This document shows positions 1-64,000 of a DNA stretch of 64,000 nt, one piece after another. The notes below the pieces were generated by a model. That model was not told the origin of the DNA, searched no databases, and was given only the letters and a program-made list of their open reading frames with translations. Where the stretch lies: assembly GCF_002163625.1 (NCBI RefSeq), contig NZ_CP020892.1:2914001-2978000 (forward strand), in the 5' to 3' direction. Within the stretch, counting starts at the first letter, position 1; each line of letters opens with the position of its first letter. This stretch comes from Pseudomonas sp. M30-35 (GTDB lineage Bacteria; Pseudomonadota; Gammaproteobacteria; Pseudomonadales; Pseudomonadaceae). A program made the translations under genes and the position numbers.

Positions 1-1911
1 TTCAAGCAGCGGCCATGTTGTTAGTTCACGCATCATCTCTTTAGCCTGTTCGAGTGAAAGGCCTCCGACGGTGGGCAGAATACGTAAGGTAGTATCTTTG
101 AATAACTCCGCAGTGACCCCACCAGCACCGAGCAGGATAGCGACGCCTAGGTGATCTTTATTGGCGCCCAAAATTAACTCATGACCGCCGGCAACCATTT
201 TCTCGACTAAAAATGTTTTGGGTACTTGCTGCAAATGCTTAGACAATTGCTCGTTCATCAACTCAAAACGTGAGCCAATACTTGCAACCGTCTGGTTCAG
301 TGCAACACCACCAATGTCACTTTTATGCATCAAAGCGGCATCCAGCACCTTCAGAACAACCGGTTCCCCCAGAGAGTCAGCTGCAGCAATCGCCTCTTCA
401 CGAGAAGTTACGATCTTGCTTTGCGGCACACAAATACCCGCTTTGGAAAACAACTGCTTAGCCACGAATTCGTCACATGCGCCATCTGGAAGAGAGGCAA
501 GGCTGTTGTCACTCTCAGTTGATAGTGGTGTTTCAGACACGGCCGAGTAATGAGCAACTTTATACATCCCCTCCAGCACTGCACTGCAGCTTTCAGGAGT
601 GCTAAAACCTGGGATCAAGGCGGCATTAAGGCGCTTCAAAGTATCAGGTGCATAAGGGCTGACATAAGCCAGAACTGGCTTGCTGCTCTTCGAGAGATTG
701 TCCTGAATTGCATTAACAACCAAGTCGGGCATCGCCAGACCGGATGAGCCGATAATCACGACTAAAGCATCGTAGCTATCGCTGCGAAGTAGAATGTTGA
801 TTGCTTTTCTTAGCAGCTCTGGCTGCAACCCTGCAAGAGTCACGTCAATGGGGTTACGATCCAATGCTGCTGGTGTGTTGCCTTGCAATTTGCGCAGTTG
901 CTCAGCGGTTTCAAAGTCTGGGGCAGGCGTGTCGAACTGGCTCATACCTAGGCTATCCGCAACTAGCGTGCCTGCTCCTCCAGTCGAGGTCAGTACAGCT
1001 ACACGGCGGCCCACAAGTGAGCGACCTGAAACAAGCCCTGCTGGGATATCTAAAAACTCGTCAAAGGTATTCGCGCGTAAAATACCAAGCTCACGGAAGA
1101 ACGCATCATAAACTCGGTCTTCGCCTGCGAGCGCTCCGGTATGGGAGCTAGCAGCTCGCTCCCCGGCTTCAGAACGACCAATTTTGAACACAACAATCGG
1201 CTTGCCGGCGTTGCGAGCACGAGTGGCAACTTCGCGAAAACGCTGAGGGTTACGAATACTTTCAAGATAGAGCGCAATAACCTGAGTAGACGGCTCGTCG
1301 ATTAGGTAATCAATAAAATCGCTGACATCGAGATCGACCTCGTTACTGGTCGAAACTAAAGATGAAAGTCCAATACCACGCCCTGCTGCACGCGACAGCA
1401 GTGCACCCAATATACCGCCACTTTGCGAGACAACTGCTACGTGGCCAGCGTTCAGATCACCGACCTCCAGCGCACTGCTAGCAGATAACGGAATCCGATT
1501 GGTCAGGTTGACTAAACCGATGGTGTTTGGACCTAGCAGGCGCATATCACCTGCCGCGTCTTTCAAGGCTTGTTGAAGCTTTACACCTTCTTCACCTGAT
1601 TCAGCAAAGCCACTTGCGAGAATGATAGCGGCTTTGCAGCCAATTTTGGCCAGTGAACTTACAGCCTCAATACTTCGTTGTGCGTTAAGAAGCACTAGGC
1701 CAACATCAGGCGCTTCAGGTAAAGCCTCTACATTCGCATAACAGGTCAAACCATGTAACTCGGTAGCGTTCGGATTCACAGGGAAAATTTTGCCTTGGTA
1801 CCCATGTTTTTGCAGGTAGGCAATAGGACGACCTGACGTTTTGGTCGGGTCAGCAGAGGCACCAATTACTGCGACGCTTTTCGGGTTATGTAGCGCTTCC
1901 ATTGCGTTCAT
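1..1911 (-). CDS. NDP-forming acyl-CoA synthetase family protein (3' end outside window)
   Basis: Open reading frame on the minus strand that runs off the left edge, 637 codons visible. The start MNAMEALHNPKSVAVIGASAD is a CoA-binding Rossmann domain (about residues 5-135). It is followed by a succinyl-CoA-ligase-like flavodoxin region (GPNTIGLVNL, VVSQSGG, SSHTGALAGED, which contains the phosphohistidine segment). An ATP-grasp part begins near residue 475 (AKQLFSKAGICVPQ, EPVVLKVLDAALMHKSD). This order is that of ADP/NDP-forming acetyl-CoA synthetases (AcsA/Pat-like). The start ATG overlaps the TGA of the upstream enoyl-CoA hydratase as ATGA, so the two are translationally coupled. Expected role: reversible activation of an organic acid with CoA in the catabolic island. 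The substrate cannot be read from sequence. Confidence 0.88.
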   Translation of the reverse strand, partial: MNAMEALHNPKSVAVIGASADPTKTSGRPIAYLQKHGYQGKIFPVNPNATELHGLTCYANVEALPEAPDVGLVLLNAQRSIEAVSSLAKIGCKAAIILASGFAESGEEGVKLQQALKDAAGDMRLLGPNTIGLVNLTNRIPLSASSALEVGDLNAGHVAVVSQSGGILGALLSRAAGRGIGLSSLVSTSNEVDLDVSDFIDYLIDEPSTQVIALYLESIRNPQRFREVATRARNAGKPIVVFKIGRSEAGERAASSHTGALAGEDRVYDAFFRELGILRANTFDEFLDIPAGLVSGRSLVGRRVAVLTSTGGAGTLVADSLGMSQFDTPAPDFETAEQLRKLQGNTPAALDRNPIDVTLAGLQPELLRKAINILLRSDSYDALVVIIGSSGLAMPDLVVNAIQDNLSKSSKPVLAYVSPYAPDTLKRLNAALIPGFSTPESCSAVLEGMYKVAHYSAVSETPLSTESDNSLASLPDGACDEFVAKQLFSKAGICVPQSKIVTSREEAIAAADSLGEPVVLKVLDAALMHKSDIGGVALNQTVASIGSRFELMNEQLSKHLQQVPKTFLVEKMVAGGHELILGANKDHLGVAILLGAGGVTAELFKDTTLRILPTVGGLSLEQAKEMMRELTTWPLLE

Positions 1912-2705
1912 ACTGCGCCCTCCTTGCTGCGCTCAAGGAAGCCTTGTACCGACGCACGGTGCTCTGAAGATGTGTAGCAAATACCTTGGGCTTTACTGCC
2001 TTCAGCAAACACTTGGCTGTCTGACATCTCGTAGCTGTGGTTGATAATAGATTTGGTCAGTGCAATGGCTGTTCGTGAGCCGGAACTCATCTCATCAGCC
2101 ATATCCACCGCACACTTTAGCAGTGAGTCGCCGGCACAGTTCTGGTCTGCGATACCAAGGGCAACGGCTTCTTCAGCCGCCACTTTGCGACCACTGAAAA
2201 TCAAGGCTTTGGCACGGGCGAGCCCTACACGGCGAGGCAGGAAATACATGCCACCACCGTCAGGCACTAGGCCGCGAGCAATATATGCCCAGCTAAAGCT
2301 GGCCGTATCAGATGCGATAACGAAATCACATGACAAGGCAAGATCAGCCCCCAGACCAGCTGCAGAACCATTAACAGCCGCAATAGTTGGAATAGGCAGA
2401 TTGAGCAGCAATGCTGCTGCGTAATGAACGCCTTGCTGACGCTCCCATCCGTTGAAGCCGACTGTCGCTGGGTCTGCATCCATTCGGGATTTCATGCCAG
2501 CAATATCGCCTCCCGCACAAAAGCCCTTGCCGCTTCCAGTAATAATGAGTGCACGTATGCCCGGATTCTTGCGTACTGAAATCAACATCTCCACAAGTTC
2601 AGCACGCATTGCATCACTCATCGCATTACGCTTTTCAGGGCGGTTTAACGTGAGAATTGCTATTCCATTTTCTTGCTTGTATTCGATGAGAGCGGGCTGA
2701 CTCAT
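1908..2705 (-). CDS. Enoyl-CoA hydratase/isomerase family protein
   Basis: 265 aa crotonase-fold protein. Visible hallmarks are the N-terminal strand GIAILTLNRPEKRNAMS, the oxyanion-hole segment GSGKGFCAGGDIAGM near residue 65, and the second oxyanion segment AAVNGSAAGLGADLALSCDF. The family hydrates or isomerises enoyl-CoA thioesters. The glutamate expected in hydratases is replaced around ARGLVPDGGGMYFLPRRVG by a D-containing loop, so hydratase, isomerase or hydrolase activity all remain possible. I chose MSQPALIEY as the start because AAGAGG lies seven bases upstream; an in-frame ATG 13 codons earlier has no such site. It is the first gene of a two-gene operon with the acyl-CoA synthetase. 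Confidence 0.88.
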   Translation of the reverse strand: MSQPALIEYKQENGIAILTLNRPEKRNAMSDAMRAELVEMLISVRKNPGIRALIITGSGKGFCAGGDIAGMKSRMDADPATVGFNGWERQQGVHYAAALLLNLPIPTIAAVNGSAAGLGADLALSCDFVIASDTASFSWAYIARGLVPDGGGMYFLPRRVGLARAKALIFSGRKVAAEEAVALGIADQNCAGDSLLKCAVDMADEMSSGSRTAIALTKSIINHSYEMSDSQVFAEGSKAQGICYTSSEHRASVQGFLERSKEGAV

Positions 2706-3139
2706 AAATGGCCTCTTATTTTGATTGGGAATGCTTTGAACCAATCAACAACAGCGACTCATCCAAAGCGTGCTCTCATTTTTCAGTCTGCGACCACGAC
2801 ACACAAGAGAGTAAAACTGTCCGTTTGGCTAACTAATAGTTATGCCTAGTGGCCAACATCTGTTTTGGGAATTTTTCACGAAACTTCACTTTATTTATAG
2901 GCCTCAGGTGTTGCCTTTGGCCTGCTGAAGCACGCCGAAGACCCCGTATTAAAATATCCAAAAGGGATGACCTGACCCCATAAGATATGAGGTTATGTAA
3001 TGCCGAAGTGATCAATTGGAATTTGTCGAGTTGATTTCTGTGCACGACTATCGCCAATGGAGTCCGTGCACAAGCACGCTCCGACCCGCCGCACGTTAAC
3101 TGCACTAACAAAAACCAATAAACGATGCAGGATCAACAA
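2706..3139. other. Divergent intergenic region between enoyl-CoA hydratase and porin genes
   Basis: About 430 bases with no convincing coding potential. It must hold the promoters of the leftward hydratase/synthetase operon and the rightward porin. A 92-codon minus-strand frame here has no recognisable features and poor codon character. No clear operator or terminator was seen. Confidence 0.5.
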
Positions 3140-4381
3140 ATGTCGATAAAACAATTAACTTACGTACGTCTACTCATGGCCACAGGCATCCTAACTTTGC
3201 CCACACTTCATGCCCACGCTGAGTTTATAAATGACAGCAAAGCGACCGTACAACTGCGTAACTTTTATTTCAACAGCGATTACCGCCAAGAGGCGGCGCG
3301 TCAATCAAAACGCGAAGAATGGGCTCAAGGTTTTATTGTTAAATATGAATCAGGTTATACCGCAGGCACTGTGGGATTCGGACTCGACGCTATCGGCTTA
3401 TTGGGCCTTAAACTCGACTCTGGCCCCGACCGACAAAACAGCGGTTTGCTTCCAGTCGGAAGTCATAAAGCACCTGACGAATATAGCCAGTTGGGAGCAA
3501 CCGCTAAAGTACGAGTTTCAAATAGCAATCTAAAAACTGGCACATTCATCCCAAAGCTGAAAACCGTCCTGCCCAGCGATTCACGTCTACTACCACAGAG
3601 TTTCCAGGGCACTCACCTAACTATGAATGAAGTTGAGGGGCTAACATTTAATCTCGGCCGGCTAACACAAAACAGCTTACGTAACAGTAGCAGCCTAGAC
3701 GACATGACTGTTGCCGGAAGTGGTATCACAGGCGGAAAAGCTACTGACCGTTTTGACTTCACTAGCCTGGAATACGCATGGTCAAAAAACTTAACAACTG
3801 AATACAACTACGGGTTTCTCGAAGGTAACTATAAACAACACATAGTCAACTCCTTGTATACCGTGCCGCTAGCTGATCAACGCTCACTCACCACCGACTT
3901 GCGATACGCGCACTCCAGCAACGACGAACAAAGTAATGTTGATAACCAAGCATTTGGCGTCCTCCTCAAATATAAGCTCAAAAGTCATGGCTTTACCGCG
4001 GCCTACCAGCAGATGGAAGGCGACACAGGGTTTCCACATATCAATGGAACTACCTCCTTTTTAGTCAACTACGTGATGATGTCTGCTGACTTTGCCAATC
4101 CGTCTGAGCGTTCATGGCAACTGCGTTACGATTACGATTTTGCAGGCGTCGGCCTGCCTGGTCTCAGTTTTATGACGCGGTACATCAGAGGAGATAACTT
4201 CGAGCGCAAAGGTGTCAATGCAGCTGAATGGGAACGCAACACCGACATTGCTTACCGAATTCAGAGCGGTACACTCAAGAATCTTGAGTTTAAATGGCGC
4301 AACGGCACCTACCGCAGTAGTGGTGGCAATGATATTGATCAAAACCGGCTAATAGCTAGCTACTCGATTTCACTGTTCTGA
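3140..4381 (+). CDS. OprD family outer membrane porin
   Basis: 413 aa. A signal peptide ends after THAHA-like residues (LTLPTLHAHA|EF). It is followed by the OprD-type opening FINDSKATVQLRNFYFNSDY and the typical KREEWAQGFIVKYESGYT segment. Repeated amphipathic strands follow, with a terminal strand ending IASYSISLF (C-terminal Phe), as needed for barrel assembly. Family proteins are 18-stranded channels for carboxylates, amino acids and similar small solutes. The start at 3140 is preferred over 3125 because AGGA sits eight bases before it. Its position beside acyl-CoA and tricarboxylate-transport genes suggests it admits the island's substrate. That is inference. Confidence 0.93.
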   Translation: MSIKQLTYVRLLMATGILTLPTLHAHAEFINDSKATVQLRNFYFNSDYRQEAARQSKREEWAQGFIVKYESGYTAGTVGFGLDAIGLLGLKLDSGPDRQNSGLLPVGSHKAPDEYSQLGATAKVRVSNSNLKTGTFIPKLKTVLPSDSRLLPQSFQGTHLTMNEVEGLTFNLGRLTQNSLRNSSSLDDMTVAGSGITGGKATDRFDFTSLEYAWSKNLTTEYNYGFLEGNYKQHIVNSLYTVPLADQRSLTTDLRYAHSSNDEQSNVDNQAFGVLLKYKLKSHGFTAAYQQMEGDTGFPHINGTTSFLVNYVMMSADFANPSERSWQLRYDYDFAGVGLPGLSFMTRYIRGDNFERKGVNAAEWERNTDIAYRIQSGTLKNLEFKWRNGTYRSSGGNDIDQNRLIASYSISLF

Positions 4382-4402
4382 CTCACCACCGCCGAACGCT
4401 CC

Positions 4403-4435
4403 AACGCTCAGCAGACAGCCTGCCTGCTGAGCGTT
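4403..4435 (+). terminator. Hairpin downstream of the OprD porin gene
   Basis: Perfect 12-bp inverted repeat AACGCTCAGCAG / CTGCTGAGCGTT with a nine-base loop, 22 bases after the porin stop. The following bases are only modestly T-rich, so it is a probable rather than classical intrinsic terminator. Confidence 0.65.
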
Positions 4436-4599
4436 ACATTATCAGTACCTGCCCTACGCAATGTCCGGTATAAAGCCTCGAGCATCCCTTACTGCTTCAA
4501 CTCGACTACTATCACGTTGAGTCATAGCTTGACGCTCGTCACGACATCGTAACTTCGGTGCGGTTACGAATTGACTGCTTTATTCTCCAGGAATGCAAC

Positions 4600-5511
4600 G
4601 TGAAAGAGTCCCCGGCATTCAAGTCATTACCTCCATTGAACCCGCTTAAGGTGTTTGAAACGGTTGCCCGGCTTGGCAACCTGACAAAAGCCGCGGATGA
4701 ACTGCACGTTACGCAGTCGGCCGTGAGCCGGCAGCTAGGAGTACTAGAAAAATACCTAGGGGTTAAGCTCTTCACGCGTGAAGCCCGAGGCGTCTCATTG
4801 ACTAAAAGCGGACAGGCTTATCATCAAAGAGTGGGGCCAGCGTTTGCTCAAATCGCCTCAGCGACTGCTGAGCTAAGAGGTATTAGAAAAGAGCCCCCAT
4901 TGCGGGTACTTGCCTACACGACTTTTGCTGCCAAGTGGCTACTGCGCCACTTGTATAAATTCGAGCAAAGTCACCCAGATATCGAGGTGCTGATCACCAG
5001 CTCCGTTGAGCCCGTGGTGTTCGAAAGGGACGAAGTCGACATTGCCATCCAGTTTGGAGATGGTCGAGCCCACCACGGGCACTCTGTACTTCTATTTCGC
5101 GACATCATTGAGCCTGTGTGCAGTCCAGCGCTATTACTAGCTCCGCATCAGCTAAGTTCGCCCAGAGATCTAGAGCGATTCAAACTTCTGTACTCACGCT
5201 ATCGAAGCTCTGATTGGCCGGATTGGTTGCAGCATGTTGAACTTGGCCATTTAGCAAAGTACACAAGCCCACCGCTACCAAGTTCCCTACTTGCCTACCA
5301 AGCAGCAATTGAGGGCCTTGGCGTGGCGATTGGGCAGACTCGCTTGCTTGAGGCTGAGTTTCTTTCGGGCCTGCTAACGAGGCCGTTTGATTTACCACTT
5401 ACACGAGATCTAGGCTACTTTGCCGTGCTCCCACCTCGCCACGTCGCGCCTAAAGCAAAGATGTTTTTAGACTGGCTTTGTGCCGAAACAGAAGCGATCG
5501 ACCGTCTATAA
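4600..5511 (+). CDS. LysR family transcriptional regulator (GcvA-like), copy 1
   Basis: About 303 aa. The N-terminal winged helix-turn-helix reads PPLNPLKVFETVARLGNLTKAADELHVTQSAVSRQLGVLE, the GcvA-like subgroup opening, followed by a LysR effector-binding domain (LRVLAYTTFAAKWLLRHLYKF onward). I prefer the GTG at 4600, which has AGGA seven bases upstream. An ATG at 4558 would add 14 residues without homology to the family. A related regulator lies 270 bases downstream on the same strand. Likely regulates the neighbouring porin, TctC/CoA-transferase genes or the leftward operon in response to a carboxylate or CoA intermediate (inference). Confidence 0.88.
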   Translation: MKESPAFKSLPPLNPLKVFETVARLGNLTKAADELHVTQSAVSRQLGVLEKYLGVKLFTREARGVSLTKSGQAYHQRVGPAFAQIASATAELRGIRKEPPLRVLAYTTFAAKWLLRHLYKFEQSHPDIEVLITSSVEPVVFERDEVDIAIQFGDGRAHHGHSVLLFRDIIEPVCSPALLLAPHQLSSPRDLERFKLLYSRYRSSDWPDWLQHVELGHLAKYTSPPLPSSLLAYQAAIEGLGVAIGQTRLLEAEFLSGLLTRPFDLPLTRDLGYFAVLPPRHVAPKAKMFLDWLCAETEAIDRL

Positions 5512-5784
5512 GAATGATCAAGTTTAAGCAGGTTTCTGCGCATGCAGAAAATAGGTTTTGGAGTAGAGCAGACCAAGGATTTTTCAATAGAAACAGGACG
5601 TTGGCACAGCGATTAGCGGAAAATAGCAGACATTTATAAAAATATAGTATCAGCACCTAACAATTATATAAGCACTGTTTACTAGCATAAGGCTCACTTA
5701 TATGACACTACCTACAGCGGATCCAAACCGCTCCAAGATACTCATAACGGATGCTTTCGATCATGGCGAATTCTGGGTGTTCCT

Positions 5785-6690
5785 ATGAAGTACCCTCTCC
5801 CGCCACTGAATCCACTGAAAGCCTTCGAGGCAGCGGCCCGCCTTAGCAGCCTGACTCATGCAGCAGATGAGCTAAATGTGTCTCAAGTGGCTGTTAGCCG
5901 CCAAGTAAGGGTACTCGAAGATTATTTAGGCATCGCACTGTTTCGGCGCCTACACCGCAGCATTGAGCTGACTCGTGAAGGCAAAGAGCTTTACGAAGGT
6001 ATATCAACCGCCTTTCAAGATATTAGTAATGCCGCAGGGCGAGTATCGCGCCGCGCGCACAGGAACTTACTGTCTATCCAGTCGTATACGACTTTCTCAC
6101 AGCGCTGGCTGATCCCTAGACTGGCAAACTTCCATGAGACCAACCAAAACATCGAAGTTAGGCTGTCATCCTCTACCGCTCCCGTTGATTTTGAGGCACA
6201 AAATATAGATGCCGCAATCTTGTCTGGCCACGGTGACTGGCCGCATCTTCACTCAGAAAAGCTTGTTGATATTGAGCTTATTCCGATTTGCTCCCCCGGG
6301 TTGTTAGCCGCAAGGAAGCTGCAGTCCGTCAATGACTTAGCCAAGGTTCCGCTTCTCTATTCAACGGCTCGGCCGAACGATTGGACCTCATGGCTTTCTG
6401 CTGCTGGGGCGCATTTCAAACAGACACCAGGCATCCGTGTGGATAACTCCGCGCTGGCTTATGAGGCGGCGTCAATGAATCTGGGGATGGCCATTGCGGT
6501 TAAGATTTTTGTTGAACGTCAAATCCTCAACGGTAGCTTCATTGCGCCTTTCGAAACCACCTGCAAGACAGGTGAGGCTTACTACCTGACTTGGCCCAAA
6601 AACATTCCACCATCAGAGCCTTTATTGAAGTTTCTGGCGTGGATGCATAGCAGCCTAGAAGCACCTGCGTCTTCTACCGAGGTTGGCTGA
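5785..6690 (+). CDS. LysR family transcriptional regulator (GcvA-like), copy 2
   Basis: 301 aa. Same architecture as the preceding regulator: N-terminal HTH PPLNPLKAFEAAARLSSLTHAADELNVSQVAVSRQ, then a periplasmic-binding-like effector domain (LSIQSYTTFSQRWLIPRLANF). The two proteins share many residues across the HTH and the start of the effector domain (YTTF..RWL/KWL), so they look like paralogues from an old duplication that have since diverged. No strong Shine-Dalgarno site precedes the ATG. It lies just upstream of tctC, CoA-transferase and MmgE/PrpD genes in the same direction, so it is the best candidate for their regulator. Confidence 0.88.
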   Translation: MKYPLPPLNPLKAFEAAARLSSLTHAADELNVSQVAVSRQVRVLEDYLGIALFRRLHRSIELTREGKELYEGISTAFQDISNAAGRVSRRAHRNLLSIQSYTTFSQRWLIPRLANFHETNQNIEVRLSSSTAPVDFEAQNIDAAILSGHGDWPHLHSEKLVDIELIPICSPGLLAARKLQSVNDLAKVPLLYSTARPNDWTSWLSAAGAHFKQTPGIRVDNSALAYEAASMNLGMAIAVKIFVERQILNGSFIAPFETTCKTGEAYYLTWPKNIPPSEPLLKFLAWMHSSLEAPASSTEVG

Positions 6691-6875
6691 TATTACAACG
6701 TTGGGGGATAACAAATAGTCAAAGCCATGCGAGCCTTACCCAACCATAGCTATACCCATGACTGATAAATGCTCAGTTCCATTGCCCCGCACCACCTATG
6801 TACCTTTGATGAAGAGTTCCGGAGCATCGCTCTGACCTAAGAACTTCAACAATAACAATTAGGAGGCCTAAGGCC

Positions 6876-7871
6876 ATGGCACGTGAATTACGGTTTAAAC
6901 AGCGGTTATTTTTCAAAACTGTCGCTGTTGCACTGAGCACCCTGCTCTCTGTTTCAATGCTAGGTACAGCGCATGCTGACGATGAGTGGCCTAAGGGCCC
7001 CGTCAACGTAATCATGCATACCAAAGCTGGCGGAACTGCTGATATATTTATTCGCACGCTGGCCAAAAATCTAGAGCCAATCATTGGCGAAAAACTGGTC
7101 ATCATTAATGCACCAGGCGGTGGCGGCGCATCGCAAATGGCACGTGTTCGCGCTGCTAAGCCTGATGGGCAAACCATCGCAGTCAACACCATGACTCACT
7201 TCACCAGCATGCTGACAAACCTCAATGGCGTGTTCGCGCTCGATGATTTTTCTTGGATTGCTTCTGCTCAAGAAGATGAAATTATTTTATTTGTTCGAAA
7301 AGACTCCAAGCTTCAAAACCTAGACGATCTGGTAGCCAAAGCACGCGAGGGTACAGTCAATGTTGGCGGTTTCGGGCCTGTTGGTTCAATGCAGCAGATT
7401 GCAGTTTCCATGTTGGAGTCAAACGCGGAGGTGAAGGTCAACTGGGTTGGCTTTGAGTCAACACCTGATATCACTGCTGCTCTATTGGGTGGCCATATCG
7501 ATGTAGCGGTCTCAAACCTTGGGGCTCTCGAAGCATTCTTCAAAGCTGATCGAATCAAAGGCCTTGGCGTGATGGGTACAAAACGCCTAAGCGCATTGCC
7601 TGATCTAGCAACATTCGATGAGCAGGGTTACAAAGTCGACACTAGCTGGGTTCAAGTACGCGGCTTCTTTGGCCCTGGCAATATGCCACTCAAAACCCAG
7701 CAAAAAATAGCTGATGCAATTCATCAAGCGATGAAAAGTGATGAGTATCAAACCTATGCACGAGCGGCTGGCGTAACGGACTCCTGGCTCGGCCCGGTTG
7801 AGTACACAAAGCTTGTGCACCAAGCCACAGAGACTGCTGACAAACAACTCAAGGCCGCAGGTTTGAAATAG
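6876..7871 (+). CDS. tctC: Tripartite tricarboxylate transporter substrate-binding protein (TctC/Bug family)
   Basis: 331 aa periplasmic protein. It has an unusually positive N-terminus (MARELRFKQRLFFKT), a hydrophobic core and a cleavage site at AHA|DDEWP. The Bug-family hallmarks are VNVIMHTKAGGTADIFIRTLA and the carboxylate-binding loop region GEKLVIINAPGGGGASQMARV. It captures a carboxylate in the periplasm and delivers it to the TctA/TctB permease. The strong ribosome site TAGGAGG lies 12 bases upstream. The membrane partners are encoded 3 kb away on the opposite strand. The following CoA-transferase and MmgE/PrpD genes are co-directional and probably act on the imported substrate. Confidence 0.92.
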   Translation: MARELRFKQRLFFKTVAVALSTLLSVSMLGTAHADDEWPKGPVNVIMHTKAGGTADIFIRTLAKNLEPIIGEKLVIINAPGGGGASQMARVRAAKPDGQTIAVNTMTHFTSMLTNLNGVFALDDFSWIASAQEDEIILFVRKDSKLQNLDDLVAKAREGTVNVGGFGPVGSMQQIAVSMLESNAEVKVNWVGFESTPDITAALLGGHIDVAVSNLGALEAFFKADRIKGLGVMGTKRLSALPDLATFDEQGYKVDTSWVQVRGFFGPGNMPLKTQQKIADAIHQAMKSDEYQTYARAAGVTDSWLGPVEYTKLVHQATETADKQLKAAGLK

Positions 7872-8029
7872 CACTTGCCTATGGCAAGTCAATTACAGCG
7901 CTTGTGCTAGAGCAGAACACCGCTAGAACCGAGCAAGGCCAAGGGGGTTGTACTCTAGGTAGTGACCACTCTTATCTTATACCCCGTCAGCGGCCTCATC
8001 GTTCCAGCAACTCACAGGTTGGAGAGCCT

Positions 8030-9223
8030 ATGTCCAAAGTATTTGAAGGGCTTCGTGTTATAGACACGACACACGTACTCGCTGGCCCATTCGCTAGCTA
8101 TCAAATGGCTGTATTGGGTGCTGAAGTAATCAAAATCGAGTCCCCTGATGACCCCGATCAAGCCCGTATGCAGGGTTCAGACAGGGCGCTGAATGATATA
8201 GGCATGGGAACGGCGTTTATGTCGCAAGCCTCCAATAAAAAAACGGTGGCGCTCGATTTAAAGAATCCAGAAGGTTGTGAAGCACTTAAGCGCCTGATAG
8301 CCACTGCCGATGTCTTTGTAGAAAACTATAGACCTGGGGCATTTGACGAGTTAGGGCTCGGCTTCGAAGAAATGTCGAAAATTAATCCAAAGCTAATCTA
8401 CTGCTCGATATCAGCCTTTGGCGCCACCGGCCCCCGCAAAGAACTAACCGCCTACGACAATGTTATTCAAGCCTTTTCTGGAATGATGGCAATGACCGGT
8501 CATGGGGATGGCAACCCACTTAAAAGTGGTGCACCTGTGGTTGATTACGCCACCGGTACAACCGCCGCATTTGCTATATCCACGGCTTTGTATCAGCGTG
8601 AACGGAGCAGCGGAAAAGGACAGTTCATTGATGTGTCAATGTTAGACGTGGCACTGATTCTATCCAGCTCTCACATCACAGGGTTTATGTGGAACGGTAA
8701 GCACCCTGAGCCGAAAGGTAATGTTTTCCCTTTCGCGACTATAGGTGCTTACGCCGCATCAGATGCTTCGTTGATGATAGCCGCATCAAACTTGGTTCAA
8801 CAACGACGCCTTTGGACCGCACTCGGCCGTGAGGACATGATTAAAACCGATAACAATCAACGGCTCGACTCTCATGCTGAAGAGTCCGCAGTGCTAACCA
8901 AGATCATTGGAACAATGCCTGCAGACTATTGGGAGACTTTTTTGCAAAAACGGCATATCCCTGCTTCCAGAATCAGGCGTATGGAGGAGGCTCTAGCTGA
9001 TGAGCAGGTCGCCTCGCGTAAAGTACTGCATAAACACCAAGTGCCTGGTAATCGTGTTGATGGTCTGACAGTGCCGGTTGCTGCATTTTGCATGTCGCAA
9101 AGCGGAACTGAAATAACCATGCCGCCTCAGCCACTAGGAGCACATACCGATGAAATACTCGCAGAGCTTGGTTATGACGCACTGCAGATACAAGCAATGC
9201 GCAAGAGCGGAGCTGCAGGTTGA
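8030..9223 (+). CDS. CaiB/BaiF (class III) CoA-transferase family protein
   Basis: 397 aa. The protein opens MSKVFEGLRVIDTTHVLAGP. It contains GAEVIKIESPDDPDQAR, the segment KKTVALDLKNPEGCEALKRL, VFVENYRPGAFDELGLGFE, and SAFGATGPRKELTAYDNVIQAF before the catalytic Asp region (KSGAPVVDYATGTTAAFAIS). Class III enzymes transfer CoA between carboxylates through an aspartyl anhydride. The start at 8030 has GGAGAG six bases upstream and matches the family N-terminus; the frame extends 42 codons further back without homology. It lies between tctC and the MmgE/PrpD gene, suggesting CoA activation of the transported acid. Confidence 0.92.
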   Translation: MSKVFEGLRVIDTTHVLAGPFASYQMAVLGAEVIKIESPDDPDQARMQGSDRALNDIGMGTAFMSQASNKKTVALDLKNPEGCEALKRLIATADVFVENYRPGAFDELGLGFEEMSKINPKLIYCSISAFGATGPRKELTAYDNVIQAFSGMMAMTGHGDGNPLKSGAPVVDYATGTTAAFAISTALYQRERSSGKGQFIDVSMLDVALILSSSHITGFMWNGKHPEPKGNVFPFATIGAYAASDASLMIAASNLVQQRRLWTALGREDMIKTDNNQRLDSHAEESAVLTKIIGTMPADYWETFLQKRHIPASRIRRMEEALADEQVASRKVLHKHQVPGNRVDGLTVPVAAFCMSQSGTEITMPPQPLGAHTDEILAELGYDALQIQAMRKSGAAG

Positions 9224-9352
9224 TGTGTTGATACTTAAGCGTTAGTGGATAGTGCACGCAAGCACACTACTAGTTTGATAAGCCTTTTGTATGCCAGCTA
9301 AACGACCTTAACAGGCTGTTTAGTTGGCATTATTGTTTGATGAGGTAAGAAT

Positions 9353-10693
9353 ATGGGTAACCCACTTATTGCTTTAGCTAATGCGGCTGCTCAGTGGCAG
9401 TTTGCTGATATACCGGCAGACGTGGAATGGGCAACCAGACGAGCGATACTTGATTGGTTTGCAACCACCCTGCCTGGCACTGTCTTGCCTCCCGCGACAT
9501 TACTCGCTTCAACCTTAGGCTCAGGCTCTAGCCAAGGAAGAGCTGTTTGTTATGTTGATGGGACGACTGCATCAGCCCGGCATGCCGCACTTATCAATGC
9601 TACAGCGAGCCATATCGTAGAGTTCGACGATATTTTTAAAGACGGTGGCTATCACCCTGGCAGCCCGACTATTGCAGCCGCATTGGCCGTTGCACAAGAC
9701 ATCGGTGCCCCGCTTAATCAGTTACATCGAGCCATTATTGCTGGCTACGAGGTTGGATGCCGATTAGCTTTGGCTATCCAGCCGAGTCATTACACTTTTT
9801 GGCACACCACCGCGACTGTTGGCACCATAGGAGCGGCTGTAGCAACTGCTATGTTGAAGGGTGGTACGGAGATACAGATCGCTCACGCAATTGCCATTGC
9901 TAGTAGTTTTGCGGGTGGGCATCAGCAAAACTTACAAGGACAAGGGATGGCAAAAGCGTTGCATCCTGGCCATGCGGCGGACGCTGGTATTTTAGCGGGA
10001 CTTTCGGCCGTCAGCGGTATTACCGCATCCTTGGACAGCCTGCATGCTGAAAACGGTTATGCGGCTGCCACAAGTCAGTCTGCAGGCAATTGGAATGCGG
10101 CACTAGAAGGCATTGGCCTATGGACACCTATCACTCGGATGACCGTAAAAAACCACGGTTGCTGCGGGCATATATTCCCTGCACTGGATGGCCTCAAGCA
10201 CCTACTACAAGTAGGTGCAATCAAGCCCGAAGAGCTGCTATCCATTCAGGTCGAAGGTTACAACGCAACCAAACGAATGTGTGATCGCCCGGATCCGCGC
10301 ACCGCACAGGAGGCACGGTTTAGTATGCAGTACTGCGTAGCCGCCCAATTGGTGCTTGGCGGTGTACGCTTAAGTGCTTTTGATGCAGACAATCTTGATA
10401 GATCCGATATTCGCGAGCTGATGAAAAAAGTCGCTGTCGATGAAGCTGTAGATTTAACGGCGGGATATCCACGCAAGCGTATGGCTAGGCTAAAAATAAA
10501 GCTCAATTCAGGCCAAGAGATAGAGCATTTCCAAGCGACCCGCAAAGGTGATCCTGAGGACCCGTTGACCGATGATGAACTAATAGCGAAATTCAACGAG
10601 CTCGCGTCGACTGTTCTCCCCTCCTCTGCCCAAGATAAGCTATTGGAACAGGTTCTGTACGGTCATTCGGTTCCCTACGCGATGGTTTTTTAA
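9353..10693 (+). CDS. MmgE/PrpD family protein
   Basis: 446 aa, the usual family length. Recognisable segments are the N-terminal helical part (DVEWATRRAILDWFATTLPG), the conserved active-site stretch VEFDDIFKDGGYHPGSPTIAAALA, the internal HTTATVGTIGAAVATAMLKG, and KNHGCCGHIFPALDGL. The family includes 2-methylcitrate dehydratase, cis-aconitate decarboxylase and related enzymes acting on di- and tricarboxylates. The ATG follows GAGGTAAGA. No prpB/prpC genes are nearby, so this is not the ordinary methylcitrate cycle; the substrate is probably the acid brought in by the TctABC system. Exact reaction unknown. Confidence 0.88.
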   Translation: MGNPLIALANAAAQWQFADIPADVEWATRRAILDWFATTLPGTVLPPATLLASTLGSGSSQGRAVCYVDGTTASARHAALINATASHIVEFDDIFKDGGYHPGSPTIAAALAVAQDIGAPLNQLHRAIIAGYEVGCRLALAIQPSHYTFWHTTATVGTIGAAVATAMLKGGTEIQIAHAIAIASSFAGGHQQNLQGQGMAKALHPGHAADAGILAGLSAVSGITASLDSLHAENGYAAATSQSAGNWNAALEGIGLWTPITRMTVKNHGCCGHIFPALDGLKHLLQVGAIKPEELLSIQVEGYNATKRMCDRPDPRTAQEARFSMQYCVAAQLVLGGVRLSAFDADNLDRSDIRELMKKVAVDEAVDLTAGYPRKRMARLKIKLNSGQEIEHFQATRKGDPEDPLTDDELIAKFNELASTVLPSSAQDKLLEQVLYGHSVPYAMVF

Positions 10694-10718
10694 CAGACCA
10701 GAAACTTCGTCGTTAAAC

Positions 10719-10767
10719 GGCTACAAAAAAACCTGTTTGCCCAAAGCGAACAGGTTTTTTTGTAGCC
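10719..10767. terminator. Bidirectional intrinsic terminator between convergent genes
   Basis: Near-perfect inverted repeat: GGCTACAAAAAAACCTGTT on the left and AACAGGTTTTTTTGTAGCC on the right, with a short loop. Each strand ends with a seven-T run, so it can stop both the rightward MmgE/PrpD transcript and the leftward tctBA transcript. Confidence 0.92.
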
Positions 10768-10865
10768 GCGATATCCATGCCTGCACCTGGAGATACACGT
10801 AGGCAACGTTTAGGGCATGTTAACGCAGCCCGAACGACTGCGTTAATGCGGTTGACTCAGAGAAA

Positions 10866-12356
10866 TTAGCTCGTTTTTTTACGCGACCAACCTATGGCCT
10901 TACGAACCCCTGGCAGGGTGAAAGACAGAAGCGCAATAGCTAGCAGTATCATGGTCAGAGAACTGGTATAGAAAATGCTGAAGTCTCCATTAGAGATCAA
11001 CATTGCCCGACGGTAGTTACTTTCTAGCATCTCTCCCAACACGAGCGCCAAGATGATTGGGGCCAGAGGTATGTGTGCTTTACGCAGCACATAGCCAACA
11101 ACGCCAAACGCGAGCGTTATGTACACCGGAAACAGTGAGTTCTCTGATGCATATGCGCCAATAAAGCAGATACTGGCAACAATGGCGGCAATAGCTGGAC
11201 GGGAGATGTCAGCAACCTTAGCCCAAAATTTAGCACCAAAAAGCCCTATCAAAATCATCACGGGCACACCCAACCACAACCCAGCAAAAATGGTGTAAGG
11301 GATTTCTGGGTTCGTAGTAAAGAGCAATGGACCTGGCTGAATACCATGAATCATCAGTGCGCCAATCATGATTGCAGTTGTCGGAGAGCCCGGAATACCC
11401 AACGCCAAAAGTGGCGCTAAAGCACCGGATACAGCCGCATTATTTGCGGTCTCTGATGCGGCTATTCCTTCATAACTTCCCTTACCGAAGGCTTCAGGTG
11501 TTTTAGACGACTTCTTTGCAACACCATAGGACACGAATGAGGCAATGGATGCGCCGGCACCGGGAATAACGCCGATCACATAGCCTAAAATCGAGCTCCG
11601 TATGAACAGCATCTTCATATTGTTGAACGTACTCATCGGCACCACCAAAATACCATTTAATGGCTGACTCTTTTTCTTTTCTGCCGGCCCGGCTTCAATC
11701 ATAAATAACACTTCAGATAGGGCAAAAAGTCCTAGCAAAACCGGCACCAACGGAAGCCCTTCAAAAAACTCAGGCGTAGCGCTAAATCGCGGTACGCCGG
11801 TCTGAGTATCAAGCCCTACTGTTGCCAGCGCCAAACCGATACCCATAGCAATAAAGCCTTTGAGCGGAGCATCGCCGGAGAAAGTTGAGACAAGACTCAA
11901 ACCTACTAAGGCCAGTCCCACATAAGCGGTGGGGCCAAAATTCAATGCATATTCAGACAGCGGCACGGCAGTAACGAAAAGACAAAGTGTACTGAGCAAG
12001 ATACCGATGCCGGATGAAACAATAGAGATATTTAACGCGACCCCGGCCTTGCCTTGGAGCGTCAAAGGGTATCCGTCCCAGGAGGTAGCAACCGCAGCAG
12101 CTGTACCCGGTGAATTGATTAATATCGCTGAGATAGCGCCACCGTATTCGGCCGCAGCATACAAAGATACCAAGGTCACAATGGAGACGACTGGATCTAG
12201 TGTGTAGGTAAAAGGGATTAAGAGTGCGATGCCCAGGCTAGGGCCTAGACCCGGCACGGCGCCGATCATATAACCCAACAGCGCCCCCACAATCAGACCA
12301 ATAGGGACCATCGGGTCAGCGAACACGCTGAACCCAAGCATTAGATTCTCGAACAT
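10866..12356 (-). CDS. tctA: Tripartite tricarboxylate transporter large permease subunit TctA
   Basis: 496 aa, very hydrophobic, about 11-12 membrane segments. It carries the TctA signature near the start (GAVPGLGPSLGIALLIPFT) and a second copy of the same type around residue 270 (GVIPGAGASIASFVSYGVAK), as in the inverted-repeat transporters of this family. It contains the conserved EAxxTANNAAV-type stretch (AASETANNAAVSGALAPLLA). It forms the inner-membrane channel for substrate delivered by TctC. It starts nine bases after the tctB stop, giving a two-gene minus-strand operon that converges on the tctC/CoA-transferase/PrpD operon. Confidence 0.94.
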   Translation of the reverse strand: MFENLMLGFSVFADPMVPIGLIVGALLGYMIGAVPGLGPSLGIALLIPFTYTLDPVVSIVTLVSLYAAAEYGGAISAILINSPGTAAAVATSWDGYPLTLQGKAGVALNISIVSSGIGILLSTLCLFVTAVPLSEYALNFGPTAYVGLALVGLSLVSTFSGDAPLKGFIAMGIGLALATVGLDTQTGVPRFSATPEFFEGLPLVPVLLGLFALSEVLFMIEAGPAEKKKSQPLNGILVVPMSTFNNMKMLFIRSSILGYVIGVIPGAGASIASFVSYGVAKKSSKTPEAFGKGSYEGIAASETANNAAVSGALAPLLALGIPGSPTTAIMIGALMIHGIQPGPLLFTTNPEIPYTIFAGLWLGVPVMILIGLFGAKFWAKVADISRPAIAAIVASICFIGAYASENSLFPVYITLAFGVVGYVLRKAHIPLAPIILALVLGEMLESNYRRAMLISNGDFSIFYTSSLTMILLAIALLSFTLPGVRKAIGWSRKKTS

Positions 12357-12365
12357 AAGGGATAC

Positions 12366-12869
12366 CTAAGGAAACGGAACGCCAAGGGCAACAGAGAAGA
12401 CCAGATAAACTCCAACGGTCAATGCCAATGGAATAAGCAGTAAAGGCATAGGTCTGCGCTCACCTGAGACCAGCATTATTAACGCAGCAAACACAGCAGT
12501 ACTGACGCTAGCTCCAATGGTTTCGAGCGACATTGCGTGCCCTAGCAGCACCAGCACACCAACGCTAATTGCTAACGGCCTACTGATACTGACGACTGTG
12601 GTCTGAACGCCCTTGATTATTTTCACCAGACTGAGCGCTAGAAGAAGTAGTAAAGCTCCCAACAATCCAGTTGCGATAATGATTGGGAAATCACCCGCCC
12701 CGAGTGCATGAACGTTCAAGGGTTTGGGAAGCATAAGCGCACCATGCATGTAATAGCCGGCGGCTCCCAGCAAGATCAACCCAACCGCAAACTCTAGCCA
12801 AACTAGAGGTACGTGGAGCCCGCTGGTTTCTTCTTGTAGAGCATCGGATGCTGCACAAGTTTTAAGCAT
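12366..12869 (-). CDS. tctB: Tripartite tricarboxylate transporter small subunit TctB
   Basis: 167 aa with four predicted membrane segments (LEFAVGLILLGAAGYYM; IIIATGLLGALLLLLALSL; ISVGVLVLLGHAMSLE; LLLIPLALTVGVYLVFSVAL), the expected size and topology of TctB. I chose the ATG at 12869, which has GGAGG eight bases upstream. Two other potential starts lie five and two codons earlier (a TTG inside the ribosome site, and an ATG only two bases after it) and are badly spaced. First gene of the tctBA operon. Confidence 0.88.
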   Translation of the reverse strand: MLKTCAASDALQEETSGLHVPLVWLEFAVGLILLGAAGYYMHGALMLPKPLNVHALGAGDFPIIIATGLLGALLLLLALSLVKIIKGVQTTVVSISRPLAISVGVLVLLGHAMSLETIGASVSTAVFAALIMLVSGERRPMPLLLIPLALTVGVYLVFSVALGVPFP

Positions 12870-13132
12870 ATACATTTCCTCCAATTAGCTGGGCCATAAC
12901 CCAGTAACCGACGCGGCTTGCATAGCAAGCGTGCGCTGTATTGTTATTGTTATTCGAGAAAACCTCCTCGATCCATAAACAGAAAATGGTCCGTGACTCA
13001 AAAGATGAAATCCATCTAAACACGGCGTCTGTTCGTGAGGACTAACTATGCGTGAAGCTTCTTATGCAAAGAACTGAGGATTTGTTGGGCAATGGGTAGG
13101 GCTAGGCTTGGCCTCGGCGCCGGATTATGGAG

Positions 13133-13470
13133 TGGTCTAATGAAACCGGACACACGCTTAGGTGAGAGTGCTCACTAGATCGAGGTGTCAAATGACCACA
13201 CAACGTCGTACGTTTTACCCAAAATTCAAACGCAAGGCTGCCCACCTCATGCTCAAACAACATTGCAGCTTCATCGAATCACTCGGCGTTGTCGAGCGGT
13301 CTGATATATCAAATATCCTGAGCCGGGCGTTAGTTGTCGAGGGGCCAAACCAAGTCTGGTGTGGCGATATCACCTACATCTGAGCCCAAGGCAAATGGCA
13401 CTATCTTGCGGTCGCTCTGGATCTTTACGCTCGCCGAGTAACCCCTTCCCTGTCCCACGCACAAGCGCGG
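13133..13470 (+). mobile_element. Internally deleted IS3-family insertion sequence remnant
   Basis: It begins with a terminal-repeat-like end TGGTCTAATGAAACCGGACAC (13133-13153). At 13192 an ATG opens MTTQRRTFYPKFKRKAAHLM, the N-terminus of an IS3-type OrfA. After about 30 codons the frame jumps to an OrfB (DDE transposase) segment EGPNQVWCGDITYI, containing the first catalytic Asp. The next Trp codon has become TGA, after which AQGKWHYLAVALDLYARRV continues the transposase sequence. The middle of the element and its C-terminus are missing and no right end was found. Not functional. Confidence 0.82.
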
Positions 13471-13659
13471 TTGAAGCATAGCGGTTCCATGCACATGTAA
13501 CTGGTGGAGTCAGGATTGCAGGCTCGACCAAGCCGCAAATGTAGTAATAAGCGCCCTAAATAAGCGTGATGAGGTGATCGCCGTTGTAATACGGCCCTGC
13601 CTGCGGATAGACCTGTTTCAGCAGTAGGTAAACCCGGAAGTACTCACCGTTTAGGCCGT

Positions 13660-13691
13660 AGCGAGCCAATAGCGAGCCAATAGCGAGCGAT
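13660..13691. repeat. 11-bp tandem repeat, about 2.9 copies
   Basis: AGCGAGCCAAT occurs twice back to back and is followed by a third, partial copy AGCGAGCGAT. It lies between the IS remnant and a headless reading frame, in a region showing several signs of rearrangement. Confidence 0.8.
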
Positions 13692-13912
13692 TAGACGCAG
13701 CAATTGAACTCCTCAGAAAGCTTGGACATATTGCAAGAGACGGAAGCTTCTATCGATTTAGTGAGTCAATTCTGCTCAGAACAGGTGAACCCGAACTAAA
13801 AAATGGAGAGATTATTAAATTAAAGAACTGCCGCTATTCAGCCAACAGGTGTTTGATAGGCCGAGAAGTAGCAGTAATGGATCGTTGGGCACTTCAGGCT
13901 ATTTCATCGTAA
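13673..13912 (+). pseudogene. Headless C-terminal gene fragment, unknown function
   Basis: An open frame of about 80 codons with no start codon before an upstream stop that falls inside the tandem repeat. It ends at TAA 13910-13912. Translation begins SERLDAAIELLRKLGHIARD and ends REVAVMDRWALQAISS, with an ordinary protein-like composition and a helix at the beginning. I do not recognise the family. It could be the tail of a gene whose 5' part was lost when the neighbouring IS region rearranged, or it could be chance. Low confidence. Confidence 0.35.
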
Positions 13913-14293
13913 TACGCTAAGAGCAATCGACCAGATGCCCTGACAAAAAAGCAATTTTTTGAATAGACAATAATGCAATATCATAACCACTCCACTGAGA
14001 TGTACTCACCCAGTCCATTATTAACAGCAGGCTCGAGGCAAACAGCTTTTCAGATAATCGAAGACGGACCTATTGCCGCGACCTTAATACCCGCACCGCG
14101 ACATCCCACCCAAACGACAGGCATAAACCAGTTCTACTTGACAGGGCGGTCCTGATTGGGGGTTGCGCGACGACGATAAATTGAGTGCTGTGACAATCGA
14201 ATCCCCACTATCAAAAACGACAACAATTAATTGTCAACGTGGAAAGCGTGTACTAAACCCAGTGCAGTTCTTAAAAAATTACGGGACAGCCTT
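13913..14293. other. AT-rich intergenic region upstream of the autotransporter
   Basis: About 380 bases. A 60-codon plus-strand frame (13973-14155) has no recognisable features. Presumably contains the autotransporter promoter; ATTAATTGTCAACG near 14227 is AT-rich but I cannot assign -35/-10 boxes with confidence. Confidence 0.4.
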
Positions 14294-16960
14294 ATGCGCA
14301 CGAAACGGTTCTGTCTACAGCCTCGCCTGTTGGGTGTCGGTGCGCTTTCCCTTACAAGCTTGGCCATGCAACAAGCTCAGGCAGCTTGCATACTCGCACC
14401 CGGTCCAGGCGTCGACACTTATGTATGCGACAGTGGCAGCAGCGCCACCGGTCTAACTGATCTGGAGGGCAACAACACCCTGACCCTGCCAGCCGGCGGC
14501 ACTGGCACCATCAACGGCAACATTACCACCGGGCCCGGCGCCGACTTCGTCGACATAAACTCCGGCAGCATTGTGGGAGCCGTGAATCAGGGCGACGGCA
14601 ACGATCGCTTTCAGATCAGTGCCGGCACGGTCACAGGCGCGGTCTCCCAAGGCAATGGCATCGACGACTTTGTCATGAGTGGCGGGCAGATCGAGTCTCT
14701 CGCCCAGGGTGATAGCCGCGATACCTTCCTGATGACCGACGGCATCATCGTCGGTGCCTTTGACGATGGCGATGTGGCGCAACAGACGGGCGGCACTATC
14801 GGCCGGGTCAACATGAAGCTGGACAAAAATATCTACCTCATGTCCGGCGGCACGATCCTTGGCAACCTTGTCACCGGATTTGACATCGACAGGATTGAAG
14901 TGTCGGGCGGCACCATCGGCGGTAATATCAGCACCAGCGGTGGTGATGACAGCATCACCGTCAGCGGTGGCGTAATTGACGGCCAGATCCGCGCCAGCGT
15001 CGGCAATGACACCTTCAACTGGCTCAATGGCGGCCAGATCAACTCCGCCGTGCTGATGGGCGATGGCAACGACACCGCGCAGCTCAGCGGCCTGAGCGAA
15101 AGCCTGCTGAGTACTACACCGTCCATCGATGGAGGTCTAGGCAGTGATCAACTGACCTTCGATAACACCACCTCCAGCATGGCTTCCCGATATATCGGTT
15201 GGGAAACCGTCAACCTCAACAACAATTCACACTTCGGCCTAGCAGGGAATTTTTTCCTCGGCGACAACGCCAGCAATACCGGAATGCTTTCAATCGACAG
15301 CAGCAGTGTGCTGTCCGTGACCCAAGGCAACATCCGCCCCTATACCGCAGGTCAACGGGCCACACTGAACAACTCCGGTACCATCGATATGACCACCGGC
15401 AGCAACAGCGCCACCGACTCGCTGACGGTGTATGGCAACTATGTCGGCAACAACGGTCAGTTGTGGCTGCAAACTGTGCTGGGTGACGACACCTCTGCTA
15501 CTGACAAACTGGTGGTCTCCGATGGCATTATCAGTGGCAATACCCAATTGGCGGTAACCAATCTCGGCGGCTTGGGTGGTCTTACGCAAAACAACGGGAT
15601 TGAAGTCGTCCAAGCAGTCAACGGTGCGGTTAGCAGCACCAATGCTTTTGCCTTGAAGGGCTCGCTCTCTGCAGGGGCGTACCAGTACTACCTGTTCAAG
15701 GGTGGCGTTACCGCAGGTTCGGAAAACAACTGGTACCTGCGCTCCTCCGTGGTTGCGGTACAACCGCCTGTGGTACCGCCAACCCCTCCGGTACCACCCG
15801 TGGTGGTGCCTGTGCCACCCATTCCGCCGACGCCACCTGTGGTCGACCCCGATGAGCCGTCCGTGGAGCCACCGACCCCACAGCCTGTCGCACCGGTCGA
15901 GCCTCCTGCTCCACCACCTGGCCAGGTGCCAGCCGTAGTATCACCGGAGCCTGCCGTCACCACTCCGCCATTACCGACGGCAGTGGCGGGCGCCGATCCG
16001 ATCCCGTTGTATCGTTTGGAGGTGCCGGTGTATTCAGTCGTCGTGCCAGCTGCGCAATTGATGACCTTGCAAGCGCTGGGTACCTTCCATGATCGCCAGG
16101 GTGAACAAAGCCTATTAGGTGAAACCGGCGCAGTCCCCGCCGGTTGGGGGCGCGCCTACGGCAGTGATTTCAACAAGAGTTGGTCAGGCACCGTATCACC
16201 CAGTTTCGACGGTTCTATCAAGGGCTATCAGGTCGGTCATGATCTGTACGCCGCCGAAACCAGTGGTGGACAGATCCAGCGCTTCGGCCTGTTTGTCGGT
16301 CAGACCCGCTTGCGGGGGGATGTCAAAGGCTTTGCCGAAGGCTTTCATGACCACCACTCGGGACGGGTCAAACTCGACGGCGACAACTTGGGTGCCTACT
16401 GGACCCTCACTGATCCCAAGGGCTGGTACGTGGACCTAGTGGCCATGGGCACTCGCCTAGACGGTGATAACAAATCCGACCGTGGCGTGAAAATGGACAG
16501 TGAGGGCCATGCCTTGGCTCTGTCTGCCGAAGCCGGTTACCCGATTGCAGTTTCTGAGCATTGGGTGGTAGAGCCGCAGGTGCAGGTGATCAACCAGCAG
16601 ATCGATATGGACAGCCAGAACGATGGAATTTCAAAAGTCTCGTTTGATTCACAAGACTACTGGACGGGTCGCATTGGCGCACGCCTGAAGGGGCGTTATC
16701 TAGTGCAGAACACGCCTGTCGAACCTTACCTGCGAGCGAACGCCTGGCGCACCTTTGGCGGCAGTGACACAGTGACTTACGACGATGTTGACCGGATCAA
16801 AAGCGAGCACAAATCCTCCTCGCTCGATCTCGGAATGGGTATGGTTGCACGATTGTCGTCTTCGGTCAGCGTATACCTGTCTGCAGACTACAGTACCAAC
16901 CTAGACACCAATACCTTGGAAGGTGTAAGTGGCAATACGGGAGTGAGGATAAGCTGGTAA
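14294..16960 (+). CDS. Autotransporter (type V secretion) with beta-helix-like repeat passenger
   Basis: 888 aa. A Sec signal peptide (MRTKRFCLQPRLLGVGALSL, cleavage after QQAQA) comes first. A passenger of about 470 residues follows, built from imperfect repeats of the type GxIxGxVxQGxGxDxFxxSGG (for example GDGNDRFQISAGTVTGAVSQ, SGGTILGNLVTGFD), as in parallel beta-helices. A proline-rich linker near residues 500-570 precedes the C-terminal autotransporter beta-barrel (about the last 280 residues, GWGRAYGSDFNKSW onward). The chain ends GVRISW, a terminal aromatic as needed for outer-membrane insertion. The start at 14294 has GGGA eight bases upstream; a TTG 21 codons earlier is less plausible. 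Likely an adhesin or biofilm surface protein; no protease triad was seen. Confidence 0.9.
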   Translation: MRTKRFCLQPRLLGVGALSLTSLAMQQAQAACILAPGPGVDTYVCDSGSSATGLTDLEGNNTLTLPAGGTGTINGNITTGPGADFVDINSGSIVGAVNQGDGNDRFQISAGTVTGAVSQGNGIDDFVMSGGQIESLAQGDSRDTFLMTDGIIVGAFDDGDVAQQTGGTIGRVNMKLDKNIYLMSGGTILGNLVTGFDIDRIEVSGGTIGGNISTSGGDDSITVSGGVIDGQIRASVGNDTFNWLNGGQINSAVLMGDGNDTAQLSGLSESLLSTTPSIDGGLGSDQLTFDNTTSSMASRYIGWETVNLNNNSHFGLAGNFFLGDNASNTGMLSIDSSSVLSVTQGNIRPYTAGQRATLNNSGTIDMTTGSNSATDSLTVYGNYVGNNGQLWLQTVLGDDTSATDKLVVSDGIISGNTQLAVTNLGGLGGLTQNNGIEVVQAVNGAVSSTNAFALKGSLSAGAYQYYLFKGGVTAGSENNWYLRSSVVAVQPPVVPPTPPVPPVVVPVPPIPPTPPVVDPDEPSVEPPTPQPVAPVEPPAPPPGQVPAVVSPEPAVTTPPLPTAVAGADPIPLYRLEVPVYSVVVPAAQLMTLQALGTFHDRQGEQSLLGETGAVPAGWGRAYGSDFNKSWSGTVSPSFDGSIKGYQVGHDLYAAETSGGQIQRFGLFVGQTRLRGDVKGFAEGFHDHHSGRVKLDGDNLGAYWTLTDPKGWYVDLVAMGTRLDGDNKSDRGVKMDSEGHALALSAEAGYPIAVSEHWVVEPQVQVINQQIDMDSQNDGISKVSFDSQDYWTGRIGARLKGRYLVQNTPVEPYLRANAWRTFGGSDTVTYDDVDRIKSEHKSSSLDLGMGMVARLSSSVSVYLSADYSTNLDTNTLEGVSGNTGVRISW

Positions 16961-17829
16961 CCCTCCCGGGGTCTAAATACGCCTCCCGATGCGGAGCCAG
17001 CAGGCAAACGCAAGCAGGCCCATGATAGATGCTTGCTGGCTGAGGTAGAGCAAATGGCACCCTGACTGAACTATTCACCCGGCCGTTCTGACACGAAACG
17101 GAGGGACTGTCCGGAGGGTAAAAACCGGCGTCCGAGAGAACCGGCCAGACCGAAACCTGCCCACACGGACCTCCATAGAAAAACGGCAACCAAGTCTCTG
17201 TAAGCACTTAATCGCTGACCATGGCCCCATGCACCTCAAACAATTTAAGCTCTGACACCCAGCCCAGGATTGACCGCGAAGAAGTGAAGCGTAAATGTGA
17301 AACCGCGATAAAACAGGCATGCATCATCAATAAGCTCTCACGCACGACCTGTAACAAACTATTACCATTAATTGTTTCCAGACGGTGTGCCTACTAGGCA
17401 CTTATGGTTTAGCAACAACAGCCCTCTCTACAAACTACGGATCAGTCAGTAGGGTCGATATACGTTCATCGGCCGCGGAGCTACTGAGACGGATTGCCTA
17501 ATAGTTAAGAGTTAACGACTGCAGTATATAAAGCGACGCCGATACCTCCACACGGATATCATCTCACCCGGCGTTGGTCATATCGCAGCAAGTAATGGGA
17601 CTATTCAGATGGACAATAGAATGCATATTGATTAATTGCGACTGACTCTTAACGTATCTAAAAACATTACAAATCACCCGACAAGCCCCTCAGCCATCCT
17701 TTAACATAAAGTACTCACCTCGCACGTCTGAAAATCAGGCCAGCCTCACATAATAAGTAGGACGAGACCGACATATAAATACCAGGGATTTTTTTATTCT
17801 GCTTGCCAGTTTTTTATGCAGTATAAATC
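16961..17829. other. Long intergenic region without recognised genes
   Basis: 869 bases. Just after the autotransporter stop, an imperfect inverted repeat (16996-17006 GCCAGCAGGCA with 17030-17040 TGCTTGCTGGC) could act as a terminator. From 17080 to 17190 the sequence is GC-rich with purine-rich runs and overlapping minus-strand frames of 81 and 113 codons (ends at 17075 and 16866). Their Cys/Pro/Arg-rich products look non-coding to me. From 17320 to 17829 it is AT-rich and should contain the NlpC/P60 gene's promoter. No tRNA, riboswitch or known RNA was recognised. Confidence 0.45.
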
Positions 17830-18360
17830 GTGCCTACCCCCTATAAACCCTTCTTGCTGGCGATGCTTCTAACTTTAATGGACGATGCTTCCAGCAGGCC
17901 TATTACGCCTGAAAGACCCCAGCCATCAAATAGCGTATCCACGCCCGTTATGCTTGACATTATCGATCGAGCCCATGAGCTGATCGGCACCCCTTATCGA
18001 TGGGGCGGCACATCGGCCAGAAACGGTTTCGATTGCAGCGGCCTGCTGGTTTACCTGTTTCTCAACCAGGCCGACATCAAACTACCCCGTACCACTGCCG
18101 CCATGATGAACGCGTCGTACAAAGCCGTCGCCAAAGACAAGCTCAAACCTGGAGATGCGGTGTTCTTCAGCCGTAACGGCAAAGGTCGGATCAACCACGT
18201 CGGTTTGTATATTGGCGACGGGCGTTTCATACATGCGCCGCGCACAGGTAAGAACGTAAAAATCGACACCCTGAAGAACAGCTACTGGCGTCGTAGCTAC
18301 AAGACTGCACGGCGCTTTCATGAGCCGGCACGGGAACAAGCTCCCGTCAGTCGGCTTTAA
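17830..18360 (+). CDS. NlpC/P60 family cell-wall hydrolase
   Basis: 176 aa. The catalytic domain fills residues 40-150: YRWGGTSARNGFDCSGLLVY carries the nucleophile Cys in DCSG, RINHVGLYIGDGRFIHAP carries the catalytic His (NHVG) and the third polar His. The family cleaves peptide bonds in peptidoglycan stems, usually D-Glu-mesoDAP. A short hydrophobic N-terminus (PFLLAMLLTLM) suggests export, but there is no lipobox. The first possible start in frame is GTG at 17830; an ATG at 17863 is an alternative. No clear ribosome site precedes either. Usual family sizes are 150-200 aa, so it is complete. Confidence 0.85.
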   Translation: MPTPYKPFLLAMLLTLMDDASSRPITPERPQPSNSVSTPVMLDIIDRAHELIGTPYRWGGTSARNGFDCSGLLVYLFLNQADIKLPRTTAAMMNASYKAVAKDKLKPGDAVFFSRNGKGRINHVGLYIGDGRFIHAPRTGKNVKIDTLKNSYWRRSYKTARRFHEPAREQAPVSRL

Positions 18361-18602
18361 AGAACCTCGATGAAGCCTGCATATTCACGTTGAAAAAGAT
18401 GTCCACCGTTAAATATCTGTTTAATGGTGACATTCGGCTGAACTTTTTCTTCCTGCCCCCAGGCGCTAAGCTAGGAGTCGGCCAGAGCTTTGGCGTGTGG
18501 CGGATACGGCGTACCCGTTACCCAAGACCTGCCACTAGATAGAAGCCGCCAAAACCATGGGCATTGGCGGCGTACAAGTTTTTCACAATATCTAAACGAG
18601 CA

Positions 18603-19352
18603 TCAACCAAGCCCAAGACGTTTTTGTTTGTAGTCAGCCGCGCATTGAGCATCCAGGGGTCGGGAGTACCAATTGCCTTGCACCATGGTACACCCCATCT
18701 TCTTCAGCGCATTGCGCTGGAACACACATTCCACACCTTCGGCAATGGTCTTCAAGCCCAGCACTTGAGCAAGGTTCAAGGTGGCATCGACGCACGCTTG
18801 GCTCTGCATCTGAGTAGTCATGCCCACGATCAAGTTGCGGGGGATTTTCAAAGTATCAACAGGCAGCTCGCACAGACGCTGAAAGTTAGATAACCCGTTG
18901 CCAAAGTCATCCAGCGAAAACCCCACCCCCAGGCTTTTAAAACGCTCCATGCCTGCCCGGGCCAGAGCAAAGTCAACATCAACCGCTCCTACTTCAGTAA
19001 TTTCAATGTGCAGCCGCTTCAAGCCCTGCTCGCCAAACACCTGACAGATATCTTCGATCAACACAGGGTTACCCAACTGTACCAATTCCAGGTTGATGCT
19101 GATCGCACCCAACAGGTCGATATTGCGAGATACGTATTGGCAAATAACCAAGGTCAGGTCATCCAGCAACCCAGCCTTTCTAGCCGCCGGAATAAACACC
19201 TCGGGGGAAACCGCCCCGCCACCGTGCACCCATCGCGCCAGTGCTTCAAACGCCACCACCCGGGACGTCTCCAGCTCGATGATCGGCTGGTAAACTGGCA
19301 CCACCTGGTTGAGCAACAGCTGTGAGTCGAGCCAAACCACATTGCTGTCCAT
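18603..19352 (-). CDS. EAL domain c-di-GMP phosphodiesterase-like protein (RocR-type output domain)
   Basis: 249 aa consisting almost only of an EAL domain. Motifs seen in order: EALARW (metal ligand Glu), INLE, HIEITE, SLDDFGNG (paired Asp), LKIP (catalytic Lys kept; the usual KID is KIP), IAEGVE and VQGNWYSRPL (Gln). The main metal and base residues known from RocR are therefore present, with deviations around DFGTG and KID. The ATG at 19352 overlaps the TGA of the preceding receiver-like gene by one base. Together the two genes equal a REC-EAL RocR protein cut in two. Expected to hydrolyse or bind c-di-GMP in control of the adjacent fimbriae (inference). Confidence 0.88.
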   Translation of the reverse strand: MDSNVVWLDSQLLLNQVVPVYQPIIELETSRVVAFEALARWVHGGGAVSPEVFIPAARKAGLLDDLTLVICQYVSRNIDLLGAISINLELVQLGNPVLIEDICQVFGEQGLKRLHIEITEVGAVDVDFALARAGMERFKSLGVGFSLDDFGNGLSNFQRLCELPVDTLKIPRNLIVGMTTQMQSQACVDATLNLAQVLGLKTIAEGVECVFQRNALKKMGCTMVQGNWYSRPLDAQCAADYKQKRLGLG

Positions 19353-19759
19353 CAGTAATGCCCCACGGCAGCGACGCACTCAGGTGTTAGGTAAGGCTGC
19401 AGGGCGAAGTGCAGTGCCGACTGTTTCAACGGCAAACGCAAGATGTCGTGCAGTGGTAACTCCAGCGATGTTGTCGCCCGCAGCAAAACATTTCGCAGCG
19501 CATCGTCATAAATGCCCGTCAGAAAAATATGCTCCACCCCAAGCTCTTTATGCAGCTGCCAGATGCGAATCAGATCCTGTTGCGGATCGACGCCCTGACG
19601 CAATAACGCGATGTCATATGGTTCGCCAGAACGCAACGGGTCTTGCCGCGCCTCATCGACCGTGGCGTACAGCGTAATAGAAAAGATCCCCAGCAGATTG
19701 ACGCAGCGATGGGTGTCATAAGCCATGAAGGCGTTGTCTTCAATTAGTAAAAGTCTCAT
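19352..19759 (-). CDS. Degenerate response-regulator receiver domain protein (RocR N-terminal-like)
   Basis: 135 aa with the fold pattern of a receiver domain: MRLLLIEDNAFMAYDTH (acidic pair E7 D8), then YDIALLRQGVD, where the phospho-acceptor Asp is expected. That position (about residue 54) is Arg, and the conserved Lys of the K-P motif near the end is also missing (RLPLK). It therefore looks like a pseudo-receiver that cannot be phosphorylated conventionally. It is followed by the EAL gene with TGATG overlap. The gene lies 65 bases after the usher gene, but a strong terminator separates them. I would place it in the RocR/SadR branch on context and architecture. Confidence 0.72.
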   Translation of the reverse strand: MRLLLIEDNAFMAYDTHRCVNLLGIFSITLYATVDEARQDPLRSGEPYDIALLRQGVDPQQDLIRIWQLHKELGVEHIFLTGIYDDALRNVLLRATTSLELPLHDILRLPLKQSALHFALQPYLTPECVAAVGHY

Positions 19760-19781
19760 CGCAAGCCCTCATGACGAGAAT

Positions 19782-19806
19782 AAAAAAAGCGCCAGCTAGC
19801 TGGCGC
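19782..19806 (-). terminator. Intrinsic terminator of the fimbrial usher operon
   Basis: Perfect 18-bp palindrome GCGCCAGCTAGCTGGCGC (19789-19806) followed in the minus-strand direction by seven T. It lies between the usher stop and the receiver-like gene, so the receiver/EAL pair probably has its own promoter or depends on read-through. Confidence 0.9.
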
Positions 19807-19824
19807 GAAAGGAGCGGGTACCGG

Positions 19825-22389
19825 TTATTGGCAGATCAAGGTCTGGCTTTGGTAGTTCTCGCCGACTTTGGCCTCGGCCAAGGAATAAGTCGCCGAACAG
19901 CTTTCTTCACCCCACTTCACCTTCAGCGAACCTTCGTTTTTTTCCAGCAGTACCAGAGCAGTTTGCCGTGGATCAACGATGGCCAGTTGTTGGCCAGCTT
20001 CGTTTTCCACCACCGCACCGAACGGGACTTTCGCGCCGTTAGCTTGGGTGAATATCGCTTCCAGGCGCCGACCAGTCTTGGCCTTGAAACTTGCCTTGGT
20101 GATTGCCCCGCGACGAGGAATGACCTGCTGACTGGTGCTTTCTAGGTCCACGTCGCCCCCCAAGTCCTGGGTGTTCAAGTTGACCCAGTTGCCCCGGTAT
20201 GGCTGGGCATTGGGGATAACCGCATAGCCGTTACCAGCGGTTTTGATGCCTGCATAGTTACCGACCTTCACACCTGGAGTGTTTTCCACTTCGGCCAGGG
20301 TGAAGGTTTCGCCCACCGGCTGACCGAAGTTGATGCCGCCACCGTGGGCTACCACCGAACCCCGAGCGCTGAGGTTGACGGTCTTGTAGTCCGAACCCTG
20401 GCTGTAACCGGCGCCGACGTTAGCGTATGGGGTCTTGGCGTTGATGTTGCCCTCCCCGCTGGTTTCCCCCGAAGCGGTACGCCCCCCACCCACGGTGTAA
20501 GTCACATCGTCGCGTCCGGCTACATAACCGCTAACACTGCCGCGAGTGCTGGTGCCGTAGCTGTCATGAGTAGCGTACAGATTGGCGCGGGGTGCGCGGG
20601 CCTCACTGCCGAACGGGAAGGACACGCTCACCGACACTTGGGTATCGCTATTGCGGGTCGAACCGGTGTTGTAGCCTTGGCTAAAATTGTCGGCATAACG
20701 GCTGTGGGACACGTTCAGCGAGTAGTTCACCGTCTGCCAGTGGCCGTTGTAACCGGCCTGCAAGGTGCGGGTACGACCGTTGAGGTTCCAGTAATCCTGA
20801 TCGCTGGCCGAGAGGTACAACGAACCCAGGTCACGACCAAGGCTTTGGTTGACCGTCAGATTGAACTTGGAACGGGCGCGGCCTCGGGGCTGGTCGCCCA
20901 CTTCGCGGCTGTCGTCGTCCACGTGCTCGCCCAGGGTGCGATAACCCTCGGTGGAGTAACGGTAGCCGGCCAGGGTGAAGGTGGTGTTGGTGTCCGACAG
21001 GGTCTTGCTGTACAGGAAGCGCACACTCTGCCCGGTGTTGTCGCCCTGGCGGGTCTTACTGCTGGACTGGGTGGCATCCACCGACACCGCGCCAAACGGC
21101 GTGTTGATACCGGCCCCCCCGTTGGCGGCGCTGAAGCCGTCACTGAGCATCAAACCACCGAACACCGTCACGTCGTCGGTCAAGCCGTACACCAGGTTAC
21201 CCGTACCGAGCAGCGGCTTGTTGCTGTCCTCCCGCAAGTCGTCGTATTGACCCACATCCAGGCTGTAGCGATACGTGCCTTTACGGGTCATGACCGGCAA
21301 CGAGGCAAACGCCTGTGTGAAGGTGCGCACCTGACCGTCAGCCTCGGTAATAACGACTTCCAGGTCACCGTTGGAACCGGTGGGGTAGATGTCCGTCAGC
21401 TCGAACGGGCCAGCGGAAACGTTGGTGTTGTACAGCACGTAACCGTTCTGGCGGACTTCCACCGTAGCATTGCTGTTGGCGACGCCGCGTATCACAGGTG
21501 CATAACCGCGCTCGCTCTCGGGCAACATCGCCAGGTCCGAGCCCAGTTGCGCACCACGGAAACGCACGCTGTCGAAAATATCCGAGTTGGTATAGGTCTC
21601 ACCCAGGGTCAGCTGGCTTTTCAGGCTGGTGATGTCGCGCTGGGCGTAGTTGCGGTTGCTGTTGAACTCGCCTTTACCGTAACTGCTGTCGGAATAGCTG
21701 GACTCATTGCGCAAACGCCAAGGGCCGATGTTCAAGCCGTTGCGCATATTCAGGAACATCGAGTCATTACTGCCGGTGTCGCTCTTGCGACGGCTACCGC
21801 TAAGGCTGTAATTGCTGAACGCGGCAGTGACGCCTTCATCCCACAGTGCCGGGTCGATATAACCCCGGGAAGCTCGGGACATGCTGGCCTGGGGGACGTT
21901 GATGTTCAAACGCAACAGGTTGGGCTCGTAGTCGACGTTCGCCTCGGGAATGATCGCCTTAAGGTCGATGCAGGTGGTCGGCGCAATATCGGCGTCCAGC
22001 TTACCGGCGGCGATCAAGGCCTCCATATCCAGACCCAGATTACGCAACATCTCAAAGGTCAGGCAGGGGCTGACTTCACCGTCGGCCCGTTGTTCAAACA
22101 TCACATCCTGCCGACCGCTCAGTGCGCGATTGACATGAATATCCACCCTGTAAGCACCGGGCAAAACGCTGTTGCCTTCGATGAACTGCTTGAGGTCTTC
22201 CGGCTGACCCAGGCCTTGGACAAAGGCCATGTTGTACGCCAGCAACGGAAACTCTTTGGTGGTTTCACCCTCCTCCGCAAAAGCCTGCCCCGAAAGCCCC
22301 AGCGCCATGGCGAGGGTAAGTTGAGACAGCCGCCAGTGTGGAGCCTGAAAACCTTGGTTAACGACGAGGCGTTTCGTTTTTTTGCGCAT
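19825..22389 (-). CDS. Fimbrial outer membrane usher protein (PapC/FimD family)
   Basis: 854 aa, full family length. Signal peptide (LTLAMALGLSGQAFA) after a long charged n-region, then the N-terminal chaperone-binding domain (FPLLAYNMAFVQGLGQPEDL), a 24-strand pore with a plug domain near the middle (APVIRGVANSNATVEVRQNG), and C-terminal domains (VIPRRGAITKASFKAKTGRR). A Cys pair close to the C-terminus (GEESCSATY, TLICQ) is typical. It receives chaperone-subunit complexes and assembles the fimbria through the outer membrane. I start at the ATG at 22389, matching the signal-peptide layout. Fourth gene of the pilin-adhesin-chaperone-usher operon. Confidence 0.94.
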   Translation of the reverse strand: MRKKTKRLVVNQGFQAPHWRLSQLTLAMALGLSGQAFAEEGETTKEFPLLAYNMAFVQGLGQPEDLKQFIEGNSVLPGAYRVDIHVNRALSGRQDVMFEQRADGEVSPCLTFEMLRNLGLDMEALIAAGKLDADIAPTTCIDLKAIIPEANVDYEPNLLRLNINVPQASMSRASRGYIDPALWDEGVTAAFSNYSLSGSRRKSDTGSNDSMFLNMRNGLNIGPWRLRNESSYSDSSYGKGEFNSNRNYAQRDITSLKSQLTLGETYTNSDIFDSVRFRGAQLGSDLAMLPESERGYAPVIRGVANSNATVEVRQNGYVLYNTNVSAGPFELTDIYPTGSNGDLEVVITEADGQVRTFTQAFASLPVMTRKGTYRYSLDVGQYDDLREDSNKPLLGTGNLVYGLTDDVTVFGGLMLSDGFSAANGGAGINTPFGAVSVDATQSSSKTRQGDNTGQSVRFLYSKTLSDTNTTFTLAGYRYSTEGYRTLGEHVDDDSREVGDQPRGRARSKFNLTVNQSLGRDLGSLYLSASDQDYWNLNGRTRTLQAGYNGHWQTVNYSLNVSHSRYADNFSQGYNTGSTRNSDTQVSVSVSFPFGSEARAPRANLYATHDSYGTSTRGSVSGYVAGRDDVTYTVGGGRTASGETSGEGNINAKTPYANVGAGYSQGSDYKTVNLSARGSVVAHGGGINFGQPVGETFTLAEVENTPGVKVGNYAGIKTAGNGYAVIPNAQPYRGNWVNLNTQDLGGDVDLESTSQQVIPRRGAITKASFKAKTGRRLEAIFTQANGAKVPFGAVVENEAGQQLAIVDPRQTALVLLEKNEGSLKVKWGEESCSATYSLAEAKVGENYQSQTLICQ

Positions 22390-22479
22390 GATGAAAACCT
22401 GAGTTCTGCTTATTCGAGACAAACGAAGCCCGTGGCGATAACTCGCGTTATCGCTCGACTCGGCTCGTGAAAGGGATCG

Positions 22480-23217
22480 TTACTGGGCGACTAACTTCGC
22501 TTGGGCGCTGATGCCCGATTGCAGGGCAGCCTTGAAGGTCTGCTGGCCGCCCCAGTCGTTGATGCTCACAAAGCTCAAGTCGGTCTTGGCGCTGGAGACG
22601 GCATGGGCCAGGGGAAAGCTCAGCTTTTCACCCGGGGCGATCATCTGGCGTTCTGTCACCATGGTTTCCTGGCCGATTAGCCCCAACTTTGTCTGCAAGG
22701 TGGAAACATGGTAGGCGCTGGGGTTATGGACGCTCAGGCTCTTACCGCCTTTATCCAACGTCCATTGCAGGCTGGACGGTGCATCTTTAACCTCACCGAC
22801 CAGATTGGCTGGGCGATAGAAAACCTTGATGCGTTGACGCACGGCAATTTGCAAAGTGTTCTTGCCGACGGCTTCCGACGGAATTTCTTGAACGTTCAGC
22901 CACACCACTGACTCACGATCCTGGGGCAAGCCGCTGCCTTTGAAGAGGATTCGTAACAGTTGCTGACCTTTACCACCCATTTTGGTCAAAGGTGGGGTAA
23001 CAGCAAACGGTATGTTTGTATCGCTACCTTTACCGCCGTCGAGCCAGGATTGCACCAGGATTGGGCGATCCGACTCATTACGGACGATGAGGTTTTCTTC
23101 TTTGTTCTTTGCCTCGAACACTACGCGGGTTTGGCCTAAGGTAATACCGGCCTGAGCAGTGGATATAAATAACATTGAAAGCAATGCAACTAATAAACCG
23201 ACGATATTAAATCGCAT
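22480..23217 (-). CDS. Periplasmic fimbrial chaperone (PapD-like)
   Basis: 245 aa. Signal peptide MRFNIVGLLVALLSMLFIST..QAG, then the PapD-like immunoglobulin fold: GITLGQTRVVFEAKNKEENL (G1/A strands), VQSWLDGG, FAVTPPLTKMGGKGQQLLRI and VWLNVQEIPSE are the standard chaperone signatures. The subunit-anchoring Arg and Lys are likely in TRVVF and QRIKVFYRP. It donates a strand to subunits and keeps them soluble until they reach the usher. The ATG at 23217 has AGAGG nine bases upstream; the frame's earlier ATG does not give a signal peptide. Confidence 0.93.
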   Translation of the reverse strand: MRFNIVGLLVALLSMLFISTAQAGITLGQTRVVFEAKNKEENLIVRNESDRPILVQSWLDGGKGSDTNIPFAVTPPLTKMGGKGQQLLRILFKGSGLPQDRESVVWLNVQEIPSEAVGKNTLQIAVRQRIKVFYRPANLVGEVKDAPSSLQWTLDKGGKSLSVHNPSAYHVSTLQTKLGLIGQETMVTERQMIAPGEKLSFPLAHAVSSAKTDLSFVSINDWGGQQTFKAALQSGISAQAKLVAQ

Positions 23218-23301
23218 AAATATGACCTCTGACGTCGTACGCCAAAAATTGTGCATACAACGCGTTAAAAAATTCAAATAATAGAAGCAAAGACTAAGTC
23301 A

Positions 23302-24294
23302 TCATTCAACAATGGTTTCAAATACCAGTTGCGTGTCAATTTTCCCACCATCCATTGCCTCGCCGGGATTTTCTTTTATCTGGGCGTTAAAGGTATAGGT
23401 CAAACCATTAGGACCGAAAACGGGGGTATTGCTGGAAAGTCTATACGGCGCTGTCAAACTAATCGGAGTGTTATCTTTATTTTGCAATTCGATCTGAATA
23501 CCTTTAGCGCAATCAGCATCTGAGCAGTTCAGCAATGCAGAACCATCCGGCTTGATGCGCTGGGAGCTAAACGCTAGCGACACAGAATTGTTATAGCCCG
23601 TCGCATCCAACTGATCGGTGCAACTGTCAAATACCACATCGAATGATTCTGTTGCCCCCACCCCGCTAATATCACCAAAAGGAACATTGATATTAGTGGT
23701 TGCTAGAGAGCATTCAGTACCGATAATTTCACCTGGAGGAATTGCCCCAAGCTGAGAAAGTTGAAATGTTGCACTATTTCCTCCTCCAACAAAAACATCT
23801 AGGCCTACCACAGAAAGCGTTGAATTCTTAAGCGATAACTGACTTGGCCCGACAGGAATCTCACCCGTCTTAACGAGCTCAAAACTTTTGCTCACGACTG
23901 AAACTCGACTGCCAATCGGGATCGGCCGCAGATCCCCCACACCGGGCCCAGTAGAATAATTTCCGGGATAGTAACTCGCACAAGACTCACCCGCACTCCT
24001 CAACCCGACACCATATACTGTGGTCTCACACATGCGTGGACTGTTGGCAAGTGGATCAACTGGCTGCGCGCCCAAACGATAAATTATAAGATCAGTTAAG
24101 CTTTGGCTGCAGCCTGTCACAGTAATATCAATATCGAACATACCAATCACATCGCCGACATTGGCCAAAGCCGGATCACCAAAATAACTATATGTACTCG
24201 CGATATCATTAAACGGACAAGGAGTTGATCCAAAGTCAGCATATGCTTGCAAACTACATAACAACAGAAACATCCCGCAAATACTACGAACCAT
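23302..24294 (-). CDS. Fimbrial tip adhesin / minor pilin, two-domain
   Basis: 330 aa. A signal peptide (MFLLLCSLQAYA) precedes a mature protein with several Cys (STPCPFND, VTGCSQS, MCETTVYG, GESCASYY). The C-terminal half looks like a pilin domain (ECSLATTNINVPFGDI, FDVVFDSCTDQ, IDTQLVFETIVE). Its length, twice that of a simple pilin, and place between the major pilin and the chaperone fit a tip adhesin with an N-terminal binding domain. The sequence appears more AT-rich than the usher and kinase genes around it, which is common for receptor-binding adhesins. Ligand unknown. Confidence 0.8.
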   Translation of the reverse strand: MVRSICGMFLLLCSLQAYADFGSTPCPFNDIASTYSYFGDPALANVGDVIGMFDIDITVTGCSQSLTDLIIYRLGAQPVDPLANSPRMCETTVYGVGLRSAGESCASYYPGNYSTGPGVGDLRPIPIGSRVSVVSKSFELVKTGEIPVGPSQLSLKNSTLSVVGLDVFVGGGNSATFQLSQLGAIPPGEIIGTECSLATTNINVPFGDISGVGATESFDVVFDSCTDQLDATGYNNSVSLAFSSQRIKPDGSALLNCSDADCAKGIQIELQNKDNTPISLTAPYRLSSNTPVFGPNGLTYTFNAQIKENPGEAMDGGKIDTQLVFETIVE

Positions 24295-24486
24295 GATATT
24301 GACTACCCAATAGCTATCTCATGCATGTATTGCACGAACGGAAATTAATCAACCAAACTGGGTAGCACCAACCTTTGCATTAGCCCAGACAATAGAGATG
24401 GTCATACCCTGGCAATAAATACCAGATACCTCTCCACTCAGATCCAAAAGGAGCCAAAGAAGAGATATCTGATACTGCGGACTAAA

Positions 24487-25065
24487 TCACTCGTAAGTCA
24501 GCAAGAACGGCAGGCTAGCGTTGGCAGCACCACCTACCTGAGTATCACCGTTGCTAACGTAGGTCGCACGCAGCGCCATATCAGCAGTACCTACACCAGC
24601 ACCATCAACGGTCAACGGAGCACGAATTTCACCGTTGGCGCCCAGATCGATAATCTGATTAGTACCGTCAACCAGTGCGATACCGGCACCTGTCGCACCA
24701 CCAGCTGCCAGGGACAGCAGACGGTTGTCCATGGCGTCCAGACCGCTACCACTTTGTGGATCGAAGCTCATGACCACAGCAGTTTTACCGGTGGCGGCGG
24801 TGCACGACAGACCCAGGTCGATGTCGGTGAACGCCGCGCTGACAGTACCGTCGCCAGCTACAGTAGACAGGTCGCTGAACGAAACATCGCCCATGTCAAC
24901 GTCGACAACACCAGCACCAGCACCAGCACCGGCATCGCCACCTGGAGCGACGGTGCAAGTGGAGGTGTTCAGGTTACCGGTGAAGTTCAGGGTGCCGGTT
25001 TCAGCGAAAGCACCGCTGGACATGACAGCAGCAACGGCCAGGGCGAGGAGGGAAATTTTCTTCAT
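24487..25065 (-). CDS. Major fimbrial subunit (type 1-like pilin)
   Basis: 192 aa. Signal peptide MKKISLLALAVAAVMSSGAF cleaved after AFA, then the typical pilin start ETGTLNFTGNLNTSTCTVAP, with the second Cys of the expected disulfide in LGLSCTAATG. The chain ends FLLTYE with the conserved penultimate Tyr used in donor-strand exchange. Small-residue content is high (runs of GAGAG at residues 44-51), as in abundant surface fibres. First gene of the fimbrial operon. An ATG 32 codons earlier would place the signal peptide internally, so I use 25065. Confidence 0.92.
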   Translation of the reverse strand: MKKISLLALAVAAVMSSGAFAETGTLNFTGNLNTSTCTVAPGGDAGAGAGAGVVDVDMGDVSFSDLSTVAGDGTVSAAFTDIDLGLSCTAATGKTAVVMSFDPQSGSGLDAMDNRLLSLAAGGATGAGIALVDGTNQIIDLGANGEIRAPLTVDGAGVGTADMALRATYVSNGDTQVGGAANASLPFLLTYE

Positions 25066-25441
25066 GAGTACGATCTCGTTCAAGTTGATTTGGCCTGCAT
25101 CCAGCAGGTGAGGCAAAGATAGAGATCGAACAGAGCCCTTACTGTAGGCGCCAGACATCAACCATCAAGCCGTACACCCTCACCACATGTAGGCCTAGCC
25201 CTACAAACCAACCCGCAATTCAACAGCACTCATCGCCCTGCTCTACTGAGTAAAACAGCTTTAACCCGCTACTTCAGGCCTTTCAGACAGTGTTTGTATT
25301 AGCAGGTTTATTGCTTACCCAGGAACTTTCTGACTTTACGCTCGCCTTTTAGCGTTCAGGGCCGGGTAGCCAAGGCCCGTGGCATAGGCTTTACTACGCA
25401 CCAACAATTACTGCACCGGTGGCCGTTGAACCGAGGTAACA
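25066..25441. promoter_or_regulatory. Divergent control region between fimbrial operon and sensor kinase
   Basis: 376 bases without genes, separating the leftward fimbrial operon from the rightward kinase/regulator operon. It holds the inverted repeat described separately at 25188-25205, and a second half-site TGTAGG at 25143-25148. Promoters of both operons should lie here. Confidence 0.6.
25188..25205. promoter_or_regulatory. Candidate operator TGTAGG-N6-CCTACA
   Basis: An 18-base inverted repeat with six-base arms and six-base spacer, 123 bases upstream of the pilin ATG. It has the same geometry as the known GacA box (TGTAAG-N6-CTTACA), which binds another NarL/FixJ-type regulator. It is a plausible site for the regulator encoded at 29086 or for GacA. 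Binding is inference. Confidence 0.5.
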
Positions 25442-28400
25442 ATCATCAACCTGTTTAGACTATTTAGCCTTGCCACTTGCCTGCTCTTGAGCTTGGCTTT
25501 GCGCGCCGAGCCCGTACCGTTGCACCTGACTGTTCGCACGCCCGTGCTTGCACCAGTGCCCGAGCTGTCGGCCGCGAGCCAGGCCTGGCTCGTGCAGCAC
25601 AAGACAGTGCGGGTCGCCGCTTGGGGAGAGGTGGCCTACCCGCCTTTCGACATGCTGTATCAATCCGACCACTTTGAAGGCCTGAGCGCCGATTACCTGG
25701 GCGTATTGAAGCAAAGCTTGGGCGTGCACCTAGCGATCCAGCGCTTCCCTGACCGGGCCACCGCCGAGCAAGCGCTGGTGAGCGGCGAGGTCGACATGCT
25801 TGCTTTCTATACCAGCGATGCACCCGCGCGTAGCGATATCCTGAAATCCCGCCCCTACCTGCTCAACCGCGCGGTCATCTTGAAACGCCCAAATGACCCT
25901 TTGGATGCCACTGGCGAGTTGGTCGGCCGACGACTAGGTATCGCGGGCGATACCGGCGTGATAGAGCGAGCGCGGGCACAATACCCGCAGGCCAGGCTGG
26001 TGCTGTATAACAGTCGTCAGAATGCAATCGCCGCGCTGGTCTATGGGCAAGTGGACGCGCTCTGGAGCGATGCTGCATCGGCCGACTACCTGATCAAGCG
26101 AGCCTATTTCAACCAAGCAGTGGTGGGTGGTGAAGCCCGGAACCCGGCCTTCAATCTCGGATTTGCCGTTAGTACCAACCAACCGGCCCTATTGGACGCT
26201 ATCAATCAGGTTCTGGTGGCATTGCCATTGGCGGGACGCTTGCGCATCGCCACACGCTGGAGGCTGGGTGCTCAATATGCACTGAGCGAAAATCCATTGT
26301 CCTTAACATCGGATGAACAGGCCTGGCTTGCTACCCACAAGCAAATCCGGGTGGCTGTCAATGGCGCTTACGCGCCGCTGACGTTCTTCGATCAACAACA
26401 AACCCTGCAAGGGTTAACAGTCGATATCTTTCAGCAGATCCACAAGCGTACCGGTATCAACTTTACCTTCGTGCCCAGTGATTCGTTGCACGACATCAAC
26501 CAAATGCTGGAGGGCAACAAAGCAGATGTCATCGGCGCTCTGAGCATCGGTGAGCAACGGCAGGCAACGTTACAGTTCACCCGGCCCTATCTGGTCAACC
26601 CGTTCGTAGTGGCCTCAAAAGCCACCGCCCCACCGCTTATGGACATTGCAGAGCTCAACGGCAAACAATTGGCAATTCCGGAGAATAACCCACTGATCCC
26701 GTGGCTGAGGGCGCAGTATCCAGAGATAACACTGCTACCTACCAAAAATGCAATCCGTGGCCTCGAATTGCTCCACGAAGGCAAGGTCGACGGCAGTGTC
26801 AATGCACAGATCAGCACCGACTACTTCATCAAACATTTTTTCCCCAACGAACTGCGCATCAGCTCCAACATCGGGCCCAAGGGCGCGCACATCGCCATGG
26901 CCACCCGACAGGATCAACCGCTACTGCGGAGCATTCTGGACAAGGCGATGCTAGACATCCCCCCCGAGGAAATGTCACGCCTGACCGACCGCTGGCGCAG
27001 CCACTTCACCCCGACCTTGGCCAGTTCATGGAGCAATTATAAAGACCTCATCTACAGTATCATCGGCGCTGCGGCGGCCTGTGTACTGCTGTTCCTTCTC
27101 TGGAACCGTTACCTGCGCCACCAAATCAAACAACGGCAAAAGGCCGAGCGAGCGCTCAAGGATCAGTTGGAGTTCACCCATACCTTGATCGACGGCTCAC
27201 CTGTCGCGTTGTATGTGCGTGATAACCAAGGGCGACTCCTGCAATGCAACAAAGCCTATCTGGAGTTCCTCAAGACCGACCGCGACCAGGTGATCGGTAA
27301 ACGACTGCCAGAATCCCCGGTGATGACCACCGACTTCAACCAGCAGTATCACGCCTTGTATGAACGAACCCTCCGCGATGGTTCGCCGACTTTCGCATAC
27401 CTAGAGATATTGGTCGAAGGTGATCAGTTCCGGATCTATCACTGGACGCTGCCGTTCCAGAATGCCGTGGGCGAAATCATCGGCATTATTGGCGGCTGGC
27501 TCGACATCACCGAACGCGAACGGCTGATGCAGGAGCTGCGCGAAGCTAAAGAAATGGCCGACGCCGCCAACCGCTCAAAATCGATTTTCTTGGCGAGCAT
27601 GAGTCACGAAATCCGCACCCCGATGAATGCCATCCTCGGACTGTTAGAGCTGTTGCAACGCCGAGGTGGCGATGCCCAACAAGTGCGTGAATCCATACGG
27701 GCAGCCCATGACTCGGCCCATTCGTTGCTGTCGCTAATTGGCGACATTCTGGATTTATCGAAGATCGAGTCCGGTGCCATGGAGCCCTCTCCACGCACCA
27801 CAGCCATCGTCGAGTTGGTGGAATCGTTATTCCGATTGTTTGAGCATAGCGCCCGTCAGAAGAACCTAGAAGCGAATCTGGTGATCGAGGTGCAGGATGA
27901 GTACGTACTGATCGACTCTCTGATGCTCAAGCAAATCGTCTCGAACCTGATGAGCAATGCCATCAAGTTCACCGCTCAAGGCAGCATCGAACTGGCGCTA
28001 TTCCAGGAACTGGACGCGCCGGAACCAGGCAAGGGCCGCTTCGTGATCCAGGTTTCCGATACCGGCCCCGGCATGAGCCCCAGCCAGCAACAGGCAGTGT
28101 ACGAACCCTTTGTGCAGGTATGTAATGAAAGCCTGGCCAGAACCGGCAGCGGTCTGGGTCTAAGTATTTCCCGGCGCTTAGCCGAGTTAATTCCCGGCGA
28201 TTTGCAGGTGGAAAGCGAACAGGGAGTAGGCTCGACGTTCAGCCTCAGTTTTGATGTGCCGTTGAGTGCTGCCATCGAGCAGGACGCTTTAAACATTGAA
28301 GATCAAGCTCTACGCTCTTCGTTGCGGATTCTGATTGCCGACGATCATGCGGCGAATCGCCTGTTGCTCTGCCAGCAACTGGAGTTTTCGGGGCACACAG

Positions 28401-29089
28401 TGGACGCTGCCGAGGATGGCGACATTGCGTTGGCACTATGGGAGCCGGCCCAACCACCCTATGACTTGATCATCACCGATTGCGACATGCCGAAAATGGA
28501 CGGTTTTACCTTAACCCGCACGCTGCGAGAACGGGAGCAATGTCTCGGTCGCCCGAACGTACCCGTGCTGGGGCTGACAGCGAATGCCCAGATGGAAATG
28601 ATCCTGCTGTGCAAAGACGCCGGCATGACCGACTGCCTGTTCAAACCCATTACCCTGGATGAGTTGAACCAGCGGGTCGTTCAGGCCTGCCGGGGTGGGT
28701 CGGAGGCGAATACTATCGCGGTTCCAGCCACGGAGGGGGAAGACCCGGTGGCACACAACGCCTTTCTGGAAGAGGTGATCAGCACGAACCGGGCCGATGC
28801 CCTGGCACTTGAAACCCTCGCCCGCCAGCAGGACAGCAAGGGGCTAGCAAGGCTGACCCATCGCATCAAAGGTGCCGCCAAATACGTGGATGCCCATGGT
28901 GTAGTGCTCGCCTGCGAGATGCTCGAAACATACGCCAGCAAGGGTGATACCACACAAGTACAAGCACAGATCATGACCTTGTTGCGTGAGCTGCAAGCGC
29001 TGGAAAGCTCGTTACTACAACGCATGCAGGACAACAACGTGGCCGTCAGGGCTGACATCGACGACGAATCAACTTCAAGGCATCTATGA
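25442..29089 (+). CDS. BvgS/RocS-like hybrid sensor histidine kinase
   Basis: About 1,215 aa. Order of domains: signal peptide; two periplasmic SBP_bac_3 (Venus-flytrap) domains (starting QAWLVQHKTVRVAAWGEVAY and QAWLATHKQIRVAVNGAYAP); a membrane segment (IIGAAAACVLLFLLW); PAS (LIDGSPVALYVRDNQGRLLQ); histidine kinase with H-box MSHEIRTPMNAILG, N-box NLMSNAIKFT and G boxes DTGPGMS and GSGLGLS; receiver with Asp in ITDCDMPKMDG; Hpt domain with His in LTHRIKGAAKY. Numbered from the TTG at 25487, His is 707, Asp 998, Hpt His 1125. That TTG would delete the signal peptide. The frame stays open to 25430, and ATCATC at 25442 follows GAGG, so an AUC start is likely. Confidence 0.88.
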   Translation: MINLFRLFSLATCLLLSLALRAEPVPLHLTVRTPVLAPVPELSAASQAWLVQHKTVRVAAWGEVAYPPFDMLYQSDHFEGLSADYLGVLKQSLGVHLAIQRFPDRATAEQALVSGEVDMLAFYTSDAPARSDILKSRPYLLNRAVILKRPNDPLDATGELVGRRLGIAGDTGVIERARAQYPQARLVLYNSRQNAIAALVYGQVDALWSDAASADYLIKRAYFNQAVVGGEARNPAFNLGFAVSTNQPALLDAINQVLVALPLAGRLRIATRWRLGAQYALSENPLSLTSDEQAWLATHKQIRVAVNGAYAPLTFFDQQQTLQGLTVDIFQQIHKRTGINFTFVPSDSLHDINQMLEGNKADVIGALSIGEQRQATLQFTRPYLVNPFVVASKATAPPLMDIAELNGKQLAIPENNPLIPWLRAQYPEITLLPTKNAIRGLELLHEGKVDGSVNAQISTDYFIKHFFPNELRISSNIGPKGAHIAMATRQDQPLLRSILDKAMLDIPPEEMSRLTDRWRSHFTPTLASSWSNYKDLIYSIIGAAAACVLLFLLWNRYLRHQIKQRQKAERALKDQLEFTHTLIDGSPVALYVRDNQGRLLQCNKAYLEFLKTDRDQVIGKRLPESPVMTTDFNQQYHALYERTLRDGSPTFAYLEILVEGDQFRIYHWTLPFQNAVGEIIGIIGGWLDITERERLMQELREAKEMADAANRSKSIFLASMSHEIRTPMNAILGLLELLQRRGGDAQQVRESIRAAHDSAHSLLSLIGDILDLSKIESGAMEPSPRTTAIVELVESLFRLFEHSARQKNLEANLVIEVQDEYVLIDSLMLKQIVSNLMSNAIKFTAQGSIELALFQELDAPEPGKGRFVIQVSDTGPGMSPSQQQAVYEPFVQVCNESLARTGSGLGLSISRRLAELIPGDLQVESEQGVGSTFSLSFDVPLSAAIEQDALNIEDQALRSSLRILIADDHAANRLLLCQQLEFSGHTVDAAEDGDIALALWEPAQPPYDLIITDCDMPKMDGFTLTRTLREREQCLGRPNVPVLGLTANAQMEMILLCKDAGMTDCLFKPITLDELNQRVVQACRGGSEANTIAVPATEGEDPVAHNAFLEEVISTNRADALALETLARQQDSKGLARLTHRIKGAAKYVDAHGVVLACEMLETYASKGDTTQVQAQIMTLLRELQALESSLLQRMQDNNVAVRADIDDESTSRHL

Positions 29090-29709
29090 ACGTTTTATTG
29101 ATTGACGACCACCCGGTGATCCGCTCGGCCGTGCGAGGTTTTTTGAAACCGCATGGCTTTAACGTGGTGGGTGAAGCCAGCGACGGCATGACTGCGCTCA
29201 AGATGATTGAAGAGGTTGATCCGGATATCATAATTCTGGACATCGACATTCCAAAACTCGATGGTCTGGGAGTAATGAAACGCTTGCAGGCGTTGCCCAA
29301 AGATTATCGCGTGCTGGTGCTGACTGGCGTCAAAAGCAACGAGATAGCCGTCCGCTGTGTGCATGCCGGTGCCAGCGGTTACTTGAGCAAGGCGAGTGAC
29401 ATGACCGAGTTGCTGGATGCATGCATGGCGCTGAAGCGCGATCACACATGGTTTTCAAAAGAGGTACTGAACTCTGTGCGCAACCAAGACTTTGCCTCCA
29501 ACGAAGCCGAGATGCTCAGCCAGTTGTCGTCTCGGGAGATGAGTGTCTTGCGCAGCCTGGTGCAGGGAGAAAGCAATATGCAGATCGCGGATACGTTGCA
29601 CCTTAGCCGCAAAACAGTGAGTACCTACCGCAGCAGGTTGCAACAGAAACTGCATATAAACAACCTGATTGAAATGGTGGAACTCGCTAAACGAAATGGA
29701 CTTCTTTAA
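29086..29709 (+). CDS. NarL/BvgA-type response regulator (RocA-like)
   Basis: 207 aa. Receiver domain with acidic pocket LLIDDHP, phospho-acceptor Asp52 in IIILDIDIPKLDG, Thr in VLVLTGV and Lys in YLSKASD. C-terminal LuxR-type HTH from about residue 145 (LSSREMSVLRSLVQGESNMQ, then SRKTVSTYRSRLQQKL). It closely follows the BvgA pattern. The start codon overlaps the kinase stop as ATGA, so the pair is one operon. It should receive phosphate from the kinase's Hpt domain and control the divergent fimbrial operon, as RocA1 and BvgA do for fimbriae in their hosts (inference from family and position). Confidence 0.92.
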   Translation: MNVLLIDDHPVIRSAVRGFLKPHGFNVVGEASDGMTALKMIEEVDPDIIILDIDIPKLDGLGVMKRLQALPKDYRVLVLTGVKSNEIAVRCVHAGASGYLSKASDMTELLDACMALKRDHTWFSKEVLNSVRNQDFASNEAEMLSQLSSREMSVLRSLVQGESNMQIADTLHLSRKTVSTYRSRLQQKLHINNLIEMVELAKRNGLL

Positions 29710-29738
29710 CGCCATCCTTGGCAGCGGGTTCTCAAGCT

Positions 29739-30047
29739 TTACTCATGGGCGAGCACCACCACACCGCCTGGCCATAACTGCCGCACGACGGCAAAGTCAT
29801 TGCTCCCCGTCGTGCCTTGTGTAGTAAAGGTTACAGTGCGTATACCATCACGACCCGCGCAGCGTTCACTCCAGCCGGACTCTAAGGTGCCGGGCCATCG
29901 AGACATTTGCTGAGGCGACAATCCACAGGTGCGCTCAACGAGACTGCCATGAAACTGTAAAACTCCCTGGATACTGGCCGGCTGGGCTACAGAGAGTTCT
30001 GCGCTTAACGAAAACAGCGTTGCCCAAATGATCGGCTGCTTGTTCAT
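29739..30047 (-). CDS. Small secreted fimbrial-subunit-like protein
   Basis: 102 aa. Hydrophobic signal-like N-terminus (IIWATLFSLSAELSVAQPA), then IQGVLQFHGSLVERTCGLSP, which resembles the first strands of a fimbrial pilin (GxIxFxGxxVExxC). There are two Cys (RTCGL, ERCAG) that could form the usual pilin disulfide. The protein is about half a pilin's length and ends without the usual penultimate Tyr. The ATG is preceded by AGGTGAT. Convergent with the response regulator, 29 bases apart. Could be a truncated pilin or a small modulator of fimbrial assembly; function uncertain. Confidence 0.6.
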   Translation of the reverse strand: MNKQPIIWATLFSLSAELSVAQPASIQGVLQFHGSLVERTCGLSPQQMSRWPGTLESGWSERCAGRDGIRTVTFTTQGTTGSNDFAVVRQLWPGGVVVLAHE

Positions 30048-30395
30048 ACATCACCTCGACGTGTATTAGCTACGCAGATGAGTAAAGCCCAACACGAGAT
30101 TAGCCGCCAGAATGAGAAAGACCGATGCATCACACGCTCAGGTGCTCCAGCCACTCTTCAGTTTCAATACCTAGAACAAACGGCGGGGTAATTATAGATA
30201 GAGTGTCTTTGCGTTGACCTGTCGATTGGACGCTGACGTTCCCTAGCATTGCCGGAAGCGATCAAACCCTATGATCAAGAGAGTCCGCACTAAAACGCCA
30301 CAAGCATTTGGTGGGGTAAAAATGAGCAAGGAGAAAAACCACCACCCACAAAAAAATCCAATCACCGCTAAGTGATTGGATTTTCTAGAGTTATA
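30048..30395. other. Intergenic region holding the tRNA-Pro terminator
   Basis: Between the small secreted protein's start and the tRNA 3' end. Apart from the terminator listed separately I see no gene. Confidence 0.5.
30350..30384 (-). terminator. Intrinsic terminator downstream of tRNA-Pro
   Basis: Stem AAAATCCAATCAC / GTGATTGGATTTT with six-base loop; on the minus strand it ends in seven T, 11 bases after the tRNA CCA end. Confidence 0.9.
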
Positions 30396-30473
<78 letters not shown>

Positions 30474-30563
30474 CTAGGCGTGGTTACGTTTTGGCGTAAC
30501 CTCGAAAACGTCGAGAATCATACAATAAGGTCCTGAATTATGGAACCTTTTGCCTTTGATTCT

Positions 30564-30920
30564 CTAGTGACGAAGCACATGTAAAACGTCTTCCAGCTCG
30601 GTAATAGTCTGCTTGATAAGCTGCTTATACTGAGTGGTATCGTCTTTGGCTTCATCGCCGGACAAACGCTGTCGTGCGCCGCCAATGGTAAAGCCTTGGT
30701 CGTACAGGAGCGCACGGATCTGACGGATCATCAGCACGTCTTGGCGCTGATAATACCGGCGATTGCCACGTCTTTTTACCGGGTTGAGTTGTGGAAACTC
30801 CTGCTCCCAATACCGCAATACATGCGGTTTGACTGCACAGAGTTCGCTAACCTCGCCGATCGTGAAATACCGTTTGCCTGGTATGACAGGTAATTCGTCG
30901 TTATGACTTGGTTCCAACAT
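30564..30920 (-). CDS. MerR family transcriptional regulator (PA2737-like)
   Basis: 118 aa. N-terminal MerR-type winged helix ([20 protein letters not shown], then [17 protein letters not shown]) and a short helical tail ([20 protein letters not shown]). There is no cysteine cluster, so it is not a metal sensor of the classic type. The ATG at 30920 lies inside the end of ihfA (20-base overlap), with GAGG just upstream, indicating coupling. This small MerR downstream of ihfA is a fixed companion of the pheST-ihfA operon in Pseudomonas. Target not known. Confidence 0.92.
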
Positions 30921-31203
30921 AAGCCTCAACCCTGGCTTTAAGTTTCTGGCCGGGACGGAAAGTCACCACACGGCGAGCCGTGATAGGAATTTCCTCCCCT
31001 GTTTTTGGATTACGACCGGGACGCTGACGCTTATCGCGCAGGTCAAAGTTACCGAATCCTGAAAGCTTGACCTGTTCGTTGAGCTCCAGCGCTTGCCGAA
31101 TCTCTTCGAAAAACAGTTCAACCAACTCCTTGGCTTCCCGTTTATTCAGGCCTAGCTCTTCATACAGACGTTCGGCCATTTCAGCTTTCGTCAGAGCCCC
31201 CAT
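30901..31203 (-). CDS. ihfA: Integration host factor subunit alpha
   Basis: 100 aa, standard length. Starts [20 protein letters not shown] and contains the DNA-binding arm signature [20 protein letters not shown]. With IHF-beta (encoded elsewhere) it bends DNA at specific sites and acts in sigma-54 promoters, recombination and replication. It begins three bases after the pheT stop, the usual bacterial pheST-ihfA arrangement. Confidence 0.98.
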
Positions 31204-31206
31204 ACG

Positions 31207-33585
31207 CTACTTCCTTAACGTGGCGTTGAACCTTTGTTCTAGGGAGGTGAGGATATTCTGTGTAGTAGTACTCACCTCATCGTCATTAAGAGTGCGCGAT
31301 GGATGCTGCCAGGTCAAGCCAACTGCAAGACTTTTTCTATGAGGATCAATGCCTTTACCGTGATACACGTCAAATAGCTTGAGGTCTGTTAGCCATTCCC
31401 CTGCTGTTTCACGGATTAATGCCAGCAATGAAGCCGCTGGAACCTCACGATCAACCACCAGTGCAAAGTCGCGACGTACTTCTGGGAAGCGCGACAACTC
31501 GGCAAACGCAGGCATATGACCTTGAGCAACTTCGCTCAAGACCAGTTCAAACATGAACACGCTTTGATCGATATCCAGCTTTTTAGCCAACTCAGGGTGA
31601 ATAGCACCCACATAGCCAACCAAGCGTCCATCGCGTTCAATACGTGCGGTTTGACCTGGATGCAGCGCAGGATGCTCACCTGATACAAAACTGAATGCAT
31701 CCGCAGCACCGGCACTCGCCAGCAGCGCTTCTACATCAGCCTTGATGTCATAGAAATCAACATCATCACGACCATGCGCCCAACCTTCAGGCAAGCGGCG
31801 GCCGGTGATAACACCCGCCAACATTGCTTCTTGCTTAAGCCCTTCCAGCTGACCAACAAAGCGTAGCCCGCTTTCGAATAAACGCACGCGCGGCTGCTGA
31901 CGATTCAGGTTGTGCTCAAGCGCCTTGATCAAGCCTGGCCACAAGGACGAACGCATCGCCGCCATGTCAGTCGAGATAGGGTTAGCCAACATCAATGGCT
32001 CTACGCCCGGCGTGAACAGCTCGAACATTTTTGGATCAATGAAGCTGTAGGTAATGGCTTCTTGATAACCACGGGCAACCAGCAAACGACGCAGCGCTGG
32101 CAGCTCAACAGCAGCTTCAGCCTTGGTTTGCGGAGCCAGACGCGCCTGCGGATAACGCACAGGCAAACGGTTGTAACCGTAGAGACGCGCCAGTTCTTCG
32201 ATCAAATCAACTTCAAGGCTGATATCGAAGCGGTGACTTGGCACCGACACTTGCCACTGCCCTGCACCATCAGCGCTAACGCCAAGGCCCAAACCAGTAA
32301 GCAGGCCGACCACTTCAGCGTCATCCATCTTCAAGCCGAGCATCTGCTCGATACGCTCGGAGCGCAGAGTGACAGGCGCAACATTGGGTAGATCAGCGTC
32401 GCTGGCCACCTCAATAACTGGGCCAGGCTCGCCACCGACGATGTCGAGCAGCAACGCAGTCGCGCGCTCCATTGCCTCGCGCGCTAGTTGTGAGTCAACG
32501 CCGCGCTCAAAACGGTGCGATGAGTCAGTGTGCAGACCATAAGAGCGCGCTTTACCGGCAATCGCAATGGTGTCGAAGAATGCAGCCTCAAGGAACAGAT
32601 CACGCGTGGTATCAGCAACACCGCTGTGCTCGCCGCCCATCACGCCAGCGATTGCCAAAGCACGCTGATGATCAGCAATTACCAGCGTGTCACTGCGCAG
32701 AGTCACTTCCTGGCCGTCTAGCAGAACAAGCTTTTCGCCCTCTTCCGCCATGCGCACACGAATGCCGCCATTGATCTGTTCAAGGTCGAACGCGTGCATC
32801 GGCTGACCGAGTTCGATCATCACATAATTGGTGACATCGACCACCGCATCAATGCTGCGGATATCCGAACGACGCAGACGCTCTACCATCCACAGCGGCG
32901 TAGGCTTGGACAGATCAACGTTGCGCACCACGCGCCCCAGATAACGTGGGCAGGCTTGCGGGGCCAAGACGTCAACCGGACGTACTTGATCGTGCACAGC
33001 GCCCACTGCAGGAACTTGTGGACGGGTTACCGGCACGGCATACAGCGCACCGACTTCACGCGCCAGACCAGCGAGCGACAGGCAGTCGCCACGGTTTGGG
33101 GTGAGGTCGACTTCAATGCTGGCATCGTTAAGGTTCAGGTATTCACGAACATCCTGCCCCACTGGCGCATCAGCCGGTAACTCAAGCAGACCGTCATTTT
33201 CTTCGCTGATCTGCAGTTCAGCAGCCGAGCACAGCATGCCGTTGGACTCAACGCCGCGCAGCTTGGCTTTTTTGATCTTGAAATCGCCCGGCAATACCGC
33301 ACCGATCATGGCGAACGGGATCTTCAGGCCTGGACGCACATTCGGTGCACCGCAGACGATCTGAAATGTCTCAGCGCCATTGCTTACCTGGCACACGCGC
33401 AGCTTGTCTGCATCCGGATGCTGCTCGGTGCTCAATACTTCACCGACAACGATACCGCTGAACTCGCCTGCTGCGGCGCTGACACTGTCGACTTCCAAGC
33501 CGGCCATCGACAGGCGAGCGACTAAATCTTCACGGCTGACCTGAGGGTTAACCCAGCTGCGCAGCCACTGTTCACTGAATTTCAT
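31207..33585 (-). CDS. pheT: Phenylalanyl-tRNA synthetase beta subunit
   Basis: 792 aa, full length. N-terminal tRNA-binding OB fold (GIVVGEVLSTEQHPDADKLR), the B3/B4 editing region, B5 domain, the catalytic-like core (RLFESGLRFVGQL) and a C-terminal anticodon-binding FDX-ACB domain (FPEVRRDFALVVD). Works as an alpha2-beta2 enzyme with PheS, charging tRNA-Phe and hydrolysing mischarged Tyr-tRNA. 44 bases separate it from pheS. Confidence 0.98.
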   Translation of the reverse strand: MKFSEQWLRSWVNPQVSREDLVARLSMAGLEVDSVSAAAGEFSGIVVGEVLSTEQHPDADKLRVCQVSNGAETFQIVCGAPNVRPGLKIPFAMIGAVLPGDFKIKKAKLRGVESNGMLCSAAELQISEENDGLLELPADAPVGQDVREYLNLNDASIEVDLTPNRGDCLSLAGLAREVGALYAVPVTRPQVPAVGAVHDQVRPVDVLAPQACPRYLGRVVRNVDLSKPTPLWMVERLRRSDIRSIDAVVDVTNYVMIELGQPMHAFDLEQINGGIRVRMAEEGEKLVLLDGQEVTLRSDTLVIADHQRALAIAGVMGGEHSGVADTTRDLFLEAAFFDTIAIAGKARSYGLHTDSSHRFERGVDSQLAREAMERATALLLDIVGGEPGPVIEVASDADLPNVAPVTLRSERIEQMLGLKMDDAEVVGLLTGLGLGVSADGAGQWQVSVPSHRFDISLEVDLIEELARLYGYNRLPVRYPQARLAPQTKAEAAVELPALRRLLVARGYQEAITYSFIDPKMFELFTPGVEPLMLANPISTDMAAMRSSLWPGLIKALEHNLNRQQPRVRLFESGLRFVGQLEGLKQEAMLAGVITGRRLPEGWAHGRDDVDFYDIKADVEALLASAGAADAFSFVSGEHPALHPGQTARIERDGRLVGYVGAIHPELAKKLDIDQSVFMFELVLSEVAQGHMPAFAELSRFPEVRRDFALVVDREVPAASLLALIRETAGEWLTDLKLFDVYHGKGIDPHRKSLAVGLTWQHPSRTLNDDEVSTTTQNILTSLEQRFNATLRK

Positions 33586-33629
33586 CCTGCCTTCCTCATC
33601 AATTCGATTAACTACTTACAGCGGAACAA

Positions 33630-34646
<1,017 letters not shown>

Positions 34647-34666
34647 TTACAGACTCCAGATACGAA

Positions 34667-34696
34667 ATAGGGGAAGAGCTAAAGCTCTTCCCCTAT
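34667..34696 (-). terminator. Strong hairpin in the pheS leader (terminator or attenuator)
   Basis: 14-bp perfect stem ATAGGGGAAGAGCT / AGCTCTTCCCCTAT with two unpaired loop bases, ending about 20 bases before the pheS ATG. On the minus strand TATTTCG follows, a weak U-tract. In other gammaproteobacteria pheST is attenuated through its leader. I did not find a Phe-rich leader peptide, so the mechanism is open. Confidence 0.6.
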
Positions 34697-34736
34697 CGGT
34701 GACGTTTCGAACGAGTTCAAGGGCTACTGCGCTTGA

Positions 34737-34870
34737 TCATACTGCGTTGGAATCCCGCTCGGGCTGCTCATTTACAATTCGTAAACTCCGCGCCCTCATG
34801 CTCTTCCGCCTTGCCTGATCTTCGCTCGTGACGACCTTGACCCCGCTCTTGCACCGGGCGAGCCCGGTGA
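34737..34870 (-). repeat. Probable Pseudomonas dispersed intergenic repeat
   Basis: The sequence between rplT and pheS includes, on the minus strand, GGTCAAGGTCGTCACGAGCG, AGGCAAGGCGGAAGAGC and the near-palindrome TTTACGAATTGTAAA followed by TGAGCAGCC. From memory, segments of this composition recur in intergenic regions of Pseudomonas genomes. A 61-codon frame here is not a real gene. Genome-wide copy number could not be checked. Confidence 0.4.
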
Positions 34871-34881
34871 TTGTCGGGGAC

Positions 34882-35238
34882 TTAAGCCAGTTCGGCTTTC
34901 GCTTTCTCGACAATCGCAGCAAACGCCGCTTTTTCGTTCACTGCCAGATCAGCCAATACCTTACGGTCGATCTCGATGGACGCTTTTTTCAGGCCAGCAA
35001 TGAAACGGCTGTAAGACAGACCGTTTACACGTGCGCCAGCGTTGATACGAGCGATCCAAAGGGCACGGAACTGACGCTTCCGCTGACGGCGGTCGCGGTA
35101 GGCGTATTGGCCTGCCTTGATCACAGCCTGCTTGGCAACACGGAATACGCGTGAGCGTGCGCCGTAGTAGCCTTTAGCCAGTTTCAGAATTTTTTTGTGA
35201 CGCTTACGAGCAATTACGCCGCGCTTAACACGAGCCAT
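34882..35238 (-). CDS. rplT: 50S ribosomal protein L20
   Basis: 118 aa. Begins [20 protein letters not shown], then [18 protein letters not shown] and [20 protein letters not shown], the L20 signature. L20 is an early 23S rRNA-binding assembly protein and in E. coli represses translation of the rpmI-rplT mRNA. Co-transcribed with infC and rpmI. Confidence 0.99.
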
Positions 35239-35263
35239 GAGTTATTTCCTCTACCTAACCGAA

Positions 35264-35458
35264 TTAACGAACGCGCAGCATGCGCGCCACTTTTGCCACG
35301 TCAGACGGATGCACCATGGTGCTACCGCGCAGATGACGCTTACGCTTAGTGGACATTTTGGTCAGGATGTGGCTCTTGAAAGCGTGCTTGTGCTTGAAGC
35401 CTGAAGCTGTCTTCAGAAAGCGCTTCGCTGCACCACTCTTGGTTTTCATTTTTGGCAT
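35264..35458 (-). CDS. rpmI: 50S ribosomal protein L35
   Basis: 64 aa. [20 protein letters not shown] at the start and the basic tail [19 protein letters not shown] identify bL35. Position between infC and rplT is universal in gammaproteobacteria. Confidence 0.99.
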
Positions 35459-35518
35459 GTTCGGATACTCCGCATTCAGTTAATAAATATAATCGCAAGG
35501 CCTGCCGTGCCCTGTTGA

Positions 35519-36064
35519 TTACTTCTTCTTTTTGGGGGCGATGACCATAATAAGCTGGCGTCCTTCCATCTTCGGGTGCTGTTCAACGGTGCCGTATTCA
35601 AGCAAGTCACCTTCAACTCGCTTCAACAACTCCATGCCCAACTCCTGATGCGCCATCTCACGACCACGGAATCGTAATGAAACCTTGGCCCTGTCCCCCT
35701 CACTAAGGAAACGTACCAGGTTGCGTAGTTTTACCTGGTAATCCCCTTCCTCCGTCCCTGGACGAAACTTGATTTCTTTGATCTGTACTTGTTTCTGGTT
35801 CTTCTTCGCCGCTGCTACCTGCTTCTTCTTTTCGAACAGGTGCTTGCCGTAGTCCATGATGCGACATACGGGGGGCAAAGCGTCAGCAGAAATCTCAACT
35901 AGATCCAGCTTAGCTTCTTCAGCTATGCGTAGCGCTTCATCAATAGAGACGATGCCAATCTGCTCGCCTTCAGCGCCTATTAACCGAACCTCGCGTGCCG
36001 AGATATTCTCATTGATCGGCGCTTTGGGTGCAGCTCGTTTATCTTGTCTCATTTCACGCTTAAT
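35519..36064 (-). CDS. infC: Translation initiation factor IF-3 (non-ATG start)
   Basis: About 181 aa. The IF-3 N-domain ([40 protein letters not shown]), lysine-rich linker and C-domain ([19 protein letters not shown]) are complete, ending APKKKK. The first ATG (36052) falls inside the conserved N-terminus. Upstream in frame lie ATC (36070), overlapping the thrS stop, and ATT (36064), with GGAG eight bases before the ATT. infC of other bacteria uses AUU so that IF-3 can limit its own synthesis, and the same is expected here. Pseudomonas annotations usually begin six codons before the ATG, i.e. at 36070. Confidence 0.95.
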
Positions 36065-36069
36065 AGTGA

Positions 36070-37992
36070 TTACTCCAAATCTTGGCGACCACGCCGGGAA
36101 ACCGCCTGCGTAACGAAATCAGCGAATTGGGATACGGACATTGAGCCCAGATCAGTGCCTTCACGGGTACGCACGGCGACAGTTTGCGTTTCAACTTCTC
36201 TATCTCCAATAACCAAGAGATAGGGAACCTTGAGCAAAGTATGCTCGCGGATTTTAAAGCCTATTTTTTCATTTCTCAAGTCAGACTTGGCACGAAAGCC
36301 GCTTTGGTTGAGAGTTTTTTCTACTTCAAGGGCAAAATCGGCCTGTTTATCAGTGATATTCATCACCACAGCCTGAACTGGCGCAAGCCACGCTGGAAAC
36401 GCCCCTGCATATTGTTCGATCAACATTCCGACGAAACGCTCAAACGAACCCAGAATTGCACGGTGCAACATCACTGGACGACGACGGCTGTTGTCTTCAG
36501 CGATATAGCTCGCATCCAGACGCTCAGGCAAGTTTGGATCGTACTGCAAAGTACCGCACTGCCAGTTACGACCCAGACAATCTTTAAGAGTGAACTCGAT
36601 CTTCGGACCGTAGAAAGCACCCTCGCCCGGCTGATATTCCCACTCAAGACCCGACTCATTCAGAGCATCGGCCAGCGCACCTTCTGCGCGGTCCCATAAC
36701 TCTTCCGCACCCACACGCTTAGCAGGACGCGTAGACAACTTCATGGCGATATCAGTGAAACCGAAGTCTGCATAAACCTGCAGCGTCAGCTTGATGAAAT
36801 CAGCCGCTTCCTGCTTAACCTGCTCTTCGGTGCAGAAAATGTGTGCATCGTCCTGGGTAAAACCACGCACACGCATGATGCCATGCAACGCGCCCGACGG
36901 CTCATTACGGTGGCATGCACCAAACTCAGCCAGACGCAGCGGCAGATCACGGTAAGACTTCAACCCCTGATTGAACACCTGTACGTGGCACGGGCAGTTC
37001 ATCGGCTTGATCGCGTAATCGCGGCTTTCCGATTCAGTGGTAAACATGTTTTCAGCGTAGTTGGTCCAGTGCCCGGACTTCTCCCACAGAATACGATCAA
37101 CCACTTGCGGCGTCTTGATTTCCTGGTAGCCGTGCTCACGCTGCACCTGACGCATGTATTGCTCGATCACCTGATACAGGGTCCAGCCATTGGCATGCCA
37201 AAACACCATACCTGGCGCTTCTTCTTGCAGGTGGAACAGATCAAGCTGCTTACCGATACGACGGTGATCACGCTTTTCAGCTTCTTCAATGCGCTGGATA
37301 TAAGCGGCCAACTGCTTTTTATCCGCCCAAGCGGTGCCGTATACGCGCTGTAGCTGCTCGTTTTTAGCATCGCCGCGCCAGTATGCGCCCGACAACTTGG
37401 TCAGCTTGAAGGCTTTAAGAAAGCGCGTGTTCGGCACGTGCGGGCCACGGCACATATCGACATATTCTTCGTGGAAGTACAGCCCCATCGATTGCTCGTC
37501 AGGCATATCCTCGACCAAACGCAGCTTGTAATCTTCGCCACGCGACTTAAACAGGTCGATGACTTCAGCGCGCGGCGTGACCTTCTTGATTACGTCGTAA
37601 TCTTTTTCAATCAACTGCTGCATGCGCTTTTCGATCGCAGCTACGTCTTCCAAAGTAAAAGGACGTGGCGAGGCAATGTCGTAGTAAAAACCATCATCAA
37701 TGACCGGACCGATCACCATCTTGGCTTCCGGGAACAACTGCTTGACCGCATGACCAACCAAGTGCGCGCAAGAGTGGCGGATTATCTCAACGCCCTCCTG
37801 GTCTTTTGGTGTGATGATCTGCAGCGTTGCATCGTGATCAATCAAATCACAGGCATCAACCAGCTTACCGTCAACCTTGCCAGCAACAGTGGCTTTAGCC
37901 AGACCTGCACCGATAGATTGCGCCACCTCAAGTACGGATACCGGGTGATCGAATGGACGTTGACTGCCGTCGGGAAGAGTAATGATGGGCAT
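36070..37992 (-). CDS. thrS: Threonyl-tRNA synthetase
   Basis: 640 aa. Starts [20 protein letters not shown] with a TGS domain, followed by the editing domain ([20 protein letters not shown]), class II core ([12 protein letters not shown] with the zinc-ligand Cys, [20 protein letters not shown] as motif 2, [20 protein letters not shown] as motif 3) and the C-terminal anticodon-binding domain. The ATG at 37992 has GAGGAGG six bases upstream. First gene of the translation operon, preceded by a long leader. Confidence 0.98.
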
Positions 37993-38432
37993 GGCGCCTC
38001 CTCTCCTAGTGGTGACCTCTACCAAAGGCCACATGGGTTGGGATGAGCCAGTAAGCGATTCGGCGGAATCACTGCCTTACTATGGCAGTAGCATTAAGCC
38101 GACCAGACCGAACCGCAGTCACTGGAGGTTTACGTTACGAAAAACTTGAACATGCAACACAAAAAACGGCCGCCTAGGCGACCATTTTTAGCAATTCTTT
38201 TATATAGATACTTGGCTTAAACGCCTGCAGAACACCTGCGAAGCCATCACCGAATGCACCTAACCGATTGAAATAGCTAGAAAAAACTAATCACTGATTT
38301 CAATCAAGGCAGCACTATAGCACATAAAAATCGACAACTTAGCGTCGTTTTCAGATTCATCAACACGTCTATCTGGCGGCTGCCGGGCAAAGGCACCTCT
38401 TACCCACACTCAACAGGTTTCTGTCAGGCAAT
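37993..38432 (-). other. Long leader/intergenic region upstream of thrS
   Basis: About 440 bases with no protein gene. A TATAGT -10-like element at 38314-38319 on the minus strand and a terminator-like hairpin at 38160-38189 delimit a candidate leader RNA or small RNA of about 150 nt. On the minus strand a short open frame inside it would encode MASQVFCRRLSQVSI; it contains no Thr run. Confidence 0.5.
38160..38189 (-). terminator. Terminator-like hairpin within the thrS leader
   Basis: On the minus strand the arms GGTCGCC and GGCGGCC (one G-U pair) are flanked by AAAAAT and a TTTTTT run. It lies about 170 bases before the thrS start, where no upstream protein gene ends, so it is either an attenuator or the end of a small RNA. 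Confidence 0.6.
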
Positions 38433-38463
38433 AAAAAAGGCGATCTTTTCAGATCGCCTTTTT
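38433..38463. terminator. Bidirectional-type terminator downstream of tRNA-Val
   Basis: Stem AAAAAGGCGATCT / AGATCGCCTTTTT with a TTTC loop, 27 bases beyond the tRNA-Val CCA end; A and T runs flank both sides. Confidence 0.92.
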
Positions 38464-38489
38464 CGCTCCCGTGCAGATCGGGATATGTT

Positions 38490-38565
38490 TGGTAGGCACA
38501 ATTGGATTCGAACCAACGACCCCCACCATGTCAAGGTGGTGCTCTAACCAACTGAGCTATGTGCC
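38490..38565 (-). tRNA. tRNA-Val (anticodon GAC)
   Basis: 76 nt with encoded CCA. Acceptor GGCACAT/TTGTGCC-type pairing, D arm AGCTCAGTTGGTTAGAGC, anticodon stem CCACC/GGTGG with loop TTGACAT giving GAC, T arm GTTGGTTCGAATCCAAT. Confidence 0.96.
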
Positions 38566-38750
38566 TGCAATGGGTGCGCATTCTACGTCCGAGCAGAAAA
38601 GTGTCAATACTTTTTTCGCTAACCGACTGAATAAAAGCATTTTTTAGCACATTGACGACGGCTCAAGATTTCTCAAAGAGCACTAGCCGGGCATTTTTAA
38701 CTCGGGTAGCATCTGGCTATTCGTAAAAAATAAACAACAGAGGTTGCAAA

Positions 38751-40034
38751 ATGGCGCACACGGAATATCCACAATCCTATTACGCGGCTTCCGCGAACCC
38801 CGTCCCTGCCCGCCCGGAACTTAATGGTGACGTCGAAACCGACGTGTGCATTGTCGGCGCAGGCTATACAGGCCTATCAACTGCAATCTCGCTGCTCGAA
38901 AATGGCTTTAAAGTTTGCATTGTTGAAGCCGCAAAAGTCGGTTTCGGCGCCTCTGGCCGTAACGGCGGCCAGATCGTAAACAGCTACAGCCGCGACATCG
39001 ACGTGATTGAGCGCACCGTCGGCCCAAAGCAAGCGCAATTGCTTGGCCAGATGGCTTTCGAGGGCGGTCGCATCATTCGTGAGCGCGTCGCTAAGTACAA
39101 CATTCAGTGCGACCTCAAAGATGGTGGCGTTTTCGCAGCCAACACCCGCAAACACATGGCTCACCTTGAGTCGCAAAAAAAGCTCTGGGAACGCTACGGC
39201 CACACTCAGCTTGAGCTGATGGATGCCAATCGTATCCGTGAGGTGGTGGCGACTGACAATTATGTTGGCGGCATGCTCGACATGAGCGGCGGCCACATTC
39301 ACCCCCTTAACCTAGCACTGGGTGAAGCGGCGGCTGTTGAGTCACTGGGCGGTGTGATTTACGAACAGTCGCCAGCGACACGCATTGAGCGCGGTGCGAA
39401 CCCTGTTGTGCATACGCCAAAAGGCCGGGTCAAGGCTAAGTTCGTAGTCGTCGCGGGTAATGCATACATAGGCGATTTGATGCCTGAACTCAGCGCTAAA
39501 TCAATGCCATGTGGCACCCAGGTGATCACCACCGAGCCGTTGTCTGATGAAATGGCCAAGAGCATTTTGCCGCAAGACTACTGCGTGGAAGACTGCAATT
39601 ACTTGCTCGACTACTACCGCCTGACTGGCGACAAGCGCTTGGTATTCGGTGGTGGTGTGGTCTACGGCGCGCGCGACCCGGCCAACATCGAGGCCATCAT
39701 TCGTCCGAACATGATCAAAACCTTCCCGCAGCTTAAAGACGTGAAGATTGACTACGCATGGACCGGTAACTTCCTGCTGACCCTATCGCGCCTACCGCAA
39801 GTTGGCCGTATCGGCGACAACATTTACTACTCACAAGGCTGCAGCGGACACGGCGTGACCTACACCCACCTCGCCGGCCGAGTACTCGGCGAAGCGCTAC
39901 GCGGCCAGGCGGAACGCTTTGACGCATTTGCTGGCCTGCCGCATTACCCATTCCCAGGCGGGCGCTTGTTGCGTGTACCTTTCACGGCGATGGGCGCGTG
40001 GTATTACAGCCTGCGTGACAAGTTCGGCTTCTAA
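38751..40034 (+). CDS. puuB: Gamma-glutamylputrescine oxidase family FAD-dependent oxidoreductase (PauB/PuuB-like)
   Basis: 427 aa. The N-terminus YPQSYYAASANPVPARPEL is characteristic of PuuB/PauB. An FAD-binding Rossmann motif (CIVGAGYTGLSTAISLLENG), SGRNGGQIVNSYSRD, and the DAO-type C-terminal half (IYYSQGCSGHGVTYTHLAGR) follow. Such enzymes oxidise gamma-glutamyl-polyamines in putrescine or cadaverine breakdown. It corresponds in position to PA2776 (pauB3) because PA2778- and PA2779-like genes follow. It is monocistronic, with its own terminator. No glutamyl-polyamine synthetase gene is next to it. Confidence 0.9.
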   Translation: MAHTEYPQSYYAASANPVPARPELNGDVETDVCIVGAGYTGLSTAISLLENGFKVCIVEAAKVGFGASGRNGGQIVNSYSRDIDVIERTVGPKQAQLLGQMAFEGGRIIRERVAKYNIQCDLKDGGVFAANTRKHMAHLESQKKLWERYGHTQLELMDANRIREVVATDNYVGGMLDMSGGHIHPLNLALGEAAAVESLGGVIYEQSPATRIERGANPVVHTPKGRVKAKFVVVAGNAYIGDLMPELSAKSMPCGTQVITTEPLSDEMAKSILPQDYCVEDCNYLLDYYRLTGDKRLVFGGGVVYGARDPANIEAIIRPNMIKTFPQLKDVKIDYAWTGNFLLTLSRLPQVGRIGDNIYYSQGCSGHGVTYTHLAGRVLGEALRGQAERFDAFAGLPHYPFPGGRLLRVPFTAMGAWYYSLRDKFGF

Positions 40035-40056
40035 ACCTGGTTTTATAAGCCCAATG

Positions 40057-40085
40057 AAAACGGCGCCATTTGGCGCCGTTTTTTT
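40057..40085. terminator. Terminator shared by convergent puuB and C39 peptidase genes
   Basis: Inverted repeat AACGGCGCCA / TGGCGCCGTT flanked by AA on the left and a T run on the right, located between two converging genes; it can serve the plus strand strongly and the minus strand weakly. Confidence 0.88.
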
Positions 40086-40099
40086 ATATCCTCAAAGCG

Positions 40100-41068
40100 T
40101 TACTGCACGACCGAACAGGCCTGCAATACAGAACACTGCCCGGCAGCTTGCGTGCCGACTTTCAATGGCGAACTAAACCGCTCATCTTTAGGCGCCAACT
40201 GTTTTGCGCACGCCTGCGCCTGCACAGCCTGTTGCCCACAGCCACGCTCCGCCAATACCTGCGATAAGTTGAACCAACCGGCAGCAAAGTCAGGTTTGTG
40301 TTGCACACTTTTTCGCAGATCGGCCTCGGCACCCACAGCATCCCCGCTGGCGTGGCGACTGTTGGCCATGGCAAACCACGCTAACGACTCATTCGGCCAA
40401 TGCCGAGTTGCCGTGCGATAAGCACTTTGTGCAGCCTGCTTACGACCGGTTTCCTCTAGATCATTTGCCGCCTTGAGCCAGGTTTGCAGCTCAGCGTTAG
40501 CTGGCAATTTATTTGGCGGCATAGTAACCACCGCCCAGCGCTGAGCACGCGCCCAGCTTTCATCGAAACCGGCAAAGTCAGTGACCCAGCGACGTGTCGT
40601 GCCAGAGCGTAAGATCAGTGTTTTAGCGCGGGTGTCAAAGCCCACAACCACAGCGAAATGCCACTGTGGATACCAGTCAAATGCCTGATTCTGCAGCACC
40701 AGTACTGGGTTACCGGCAGCAACTTCGTTGAGTATCGACTCAAGCTTAGGTTGCAGTGGATACACCAGCATGTTGTGCGTTCGTGCAGCCGCCACCATTT
40801 CTATCTGCAAGCTGCCTTCACGACCTGGAATATAAACCTGATCTTTGAGCACACCGGGGCTAGTAGCGATGCCACGCTGAGTCAGCATGGTCGACAACGC
40901 AGCTGGGCCGCACTGGTACTTGGTCTGCGGAAAAAATGGCACATCACTAAGTTCCACTCGCTCAGGCAACTGCGCAATCTCTGGTGATAACACCGGAGAT
41001 TGCGCACAAGCTGAAAGTAGAATAGTGAGTACGATTGGTACGAATAGCTTGGTTATCGATTTATACAT
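40100..41068 (-). CDS. C39-like cysteine peptidase lipoprotein with TPR repeats (PA2778 family)
   Basis: 322 aa. Lipoprotein signal (MYKSITKLFVPIVLTILL then SAC lipobox). C39-like peptidase domain with nucleophile Cys in KYQCGPAALSTML and His in PQWHFAVVVGF; the usual Asp position reads LRSGT, lacking the Asp. The C-terminal half carries TPR-like helices (ANDLEETGRKQAAQSAYRTA, AEADLRKSVQHKPDFAAGWF). The start overlaps the end of the PA2779-like gene by 16 bases, so the two are co-translated. Probably a periplasmic or outer-membrane-tethered protein of this conserved pair; biological substrate unknown. Confidence 0.88.
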   Translation of the reverse strand: MYKSITKLFVPIVLTILLSACAQSPVLSPEIAQLPERVELSDVPFFPQTKYQCGPAALSTMLTQRGIATSPGVLKDQVYIPGREGSLQIEMVAAARTHNMLVYPLQPKLESILNEVAAGNPVLVLQNQAFDWYPQWHFAVVVGFDTRAKTLILRSGTTRRWVTDFAGFDESWARAQRWAVVTMPPNKLPANAELQTWLKAANDLEETGRKQAAQSAYRTATRHWPNESLAWFAMANSRHASGDAVGAEADLRKSVQHKPDFAAGWFNLSQVLAERGCGQQAVQAQACAKQLAPKDERFSSPLKVGTQAAGQCSVLQACSVVQ

Positions 41069-41454
41069 TTCACAAAACTGAAGATGTCGGTAGCGCAGAG
41101 CATATCGGTAACGATGAAGATTACAAAGAACAACACAATGATACCGATGACGCCGCTGCCCGCCGGCGCTTGATCCAGTTGTTGGTTGAACTGGGCAAGC
41201 TCAGCATTGGTCAGGCTATTGATACGTTTTTCAACAGTGTCGCGATCAACCCCGAGGTTATGCAGTTTTTCTTGCACACCTTGCTCATCGAGCATGCCCA
41301 GCAGCTGTTGCCGGTCGACTTGCTGTTGATGTTCGGCCAGCACCTCGGAGGTGCCAATCATTGATGCATTTGCCATCGGCACTTGAACAATCATCAGCAC
41401 ATGGAAAACAGCAAGGCTTGCTGCAAGTCGGCGAAACACGGATGTTTTGGTCAT
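41053..41454 (-). CDS. PA2779 family protein (DUF6627-like)
   Basis: 133 aa. Signal-like N-terminus (FRRLAASLAVFHVLMIVQVP, then MANAS), a central helical region (HQQQVDRQQLLGMLDEQGVQ; VEKRINSLTNAELAQFNQQL) and a C-terminal membrane segment (GVIGIIVLFFVIFIVTDML). It is always found before the C39 lipoprotein in Pseudomonas (PA2779-PA2778), which strengthens both calls. Function not established; the architecture suggests a small membrane-anchored partner of the peptidase. Confidence 0.88.
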   Translation of the reverse strand: MTKTSVFRRLAASLAVFHVLMIVQVPMANASMIGTSEVLAEHQQQVDRQQLLGMLDEQGVQEKLHNLGVDRDTVEKRINSLTNAELAQFNQQLDQAPAGSGVIGIIVLFFVIFIVTDMLCATDIFSFVKCINR

Positions 41455-41624
41455 GATGCTTATCTCTCGATTTATTTCCCTTTATGACTTTCTCAAACGC
41501 CAAGGGTTCATCGTCTCGAAGCCTCGATGCGAACTTTTTACCTGCACAGAGACAGGTTTTGCCAAGCGCACACGAGCTAACTGCAAAAGTTAAAACAGCG
41601 CTCTGGCCACGTTAAATATTCTAG

Positions 41625-42530
41625 TTAGATTTTCTCATTCATTAGACGGTCCGCGACTTCACCGACCTGCTTGATCAGCAATTGCTGAATCCGCGGATAG
41701 TCTTCTCCCACGCGTCGCAAGAGGTACAAGCCAACCACCAGGTTTGGCTCCAGCACACGAATCTGAGCGCCGCCCATGGCTGCAACTCTTGCGGTCAGCG
41801 GATCAACCAAAGCCATCCCCTGCCCGGCCATGACCAAGGCGCCAGCCAGTTGATAGGTTTGCACCCAGGTATTAATTTTCGGAGCGGGTTGCAGTGCCCG
41901 CAAATGCTCACCGATCAAACCGCCCAAAGCATCGCGAGTGTCCAAACCAATCAGCGGAGCCCCAGCAAGGTCCTGCAAGTAAACCGGCTCATCGCACTGT
42001 TTTTTACTCCAGCAACCGGCCGACGCGATTAACTGCATGCAACCCTGTGCGAGTAACTCGCACTGCAACCCTGGGTGCTCAACCAGTTGCAAGGTCAAGC
42101 CAATATCCGCCTCACGCAATAACAAACGCTGAATCATCTCGGCGGAATGCTGGGTCGCCAACTCACAACTGACGCCCGGGTGTTTCTTGCGCCACTGACT
42201 GAGCGCCATTGGCAAAAGCTGCTGCGCCAAAGCCGGAGTTGACACTAACCGCAGCGTATTCTCGGCCCCTTGTTTGAGATTGCTTGCCAGGCGCCGCAGG
42301 CTTTGCAAGTCAGCCGATAGGCTTTCGGTTTTGTTGCGCAAGATCCTCGCTTCAACGGTTGGCTCCAACTTGCCACGCACGCGATTGAATAACCGAAACC
42401 CCAACTGCAACTCTGCATGCTTCAATGCTTTGCTGGCTGCCGGCTGAGAGATATTCAACAAATCTGCCGCAGCAGTGACGCTACCGGTTTGCAGAATCGC
42501 CTGAAATACTTCGATATGACGCAAGTGCAT
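41625..42530 (-). CDS. LysR family transcriptional regulator (divergent from D-amino acid dehydrogenase)
   Basis: 301 aa. HTH at the N-terminus (RHIEVFQAILQTGSVTAAAD, then SQPAASKALKHAELQLG) and an effector domain starting near residue 90. The ATG at 42530 has GGAGGA nine bases upstream; a TTG at 42545 lies within that site. It is transcribed divergently from a D-amino acid dehydrogenase/RidA/TAXI gene set with a 124-base shared promoter region, the typical arrangement for a LysR activator and its target operon. Confidence 0.92.
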   Translation of the reverse strand: MHLRHIEVFQAILQTGSVTAAADLLNISQPAASKALKHAELQLGFRLFNRVRGKLEPTVEARILRNKTESLSADLQSLRRLASNLKQGAENTLRLVSTPALAQQLLPMALSQWRKKHPGVSCELATQHSAEMIQRLLLREADIGLTLQLVEHPGLQCELLAQGCMQLIASAGCWSKKQCDEPVYLQDLAGAPLIGLDTRDALGGLIGEHLRALQPAPKINTWVQTYQLAGALVMAGQGMALVDPLTARVAAMGGAQIRVLEPNLVVGLYLLRRVGEDYPRIQQLLIKQVGEVADRLMNEKI

Positions 42531-42654
42531 GCTTTCTTCCTCCAATTACAGTCCAATAGCATAGCTTTTGGTTATGGCCTACCTGCAATCTTTCATTGGT
42601 TTCAAGCTGATGCATTTACATACCCTGAAAACCAATCTGGTATGAGGTGTGTAC

Positions 42655-43908
42655 ATGCGAGTCGCGGTGATCGGAGGAGGCGTCATTGGCTTAACGACGG
42701 CCTATGCCCTAATACGCCAAGGTCATGAAGTCGATCTCATTGAACGACGTGACGAGGTCGGGCTGGAAACCAGCTTTGCCAACGGCGGCCAGCTTAGTTA
42801 CCGCTATGTTTCTCCTCTAGCCGATGCAGGCGTGCCCCTGGAAGCACTTGGCTGGATGTTACGCAGCGACGCACCTCTGCGCTTCAGACCTCAATTTAAC
42901 CGGCATCAATGGAGTTGGTGCCTGCAGTTTCTGGCAGCGTGCAGAAGCTCGGTCAATCAACGCAACACAGCCCACTTGCTGCGTTTAGCCCTGCACAGCC
43001 AAAAAGTACTGCGTACCTGGCGTGAGCAAGACAGGCTCGACAACTTTGCCTGGCGCTCAAACGGCAAGCTGGTGGTTTACCGCGAAGCCGACAGCTGGGC
43101 AAAAGCGAGCAAGGCTCCTGCAGACGATAATCGCCAACTACTCAGCGCTGAGCAGTGTCTGGAGACCGAGCCCGCACTTGCAGGTATCGCAAGTGAATTG
43201 CATGGCGGTGTTTATGCACCAGGAGATGAAGTCGGCGACTGCTATCGGTTCTGCCAACAATTGCTTAAACGGCTTCAAGCCAATAGCGCATTCAAGCTGC
43301 ACGCCAACTACGACGTTAAAGGCTTGCGCATCAGCAATGGCAGGGTCAAGGCACTGCAACTGAATTGCGGCGATGACCACCTGGTGGATCACCTTGTTGT
43401 CGCAGCAGGCGTGCACAGTCTGGCGCTGCTCAAGCCTCTGGGTATTGATGTGCCGCTCTATCCTCTCAAAGGCTACAGCCTCAGCCTGCAACTCGAAGCG
43501 GGTAAACGCGAGACACAAAAATCAGTGCCCGAAACCAATGTCACCGACTACGACAACAAAGTCGTGTACGCCCGCCTGGACGATCAGCTTCGGGTGGCCG
43601 CCATGGTTGACGTCGGCGGCTGGGATAGCAATTTGGATGCTCGTCGAATCAAGCAGTTACGCGATCTAGCCACACTTAGCTTTCCTGACGCGGGTAACTT
43701 TGCGGACGCAACAGCATGGGCAGGTTTACGCCCGGCCACTCCCCAAGGCACGCCATGGCTGGGTGCAAGTGGCATTAACAATCTCTGGCTAAACCTCGGC
43801 CACGGTAGCCTAGGCTTCACACTTGCCTGCGGCAGTGCCGATGTATTGGCGAACCTGATTGACACCGCGCCATCCCCCATCTGCCTGGACGGACTCACAC
43901 GCACATAA
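42655..43908 (+). CDS. D-amino acid dehydrogenase (DadA family)
   Basis: 417 aa. FAD Rossmann motif at the very N-terminus (VAVIGGGVIGLTTAYALIRQ), ETSFANGGQLSYRYVSPLAD (DadA signature) and the C-terminal WAGLRPATPQGTPWLG, LNLGHGSLGFTLACGSADVL. DadA enzymes oxidise D-amino acids to 2-oxo acids and ammonia, feeding electrons to the respiratory chain. ATG at 42655 with GAGG upstream; GTG two codons earlier is the alternative. Followed after 30 bases by RidA, which hydrolyses the imine product. This is a paralogue, not the dadAX locus, because no alanine racemase is adjacent. Confidence 0.9.
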   Translation: MRVAVIGGGVIGLTTAYALIRQGHEVDLIERRDEVGLETSFANGGQLSYRYVSPLADAGVPLEALGWMLRSDAPLRFRPQFNRHQWSWCLQFLAACRSSVNQRNTAHLLRLALHSQKVLRTWREQDRLDNFAWRSNGKLVVYREADSWAKASKAPADDNRQLLSAEQCLETEPALAGIASELHGGVYAPGDEVGDCYRFCQQLLKRLQANSAFKLHANYDVKGLRISNGRVKALQLNCGDDHLVDHLVVAAGVHSLALLKPLGIDVPLYPLKGYSLSLQLEAGKRETQKSVPETNVTDYDNKVVYARLDDQLRVAAMVDVGGWDSNLDARRIKQLRDLATLSFPDAGNFADATAWAGLRPATPQGTPWLGASGINNLWLNLGHGSLGFTLACGSADVLANLIDTAPSPICLDGLTRT

Positions 43909-43938
43909 GCCCGTCATCATCACTTAATAGGGAGTTTT

Positions 43939-44295
43939 ATGAATATCCAACGCATGCAAACCAATGATCGTTTATCAGGCGCCGTCAGCTTCGGTGAACT
44001 GGTGTTTTTATCAGGCCAAGTCCCTACAAACCGCTCGCTTGATGTAGCTGGTCAAACCATTGAAGTTTTGGCAAAGATTGACAGCTTGCTGGCTGAAGCA
44101 GGTTCTGATCGCAACCGATTGCTGAGCGCACAAATATGGCTTAAAAACATCGAGCAAGATTTTGCGGCAATGAACCAGGAGTGGATCAACTGGCTACCAC
44201 AAGACTGCGCGCCAGCCCGGGCGACAGTTGAAGCGCGCTTGGCGTCGGGAGATGTACTGGTTGAGATCATGGTCATTGCCGCACGCGCCAGCTAA
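43939..44295 (+). CDS. RidA family imine/enamine deaminase
   Basis: 118 aa. RidA fold signatures GAVSFGELVFLSGQVP, QIWLKNIEQDFAAMNQEW and PARATVEARLA, the last with the Arg that binds the carboxylate of the substrate. It hydrolyses reactive imines released by amino acid oxidases, which suits its place behind the D-amino acid dehydrogenase. Ribosome site GGGAG six bases upstream. Sequence is closer to the RidA-like subfamilies than to archetypal RidA (no IPYS-type loop at the N-terminus). Confidence 0.9.
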   Translation: MNIQRMQTNDRLSGAVSFGELVFLSGQVPTNRSLDVAGQTIEVLAKIDSLLAEAGSDRNRLLSAQIWLKNIEQDFAAMNQEWINWLPQDCAPARATVEARLASGDVLVEIMVIAARAS

Positions 44296-44413
44296 GCCTC
44301 TCCACTTTACAAGCCTGGGTTCGTGCTCGTTAGCGGGCTCAGGAGCATCTAGATAGTTAAGACCGAGCATAAAAGAGACGCTGTTCAAACAATTAAAACT
44401 AGAGGACATACCG

Positions 44414-45382
44414 ATGAAAAATAACAAAACCCGGTTTCTTATCAGCGCACTAGCCGGGCTATGTCTGGCCGCTCCAACCTTCGCGGCAGAACGCTATGTG
44501 ACCATTGGCACTGGCGGTCAAACGGGTGTGTATTACACCGGCGGCCAATCAATTTGCCGGTTTCTCAATCGTGCAGAAGTTAATCCGCCGATCAAATGTA
44601 ACGCCACCTCAACGGCGGGTAGCGTGAGCAACATTGTCGCGCTCAATGGCGGTGAATATGACTTCGGCTTTATCCAGTCAGACCACCAATACAAGGCACA
44701 AAAAGGCCTCGCACCTTTCGATAAGCTAGGCCCACAAACCAAGCTACGTGCACTCTTCTCGTTGCAGAGCGAAATTTTGACCGTCGTCGCCCGCAAAGAC
44801 AGTCAGATCAACTCAATCGAAGACCTCAAAGGCAAGCGTGTAAATATCGGCGTGCCAGGCTCCGGTAGCCGAGATACAGTTGATGAAGTCATGGCGGCTG
44901 AAGGCTGGACAAACGACAGTTTCTCGCTAGCGGCTGAACTTAAGCCTGCGGAAATGGCAGCAGCACTCGGCGACAACAACCTTGACGCCATCACCTATGT
45001 GGTCGGCCATCCAAGCGGAGCAATCCAAGAAGCCCTGGTCAATGTCGATGCCAAGCTTATTCCTGTGACGGGGCCAGCGATCGACAAAATGTTGAGTCAA
45101 ACGCCTTATTTCACCAAGGAAAGTATCCCTGCCGGTATTTACCCTGGCGTCGACAAACCCGTCCCTTCAATAGGCGGCAAAGCGGTGCTGGCCAGCATGT
45201 CCACCACTGATCCTGAGTTGGTCTATCAACTCGTCAAATCTGTGTTTGACAACCTTGATCGTTTCAAACGCCTACACCCGGCGTTTAAAGACTTGAAGGC
45301 ACAAGACATGATCAAAGTTGGCCTTACAGCGCCTCTGCATGAAGGCGCAGTACGCTACTACAAAGAACAAGGCTGGATGTAG
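44414..45382 (+). CDS. TAXI family TRAP transporter solute-binding protein
   Basis: 322 aa. Signal peptide (FLISALAGLCLAAPTFAA) then ERYVTIGTGGQTGVYYTGGQ, SICRFLNR, CNATSTAGSVSNIVALNGGE and DFGFIQSDHQYKAQKG, the hallmarks of TAXI proteins. These bind dicarboxylates or amino acids such as glutamate and normally deliver them to a fused DctQM permease. No permease gene is next to it; it may use one elsewhere. Co-directional with the D-amino acid dehydrogenase and RidA genes (118-base gap with its own ribosome site AGAGGA). Confidence 0.92.
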   Translation: MKNNKTRFLISALAGLCLAAPTFAAERYVTIGTGGQTGVYYTGGQSICRFLNRAEVNPPIKCNATSTAGSVSNIVALNGGEYDFGFIQSDHQYKAQKGLAPFDKLGPQTKLRALFSLQSEILTVVARKDSQINSIEDLKGKRVNIGVPGSGSRDTVDEVMAAEGWTNDSFSLAAELKPAEMAAALGDNNLDAITYVVGHPSGAIQEALVNVDAKLIPVTGPAIDKMLSQTPYFTKESIPAGIYPGVDKPVPSIGGKAVLASMSTTDPELVYQLVKSVFDNLDRFKRLHPAFKDLKAQDMIKVGLTAPLHEGAVRYYKEQGWM

Positions 45383-45438
45383 ATTCCGAACCTGGCTGCA
45401 AACACGGGTCTAGCCCAAGCGGCTGTGTTTGAATTCAT

Positions 45439-45464
45439 CGAGGTCTTTTCCCTAAAAGACCTCG
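45439..45464. terminator. Hairpin between TAXI and ProC-like genes
   Basis: Perfect inverted repeat CGAGGTCTTTT / AAAAGACCTCG with a four-base loop between two convergent genes. No long T-tract follows, so efficiency is uncertain. Confidence 0.6.
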
Positions 45465-45541
45465 TCATCACCGCAGCCTGGATTAAAAGCTGTCAGTCGC
45501 GGGCGGGTGAATAAGCAAAAATTTCCCGCCCCACTGACGCT

Positions 45542-46339
45542 TTAATCTGTGCCCGCCTTAGGTTTGCTACCCGCGGAATCTGTCGTAAGCCATTGCAGCG
45601 TAGCGTCGCACGCGGTGGACCAAGGCCGACTCACCTCATGCTTTCGAAGCAACTCGACACCCCTGTCGGTGAAAGTACCCGGCGAAGCGATAGCCCGGCC
45701 CATGGCAGCCAAGCCTGCATCCGGCTGGTGTTTAGCGCTGGCAAGGCAGTCCTGCATATTGCTCAGCACCAGCTGTTTTGCTTGGGCTTCTGGCATTCCT
45801 TGATCGACGAACCATTGCTGAAGATCTTGTAGCCAGAAATAAAACCAGCCATTCATGCACGCTGCAACAGTCGCCAGTTCAAAAGCACCCTCGTCGTCCA
45901 GCAAAATCGAGGCTCCCAGTGGCGCCATACATTGCTCAACAAGATCGTTGTGCGGGTAGATCACAACCGTGGTGCTGTTGATCTCGGCAGCATAGGAAAG
46001 CATTACTCGAACTACTTGCGCGTCGGGAAAGTGTTGCGCCAATGAAGCTAACGTCATACCTGCGACCACTGATATCAAGGTCTTACCAGGCGCCACCGTC
46101 ACTTCTTCGGCAAGCTGCCCAACTACGTCGGGGCGAACGCCGAGGATAACAATATCCGAGTGATCAATTACCGATTGGTTGTCTGGCATCACCTGGCAAT
46201 CAGACTCGTCAGACAATGCCTGCGCACGCTGCTGGTTACGCGGAGACAGTCTTATAGCGCCGCTGTAACCGCTCCGACGCAAGCCGCGAACGACCTTCTC
46301 AGTGAGCGCCCCTACTCCCAAAACCCCGATGCTTTGCAT
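45542..46339 (-). CDS. Pyrroline-5-carboxylate reductase-like NAD(P)-binding protein
   Basis: 265 aa from the ATG at 46339. N-terminal Rossmann fold (MQSIGVLGVGALTEKVVRGL), NVILGVRP-type segment (DIVILGVRPDVVGQLAEEV), LISVVAGMTLASLAQHF, and a C-terminal helical domain (AQAKQLVLSNMQDCLASAK; AIASPGTFTDRGVELLRKHE) that matches the ProC dimer region with the SPGGTT-type loop altered to SPGTFT. It likely reduces a cyclic imino acid, matching the D-amino acid oxidation genes beside it. The frame runs 81 codons further upstream without homology, so I reject that longer start. Confidence 0.82.
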   Translation of the reverse strand: MQSIGVLGVGALTEKVVRGLRRSGYSGAIRLSPRNQQRAQALSDESDCQVMPDNQSVIDHSDIVILGVRPDVVGQLAEEVTVAPGKTLISVVAGMTLASLAQHFPDAQVVRVMLSYAAEINSTTVVIYPHNDLVEQCMAPLGASILLDDEGAFELATVAACMNGWFYFWLQDLQQWFVDQGMPEAQAKQLVLSNMQDCLASAKHQPDAGLAAMGRAIASPGTFTDRGVELLRKHEVSRPWSTACDATLQWLTTDSAGSKPKAGTD

Positions 46340-46600
46340 GTACCCCCCCAACACTGTGGTTTGTTCAAATTTCAGTGTCACACATTTGCGCAAGGGCTTG
46401 GGACTGATGCGCCGAGTGCACTTCAGTTCGGCATCATTCTTCGTGCCCCACTGGGCCCATTCTGAAGCGCAATGGCAAGTTTCTCCGCTAGCTCGATGAC
46501 GCCCCAGTACTACACCTGAGGCTACACCCGGGCTTTTCTGCTTGGCATAAAACACATAACATACATACGATTCGTATATCAAACATATAAGGAATTACTG

Positions 46601-46813
46601 ATGGGCATTGTCAATATAGAAGATGATTTACACGATCAAGTGCGCAAGGCAGTCAAGGTTTCATATCGCTCAATCAACGCACAAGCGGCCTACTGGATCC
46701 GGGTCGGCATGTTAAGTGAGATGAACCCAACGCTCAGCTTCAATCAAATCATGGCGCGCGAGCTCGAGACTGCCGGTATTGCCAGCCCAGCACTGATGGT
46801 GAGTGAAGTATGA
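46601..46813 (+). CDS. ParD-like antitoxin/ribbon-helix-helix family protein
   Basis: 70 aa. MGIVNIEDDLHDQVRKAVKV, then SYRSINAQAAYWIRVGMLSE, resembles the ParD-like (PF11903-type) family of small DNA-binding or adaptor proteins. It overlaps the following methionine aminopeptidase gene by four bases (ATGA), and this pair recurs in proteobacteria. No ParE toxin is present. Possibly an autoregulator of the pair; function otherwise unknown. Confidence 0.8.
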   Translation: MGIVNIEDDLHDQVRKAVKVSYRSINAQAAYWIRVGMLSEMNPTLSFNQIMARELETAGIASPALMVSEV

Positions 46814-47583
46814 TCAAGCAGCCTCAAGAGCTGGCATTGTTAGCCGAGTCTGGGCGGCTGCTCGCGTTGGTGTTCGAAATGCTCGATCAAACGCCACTCA
46901 CCGGCATGTCAACGCTTGAAATCGATGCACGGGTCGAGAGATTCATCGTCGATGAGCTTCAGGCCCGCCCTGCCAGCAAGGGTCAATATGGCTACGGGTT
47001 CGTGTTGAATTGCTCGGTGAATGATGTGGTCTGCCACGGCGTGCCATCGCCATCAAAAGTGCTTCAGGATGGCGACATTATTAACCTCGACATCACCCTC
47101 GAAAAAAACGGCTATATCGCAGACTCCAGCAAAACCTATCTGATTGGCGAGGTCAGCCCAGCCGCCAAAAAGCTGGTTGAGGTCACCTACGAAGCTATGT
47201 GGAAAGGTATTCGAGCGGTTCGCCCAGGAGCGCGGCTTGGGGATATCGGCTCAGAAATCGAGAGCCACGCCAAGCGCAACGGCTATTCTGTGGTACGTGA
47301 ATACTGTGGCCATGGCATCGGCCGAGAGATGCATGAAGCGCCACAGGTGCTGCACTTCGGCACACCGGGGACTGGCCTTGTGTTGCAGGAAGGCATGGTT
47401 TTTACGATCGAGCCAATGCTCAATCAAGGCAAACGAGCGGTCAGGACTAAAGCCGACGGTTGGACTGTTGTGACCAAAGACGGCGCACTTTCCGCGCAGT
47501 TCGAGCACACCGTTGCGGTCACGGCTGACGGTGTATCAGTGCTGACCCTACGCCCGGATGAGCTCGACATGGTTAGCCGCTGA
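46810..47583 (+). CDS. map: Type I methionine aminopeptidase (second copy, ParD-linked)
   Basis: 257 aa. Pita-bread fold with metal ligands visible in NLDITLEKNGYIADSS (two Asp), GHGIGREMHEAP (His), TIEPML (Glu) and QFEHTVAVT (Glu). VCHGVPS is the substrate-His region. It removes N-terminal Met from nascent proteins. Since essential map genes in Pseudomonas usually lie beside rpsB/tsf, this is probably an accessory copy, translationally coupled to the ParD-like gene. Confidence 0.92.
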   Translation: MIKQPQELALLAESGRLLALVFEMLDQTPLTGMSTLEIDARVERFIVDELQARPASKGQYGYGFVLNCSVNDVVCHGVPSPSKVLQDGDIINLDITLEKNGYIADSSKTYLIGEVSPAAKKLVEVTYEAMWKGIRAVRPGARLGDIGSEIESHAKRNGYSVVREYCGHGIGREMHEAPQVLHFGTPGTGLVLQEGMVFTIEPMLNQGKRAVRTKADGWTVVTKDGALSAQFEHTVAVTADGVSVLTLRPDELDMVSR

Positions 47584-47749
47584 AAGTTGTCATCCGGGTG
47601 ATAACAACTGGACGATGCCGTCATTGGCAATCGGCAGTTTTATCCTCAAGCAGGCGTTTAGAATAGGCAAGATAAAGGCGTTCGCTGTAAGTTACATCGA
47701 TCAACCGTTATGCAGTCTGTAGCCACGAAATAAGGAAACTTGCGAGAAC

Positions 47750-48922
47750 ATGCTCAGTAAAAACCGCTTTGGAGTTGTGCTGTTAACCAGCACCTTATGG
47801 ACGTTTGGTAGCGGTTATTGCCTCGCGTCGAACCCGTCGTCGAGCGCATTGAAAACGTCTGTGGACGCAATCATTCAGCCGCTCATGCAAAGCCAGGATG
47901 TTCCCGGTATGGCCGTGGCGGTGCTCGTCGATGGCAAGGCTCATTACTTTAGCTACGGCGTTGCATCCAAAGCCGATAAGCAGCCTGTGACGCCAAACAC
48001 ACTCTTCGAAATCGGCTCGGTCAGCAAAACGTTCACCGCAACACTCGCCGGCTACGCTGTCGCACAAGATGCATTGTCGTTGTCGAATAACGCCAACCAT
48101 TACGTGCCGCAATTACACGGCAGTGCTTTTGACAATATCAGCGTGCTTAACCTGGGGACCTATACCGCAGGCGGGCTGCCATTGCAGTTTCCGAATGAAG
48201 CGGACGCCGCAGACAAGATGATGGGCTACTACCAACAGTGGCAACCAAGGTTTGCGCCCGCTGAGCAACGGCTGTATTCGAACCCAAGCCTGGGCCTGTT
48301 TGGTTACGCGGCGGCCAAGAGCCTTGGCCAGCCGTTTGACGACTTGATGGAAAAAACGTTGTTTCCCAAATTGGGGCTGAAGAGCAGCTACATTGAGGTT
48401 CCACAGGATCAAATGAGCCGCTACGCCCAAGGCTATACAAAGGATAATAACCTTGCCAGAGTCGGCCCGGGCGCAATGGCATCGCAAGCCTATGGCGTGA
48501 AAACTACCGCCGAGGACTTGCTGCATTTTGTCCGTTTGAACCTGCAACCGCAGGCGCTCGAGCCTGCACTGAAAAAGGCAATCGACCTAACGCAAACCAG
48601 CTATTACCAAGCCGGGCAGCTTACCCAAGGCCTCGGCTGGGAGCTATACACCTACCCAGTTGCGCTAAACACCTTGCTATCGGGGAACTCATCGCAGATG
48701 GCGCTTGAGCCACATAAGGCCAACTGGTTTGAAACGCCACGCCCGCCACAGGCGAATTCGTTGATTAACAAAACCGGCTCGACCAATGGCTTCGGTGCTT
48801 ACGTCGTCTATATCCCGGCAAAACAAATTGGCATTGTTCTGCTGGCGAACAAGAATTACCCGATCCCAAGCAGAGTCAAAGCTGCTTATGAGCTGCTCAG
48901 CGTATTGGACACAGACAGGTAG
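47750..48922 (+). CDS. ampC: Class C beta-lactamase (AmpC family)
   Basis: 390 aa. Signal peptide (GVVLLTSTLWTFGSGYCLA). Active-site motifs: Ser90-Val-Ser-Lys93 in EIGSVSKTFTA, Tyr176-Ser-Asn178 in LYSNPSLG, Lys341-Thr-Gly343 in NKTGSTNGFGAYV. GYTKDNNLARVGPGAM and SYGVKTTAEDLL-like stretches are also typical of AmpC. A periplasmic serine hydrolase of penicillins and cephalosporins. No ampR gene is adjacent, so the inducible AmpR switch common in P. aeruginosa and enterobacteria is not visible here; expression may be constitutive or controlled from a distance. Confidence 0.93.
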   Translation: MLSKNRFGVVLLTSTLWTFGSGYCLASNPSSSALKTSVDAIIQPLMQSQDVPGMAVAVLVDGKAHYFSYGVASKADKQPVTPNTLFEIGSVSKTFTATLAGYAVAQDALSLSNNANHYVPQLHGSAFDNISVLNLGTYTAGGLPLQFPNEADAADKMMGYYQQWQPRFAPAEQRLYSNPSLGLFGYAAAKSLGQPFDDLMEKTLFPKLGLKSSYIEVPQDQMSRYAQGYTKDNNLARVGPGAMASQAYGVKTTAEDLLHFVRLNLQPQALEPALKKAIDLTQTSYYQAGQLTQGLGWELYTYPVALNTLLSGNSSQMALEPHKANWFETPRPPQANSLINKTGSTNGFGAYVVYIPAKQIGIVLLANKNYPIPSRVKAAYELLSVLDTDR

Positions 48923-48928
48923 CGGCGA

Positions 48929-48983
48929 GCCTCGCTTCGCCACCACTACTTCGACAGTTAGTGATGCATGGCGTAAGCGAGGC
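48929..48983. terminator. Large imperfect hairpin after ampC
   Basis: GCCTCGCTTCGCC (48929-48941) and GGCGTAAGCGAGGC (48970-48983) pair with one bulge, and an inner CACTA/TAGTG pair lies inside. It follows the ampC stop by a few bases. It may terminate ampC or be a dispersed palindromic repeat; no T-run follows. Confidence 0.5.
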
Positions 48984-49063
48984 GGCCACGTAAAGGCTAA
49001 TGCAGAAAGGTAGGGGGCTTACCTTCTCGGTATTGGCCCATGCGCAGCGTTTCAGCAATCGGC

Positions 49064-49510
49064 TTACGTTGATACGGGGGCCAAGTGCCCCAAATGAACC
49101 GATGTTTTAGGCAGTACCGGGCTGAAGGTATGACGAGTGGTTTTGTAGGGAAAAATCTCTCCGCGATTGAGCGTGTCGAAAATTTTCCGCACATCAAAAC
49201 AAGCACCGGTGCGCCAGTCATGCACACAAACACGTGGGTCATCATAATCGAGCTCGATACACGGGATTGTTTCGAAACCCAGCACTTTAGCCACAGTGAA
49301 CCGATGGTTTCCGTCCATCACAATACCGCTCGCGCGTTCCACAACAATGGGCTCTAACCAGCGCCCCTCTCGAACGATTGAACGAGCCAGTCGCTGGACA
49401 CACTGAAGGTCTACCCGCTCGGACTGCCGAACATCGACCAAGGGCCTCAAAACGACATCATAGAACTCGCGGCTGCATGTTTTTGCCGCCAAAATACATT
49501 TCCTATGCAT
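49064..49510 (-). CDS. ParB/Srx-fold protein, SbnI/SerK-like (putative L-serine kinase)
   Basis: 148 aa. VVLRPLVDVRQSERVD, QRLARSIVREGRWLEPIVVE, SGIVMDGNHRFTVAKVLGFE and IPCIELDYDDPRVCVHDWR match the ParB-like proteins that include SbnI and SerK, in which the D-G-x-H-R loop binds nucleotide. Those enzymes phosphorylate L-serine to O-phosphoserine. It is shorter than staphylococcal SbnI (about 254 aa), lacking the C-terminal portion. The ATG at 49510 has AGGGGA eight bases upstream and lies 31 bases after the CitE-like stop, so they form an operon. Its role in feeding the SbnA-like enzyme is inferred from family and location. Confidence 0.78.
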   Translation of the reverse strand: MHRKCILAAKTCSREFYDVVLRPLVDVRQSERVDLQCVQRLARSIVREGRWLEPIVVERASGIVMDGNHRFTVAKVLGFETIPCIELDYDDPRVCVHDWRTGACFDVRKIFDTLNRGEIFPYKTTRHTFSPVLPKTSVHLGHLAPVST

Positions 49511-49541
49511 GCTTATTCCCCTGAAAATATTGAATAAGGCG

Positions 49542-50420
49542 CTATTGGCGGCGACGGTCGTGGGCCTGTGAGAAGGCTTTAATACGCTCGGCATGTTCGA
49601 TCAGCGGCAGGTCGACCATCTTTCCGTCGATCTTAATCGCATGATTCTCGCAGGCAGCTGCTTGCAGAACCTTATCCGCCCAGTTGAGTTGACTGGCATC
49701 AGGAAGCAGGCAGGCATGCACGGTATTCAATTGCTGAGGATGAATACATAGCTTGGCCGCAAACCCGAGGCTTCTTGCGTATCTCGTGTCTTCCATCAAC
49801 ACCTGATCGTCGTGAATCTCTGGGGTCACGCCATCAATGGGCGCTGGCAATCCAGCATTGCGTGAAGCCAGAACAATCTGACTGCGCGCCAGCAGAAATG
49901 CTTGCGGAGATTGTGCGCAGTTAACGTCCAGCGAGTAATCGAGTGAGCCAAATGCCAGGCGGCTCACACCTGCAAGCAGCGCAATAGCCTGAACGTTCTG
50001 CACCCCTCTTGCCGTCTCGATGATCGCGACAATACGCAGGTTCGGGTTCCACTCCAGCAGGCGTTCAATGACCGGACGAAGCAATGTTGGGTCTTCGGCT
50101 TTGGGCAAAAAAATCCCTGTACAGCGGTCCGCATGGCGCATGTCACGCAACCACGCCATATCTTCGCGCAAATAAGGGCTGAGCATCCCGTTGATACGAA
50201 TGTAACGCTCGCTGAAAGTCGACGGTGTACTTTCGTGCCAAGCCAGTACAGCGGTTCTCGCTGCGGCTTTACTCTGCGGATGCACCGCATCCTCAAGATC
50301 AAGAATGATTGCATCAGGTTTTGCTTCTACACCCTTGGCAAACCGTTCCGCCCTATTCCCAGGAATGAACAAATAAGTAAGTGGTTGCTCCATTTGAGCT
50401 AAGCATGCGTCGTTTTTCAT
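49542..50420 (-). CDS. HpcH/HpaI aldolase (CitE/SbnG-like) family protein
   Basis: 292 aa TIM-barrel lyase: YLFIPGNRAERFAKGVEAKP, AIILDLEDAVHPQSKAAART (metal-binding acidic residues), RYIRINGMLSPYLREDM and GIFLPKAEDPT, followed by AIIETARGVQNV and CIHPQQLNTVHACL, the CitE-type order. In staphyloferrin B loci the HpcH/HpaI protein SbnG makes citrate from oxaloacetate and acetyl-CoA, and this gene sits at the corresponding position. It may supply citrate or cleave a CoA ester; sequence alone does not decide. Leftward gene sharing a control region with the siderophore operon. Ribosome site AAGGATC precedes the ATG. Confidence 0.85.
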   Translation of the reverse strand: MKNDACLAQMEQPLTYLFIPGNRAERFAKGVEAKPDAIILDLEDAVHPQSKAAARTAVLAWHESTPSTFSERYIRINGMLSPYLREDMAWLRDMRHADRCTGIFLPKAEDPTLLRPVIERLLEWNPNLRIVAIIETARGVQNVQAIALLAGVSRLAFGSLDYSLDVNCAQSPQAFLLARSQIVLASRNAGLPAPIDGVTPEIHDDQVLMEDTRYARSLGFAAKLCIHPQQLNTVHACLLPDASQLNWADKVLQAAACENHAIKIDGKMVDLPLIEHAERIKAFSQAHDRRRQ

Positions 50421-50846
50421 GATTCTGATCCTTGGCGAGCTTCGATAATGGATAACTGATCAAACCCTTCTCGACCGGCATATGGCTGGTAACTGCAGCC
50501 AATCCTTGGAGCACTTCGTTTCTACCTCCCCCGGGGAAAAGCACAGGAATTGAAATACTCGAAAACTATAGTTGATTATCATTCGCATTATCAATACGAT
50601 TCTCATCTAGCAAATTGGCAACTTCTAGCTCATGGCTGTTTAGCCCGGCTTTCTTAACAACAGTGATGTTGGCCAGAAATGGCGTCGCCCTATCACCTCA
50701 GTACCAACAGGATGACTGGTATGCACTTGTTCAAAATTGGTAATTCGCGTGATCGTGTTCGCCACCCCGAGGTACGCCCCAGCAGCTCCGATCTGCTAGC
50801 AAGTCAGTGGCTACTTAACGTTTCTTGCACGCTGGGGAGCTAGGAG
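50421..50846. promoter_or_regulatory. Divergent promoter region of the siderophore locus
   Basis: 426 bases between the leftward CitE/SbnI-like pair and the rightward biosynthetic operon. It contains the Fur-box-like sequence listed separately. No coding frame here looks real; a 63-codon minus-strand frame overlaps the CitE start and is rejected. Confidence 0.7.
50574..50592. promoter_or_regulatory. Fur box upstream of the siderophore operon
   Basis: GATTATCATTCGCATTATC agrees with the 19-base Fur consensus GATAATGATAATCATTATC at 14 of 19 positions by eye. An overlapping AT-rich extension (to about 50605) contains further partial repeats. Its place between the two divergent operons would let iron-loaded Fur repress both. 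Confidence 0.75.
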
Positions 50847-52238
50847 ATGCCGAGAACTCCTGAACTCTCTTCGCGAGTTGTTAATGCACATTCGCCGACG
50901 CAACTTGAGCCTTTGATAGACCCGATTATTGAGCAGTTTATTTATGAAACCCCTGACAGGCTTTTACGTCTGGTCGAAGAGCATGGCTCGCCACTTAATA
51001 TCGTCTGGCCCCACGCTATGCGGGAAAATGTGGAGCACATGTGCTCAGTTCTGCGGGCTCACAATCTAGGTTTTGAAATTTTTTATGGGGCCAAGGCAAA
51101 TAAATCACATGCACTGATTCGTACCGCCATCGAGGCCAAGATCGGCGTAGACGTTTCAAGCCTTTATGAATTCCAAGACGCTCTGGCGGCGGGAGGTTGC
51201 GCCACGCGGCTGTGTGCAACCGGACCGGCAAAGACCGAGGCGTTTCATCAAGCGCTTATCTTGAGAGGCGCATTGATCAGCGTCGACTCGCTGGAAGAGT
51301 TCGAGCATCTGCATGCAACCGCACTGAATCTAACCAGCGGCTTACGCGCTAAAGTTTTACTGCGCTATCGACCTCAAGACGCTCTAACAAGTCGTTTCGG
51401 CATGGGCAAAAAGGAGTTATCGGAGTGCCTGCGTCGCATCACGCAATCGCCCGTGATCGAGTTTGATGGTTTTCACTTCCATCTCAGTGGTTATCGCTGT
51501 GAAGACCGTGCTCAGGCATTCAGGGAAATCGTGCCCTTTATCGATGAGGCCCGAGTCTTAGGCCTGTCACCTCGCATGATTGATATCGGTGGGGGCCTGC
51601 CGATGCAATATGTAGATAAAGATATCTTTGAGTCATTCTTAAAAAACCAGCATCTGCCCCGCCACTACCACGGCAATCAAATACCCAACTCTTTCTATCC
51701 CTACGGTACGCAGATAAACCCCAGCCTGTGGCTGCAACAGTTACTAAACACCTGTGTTGCGCCTGAGCAATCTGTCGCCCAGTACCTTCAAGCGCAGGAC
51801 ATTATTCTGGCGCTAGAACCGGGTCGGAGCCTGGTCGATCAAGCCGCAATTTCGCTGTTCAGGATTACCCGAGTTAAGCACCTTGAGGACGCGAAATATG
51901 TGCTGTTTGTCGAGGGCAGTAGCTTCAGCGCGTGTGAGACCTGGTTCAACTCTGAATTCATGCTCGACCCCATTCTGATCAGCACCCAATCAGCGTCGTC
52001 TGCAAGCCCCACGCAGGCATATATCGCCGGCCATAGCTGCCTGGACGATGACGTTCTTAGCCGACGCTTCATTCCATTTCATGTCACCCCACAAACCGGC
52101 GACCTGTTGGTTTATGTCAACACCGCTGGGTATCAAATGGACTTACTGGAAAACCAATTTCATCGCCACCCGCATCCCACGCGGATAACCGCAACTTGCA
52201 ATGCAGACAACCACCTTACGTTTTCACCTGACTACTAA
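50847..52238 (+). CDS. Type III-fold PLP-dependent decarboxylase (SbnH/LysA-like)
   Basis: 463 aa. Alanine-racemase-fold barrel with PLP Lys83 in FEIFYGAKANKSHAL, then HFHLSGYRCED (His stacking on PLP), DIGGGLPMQYV (glycine loop), ALEPGRSLVDQ and the C-terminal VEGSSFSACETW and YVNTAGYQMDL. This belongs to the decarboxylase family that includes SbnH (citryl-diaminopropionate decarboxylase) and vibrioferrin PvsE. Likely removes a carboxyl from a diaminopropionate or serine adduct. GGGGAG lies seven bases upstream of the ATG. First gene of the biosynthetic operon; SbnA-like starts 12 bases after it. Confidence 0.88.
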   Translation: MPRTPELSSRVVNAHSPTQLEPLIDPIIEQFIYETPDRLLRLVEEHGSPLNIVWPHAMRENVEHMCSVLRAHNLGFEIFYGAKANKSHALIRTAIEAKIGVDVSSLYEFQDALAAGGCATRLCATGPAKTEAFHQALILRGALISVDSLEEFEHLHATALNLTSGLRAKVLLRYRPQDALTSRFGMGKKELSECLRRITQSPVIEFDGFHFHLSGYRCEDRAQAFREIVPFIDEARVLGLSPRMIDIGGGLPMQYVDKDIFESFLKNQHLPRHYHGNQIPNSFYPYGTQINPSLWLQQLLNTCVAPEQSVAQYLQAQDIILALEPGRSLVDQAAISLFRITRVKHLEDAKYVLFVEGSSFSACETWFNSEFMLDPILISTQSASSASPTQAYIAGHSCLDDDVLSRRFIPFHVTPQTGDLLVYVNTAGYQMDLLENQFHRHPHPTRITATCNADNHLTFSPDY

Positions 52239-52250
52239 AGGGAGCGCTTC

Positions 52251-53294
52251 ATGATACTTAATAAAGTTTCAGGTCTGATCGGCAATACCCCAATGCTCGC
52301 CCTATCCATCCCGGACACCGCTTCCAGGTTGTTATTGAAAATAGAAAAAAATAATCCGGGTGGCAGCATGAAGGACCGGATGGCCCGAAATATGGTGCTG
52401 GCCGCTTTAAAGTCAGGTCGCCTGAAGCGTGGCGGCGTCATTATCGAATCCTCATCTGGAAATACCGGCATCGGTCTGGCCATGACGGCCGTGGAGTTCG
52501 GCTTACAGTTCATCGCCGTGGTCGACCATCACGCAGCCCAAGACAAGATTGCAGTGATGAAAGCCTTAGGCGCTGATGTGCGCTTTGTGTCCGGCACCTA
52601 TCAAGAAGACGAAGTCGCCGTTGTCGAGCGGCAACGGCTGGCTGCGGAACTGGCGATGGAGATACCCGGAGCGGTGTTTATGAATCAATCCGATAACGCT
52701 GCTAATGCCGGTGGTTATTCGGATTTCGTCCGCGAAATCGTTGCACAGGTTGATGGGAAAATTGATGCCTATGTCGGCTGCGTTGGCACGGGTGGTTCAA
52801 TGACAGGCATTGCTCGCGGCCTGAAGCTACACAACTCGGATGCGGTCATGGTCGCCGTCGAACCCGCAGGCTCGATTGTCTTCGGCCAGCCCGGTTACCC
52901 CTATTACCAATCCGGGACTGGCACACCAGCAGGCGACACTGTAGGCCTGGTGCTGGACTACAGCTGCATTGACTTAGGCATGCAAGTCACAGACTCCCAG
53001 GCATTCGAAACCGCACGCTACATCGCCCGTAATACAGCGCTATTGGTCGGAGGTTCAACGGGAGGCGTCATCTACAAGGCACTGGAGCTTGTGCACAAAG
53101 GCGTGATCGGCGGCAACGTCGTTGTTCCGGTAGCCGACGGTGGTGAGAAATACCTGCATACGGTGTTCAACGATAGCTGGCTTGAAGCAAGAGGTTTAAC
53201 CGACCAGCACGTCTGGAGCCAGTTGGATGACTGGCTGGGCACTGCACATTTGCTCGAATACGCCTCCCCTACTCTTCAGTTGAATGTCGCGTGA
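52251..53294 (+). CDS. sbnA: SbnA-like PLP enzyme, N-(2-amino-2-carboxyethyl)-L-glutamate synthase family
   Basis: 347 aa. Cysteine-synthase fold with PLP Lys41 in NNPGGSMKDRMARN, SSSGNTGIGLAM (about residues 67-78), GCVGTGGSMTGIARGLK, and the SbnA-typical VAVEPAGSIVFGQPG and VADGGEKYLHTVFNDSWLE near the C-terminus. SbnA condenses O-phosphoserine with glutamate to give ACEGA, the precursor of L-2,3-diaminopropionate. An SbnI-like kinase in the same locus could provide the phosphoserine. Its end overlaps the next gene by four bases (GTGA), showing tight coupling to the opine-dehydrogenase-type protein. General cysteine synthase function is less likely because of this context. Confidence 0.88.
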   Translation: MILNKVSGLIGNTPMLALSIPDTASRLLLKIEKNNPGGSMKDRMARNMVLAALKSGRLKRGGVIIESSSGNTGIGLAMTAVEFGLQFIAVVDHHAAQDKIAVMKALGADVRFVSGTYQEDEVAVVERQRLAAELAMEIPGAVFMNQSDNAANAGGYSDFVREIVAQVDGKIDAYVGCVGTGGSMTGIARGLKLHNSDAVMVAVEPAGSIVFGQPGYPYYQSGTGTPAGDTVGLVLDYSCIDLGMQVTDSQAFETARYIARNTALLVGGSTGGVIYKALELVHKGVIGGNVVVPVADGGEKYLHTVFNDSWLEARGLTDQHVWSQLDDWLGTAHLLEYASPTLQLNVA

Positions 53295-54466
53295 GCCCTG
53301 CACAGGAGTACACCCCATTGGCTAAATTAAACGTCGTTATATGTGGCGCAGGCAGAACCGGACACCTCAACGCGATTCTGTTCAAGCAACATCAAAACAT
53401 TCATGTCTCGTTGCTGACCAACAACCTTGAAGTTGTCGACAAGCACACACGTAAAATCAAGATGAATGCGATCTTGCCTGATGCAAGCAGGCTTATCGGC
53501 CAGCCGGATATCGTCACCAATGATGCACGACTCGCAGTGCAGGACGCCGACATTGTTGTCATCACCGTACCCGCCAATGCGCGCACTGAAATACTCAGAG
53601 CCATTGAGCCTCATCTGCCCTCACACAAACCCGTTTACGTCGGAGCGATACCAGGGTTCTGCGGATTTGACTGGCTGGCCCAGGCAACATTCATAAACCG
53701 ACCCAATGTGGTCATCTGGGGAATGAAGGATGTGCCTCACACCGCCTTCGACCTCGTGCCCGGTGAGTCGGTGAAGATGGGTGGCGGTAAGAGCCAACTC
53801 TATATAGCCACTCATGCGCGTGAAACCGCCCACTCACGAAGCGCGCTGCTGGGTTATCTCACAACCTTATACGGGCCGTGTGTGATCTTGCTGGACAACT
53901 ATCTCGAAATAACCCTGACGCCTGGAAATCCGATTATGCACAGCTCGGTTATCTACGGTTTGATCGGTCCTTACGGCCAATGGCACCAGCGAATTTTCCC
54001 CGAGCGCATGTGTTGGTGGAATGAATGTCCGGAATTAGGCGCTTACTTTCTCGAGCGCATGGATGAGGAAAGTCAGCATCTATGTAAGGCGGTAAGCGAA
54101 CACTTGGGGCTCGACCTTTCTTCGGTAAAACCCCTCAAGCAGGAAATCGTCGAAGCCTACGGATCGCAGATTTTCGACTCGGGCACCATGCTCTCAATTT
54201 TACGCACCAACCAGGCCTACAACTCAATATTGGCGCCTATGGTTCCGGCAGGCGACAACCGACCTGGCTATGTGATTGAGCGTGAAAGCCGAGCATTCAA
54301 CGAGGACGTGGCCTACGGCCTGGTATTACTGGTTGAAATGGCCAGACGTCTAGAGCTGAAAGTACCGCACATCGAAGAGGTACTGAACTGGAGTGTTTCG
54401 TACATGCAGGGCCTACGCGACTCGGCGCTGGATTATTTCCCGAGCACATGGCCACACAGCGCCTGA
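53291..54466 (+). CDS. Octopine/opine dehydrogenase family protein (in the SbnB position)
   Basis: 391 aa. N-terminal NAD(P)-binding fold LNVVICGAGRTGHLNAILFK, DADIVVITVPANARTEIL, VYVGAIPGFCGFDW; C-terminal octopine-dehydrogenase domain with LEITLTPGNPIMHSS (including the conserved NPxxH) and the helical FLERMDEESQHLCKAVSEHL. The family catalyses reversible NAD(P)H-dependent reductive condensation of amino acids with 2-oxo acids. ACEGA is formally an opine of diaminopropionate and 2-oxoglutarate, so this enzyme could oxidise it and release diaminopropionate, replacing SbnB (different fold). Start: GTG at 53291 overlapping sbnA, or TTG at 53327 after GGAG. Direction of reaction is inferred. 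Confidence 0.85.
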   Translation: MSPAQEYTPLAKLNVVICGAGRTGHLNAILFKQHQNIHVSLLTNNLEVVDKHTRKIKMNAILPDASRLIGQPDIVTNDARLAVQDADIVVITVPANARTEILRAIEPHLPSHKPVYVGAIPGFCGFDWLAQATFINRPNVVIWGMKDVPHTAFDLVPGESVKMGGGKSQLYIATHARETAHSRSALLGYLTTLYGPCVILLDNYLEITLTPGNPIMHSSVIYGLIGPYGQWHQRIFPERMCWWNECPELGAYFLERMDEESQHLCKAVSEHLGLDLSSVKPLKQEIVEAYGSQIFDSGTMLSILRTNQAYNSILAPMVPAGDNRPGYVIERESRAFNEDVAYGLVLLVEMARRLELKVPHIEEVLNWSVSYMQGLRDSALDYFPSTWPHSA

Positions 54467-54504
54467 CACCACTTTTTCTGCCATTACGAGAGCGGACCTA
54501 AACT

Positions 54505-56361
54505 ATGCAAGCCTTGAACGATACGATGGAATTCTCACGCCACAATGCCCTGCGCCGACTGATCCGCTGCCTATTTGCCGAAGGTATTCTCGATCGATCC
54601 CAGCTGATCGTCAGCGAGGATGGACACTCGGCAACCTTCCCTTTGCCAGACGCGACTCTGCTTTTTGAACGCATCCAAATGGCCCCGGCGAATACCGTTT
54701 GCAACGACGGCGAAGTTGTCTTGATCGACGCGAAACACGCTACACGCGTGCCTATCCGAACCCATCAACAATTGATTGATGCTCTGCGCTCAAGCTTCGA
54801 CTTTTCGCCCACAGATGAAGGCGTGGAAGGCCTAAAAGCCGACGTCGAAAACAGTGTCCAAAACGACATTCAGGCCAGACAGTATCGGCACGGTTGGAAC
54901 CAACAATTGGCCGCAGCGGCACGCACCACTGGACTTGGCTTCAGCGACTATCTGCGACAACATTGCAGCACCCAAGATGCCGCGATCTTGCTGGACCAAT
55001 GGGGCTCTCTTGAAGGACATCCCTACTACCCGACATGGAAGGCCCGTCCCGGCATGACGCCTGAAGAGGTCGAACAGTTTTCACCAGAGTTCAATGCCAA
55101 GGTAACCTTGCGTATTGCCGCCTTGCGCGCAGATATGCTGGCATCTGAGTCGATGCCTCACGTACGCGACTATCACAGCTGGTTCGCCAGTCAGTACCCC
55201 GCCCACTGGCAACGCTGGAAGGCCGCACTCAACGCCCGAGATCTGAACGAAAATGAGTGGTGGCCGTTGCCGATCCACTCCTGGCATTTAAACAACTATG
55301 TGCTCAGTACCTATGCAGCAGAAATCGAAGAAGGCATCTTAATAACAGAAGGCCCGGATATCGAAACGCTTCCAACCATGTCGTACCGCACCATGATGCC
55401 TGCCCAGGCGGGTGGCGCGCCGTTGATCAAGCTGCCGATAGCCGTATGGATGACCAGTGAGCAACGCAGCTTGCAGGCCAAATCAATCCACATGGGCCCC
55501 AGAATCAGTAAAGTGATCACACAAATTCTCGAAGCCGAAAACAGCTTTGATCAATCCTTGGAAATTTTCCCAGAGGAAATTGGCCTGCGCTTCAAACATG
55601 CCGTGACTCAGGACGACAACCCAGGCAAGCATCTGTCTGTGGTCTTTCGCCGCAGCCGCGAAGCGTTTGAGCGCACCGACCAAGGTCTACCGATCACGGT
55701 AGCCAGTCTGTTCACGCGCTTACCGCAGACTGAGCGACCACTGTTTACCGACCTGATCGAACGTGACGGAACACTGGCGACCCATGAGCAGGTCACAACC
55801 TGGTTCGCCCAGTACTGCAAAGTAGTGACCCACCCGGTTATCGCAATTTATATGCTGTACGGTATCGGACTCGAAGCTCACCAACAGAACACCATGATTG
55901 TGTTCTCGCCAGACGGCATCGCCCGCAGCGTGTTGATCCGCGACTTCGGCGATGGACGCACCTATGCACCGTTGCTGGAAGCACGCGGACATCGCCTGGC
56001 CCCTCATATCCAGCCGGGCATACTGCCCACTGTGTTCAGCGATGATATCGAACCGGTTCGCATGTTCGTTATCGACGCCTGCTTCCTGAGCCATCTACAT
56101 GAAATGGCGTTGGCCTTGAGCCGTGAATATGCGATAGAAGACACTCGTCTATGGGACATTCTGAGCGAACAGACACAACACGCATTCGCTGCCATCAAGG
56201 ACCGTGTTGACCCAAGCTTCTGGGATACCGAGCATAGAGCGTTTCTGCTCGAACCCTGGCCAACACGCTCACTGTTGAGAATGCACCTGCTCAAGTACTC
56301 TGATTACAGGCTGCAACACACCCTGACCAACCCACTCAGCACATCCGCTTTGCGAGGCTAA
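54505..56361 (+). CDS. IucA/IucC family siderophore synthetase (NIS synthetase)
   Basis: 618 aa, normal family length. Seen: LEGHPYYPTWKARPGM (usual HPxHPxxKxR, with the second His replaced by Tyr), SYRTMMPAQAGGAPLIKLPI, AVWMTSEQRSL (ATP-binding region), VVFRRSREAFERTDQGLP, and YGIGLEAHQQNTMIVFSPDG with catalytic-loop RDFGDGRTY. These enzymes adenylate a carboxyl group (citrate or a citryl intermediate) and form an amide or ester with an amine or hydroxyl. It is the only NIS synthetase in the window, whereas staphyloferrin B needs three. Starts 38 bases after the opine dehydrogenase stop. Confidence 0.93.
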   Translation: MQALNDTMEFSRHNALRRLIRCLFAEGILDRSQLIVSEDGHSATFPLPDATLLFERIQMAPANTVCNDGEVVLIDAKHATRVPIRTHQQLIDALRSSFDFSPTDEGVEGLKADVENSVQNDIQARQYRHGWNQQLAAAARTTGLGFSDYLRQHCSTQDAAILLDQWGSLEGHPYYPTWKARPGMTPEEVEQFSPEFNAKVTLRIAALRADMLASESMPHVRDYHSWFASQYPAHWQRWKAALNARDLNENEWWPLPIHSWHLNNYVLSTYAAEIEEGILITEGPDIETLPTMSYRTMMPAQAGGAPLIKLPIAVWMTSEQRSLQAKSIHMGPRISKVITQILEAENSFDQSLEIFPEEIGLRFKHAVTQDDNPGKHLSVVFRRSREAFERTDQGLPITVASLFTRLPQTERPLFTDLIERDGTLATHEQVTTWFAQYCKVVTHPVIAIYMLYGIGLEAHQQNTMIVFSPDGIARSVLIRDFGDGRTYAPLLEARGHRLAPHIQPGILPTVFSDDIEPVRMFVIDACFLSHLHEMALALSREYAIEDTRLWDILSEQTQHAFAAIKDRVDPSFWDTEHRAFLLEPWPTRSLLRMHLLKYSDYRLQHTLTNPLSTSALRG

Positions 56362-56364
56362 TTC

Positions 56365-57612
56365 ATGTTCCGTGCAGGTGCCTCTCAAGGTTCTCGTATC
56401 ACTATCCTGATCTATTTGCTGTTCGTGATTCAGCTGGTGTCCATGGGAGCCATGGAAATGAGTGGGCCATTCTGGCCAGTGTACCTGCGGGGACTGACAA
56501 CCTCAGATTCGCTGTTCAGTTTCGCCAGCATCGCAGTCTATGTCGGCCCAATGCTCGGCATCATGCTCACCAGCACCTTGTGGGGCCGGATTGGGGATCG
56601 TTACGGCCACAAGCTGATGATGATTCGGGCATTGGCTGGGCTTTCCCTGACGCAGCTGGGTCTCGCGTTGTCGAATGATATCGCCGTGATTTTGCTGCTG
56701 CGTTTCATCCAGGGAGCCTGTGCTGGCTACATTGCGCCAGCACAGGCCTATGGCGTGAGTATCGAAACTCCGGCACGTCGGGCTCGCCTGTTTGCAATCC
56801 TGCAAATATCAACCAATGTCGGCTCCTTACTCGGTGCAGTGGTGGGTGGTCTGATCCTCGATTACACCAACTTTTTCTGGATCAATATCAGCGCAGCAGT
56901 GATATGCGCGATCTGCACAGTGGTAGCTGCACTGACATTGCCGGATGTTGCTCCCGTGAAAAAAACGCTGCCTGCAACCGAGCAAGCTGTTGCCCCCCAA
57001 AACCTGTGGCGGAACAAGCACATGTTGTCGCTGCTCGGCGTCATGGGCATTCTTTTGCTGGCCCGCATGCTCCCGCAAACCTCTTTCTCGTTGTATGTCA
57101 GCTCTATCTTTGAGGTGAATAATTCGATTGTTGGGCTTTGCTACGGATTGCTGGCCATGGGCTTCATTTTGTCAGCAACCGCATGGTCCAGGCACTTCGA
57201 ACACCTATCCAAAGCCGACACATTGAAGCGCATCAGCTATGTGGTCATCGCCTGTGCCGTGCTTACCGCTCTGGCGGGCATGACGCGTCAGCCGCTGCTG
57301 TTCATTGCCGCCTATTTTGTCTGGGGTGTTTTGTTAGGAGCAACCACTCCAGTGCTGATGGCCTTGATATCGAAAACCGCGGATAACACCCAGCAAGGTC
57401 ACGTGCTGGGCATCGCCCAAAGCATTTCGCAGTTCGCCTCCATTGCCGGGATTTGCGTAGGAGGATTGCTGAGCCAGATCTATGGCCTGCAATACATCTA
57501 TTACTTTGTCGCCATTGCCTATTGCATTGCGATGCTACCGATTCTCGCACTTCGGTACTGGCCCACTATGACCGCTCCAGAACAAGTATCACCGAGCAAA
57601 CAGGCCCCCTAA
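56365..57612 (+). CDS. MFS transporter, putative siderophore exporter (SbnD-like)
   Basis: 415 aa with 12 predicted membrane segments. Motif A between segments 2 and 3 (GRIGDRYGHKLMMIRALAGL) and the related internal repeat are visible. Multidrug-type MFS proteins of this length in NIS clusters (SbnD, PvsC) export the finished siderophore. It starts four bases after the synthetase stop and precedes the aminotransferase gene by 29 bases, clearly within the operon. Substrate assignment rests on context. Confidence 0.9.
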   Translation: MFRAGASQGSRITILIYLLFVIQLVSMGAMEMSGPFWPVYLRGLTTSDSLFSFASIAVYVGPMLGIMLTSTLWGRIGDRYGHKLMMIRALAGLSLTQLGLALSNDIAVILLLRFIQGACAGYIAPAQAYGVSIETPARRARLFAILQISTNVGSLLGAVVGGLILDYTNFFWINISAAVICAICTVVAALTLPDVAPVKKTLPATEQAVAPQNLWRNKHMLSLLGVMGILLLARMLPQTSFSLYVSSIFEVNNSIVGLCYGLLAMGFILSATAWSRHFEHLSKADTLKRISYVVIACAVLTALAGMTRQPLLFIAAYFVWGVLLGATTPVLMALISKTADNTQQGHVLGIAQSISQFASIAGICVGGLLSQIYGLQYIYYFVAIAYCIAMLPILALRYWPTMTAPEQVSPSKQAP

Positions 57613-57641
57613 ACCTGCAATCTACCCGCACGAGGATCGCC

Positions 57642-58826
57642 ATGCTCGACCTATTGAAGTTACGCACAGACACGCCCGGCACTCTGCAGGTCATTCACCT
57701 CAACAGTGCTGGAGCCTCGCTAACTGCCACCCCGATACTTGATGTCGTCACCCGACATTTGCACAACGAGGCTTATTTGGGCGGCTATGAAGCAGCAGCA
57801 GCTGCAGCTCCAGAACTCGAAGCTGTGTATGTTTCGATTGCCCGACTGATCAACGCCGAGACCCGTGAGATTGCCGTTATCGAGAACGCCACTCGGGCCT
57901 GGGATATGGTGTTCTATGCGATCCCCTTCAAGCCCGGTGACGTCATCCTGACTTCGACCACCGAGTATGCCGGTAACTACATTCCCTACCTGCAACTCAA
58001 GCAGCGCTACGGCATAGAGATCGAAGTGATCCCTAACGACGAAACCGGCCAGGTCTCGTTATCAGCGCTGCAAACAAGGCTGAACCGGCCCGGCGTGGTG
58101 CTGGTGTCTCTGCCTATCATCGCTACAAACGGAGGCCCGATTCAGCCGGTGGTACAGATCGGAAAACTGTGTCGCGAAGCCGATGTGTTGTTTCTGCTCG
58201 ACGCCTGCCAAGGTGCCGGCCAACTGCCACTCGATGTAAAAGAGATCGGCTGTCACATGCTCACCGCAACGAGTCGTAAATACTTGCGGGGGCCGCGGGG
58301 CATGGGATTTTTATACGTTGAAAAAGATCTCTGTGAGCGTCTGGAACCGCCTTTTCTCGACCTGCACTCGGCTTCGCTGCTGACTGCCAGCAGCTTTAAA
58401 ATCCGCGAGGGCGCCCGCCGTTTTGAAAACTGGGAATGCAATATCGCCGCGAAACTCGGCTTAGGAGCGGCGACTGACTATGCGCTTGATGTAGGCCTAG
58501 ACCAGATATGGCAACGTATTCAGTCGCTGGCGACGTACCTGCGCCAATCCATATCGCAAACCCAAGGCTACAGCCTCCAGGATATGCCCGCGGCCTGTTC
58601 AGGCATCGTTACATTTACCTCGCAACAACATGGTTCTGCGCAATTGCAGAAGCGCCTGAGCACCGAGCCAAAACCGATCAACGTGTCGACCTCCGGCATG
58701 TACTCAACGCTGATCGACATGCAGCAACGCGGTTTACATGAAGTGACCCGCGCATCTGTTCATGCCTACAACACCGAAGAAGAAATCGATAAGTTCATCG
58801 ACGCCTTGAAACGCTTGGCGCAGTAA
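57642..58826 (+). CDS. Class V aminotransferase (cysteine desulfurase-like fold)
   Basis: 394 aa. AYLGGYEAAAAAAPELEAVY and VIENATRAWDMVFYAIPFK at the N-terminal part; LLDACQGAGQLPLDVKEIGC, with the PLP-stacking Asp; PLP-lysine in TATSRKYLRGPRGMGFLYVE. This is the isopenicillin-N-epimerase/desulfurase-like branch of class V enzymes. There is no obvious desulfurase active-site Cys loop. In this operon it may modify a diamino acid or supply an unusual amine or oxo acid, but staphyloferrin B synthesis has no counterpart, so the role is unknown. Start ATG 57642 has GAGGA six bases upstream. Confidence 0.88.
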   Translation: MLDLLKLRTDTPGTLQVIHLNSAGASLTATPILDVVTRHLHNEAYLGGYEAAAAAAPELEAVYVSIARLINAETREIAVIENATRAWDMVFYAIPFKPGDVILTSTTEYAGNYIPYLQLKQRYGIEIEVIPNDETGQVSLSALQTRLNRPGVVLVSLPIIATNGGPIQPVVQIGKLCREADVLFLLDACQGAGQLPLDVKEIGCHMLTATSRKYLRGPRGMGFLYVEKDLCERLEPPFLDLHSASLLTASSFKIREGARRFENWECNIAAKLGLGAATDYALDVGLDQIWQRIQSLATYLRQSISQTQGYSLQDMPAACSGIVTFTSQQHGSAQLQKRLSTEPKPINVSTSGMYSTLIDMQQRGLHEVTRASVHAYNTEEEIDKFIDALKRLAQ

Positions 58827-58889
58827 CAATTGCAGGCAACGCGATAAGCCTGCAGCGCTTGCAGACTAGGTGGCAGACAAACTACAATC

Positions 58890-58908
58890 GAGAATGATTA
58901 TCACTAAT
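58890..58908 (+). promoter_or_regulatory. Fur box upstream of fecI-type sigma gene
   Basis: GAGAATGATTATCACTAAT matches 14 of 19 positions of the Fur consensus by eye and ends 11 bases before the sigma factor ATG. It lies where the promoter of a Fur-repressed iron-starvation sigma factor is expected. Confidence 0.75.
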
Positions 58909-58919
58909 AAAATAATCCA

Positions 58920-59438
58920 ATGACTGATTCTTTCCCATCCACCTATGAGCATCACCTGCGCAACGTCGAGGTTCTCTACAGCGAGCATCAGGGCTGGCTG
59001 TATGCGTTTTTGCAAAAAAAAATAGGTAACACGATGGATGCGGCGGACCTGATGCAGGACACGTTCATCCGAATCCTGGCCGCCAAGTCACTGCCGATTA
59101 TTGAAGAGCCGCGGGCTTATTTGAGCTGTATCGCAAAAGGTATCCTCGTCAATTGGTACCAACGCAAGGCCCTCGAACGAGCCTACCTCGCCGCCTTGGC
59201 AGAGCTTCCCGAAGAACATGTGCCTTGTGCAGAAAGCAGCTTGATCATTCTGGAAACACTCCATGAAATTGACGCCATGCTTAACGCCTTGCCGCCGCTG
59301 GTGAAGCGCACTTTTCTACTGTCACAGATTGCCGGCATGAAGTATGCGGACATAGCCCAAGAGATCGGGGTGTCGCTGATCACGGTCAAACGCTATATGA
59401 AGCAAGCATTCATTCAGTGCCTGGCGGTCATGGAATAA
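58920..59438 (+). CDS. FecI-type ECF sigma factor (iron starvation)
   Basis: 172 aa. Sigma region 2 (LYSEHQGWLYAFLQKKIGNT, then DLMQDTFIRIL) and region 4 (LPPLVKRTFLLSQIAGMKYA, then VSLITVKRYMKQAF) are intact. FecI-type factors direct RNA polymerase to TonB-receptor genes after surface signalling. The stop codon overlaps the anti-sigma start (TAATG). Expected partner of the following FecR-like protein and STN receptor. Confidence 0.95.
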   Translation: MTDSFPSTYEHHLRNVEVLYSEHQGWLYAFLQKKIGNTMDAADLMQDTFIRILAAKSLPIIEEPRAYLSCIAKGILVNWYQRKALERAYLAALAELPEEHVPCAESSLIILETLHEIDAMLNALPPLVKRTFLLSQIAGMKYADIAQEIGVSLITVKRYMKQAFIQCLAVME

Positions 59439-60421
59439 TGTCGTCTTCTTATCTTAAAGATAACGCGCCCATTGACCCTGTGATTCTGGAGGAAGCAGCG
59501 GAATGGCTGATGCGCTTGAGTGCTGGATCCATCACCGATCAAGACCATATTCAATGGCAACATTGGCGCGCTAAAAGCACAGAACATGAGCGGGCCTGGA
59601 ACCGTGCAGAGCGGCTGCTGGGTAAGCTAGGCAACATTCCGCATTCACTGGCGATGCCTGCATTGGACCGCCCTGCCAACCCTCAACGCCGTGCGGCTTT
59701 GGGCCGTCTCGCGACAATACTGACGGTCGCACCCGTGGCGTGGCTTGTTTGGCAGTTAAACGAAACTCAAGGCTGGACCGCTGATTATCGCTCCTCCATC
59801 GGTGAACGTCGCAGCCTCGCGATGGAAGATGGCACCCAACTGACACTTAATAGCGATACCGCTATTGATGTTCAATTTGACGACTTCGAGCGTCTAATTG
59901 TCTTGCGTCATGGTGAGATTCTCACCCAAACCGCACCGGATACCCACTCCCCTACACGCCCCTTCCGGATCAATACCGCGCAAGGGCAAATGGAGGCACT
60001 GGGCACCCGTTTCAACGTACGCGGAGAATCCAGTCAAACACGTTTGGCCGTGTTGGAGGGAGCCGTCAAAGTGACGACGGCCGCTAGCAACGGCGATGAC
60101 AGCATCATTGTTAATGCCGGACAAAGTTTGGACTTCAGCGCTCACACCGTCGGTAAACTCAAGGTGGCCGACAGCACTCTGACCACCTGGACACAAGGCA
60201 TGCTGGTGGCCGACGCAATGCGTCTGGATGCCTTCATCGATGAGCTTTCCCGCTATCACCGAGGCTTCATACGCATAGAGCCCGCGCTTGCCGGGTTGCG
60301 CATATCTGGAGCCTTCCCCGTAGACGACACCCCGCGCGTCTTGAGCATGCTGGCGTCAACCTACTCACTCAAAGTGACTACACACATGAATGGTTATTGG
60401 GTGTTGCTGGCGGCTGCTTGA
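59438..60421 (+). CDS. FecR-type anti-sigma/transmembrane signal transducer
   Basis: 327 aa. N-terminal DUF4880-like cytoplasmic domain (VILEEAAEWLMRLSAGSITD, then WQHWRAKSTEHERAWNRAE), one membrane segment (LATILTVAPVAWLVWQL), and a periplasmic FecR domain (LGTRFNVRGESSQTRLAVLE) ending in a small STN-like C-terminal part (GAFPVDDTPRVLSMLASTYS). It relays ligand binding at the outer-membrane receptor to FecI. The ATG at 59438 overlaps the sigma stop by one base. An ATG seven codons earlier in frame lies inside fecI and is less likely. Confidence 0.94.
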   Translation: MSSSYLKDNAPIDPVILEEAAEWLMRLSAGSITDQDHIQWQHWRAKSTEHERAWNRAERLLGKLGNIPHSLAMPALDRPANPQRRAALGRLATILTVAPVAWLVWQLNETQGWTADYRSSIGERRSLAMEDGTQLTLNSDTAIDVQFDDFERLIVLRHGEILTQTAPDTHSPTRPFRINTAQGQMEALGTRFNVRGESSQTRLAVLEGAVKVTTAASNGDDSIIVNAGQSLDFSAHTVGKLKVADSTLTTWTQGMLVADAMRLDAFIDELSRYHRGFIRIEPALAGLRISGAFPVDDTPRVLSMLASTYSLKVTTHMNGYWVLLAAA

Positions 60422-60520
60422 TAGGCAATCAGAAAAAAGTTTTTTGTAAGTGATACTTTTTCTCATCTGAGCTGGCAATAAGGACAATAAACCTCATCTT
60501 GCAGAAAGGATTGTCCCGCC

Positions 60521-62947
60521 ATGACAGCTTTACGCAGCTTGCCCAAGCGCCACCCAGTAACCCTTGCCGTACGCAGCGCAATCATCAGCCTGGCTCTTGT
60601 CGGCAGTTGTGCAAACACTTGGGCTGCACCTATGCAATCGCTGGCCACATCCCCTGCAAAAGTGTTCAACATTCCGGCGGGCCCACTGGGGCATACGCTG
60701 TCGCGTTTTGCTGCTGAGACCGGAATTTCTCTGTCATTCGAGCCCGCGCTCACCGAAGGCCTGATGAGCCCCGGCGTATCAGGCAACTACTCGGCCGCCG
60801 ATGCAGCTGCCAGGTTACTGAGTGGCAGCGGCCTGGCAATGTCTCTGCGCCCAGATGGCAGTTACACCTTGGTCAAGCAACCTGCCTCCGGGGCTGATGT
60901 TGTAACACTGGCAGCCACCACCGTGATTGCCAGCCCTGAATCCAACTCCCTGCCGACCGCCTATCCTGGCGGGCAAGTCGCCAGAGGTGGACGCGTGGGT
61001 ATTCTGGGCAATAAAGACATCATGGACGTGCCTTTCAGCGTCACCAATTACACCTCCGAGCTCATACGCGACCAGCAAGCTACCACCGTAGCCGATGTAC
61101 TGGAGCGCGACTCTTCAGTGCGTTCTACCGGCCAAGTCGGTGGCGTGGTCGACTCGTTTTATATACGGGGCTTTCCGATCGGCGAAGGCAATTTGGGTGA
61201 GCTAGCATTCGATGGTGTTTACGGTGTTACGCCGAATTATCGTGTTTTCACGGATTACATCGAACGCATTGAAGTGGTCAAAGGACCCGGAGCGCTGCTG
61301 TACGGCATGTCACCTAACAGCGGCGTGGGTGGCGTCATCAACATCGTTCCCAAGCGCTCGCTTGAGCAAGACCTGACCCGTTTCACTGCCACCTACGGTT
61401 CAGACACCCAGGCCGGTGGCCACATTGATGTTAGCCGGCGCTTCGGTGAGGAAAACCGTTTCGGTGTACGTATCAACGCCAGCACCCAAGGCGGCGACAC
61501 CGTGCAGGACAATCAGTCGCGGGATGTCGACATTGGTGCCATTTCCCTTGACTACCGAGGCGACCGTCTACGCGCCACGCTGGATTTGATCGCCCAAGAA
61601 GAAAAGCTCGATGCACTCGCTCGCCCTTACCTGATATCAGCAGGCCTGGATGTTCCCTCCGCCCCCAACGGCACTAAAAACACAACTCAGGACTGGAGCT
61701 GGGCCAAAACCCGCGACAAGTCGGCCATGCTCGGTACTGAATACGACCTGAACGACAGGGTGACGGTTTTTGCTCACGCGGGCGGCGGCAAATCAGACGT
61801 ATCACGCCTGTCAGACCAGACCCCGCGAATCCTCAACGATGCTGGCGACACCGTAGTGACTCCGGGTTACTACAAATTCGAAGTTGATCGCTATACCGTC
61901 GACGCTGGCGGTCGTGCTTATTTCGAGACCGGGCCTGTTAGCCATACGGCGACACTGCAAGCCACTCGCTACCGCGATAAGTTGTCTCGGGGAATAAACA
62001 CTGGCACACCGATGACGTCCAACATCTACCACCCGACCGACCAACCCAAGCAACACATTCCGTCTCCTGATGTGATGAAAGTGTCCGAGACCGAATTGTC
62101 AGGCGTCGCACTGGCCGACACCATGGCAATCCTGGAAGACCGAGTTCAATTCACCTACGGCCTGCGCCGCCAGAATATTGAATCAACCAACTATTCCGGC
62201 GGGTCCGCTGTTGGCCCTTCATACGATGAAAGCGCAACCACACCACTGGCAGCTATTGTGGTCAAACCCTGGGAAAACGTCTCGCTGTACTACAACTACA
62301 TCGAAGGCCTGACCAAAGGCGATACCGCACCCGCCACCGCATCTAACGCGGGTGAAGTTTTCGCGCCTTACCGTTCACGCCAGAACGAAGTAGGCGTGAA
62401 AGTTGACTACGGCACCTTCTCCACCACCTTGAGTGCATTCCAGATCAAGAAGCCCAGCGCCGAACTCAACGGCACCGTTTATTCGGTACAGGGCAAACAA
62501 CGTAACCGCGGCATAGAGTTCAACACCTTTGGTGAGATCGCCCAAGGCACTCGGATATTGGGCGGTGTGACCTGGATAGACGCAGAACTGACCGATACCT
62601 CCACCACTGCCAACCGTGGCAACCGCCCCGTTGGCGTACCCGAAGTGCAAGCCAACCTCTGGCTGGAATGGGATACCCCGTGGGTGCAGGGTGTAACCCT
62701 GACTGGCGGCGCTATTTACACCGGCGAGCAGTATGTCGACCAGGCCAATACTCAGGAGCTGGATGCCTGGACGCGCTTTGATGTGGGTGCGCGCTACAGC
62801 ACCACCATCGCCGATCGAGCGACAACGTTCAGAGCGACAGTGCAGAACGTATTTGATCGCGAATACTGGTCGGGAGTTGCGTCATACAGTGCGTTCTCGC
62901 TGGGCGCACCCCGCACTTTGCTGATGTCAGCCTCGGTAGATTTCTGA
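60521..62947 (+). CDS. TonB-dependent siderophore receptor with N-terminal signalling (STN) domain
   Basis: 808 aa. Signal peptide ending NTWA|AP; STN domain (FNIPAGPLGHTLSRFAAETG, then LLSGSGLAMSLRPDGSYTLV); plug (DVPFSVTNYTSELIRDQQAT, VADVLERDSSVRSTGQVGGV, RIEVVKGPGALLYGMSP); and a 22-strand barrel ending LLMSASVDF. FpvA/FecA-like receptors with an STN domain both import a ferric siderophore and trigger a FecR/FecI cascade, and both partners are directly upstream. It most likely takes up the siderophore made by the adjacent operon. AGGA is about ten bases upstream of the ATG. Confidence 0.95.
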   Translation: MTALRSLPKRHPVTLAVRSAIISLALVGSCANTWAAPMQSLATSPAKVFNIPAGPLGHTLSRFAAETGISLSFEPALTEGLMSPGVSGNYSAADAAARLLSGSGLAMSLRPDGSYTLVKQPASGADVVTLAATTVIASPESNSLPTAYPGGQVARGGRVGILGNKDIMDVPFSVTNYTSELIRDQQATTVADVLERDSSVRSTGQVGGVVDSFYIRGFPIGEGNLGELAFDGVYGVTPNYRVFTDYIERIEVVKGPGALLYGMSPNSGVGGVINIVPKRSLEQDLTRFTATYGSDTQAGGHIDVSRRFGEENRFGVRINASTQGGDTVQDNQSRDVDIGAISLDYRGDRLRATLDLIAQEEKLDALARPYLISAGLDVPSAPNGTKNTTQDWSWAKTRDKSAMLGTEYDLNDRVTVFAHAGGGKSDVSRLSDQTPRILNDAGDTVVTPGYYKFEVDRYTVDAGGRAYFETGPVSHTATLQATRYRDKLSRGINTGTPMTSNIYHPTDQPKQHIPSPDVMKVSETELSGVALADTMAILEDRVQFTYGLRRQNIESTNYSGGSAVGPSYDESATTPLAAIVVKPWENVSLYYNYIEGLTKGDTAPATASNAGEVFAPYRSRQNEVGVKVDYGTFSTTLSAFQIKKPSAELNGTVYSVQGKQRNRGIEFNTFGEIAQGTRILGGVTWIDAELTDTSTTANRGNRPVGVPEVQANLWLEWDTPWVQGVTLTGGAIYTGEQYVDQANTQELDAWTRFDVGARYSTTIADRATTFRATVQNVFDREYWSGVASYSAFSLGAPRTLLMSASVDF

Positions 62948-62980
62948 GTTATGGCGTTCTGCAATCCACGGAGTATATAC

Positions 62981-64000
62981 ATGCTATTTCGAGTTAAAGA
63001 GCGCCTGGCCGCTCTGATTTTCGCCGGGCTGCTAGTGCTCATCGCATTAGCGCCAAGGCTGGTATCGGCCAATGAGCAGGATGCTCAACGCACGACGGTT
63101 ACCGACCTGCTCGGCCGTCAGGTGCAGGTCAAGCTTCCGGTACAACGAGTGATCCTCGGCGAAGGCCGTCAGCTGTATCTGGTTGCCGCACTCGACACGC
63201 AAAACCCATTGCAACGCATTGTTGGCTGGCGCAAAGACTTGATCCAGTCAGACCCGGACACCTATGCGGCGTATCTGCAGGCATTCCCCGAGATTGCCAA
63301 TATTCCGACCTTTGGCGGGTTTGAAAGTGGCACGTTCGACATTGAACAAGCCATCTCGCAGAAGCCAGACGTGATCATTCTCAATATCGAAGCTCAGCAT
63401 GCCACCGAAGATGCCCGCTACATTGAAAAACTCGATGCAGTGGGTATTCCAGTGGTCTATGTGGACTTTCGCAACAACCCCATCGAAAACACTGAACCGA
63501 CCATGCGCCTGTTTGGCCAACTGTTCGGTAAGCAACAGCGTGCACAAGCCTTCATCGACTTCCGTGCCCAGCAAATCGCTCGCGTCACGGATGTGATCAA
63601 AGCCAAACAGCCGGCGCGGCCCAAAGTGTTCATCGAACGTATCGGCGGCTACAGCGAAGATTGCTGCTTAAGTTTCGGTAACGAAAACTTCGGGAAATTC
63701 GCAGAAATGGCGGGTGCGGATAACATAGCCAAAGACGTGATCCCGACAACATTCGGCCAGGTGAACCCCGAACAAGTCATCATCGCCAACCCCGACCAAG
63801 TGGTGATCACCAGCGCCAATTGGCAAGCCTTCGCACCCAACGGCAAATGGATCGGACTAGGCCCCGGAGCCGACCTGGAGCAGGCCCGCAAAAAACTACA
63901 GTGGTACACCCAGCGTCCGGCCTACACCGGCATCAAAGCGCAACAAACTGGCGAGTTCCATGCCATCTGGCACCAGTTTTATAACAGCCCATACCAGTTT
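62981..64000 (+). CDS. ABC transporter substrate-binding protein, ferric siderophore (3' end outside window)
   Basis: First 340 codons of an open frame that reaches the window edge. Signal peptide (LAALIFAGLLVLIALAPRL, VSAN), then VTDLLGRQVQVKLPVQRVIL, PDVIILNIEAQHATEDARYI and KQPARPKVFIERIGG, the PF01497 (BtuF/FecB-like) pattern. EDCCLSFGNENFG is an unusual Cys pair. The protein binds ferric siderophores or haem in the periplasm for an ABC importer, whose permease and ATPase genes are probably beyond the edge. GGAG is eight bases upstream of the ATG. Confidence 0.92.
   Translation, partial: MLFRVKERLAALIFAGLLVLIALAPRLVSANEQDAQRTTVTDLLGRQVQVKLPVQRVILGEGRQLYLVAALDTQNPLQRIVGWRKDLIQSDPDTYAAYLQAFPEIANIPTFGGFESGTFDIEQAISQKPDVIILNIEAQHATEDARYIEKLDAVGIPVVYVDFRNNPIENTEPTMRLFGQLFGKQQRAQAFIDFRAQQIARVTDVIKAKQPARPKVFIERIGGYSEDCCLSFGNENFGKFAEMAGADNIAKDVIPTTFGQVNPEQVIIANPDQVVITSANWQAFAPNGKWIGLGPGADLEQARKKLQWYTQRPAYTGIKAQQTGEFHAIWHQFYNSPYQF

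Follow-up and report, generated by a model that had tools for sequence, protein, structure and literature searches.

The 64,000-nucleotide stretch of the Pseudomonas sp. M30-35 genome that we analyzed (here the window) contains a locus that, judging by its genes, most likely serves to produce, export, and take back up a siderophore of the rhizobactin type, chiefly rhizobactin B. In this locus, one IucA/IucC synthetase gene shares a cluster with SbnA-like, LysA-like, opine dehydrogenase, SbnI/SerK-like, CitE/RipC-like, MFS, and class V PLP genes, and the cluster is followed by a FecI-FecR-receptor-ABC module. The structural units of rhizobactin (alanine, ethylenediamine, lysine, and malate) map stepwise onto the core genes with an exact mass balance, the enzyme substrates being predicted. 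Gene content, conservation, the single-copy status of two key genes in a producer strain, and the mass balance were obtained directly; from these we infer enzyme steps, regulation, and product. An earlier sequence-only reading had listed SbnI-, SbnH-, and SbnA-like, IucA/IucC, MFS, and opine dehydrogenase genes, all of which are present on the strands it gave.

A predicted route from serine and lysine to rhizobactin B

The route would begin with a compact SbnI/SerK-like protein of 148 aa (49064..49510, − strand; a start at 49510, after the citE stop, is better than one at 49594), a predicted free-serine kinase giving O-phospho-L-serine. Its scores against the NCBIfam SerK (39.5 bits, E = 3.4e-10) and SbnI (22.7 bits) models are far below the equivalog cut-offs of 380 and 350, respectively, and a Pfam scan of the protein returned no match. 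Its relatives in the PDB include 1vk1 (E = 1.8e-8), SerK 5x0b (E = 3.4e-6) and, at only E = 0.018, SbnI 5ujd. While solved relatives have 242-256 aa, the catalytic Glu (E30 in SerK) and DGxHR are aligned; among 33 homologs, Glu31 is found in at least 90%, and D-G-x-H-R and K-x-T-R-H are invariant.

The three-carbon unit of phosphoserine would then be joined to the alpha-amine of lysine by an SbnA/cysteine-synthase-like PLP enzyme (52251..53294, + strand), yielding N2-(2-amino-2-carboxyethyl)lysine. This protein scores 232 bits with the SbnA model (cut-off 350), much as with cysteine synthase A and cystathionine beta-synthase (233 bits each), and matches the structures of SbnA (5d87, E = 1.1e-38) and cystathionine beta-synthase (26fv, E = 7.7e-49). 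Removal of CO2 from this product, leaving the ethylenediamine unit, is predicted for an alanine-racemase-fold PLP decarboxylase (50847..52238, + strand), whose family name, Y4yA, is taken from an annotated S. meliloti relative. It reaches 115 bits with the lysA model (cut-off 298) and 51.5 bits with the SbnH structure 6knh (best stretch, residues 60-258), and its YgaK, EPGR, and AGHSC motifs are kept across 79 aligned rows.

The free amine would be reductively condensed with pyruvate by an opine dehydrogenase (53291..54466, + strand), producing the alanine end as an N-carboxyethyl group, although the keto acid is not readable from sequence. The protein belongs to the PF02317 family (99 bits, cut-off 30), of which it is the single match in its own genome, and resembles octopine dehydrogenase 3c7a (E = 2.3e-20) and CEDH 1bg6 (E = 5.2e-7). 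Its LTPGN..MH and ED.A.G motifs, a region presumably holding the catalytic His/Asp residues, are present in ≥97% of the 81 rows of the alignment. A TTG at 53318, where the database version P0001 begins, is a possible alternative start. The lysine epsilon-amine would be amidated with citramalate or malate, a choice of hydroxy acid not readable from sequence, by an NIS synthetase (IucA/IucC plus FhuF; 54505..56361, + strand; PF04183, 174 bits; PF06276, 114 bits), for which FslA, a citrate user, is the top-scoring named model (278 bits, cut-off 1000). As the earlier reading had it, the synthetase is single, since the genome has no other PF04183 match. The steps from the lysine joining to this amidation may also occur in another order.

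Citramalate would be supplied from acetyl-CoA and pyruvate by a CitE/RipC-like acyl-CoA lyase (49542..50420, − strand), leading to rhizobactin B; the minor product, rhizobactin, would draw its malate from central metabolism. The lyase scores higher with RipC (162 bits, cut-off 375) than with CitE (123 bits, cut-off 443), reaching neither cut-off, and among solved structures its best matches are beta chains of acyl-CoA lyases (9nzb and 8khl, E ~1e-43). Since none of its three model matches is SbnG-named, the former label "SbnG/CitE-like" holds for the CitE type but not for SbnG. Export is predicted for an FslB-like MFS protein (56365..57612, + strand; FslB, 189 bits, cut-off 600; PF07690). The gene following it (57642..58826, + strand; 394 aa from the better start, 57642), previously called a class V aminotransferase, encodes by models an SufS/EgtE-like class V PLP protein (EgtE, 175 bits; SufS, 168 bits; each under cut-off), with a cysteine desulfurase as solved relative (5b7s, E = 7e-39). 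It is accessory, with no place in the proposed route.

A rhizobactin producer carries the same cluster

Pseudomonas sp. FEN was shown by HR-MS and NMR to make rhizobactin and, more abundantly, rhizobactin B, and these are the only two products of its iron-ligand screen in the available part of the report, with masses of 378.1866 and 392.2020 (PMC7676072). The mass balance calculated for our route gives C15H27N3O8 (378.1871) and C16H29N3O8 (392.2027). We found the cluster, with open frames, in the genome record of this one producer strain (locus L084, same record as G168), a draft of 40 contigs with 99% completeness and 4% contamination. The draft has one PF04183 and one PF02317 match, both inside the cluster, which matters because an acid-lysine amide and an N-carboxyethyl opine are the chemistries that rhizobactin needs. 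In addition, the FEN receptor list includes an 811-residue protein 90% like that of P. batumici (PMC7676072); the cluster receptor in FEN has ~810 aa and is 90.1% like the P. batumici receptor.

The FEN rhizobactins have been credited to homologs of the rhizobactin 1021 genes, with rhbAB named (PMC7676072). That such genes make them while the cluster makes something else seems barely credible to us, even though the FEN genome is only a draft. The rhizobactin 1021 route uses two IucA/IucC synthetases, rhbC and rhbF, whereas FEN has one, inside the cluster, as does the window genome (G000), and rhbAB yield 1,3-diaminopropane rather than ethylenediamine. If our reading is right, the published assignment would need correcting, and the genes for rhizobactin B seem so far to have escaped correct identification. 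The compounds are known from FEN, and for each of their structural units the cluster contains a gene of a fitting family. We therefore think that the siderophore, proposed earlier as new, is probably the known rhizobactin/rhizobactin B, since the gene set fits these compounds and one published producer carries the cluster.

A rhizobactin relative built by the same logic from another block (for instance with ornithine in the position of lysine, with a keto acid other than pyruvate, or with malate or citrate instead of citramalate) is unlikely. In the synthetase tree, the window sequence branches off first among those of Pseudomonas, and the biosynthetic proteins share 51-84% identity with those of other Pseudomonas loci (best local matches), leaving room for a substrate change. 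However, the FEN locus has the same gene set and order as the window, with citE and the class V gene among them, and the two opine dehydrogenases are 74% identical in a gapless alignment.

Pyoverdine was not detected in FEN, according to the available part of the report (PMC7676072). The best matches to PF13434 (ornithine hydroxylase), 51 bits in FEN and 38 bits in the window genome, are partial stretches (cut-off 21; no pyoverdine-producer control). The cluster product may therefore be the main siderophore of both strains.

Relation to known siderophore systems

The sequence-only reading saw a resemblance to staphyloferrin B synthesis, the gene order and single synthetase notwithstanding. The systems would be alike in the phosphoserine-derived three-carbon unit, the serine kinase, and the decarboxylation to diaminoethane (SbnA-, SbnI-, and SbnH-like proteins). 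In contrast, staphyloferrin B has three synthetases (SbnC, SbnE, and SbnF) where the window has one; lysine is predicted to replace glutamate, and the opine dehydrogenase is extra. The Sbn models were missed widely (SbnF, 117 bits of 900; SbnC, 96 of 700; SbnA as above), and a profile search for SbnB in the genome gave a best match of 94 bits (cut-off 327), outside the cluster. An NIS carboxylate siderophore locus distinct from staphyloferrin B is thus upheld, while the resemblance itself is unlikely.

The same reading favored a citrate/diaminopropionate- or diaminoethane-type product. Such a compound, e.g., dicitryl-diaminoethane (m/z 409.11), would involve a reversed opine dehydrogenase replacing SbnB and freeing L-Dap. 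The SbnA-, SbnI-, and LysA/SbnH-like genes do travel together, SbnB is over its cut-off in neither G000 nor FEN, and the synthetase and exporter are nearest to FslA/FslB of rhizoferrin. Nonetheless, we regard this as quite improbable: FEN yielded only rhizobactins in the screen described above despite having the cluster, the Sbn models are far from reached, the CitE-like gene is closer to RipC, and work on opine dehydrogenases of the PF02317 type has usually dealt with the reductive reaction. The staphyloferrin B/citrate reading is probably wrong, and only the diaminoethane unit may stand, since the gene set fits rhizobactins.

Rhizoferrin (FslA/FigA) offers the nearest named synthetase and exporter models and a same-fold decarboxylase, but its equivalogs were not reached (FslA as above; FslC, 22.8 bits of 500), and its pathways use putrescine or ornithine, with no phosphoserine-derived unit or opine dehydrogenase mentioned in the available text (PMC7857480). 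Opine metallophores resemble the predicted route in their chemistry at the chain end. In staphylopine and pseudopaline, it is a dehydrogenase that condenses the amine with a keto acid there, but the window differs by its NIS synthetase, and no nicotianamine-synthase-like match was found among ten cluster proteins scanned. An SbnA-type enzyme that takes lysine instead of glutamate and acts together with an opine dehydrogenase within one NIS pathway would be undescribed.

The cluster type itself was reported before, as the pbt locus of Proteus mirabilis (pbtA-I, L138), whereas its link to rhizobactin appears to be new. All nine pbt gene types, as given in the available part of PMC11026637, pair with window genes: the divergent citrate-lyase-beta-like gene, receptor, binding protein, MFS, octopine/opine dehydrogenase, NIS synthetase, PLP enzyme, and decarboxylase are shared, and a small "hypothetical" corresponds to the SbnI-like gene. 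The permease and ATPase have counterparts as well. Gene order differs, and FecI/FecR and the class V gene are extra in the window. Proteobactin is a predicted hydroxycarboxylate, with no structure in that part of the source (PMC11026637).

Distribution of the cluster and of the citE-like gene

We looked at how widespread this arrangement is. The ten genes from sbnI to fecR keep their arrangement in all 20 Pseudomonas relatives compared (drawn from 23 with a full-length synthetase), which argues against a chance assembly. A search via the opine dehydrogenase, which is thus present by construction, gave 80 named loci, from Pseudomonas to rhizobia, where the core genes are neighbors. The synthetase occurs in 80, the SbnA-like, decarboxylase, and MFS genes in 79 each, and the kinase in 74, a profile search within the stretches examined giving no kinase match in the other 6. 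Two loci have cut ends (L106 begins within the opine dehydrogenase gene and L067 stops within the synthetase gene). The class V gene is present in 23 loci and the citE-like gene in 33, absence of the latter being judged within the compared stretches. On the synthetase tree, the citE label requires one change, a value as low being reached in 0 of 500 shuffles, while branch support of the citE-positive side is 0. Alignment columns tracking citE (12/618 in the synthetase) prove nothing, because the exporter also has them (8/415). Malate-rhizobactin was first found in S. meliloti strain DM4 (PMC7676072); core genes are present on a plasmid of S. meliloti AK83, with no citE-like gene within the 19 kb viewed.

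Taken together, we consider it likely that this locus represents the missing rhizobactin/rhizobactin B biosynthesis genes, an NIS/opine hybrid that relies on an SbnA-type enzyme to construct the ethylenediamine unit on lysine and on an opine dehydrogenase to cap it, and that the Proteus pbt, Sinorhizobium fredii NGR234 y4x, Pectobacterium, Burkholderiales, Thalassospira, and rhizobial clusters all make rhizobactins. Presence of the citramalyl-CoA-lyase-like gene would indicate production of rhizobactin B and its absence production of malate-rhizobactin, so that one gene would foretell the form. Since pbt matches gene for gene, proteobactin is predicted to be rhizobactin-type and, as its locus has the lyase-like gene, rhizobactin B. 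This would join two orphans: compounds of established structure whose genes lack a correct assignment, and the proteobactin/y4x cluster type, which is widespread and has been studied genetically but has no known product.

Uptake module and candidate Fur sites

The ferric complex would return via the FecI/FecR, receptor, and ABC genes, under putative repression by Fur. Fur-box-like sites agree with the Fur box noted earlier: two match at 15/19 bases, both on the − strand, while a stricter scan of the whole window (≤3 mismatches) gave zero matches. One (50574..50592) lies in the gap from which the citE-like and decarboxylase genes diverge, its score being reached in 0 of 1000 base shuffles of its 426-nt gap; it overlaps a − strand promoter-like site (50594-50565), of a kind not in excess over shuffles. 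The other (58890..58908), scored without shuffle control, is upstream of fecI. The receptor module claimed earlier is confirmed, all genes being on the + strand within the window. It comprises an FecI-type ECF sigma factor (58920..59438; PRK12528, 193 bits, over the cut-off of 184; FecI model, 168 bits, under 260), an FecR-type anti-sigma/regulator (59417..60421; FecR model, 269 bits, cut-off 385; PF04773 and PF16220), a TonB-dependent siderophore receptor (60521..62947; PF00593 and PF07715), and a periplasmic siderophore-binding protein (62951..64000; PF01497) that continues past the window end. Downstream of the latter, an FecCD permease and an ATPase (L032, 2154-3973; PF01032 and PF00005) complete the module, which ends ~1.97 kb past the window.

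Organization of the locus

The sequence-only reading had described a compact NIS siderophore locus in the window (positions 2,914,001-2,978,000 of the single 4.93-Mb contig of this Pseudomonas genome), and all the gene types that it named were found there. Two genes lie on the minus strand, one SbnI/SerK-like (49064-49510) and the other CitE/RipC-like (49542-50420). The divergent unit encodes, in order, a LysA-like decarboxylase, an SbnA-like enzyme, an opine dehydrogenase, a single IucA/IucC synthetase, an MFS exporter, and a class V PLP protein, after which come FecI, FecR, a TonB receptor, and a binding protein, with a permease and an ATPase just beyond the window. Two Fur-box-like sites, each with 15 of 19 bases, were found between the divergent units and ahead of fecI, and a scan with a stricter pattern returned no sites.

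Upstream of the cluster are genes for a P5CR/ProC-like protein (45542-46582), a metallopeptidase M24 that by eye is methionine-aminopeptidase-like (46810-47583), and a PF00144 beta-lactamase-family protein (47750-48922). Downstream of the siderophore ABC genes, in the fetched locus that runs past the window end (L032:4910-17000), is a set of genes of catabolic look, with two similar GntR-type regulators, proline-racemase-like, aldehyde-dehydrogenase-like, amine-oxidase-like, and DapA-like proteins, and an amino-acid ABC transporter. Judged by eye, these might form a hydroxyproline-type pathway.

Product of the cluster

Pseudomonas sp. FEN carries the gene set in open frames. The FEN locus (L084, one of the 80 loci described below) and the FEN genome (G168) are the same record, with 389 of 398 sampled 50-mers in common and the others falling beyond the end of L084. 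The FEN draft genome has one IucA/IucC match and one PF02317 match, both within this cluster. The rhizobactin 1021 route needs two synthetases and is therefore unavailable to FEN, whose draft has one synthetase gene; rhizobactin 1021 was rejected for the window on the same count, one synthetase being present. According to the accessible part of PMC7676072, FEN makes rhizobactin, consisting of alanine, ethylenediamine, lysine, and a hydroxy acid, and a larger amount of rhizobactin B, with citramalic acid in place of malic acid. The same part of that paper credits rhbAB homologues for these products and holds an 811-residue receptor entry, 90% like P. batumici, that the receptor of the FEN cluster fits. 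Our computed [M+H]+ values are 378.1871 for the malate form (C15H27N3O8) and 392.2027 for the citramalate form (C16H29N3O8), and the reported m/z are 378.1866 and 392.2020 (PMC7676072). We consider it likely that the window strain produces a siderophore of the rhizobactin class. Points against this class are the nearest named synthetase, which uses citrate, the six of 80 loci with no kinase detected in the stretches fetched, and the class V protein, which has no role in the scheme. The sequence-only reading had favored a citrate/diaminopropionate- or diaminoethane-type product. For a product of that type, dicitryl-diaminoethane, we calculate 409.11; the FEN screen, as far as the accessible part of PMC7676072 goes, gave only two iron ligands.

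Among the matches listed from the open-access literature, we found no link of this cluster type or of proteobactin to rhizobactin, which does not prove its absence. The available portion of PMC12815270 counts petrobactin and rhizobactin, the latter with a rhizobactin 1021 reference, as NIS clusters of Sinorhizobium and makes no mention there of the gene set of the window. Two other candidates were rejected on partial sources: phymabactin, as an NRPS product, and the "sbn" cluster of Methylobacterium aquaticum 22A, which has two iucA/iucC genes and is thus of another type.

Proposed pathway

We infer all enzyme steps of a rhizobactin route. Serine and lysine would condense with loss of water to N2-(2-amino-2-carboxyethyl)lysine, which would lose CO2 to give N2-(2-aminoethyl)lysine. 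The alanine end would then arise by reductive condensation with pyruvate, and malate or citramalate would be joined by amide formation, completing rhizobactin or rhizobactin B. Judging by sequence families, each proposed step has one gene that would fit. In the SerK/SbnI-like kinase, the position of the catalytic Glu (E30 of SerK) is aligned and conserved. The SbnA-like enzyme scores 118 bits below the SbnA cut-off and matches the models of cysteine synthase and cystathionine beta-synthase equally well, which is compatible with a nucleophile other than glutamate and does not indicate lysine itself. The decarboxylase is of LysA fold and carries PLP and Cys motifs, and the synthetase has IucA/IucC and FhuF domains. 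The opine dehydrogenase could be aligned to octopine dehydrogenase and CEDH across the conserved region that holds the catalytic His and Asp. Our first hypothesis, that this enzyme substitutes for SbnB, was dropped because reductive capping fits the FEN chemistry better. We looked for what the class V enzyme might do and found no role for it.

Malate and citramalate forms

Of the profile models, RipC matches the CitE-like protein best (162 bits vs. 123 bits for CitE). RipC is a C-C lyase of itaconate degradation acting on citramalyl-CoA, and the CitE-like protein therefore fits citramalate supply. The FEN cluster has a citE-like gene, and the citramalate form predominates in FEN. In S. meliloti AK83, the core cluster is on plasmid pSINME01, and no citE-like gene was found in the 19 kb viewed. 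Malate rhizobactin was first found in S. meliloti, strain DM4 (PMC7676072, accessible part).

A tree was built from 79 synthetases of the cluster (the window and 78 of 80 fetched loci, two short rows having been dropped) and three outgroups; on it, a single change accounts for the citE label, and none of 500 shuffles was as low. The group with citE spans Pseudomonas, Enterobacterales, and Bosea, on a branch with support 0. Columns tracking citE number 12 of 618 in the synthetase; these are no evidence for citramalate use since the exporter has such columns too (8 of 415).

Distribution of the cluster

Among 398 Pseudomonas genomes, own genome counted, full-length synthetase relatives (68-71% identity) occur in 23 besides our own; one further relative is split across two contigs and another is a 91-residue fragment. 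In all 20 of these 23 that were fetched for neighborhood comparison, the ten-gene stretch sbnI-fecR is present with the same arrangement, and the receptor and binding protein follow in 19, the remaining contig stopping before them. Beyond the genus, in a set of 194 genomes from the order that counts our own, no other genome has a close opine dehydrogenase match; weak matches occur in 13 (best 22% identity). A different, FslA-like synthetase (29-33% identity) is present in 43 of the 398 Pseudomonas genomes. In the seven such loci fetched (L053-L059), an MFS gene always adjoins the synthetase; the kinase, decarboxylase, and opine dehydrogenase were not found, and the sole counterpart of other cluster genes is a weak SbnA-like match (34%) in L057.

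When named genomes were scanned, the synthetase gave no confirmed relatives and the opine dehydrogenase alignment gave 92, of which 80 were retained as loci. Grouped by record titles, these are 23 Pseudomonas, 16 Burkholderiales, 3 Vogesella/Aquitalea, 9 Enterobacterales, 3 Thalassospira, 1 Methylobacterium, 2 other Hyphomicrobiales, and 23 of rhizobial type. Besides the opine dehydrogenase (80, by construction), the 80 loci have the synthetase (80), SbnA-like enzyme (79), decarboxylase (79), exporter (79), and kinase (74, with none detected in the other six within the stretches fetched), L106 beginning within the opine dehydrogenase gene and L067 stopping within the synthetase gene. Because of these counts, we define those six genes as the core, and the citE-like (33) and class V (23) genes as optional. 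A weak search for an SbnB-type gene in the 80 loci, in which the queries were the longest ORFs of L145-L147 and some of these may have been the wrong gene, gave one weak match only (26%, E 5.6e-5), overlapping the SbnA-like position of L069. Strong opine dehydrogenase relatives were found in 42 plasmid records, 22 of them from Sinorhizobium.

The class V gene is directly upstream of the kinase gene in four loci outside Pseudomonas (L089, L091, L120, and L156), which may point to a connection with phosphoserine chemistry. No class V match was found in L081 and L090, which keep the rest of the cluster. In Pseudomonas fragi F1801 (L075:14375-15011), the best class V match spans only 42% of the query, so that the gene looks shortened, and fecI comes early.

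In Proteus mirabilis (L138), the order is permease, ATPase, reversed citE, synthetase, receptor, decarboxylase, SbnA-like, opine dehydrogenase, MFS, binding protein, and SbnI-like. This corresponds to the proteobactin operon, described in the accessible part of PMC11026637 without a structure and including an "octopine/opine/tauropine dehydrogenase" and a "hypothetical protein," the latter of which we recognize as the SbnI-like gene. The same part of PMC11026637 groups PbtA with Y4xN of S. fredii, and the pNGR234a locus has the same core genes as the window cluster. In a plasmid-labelled Serratia marcescens record (L156:5805-6773), an IS5-like transposase gene immediately precedes the cluster decarboxylase gene.
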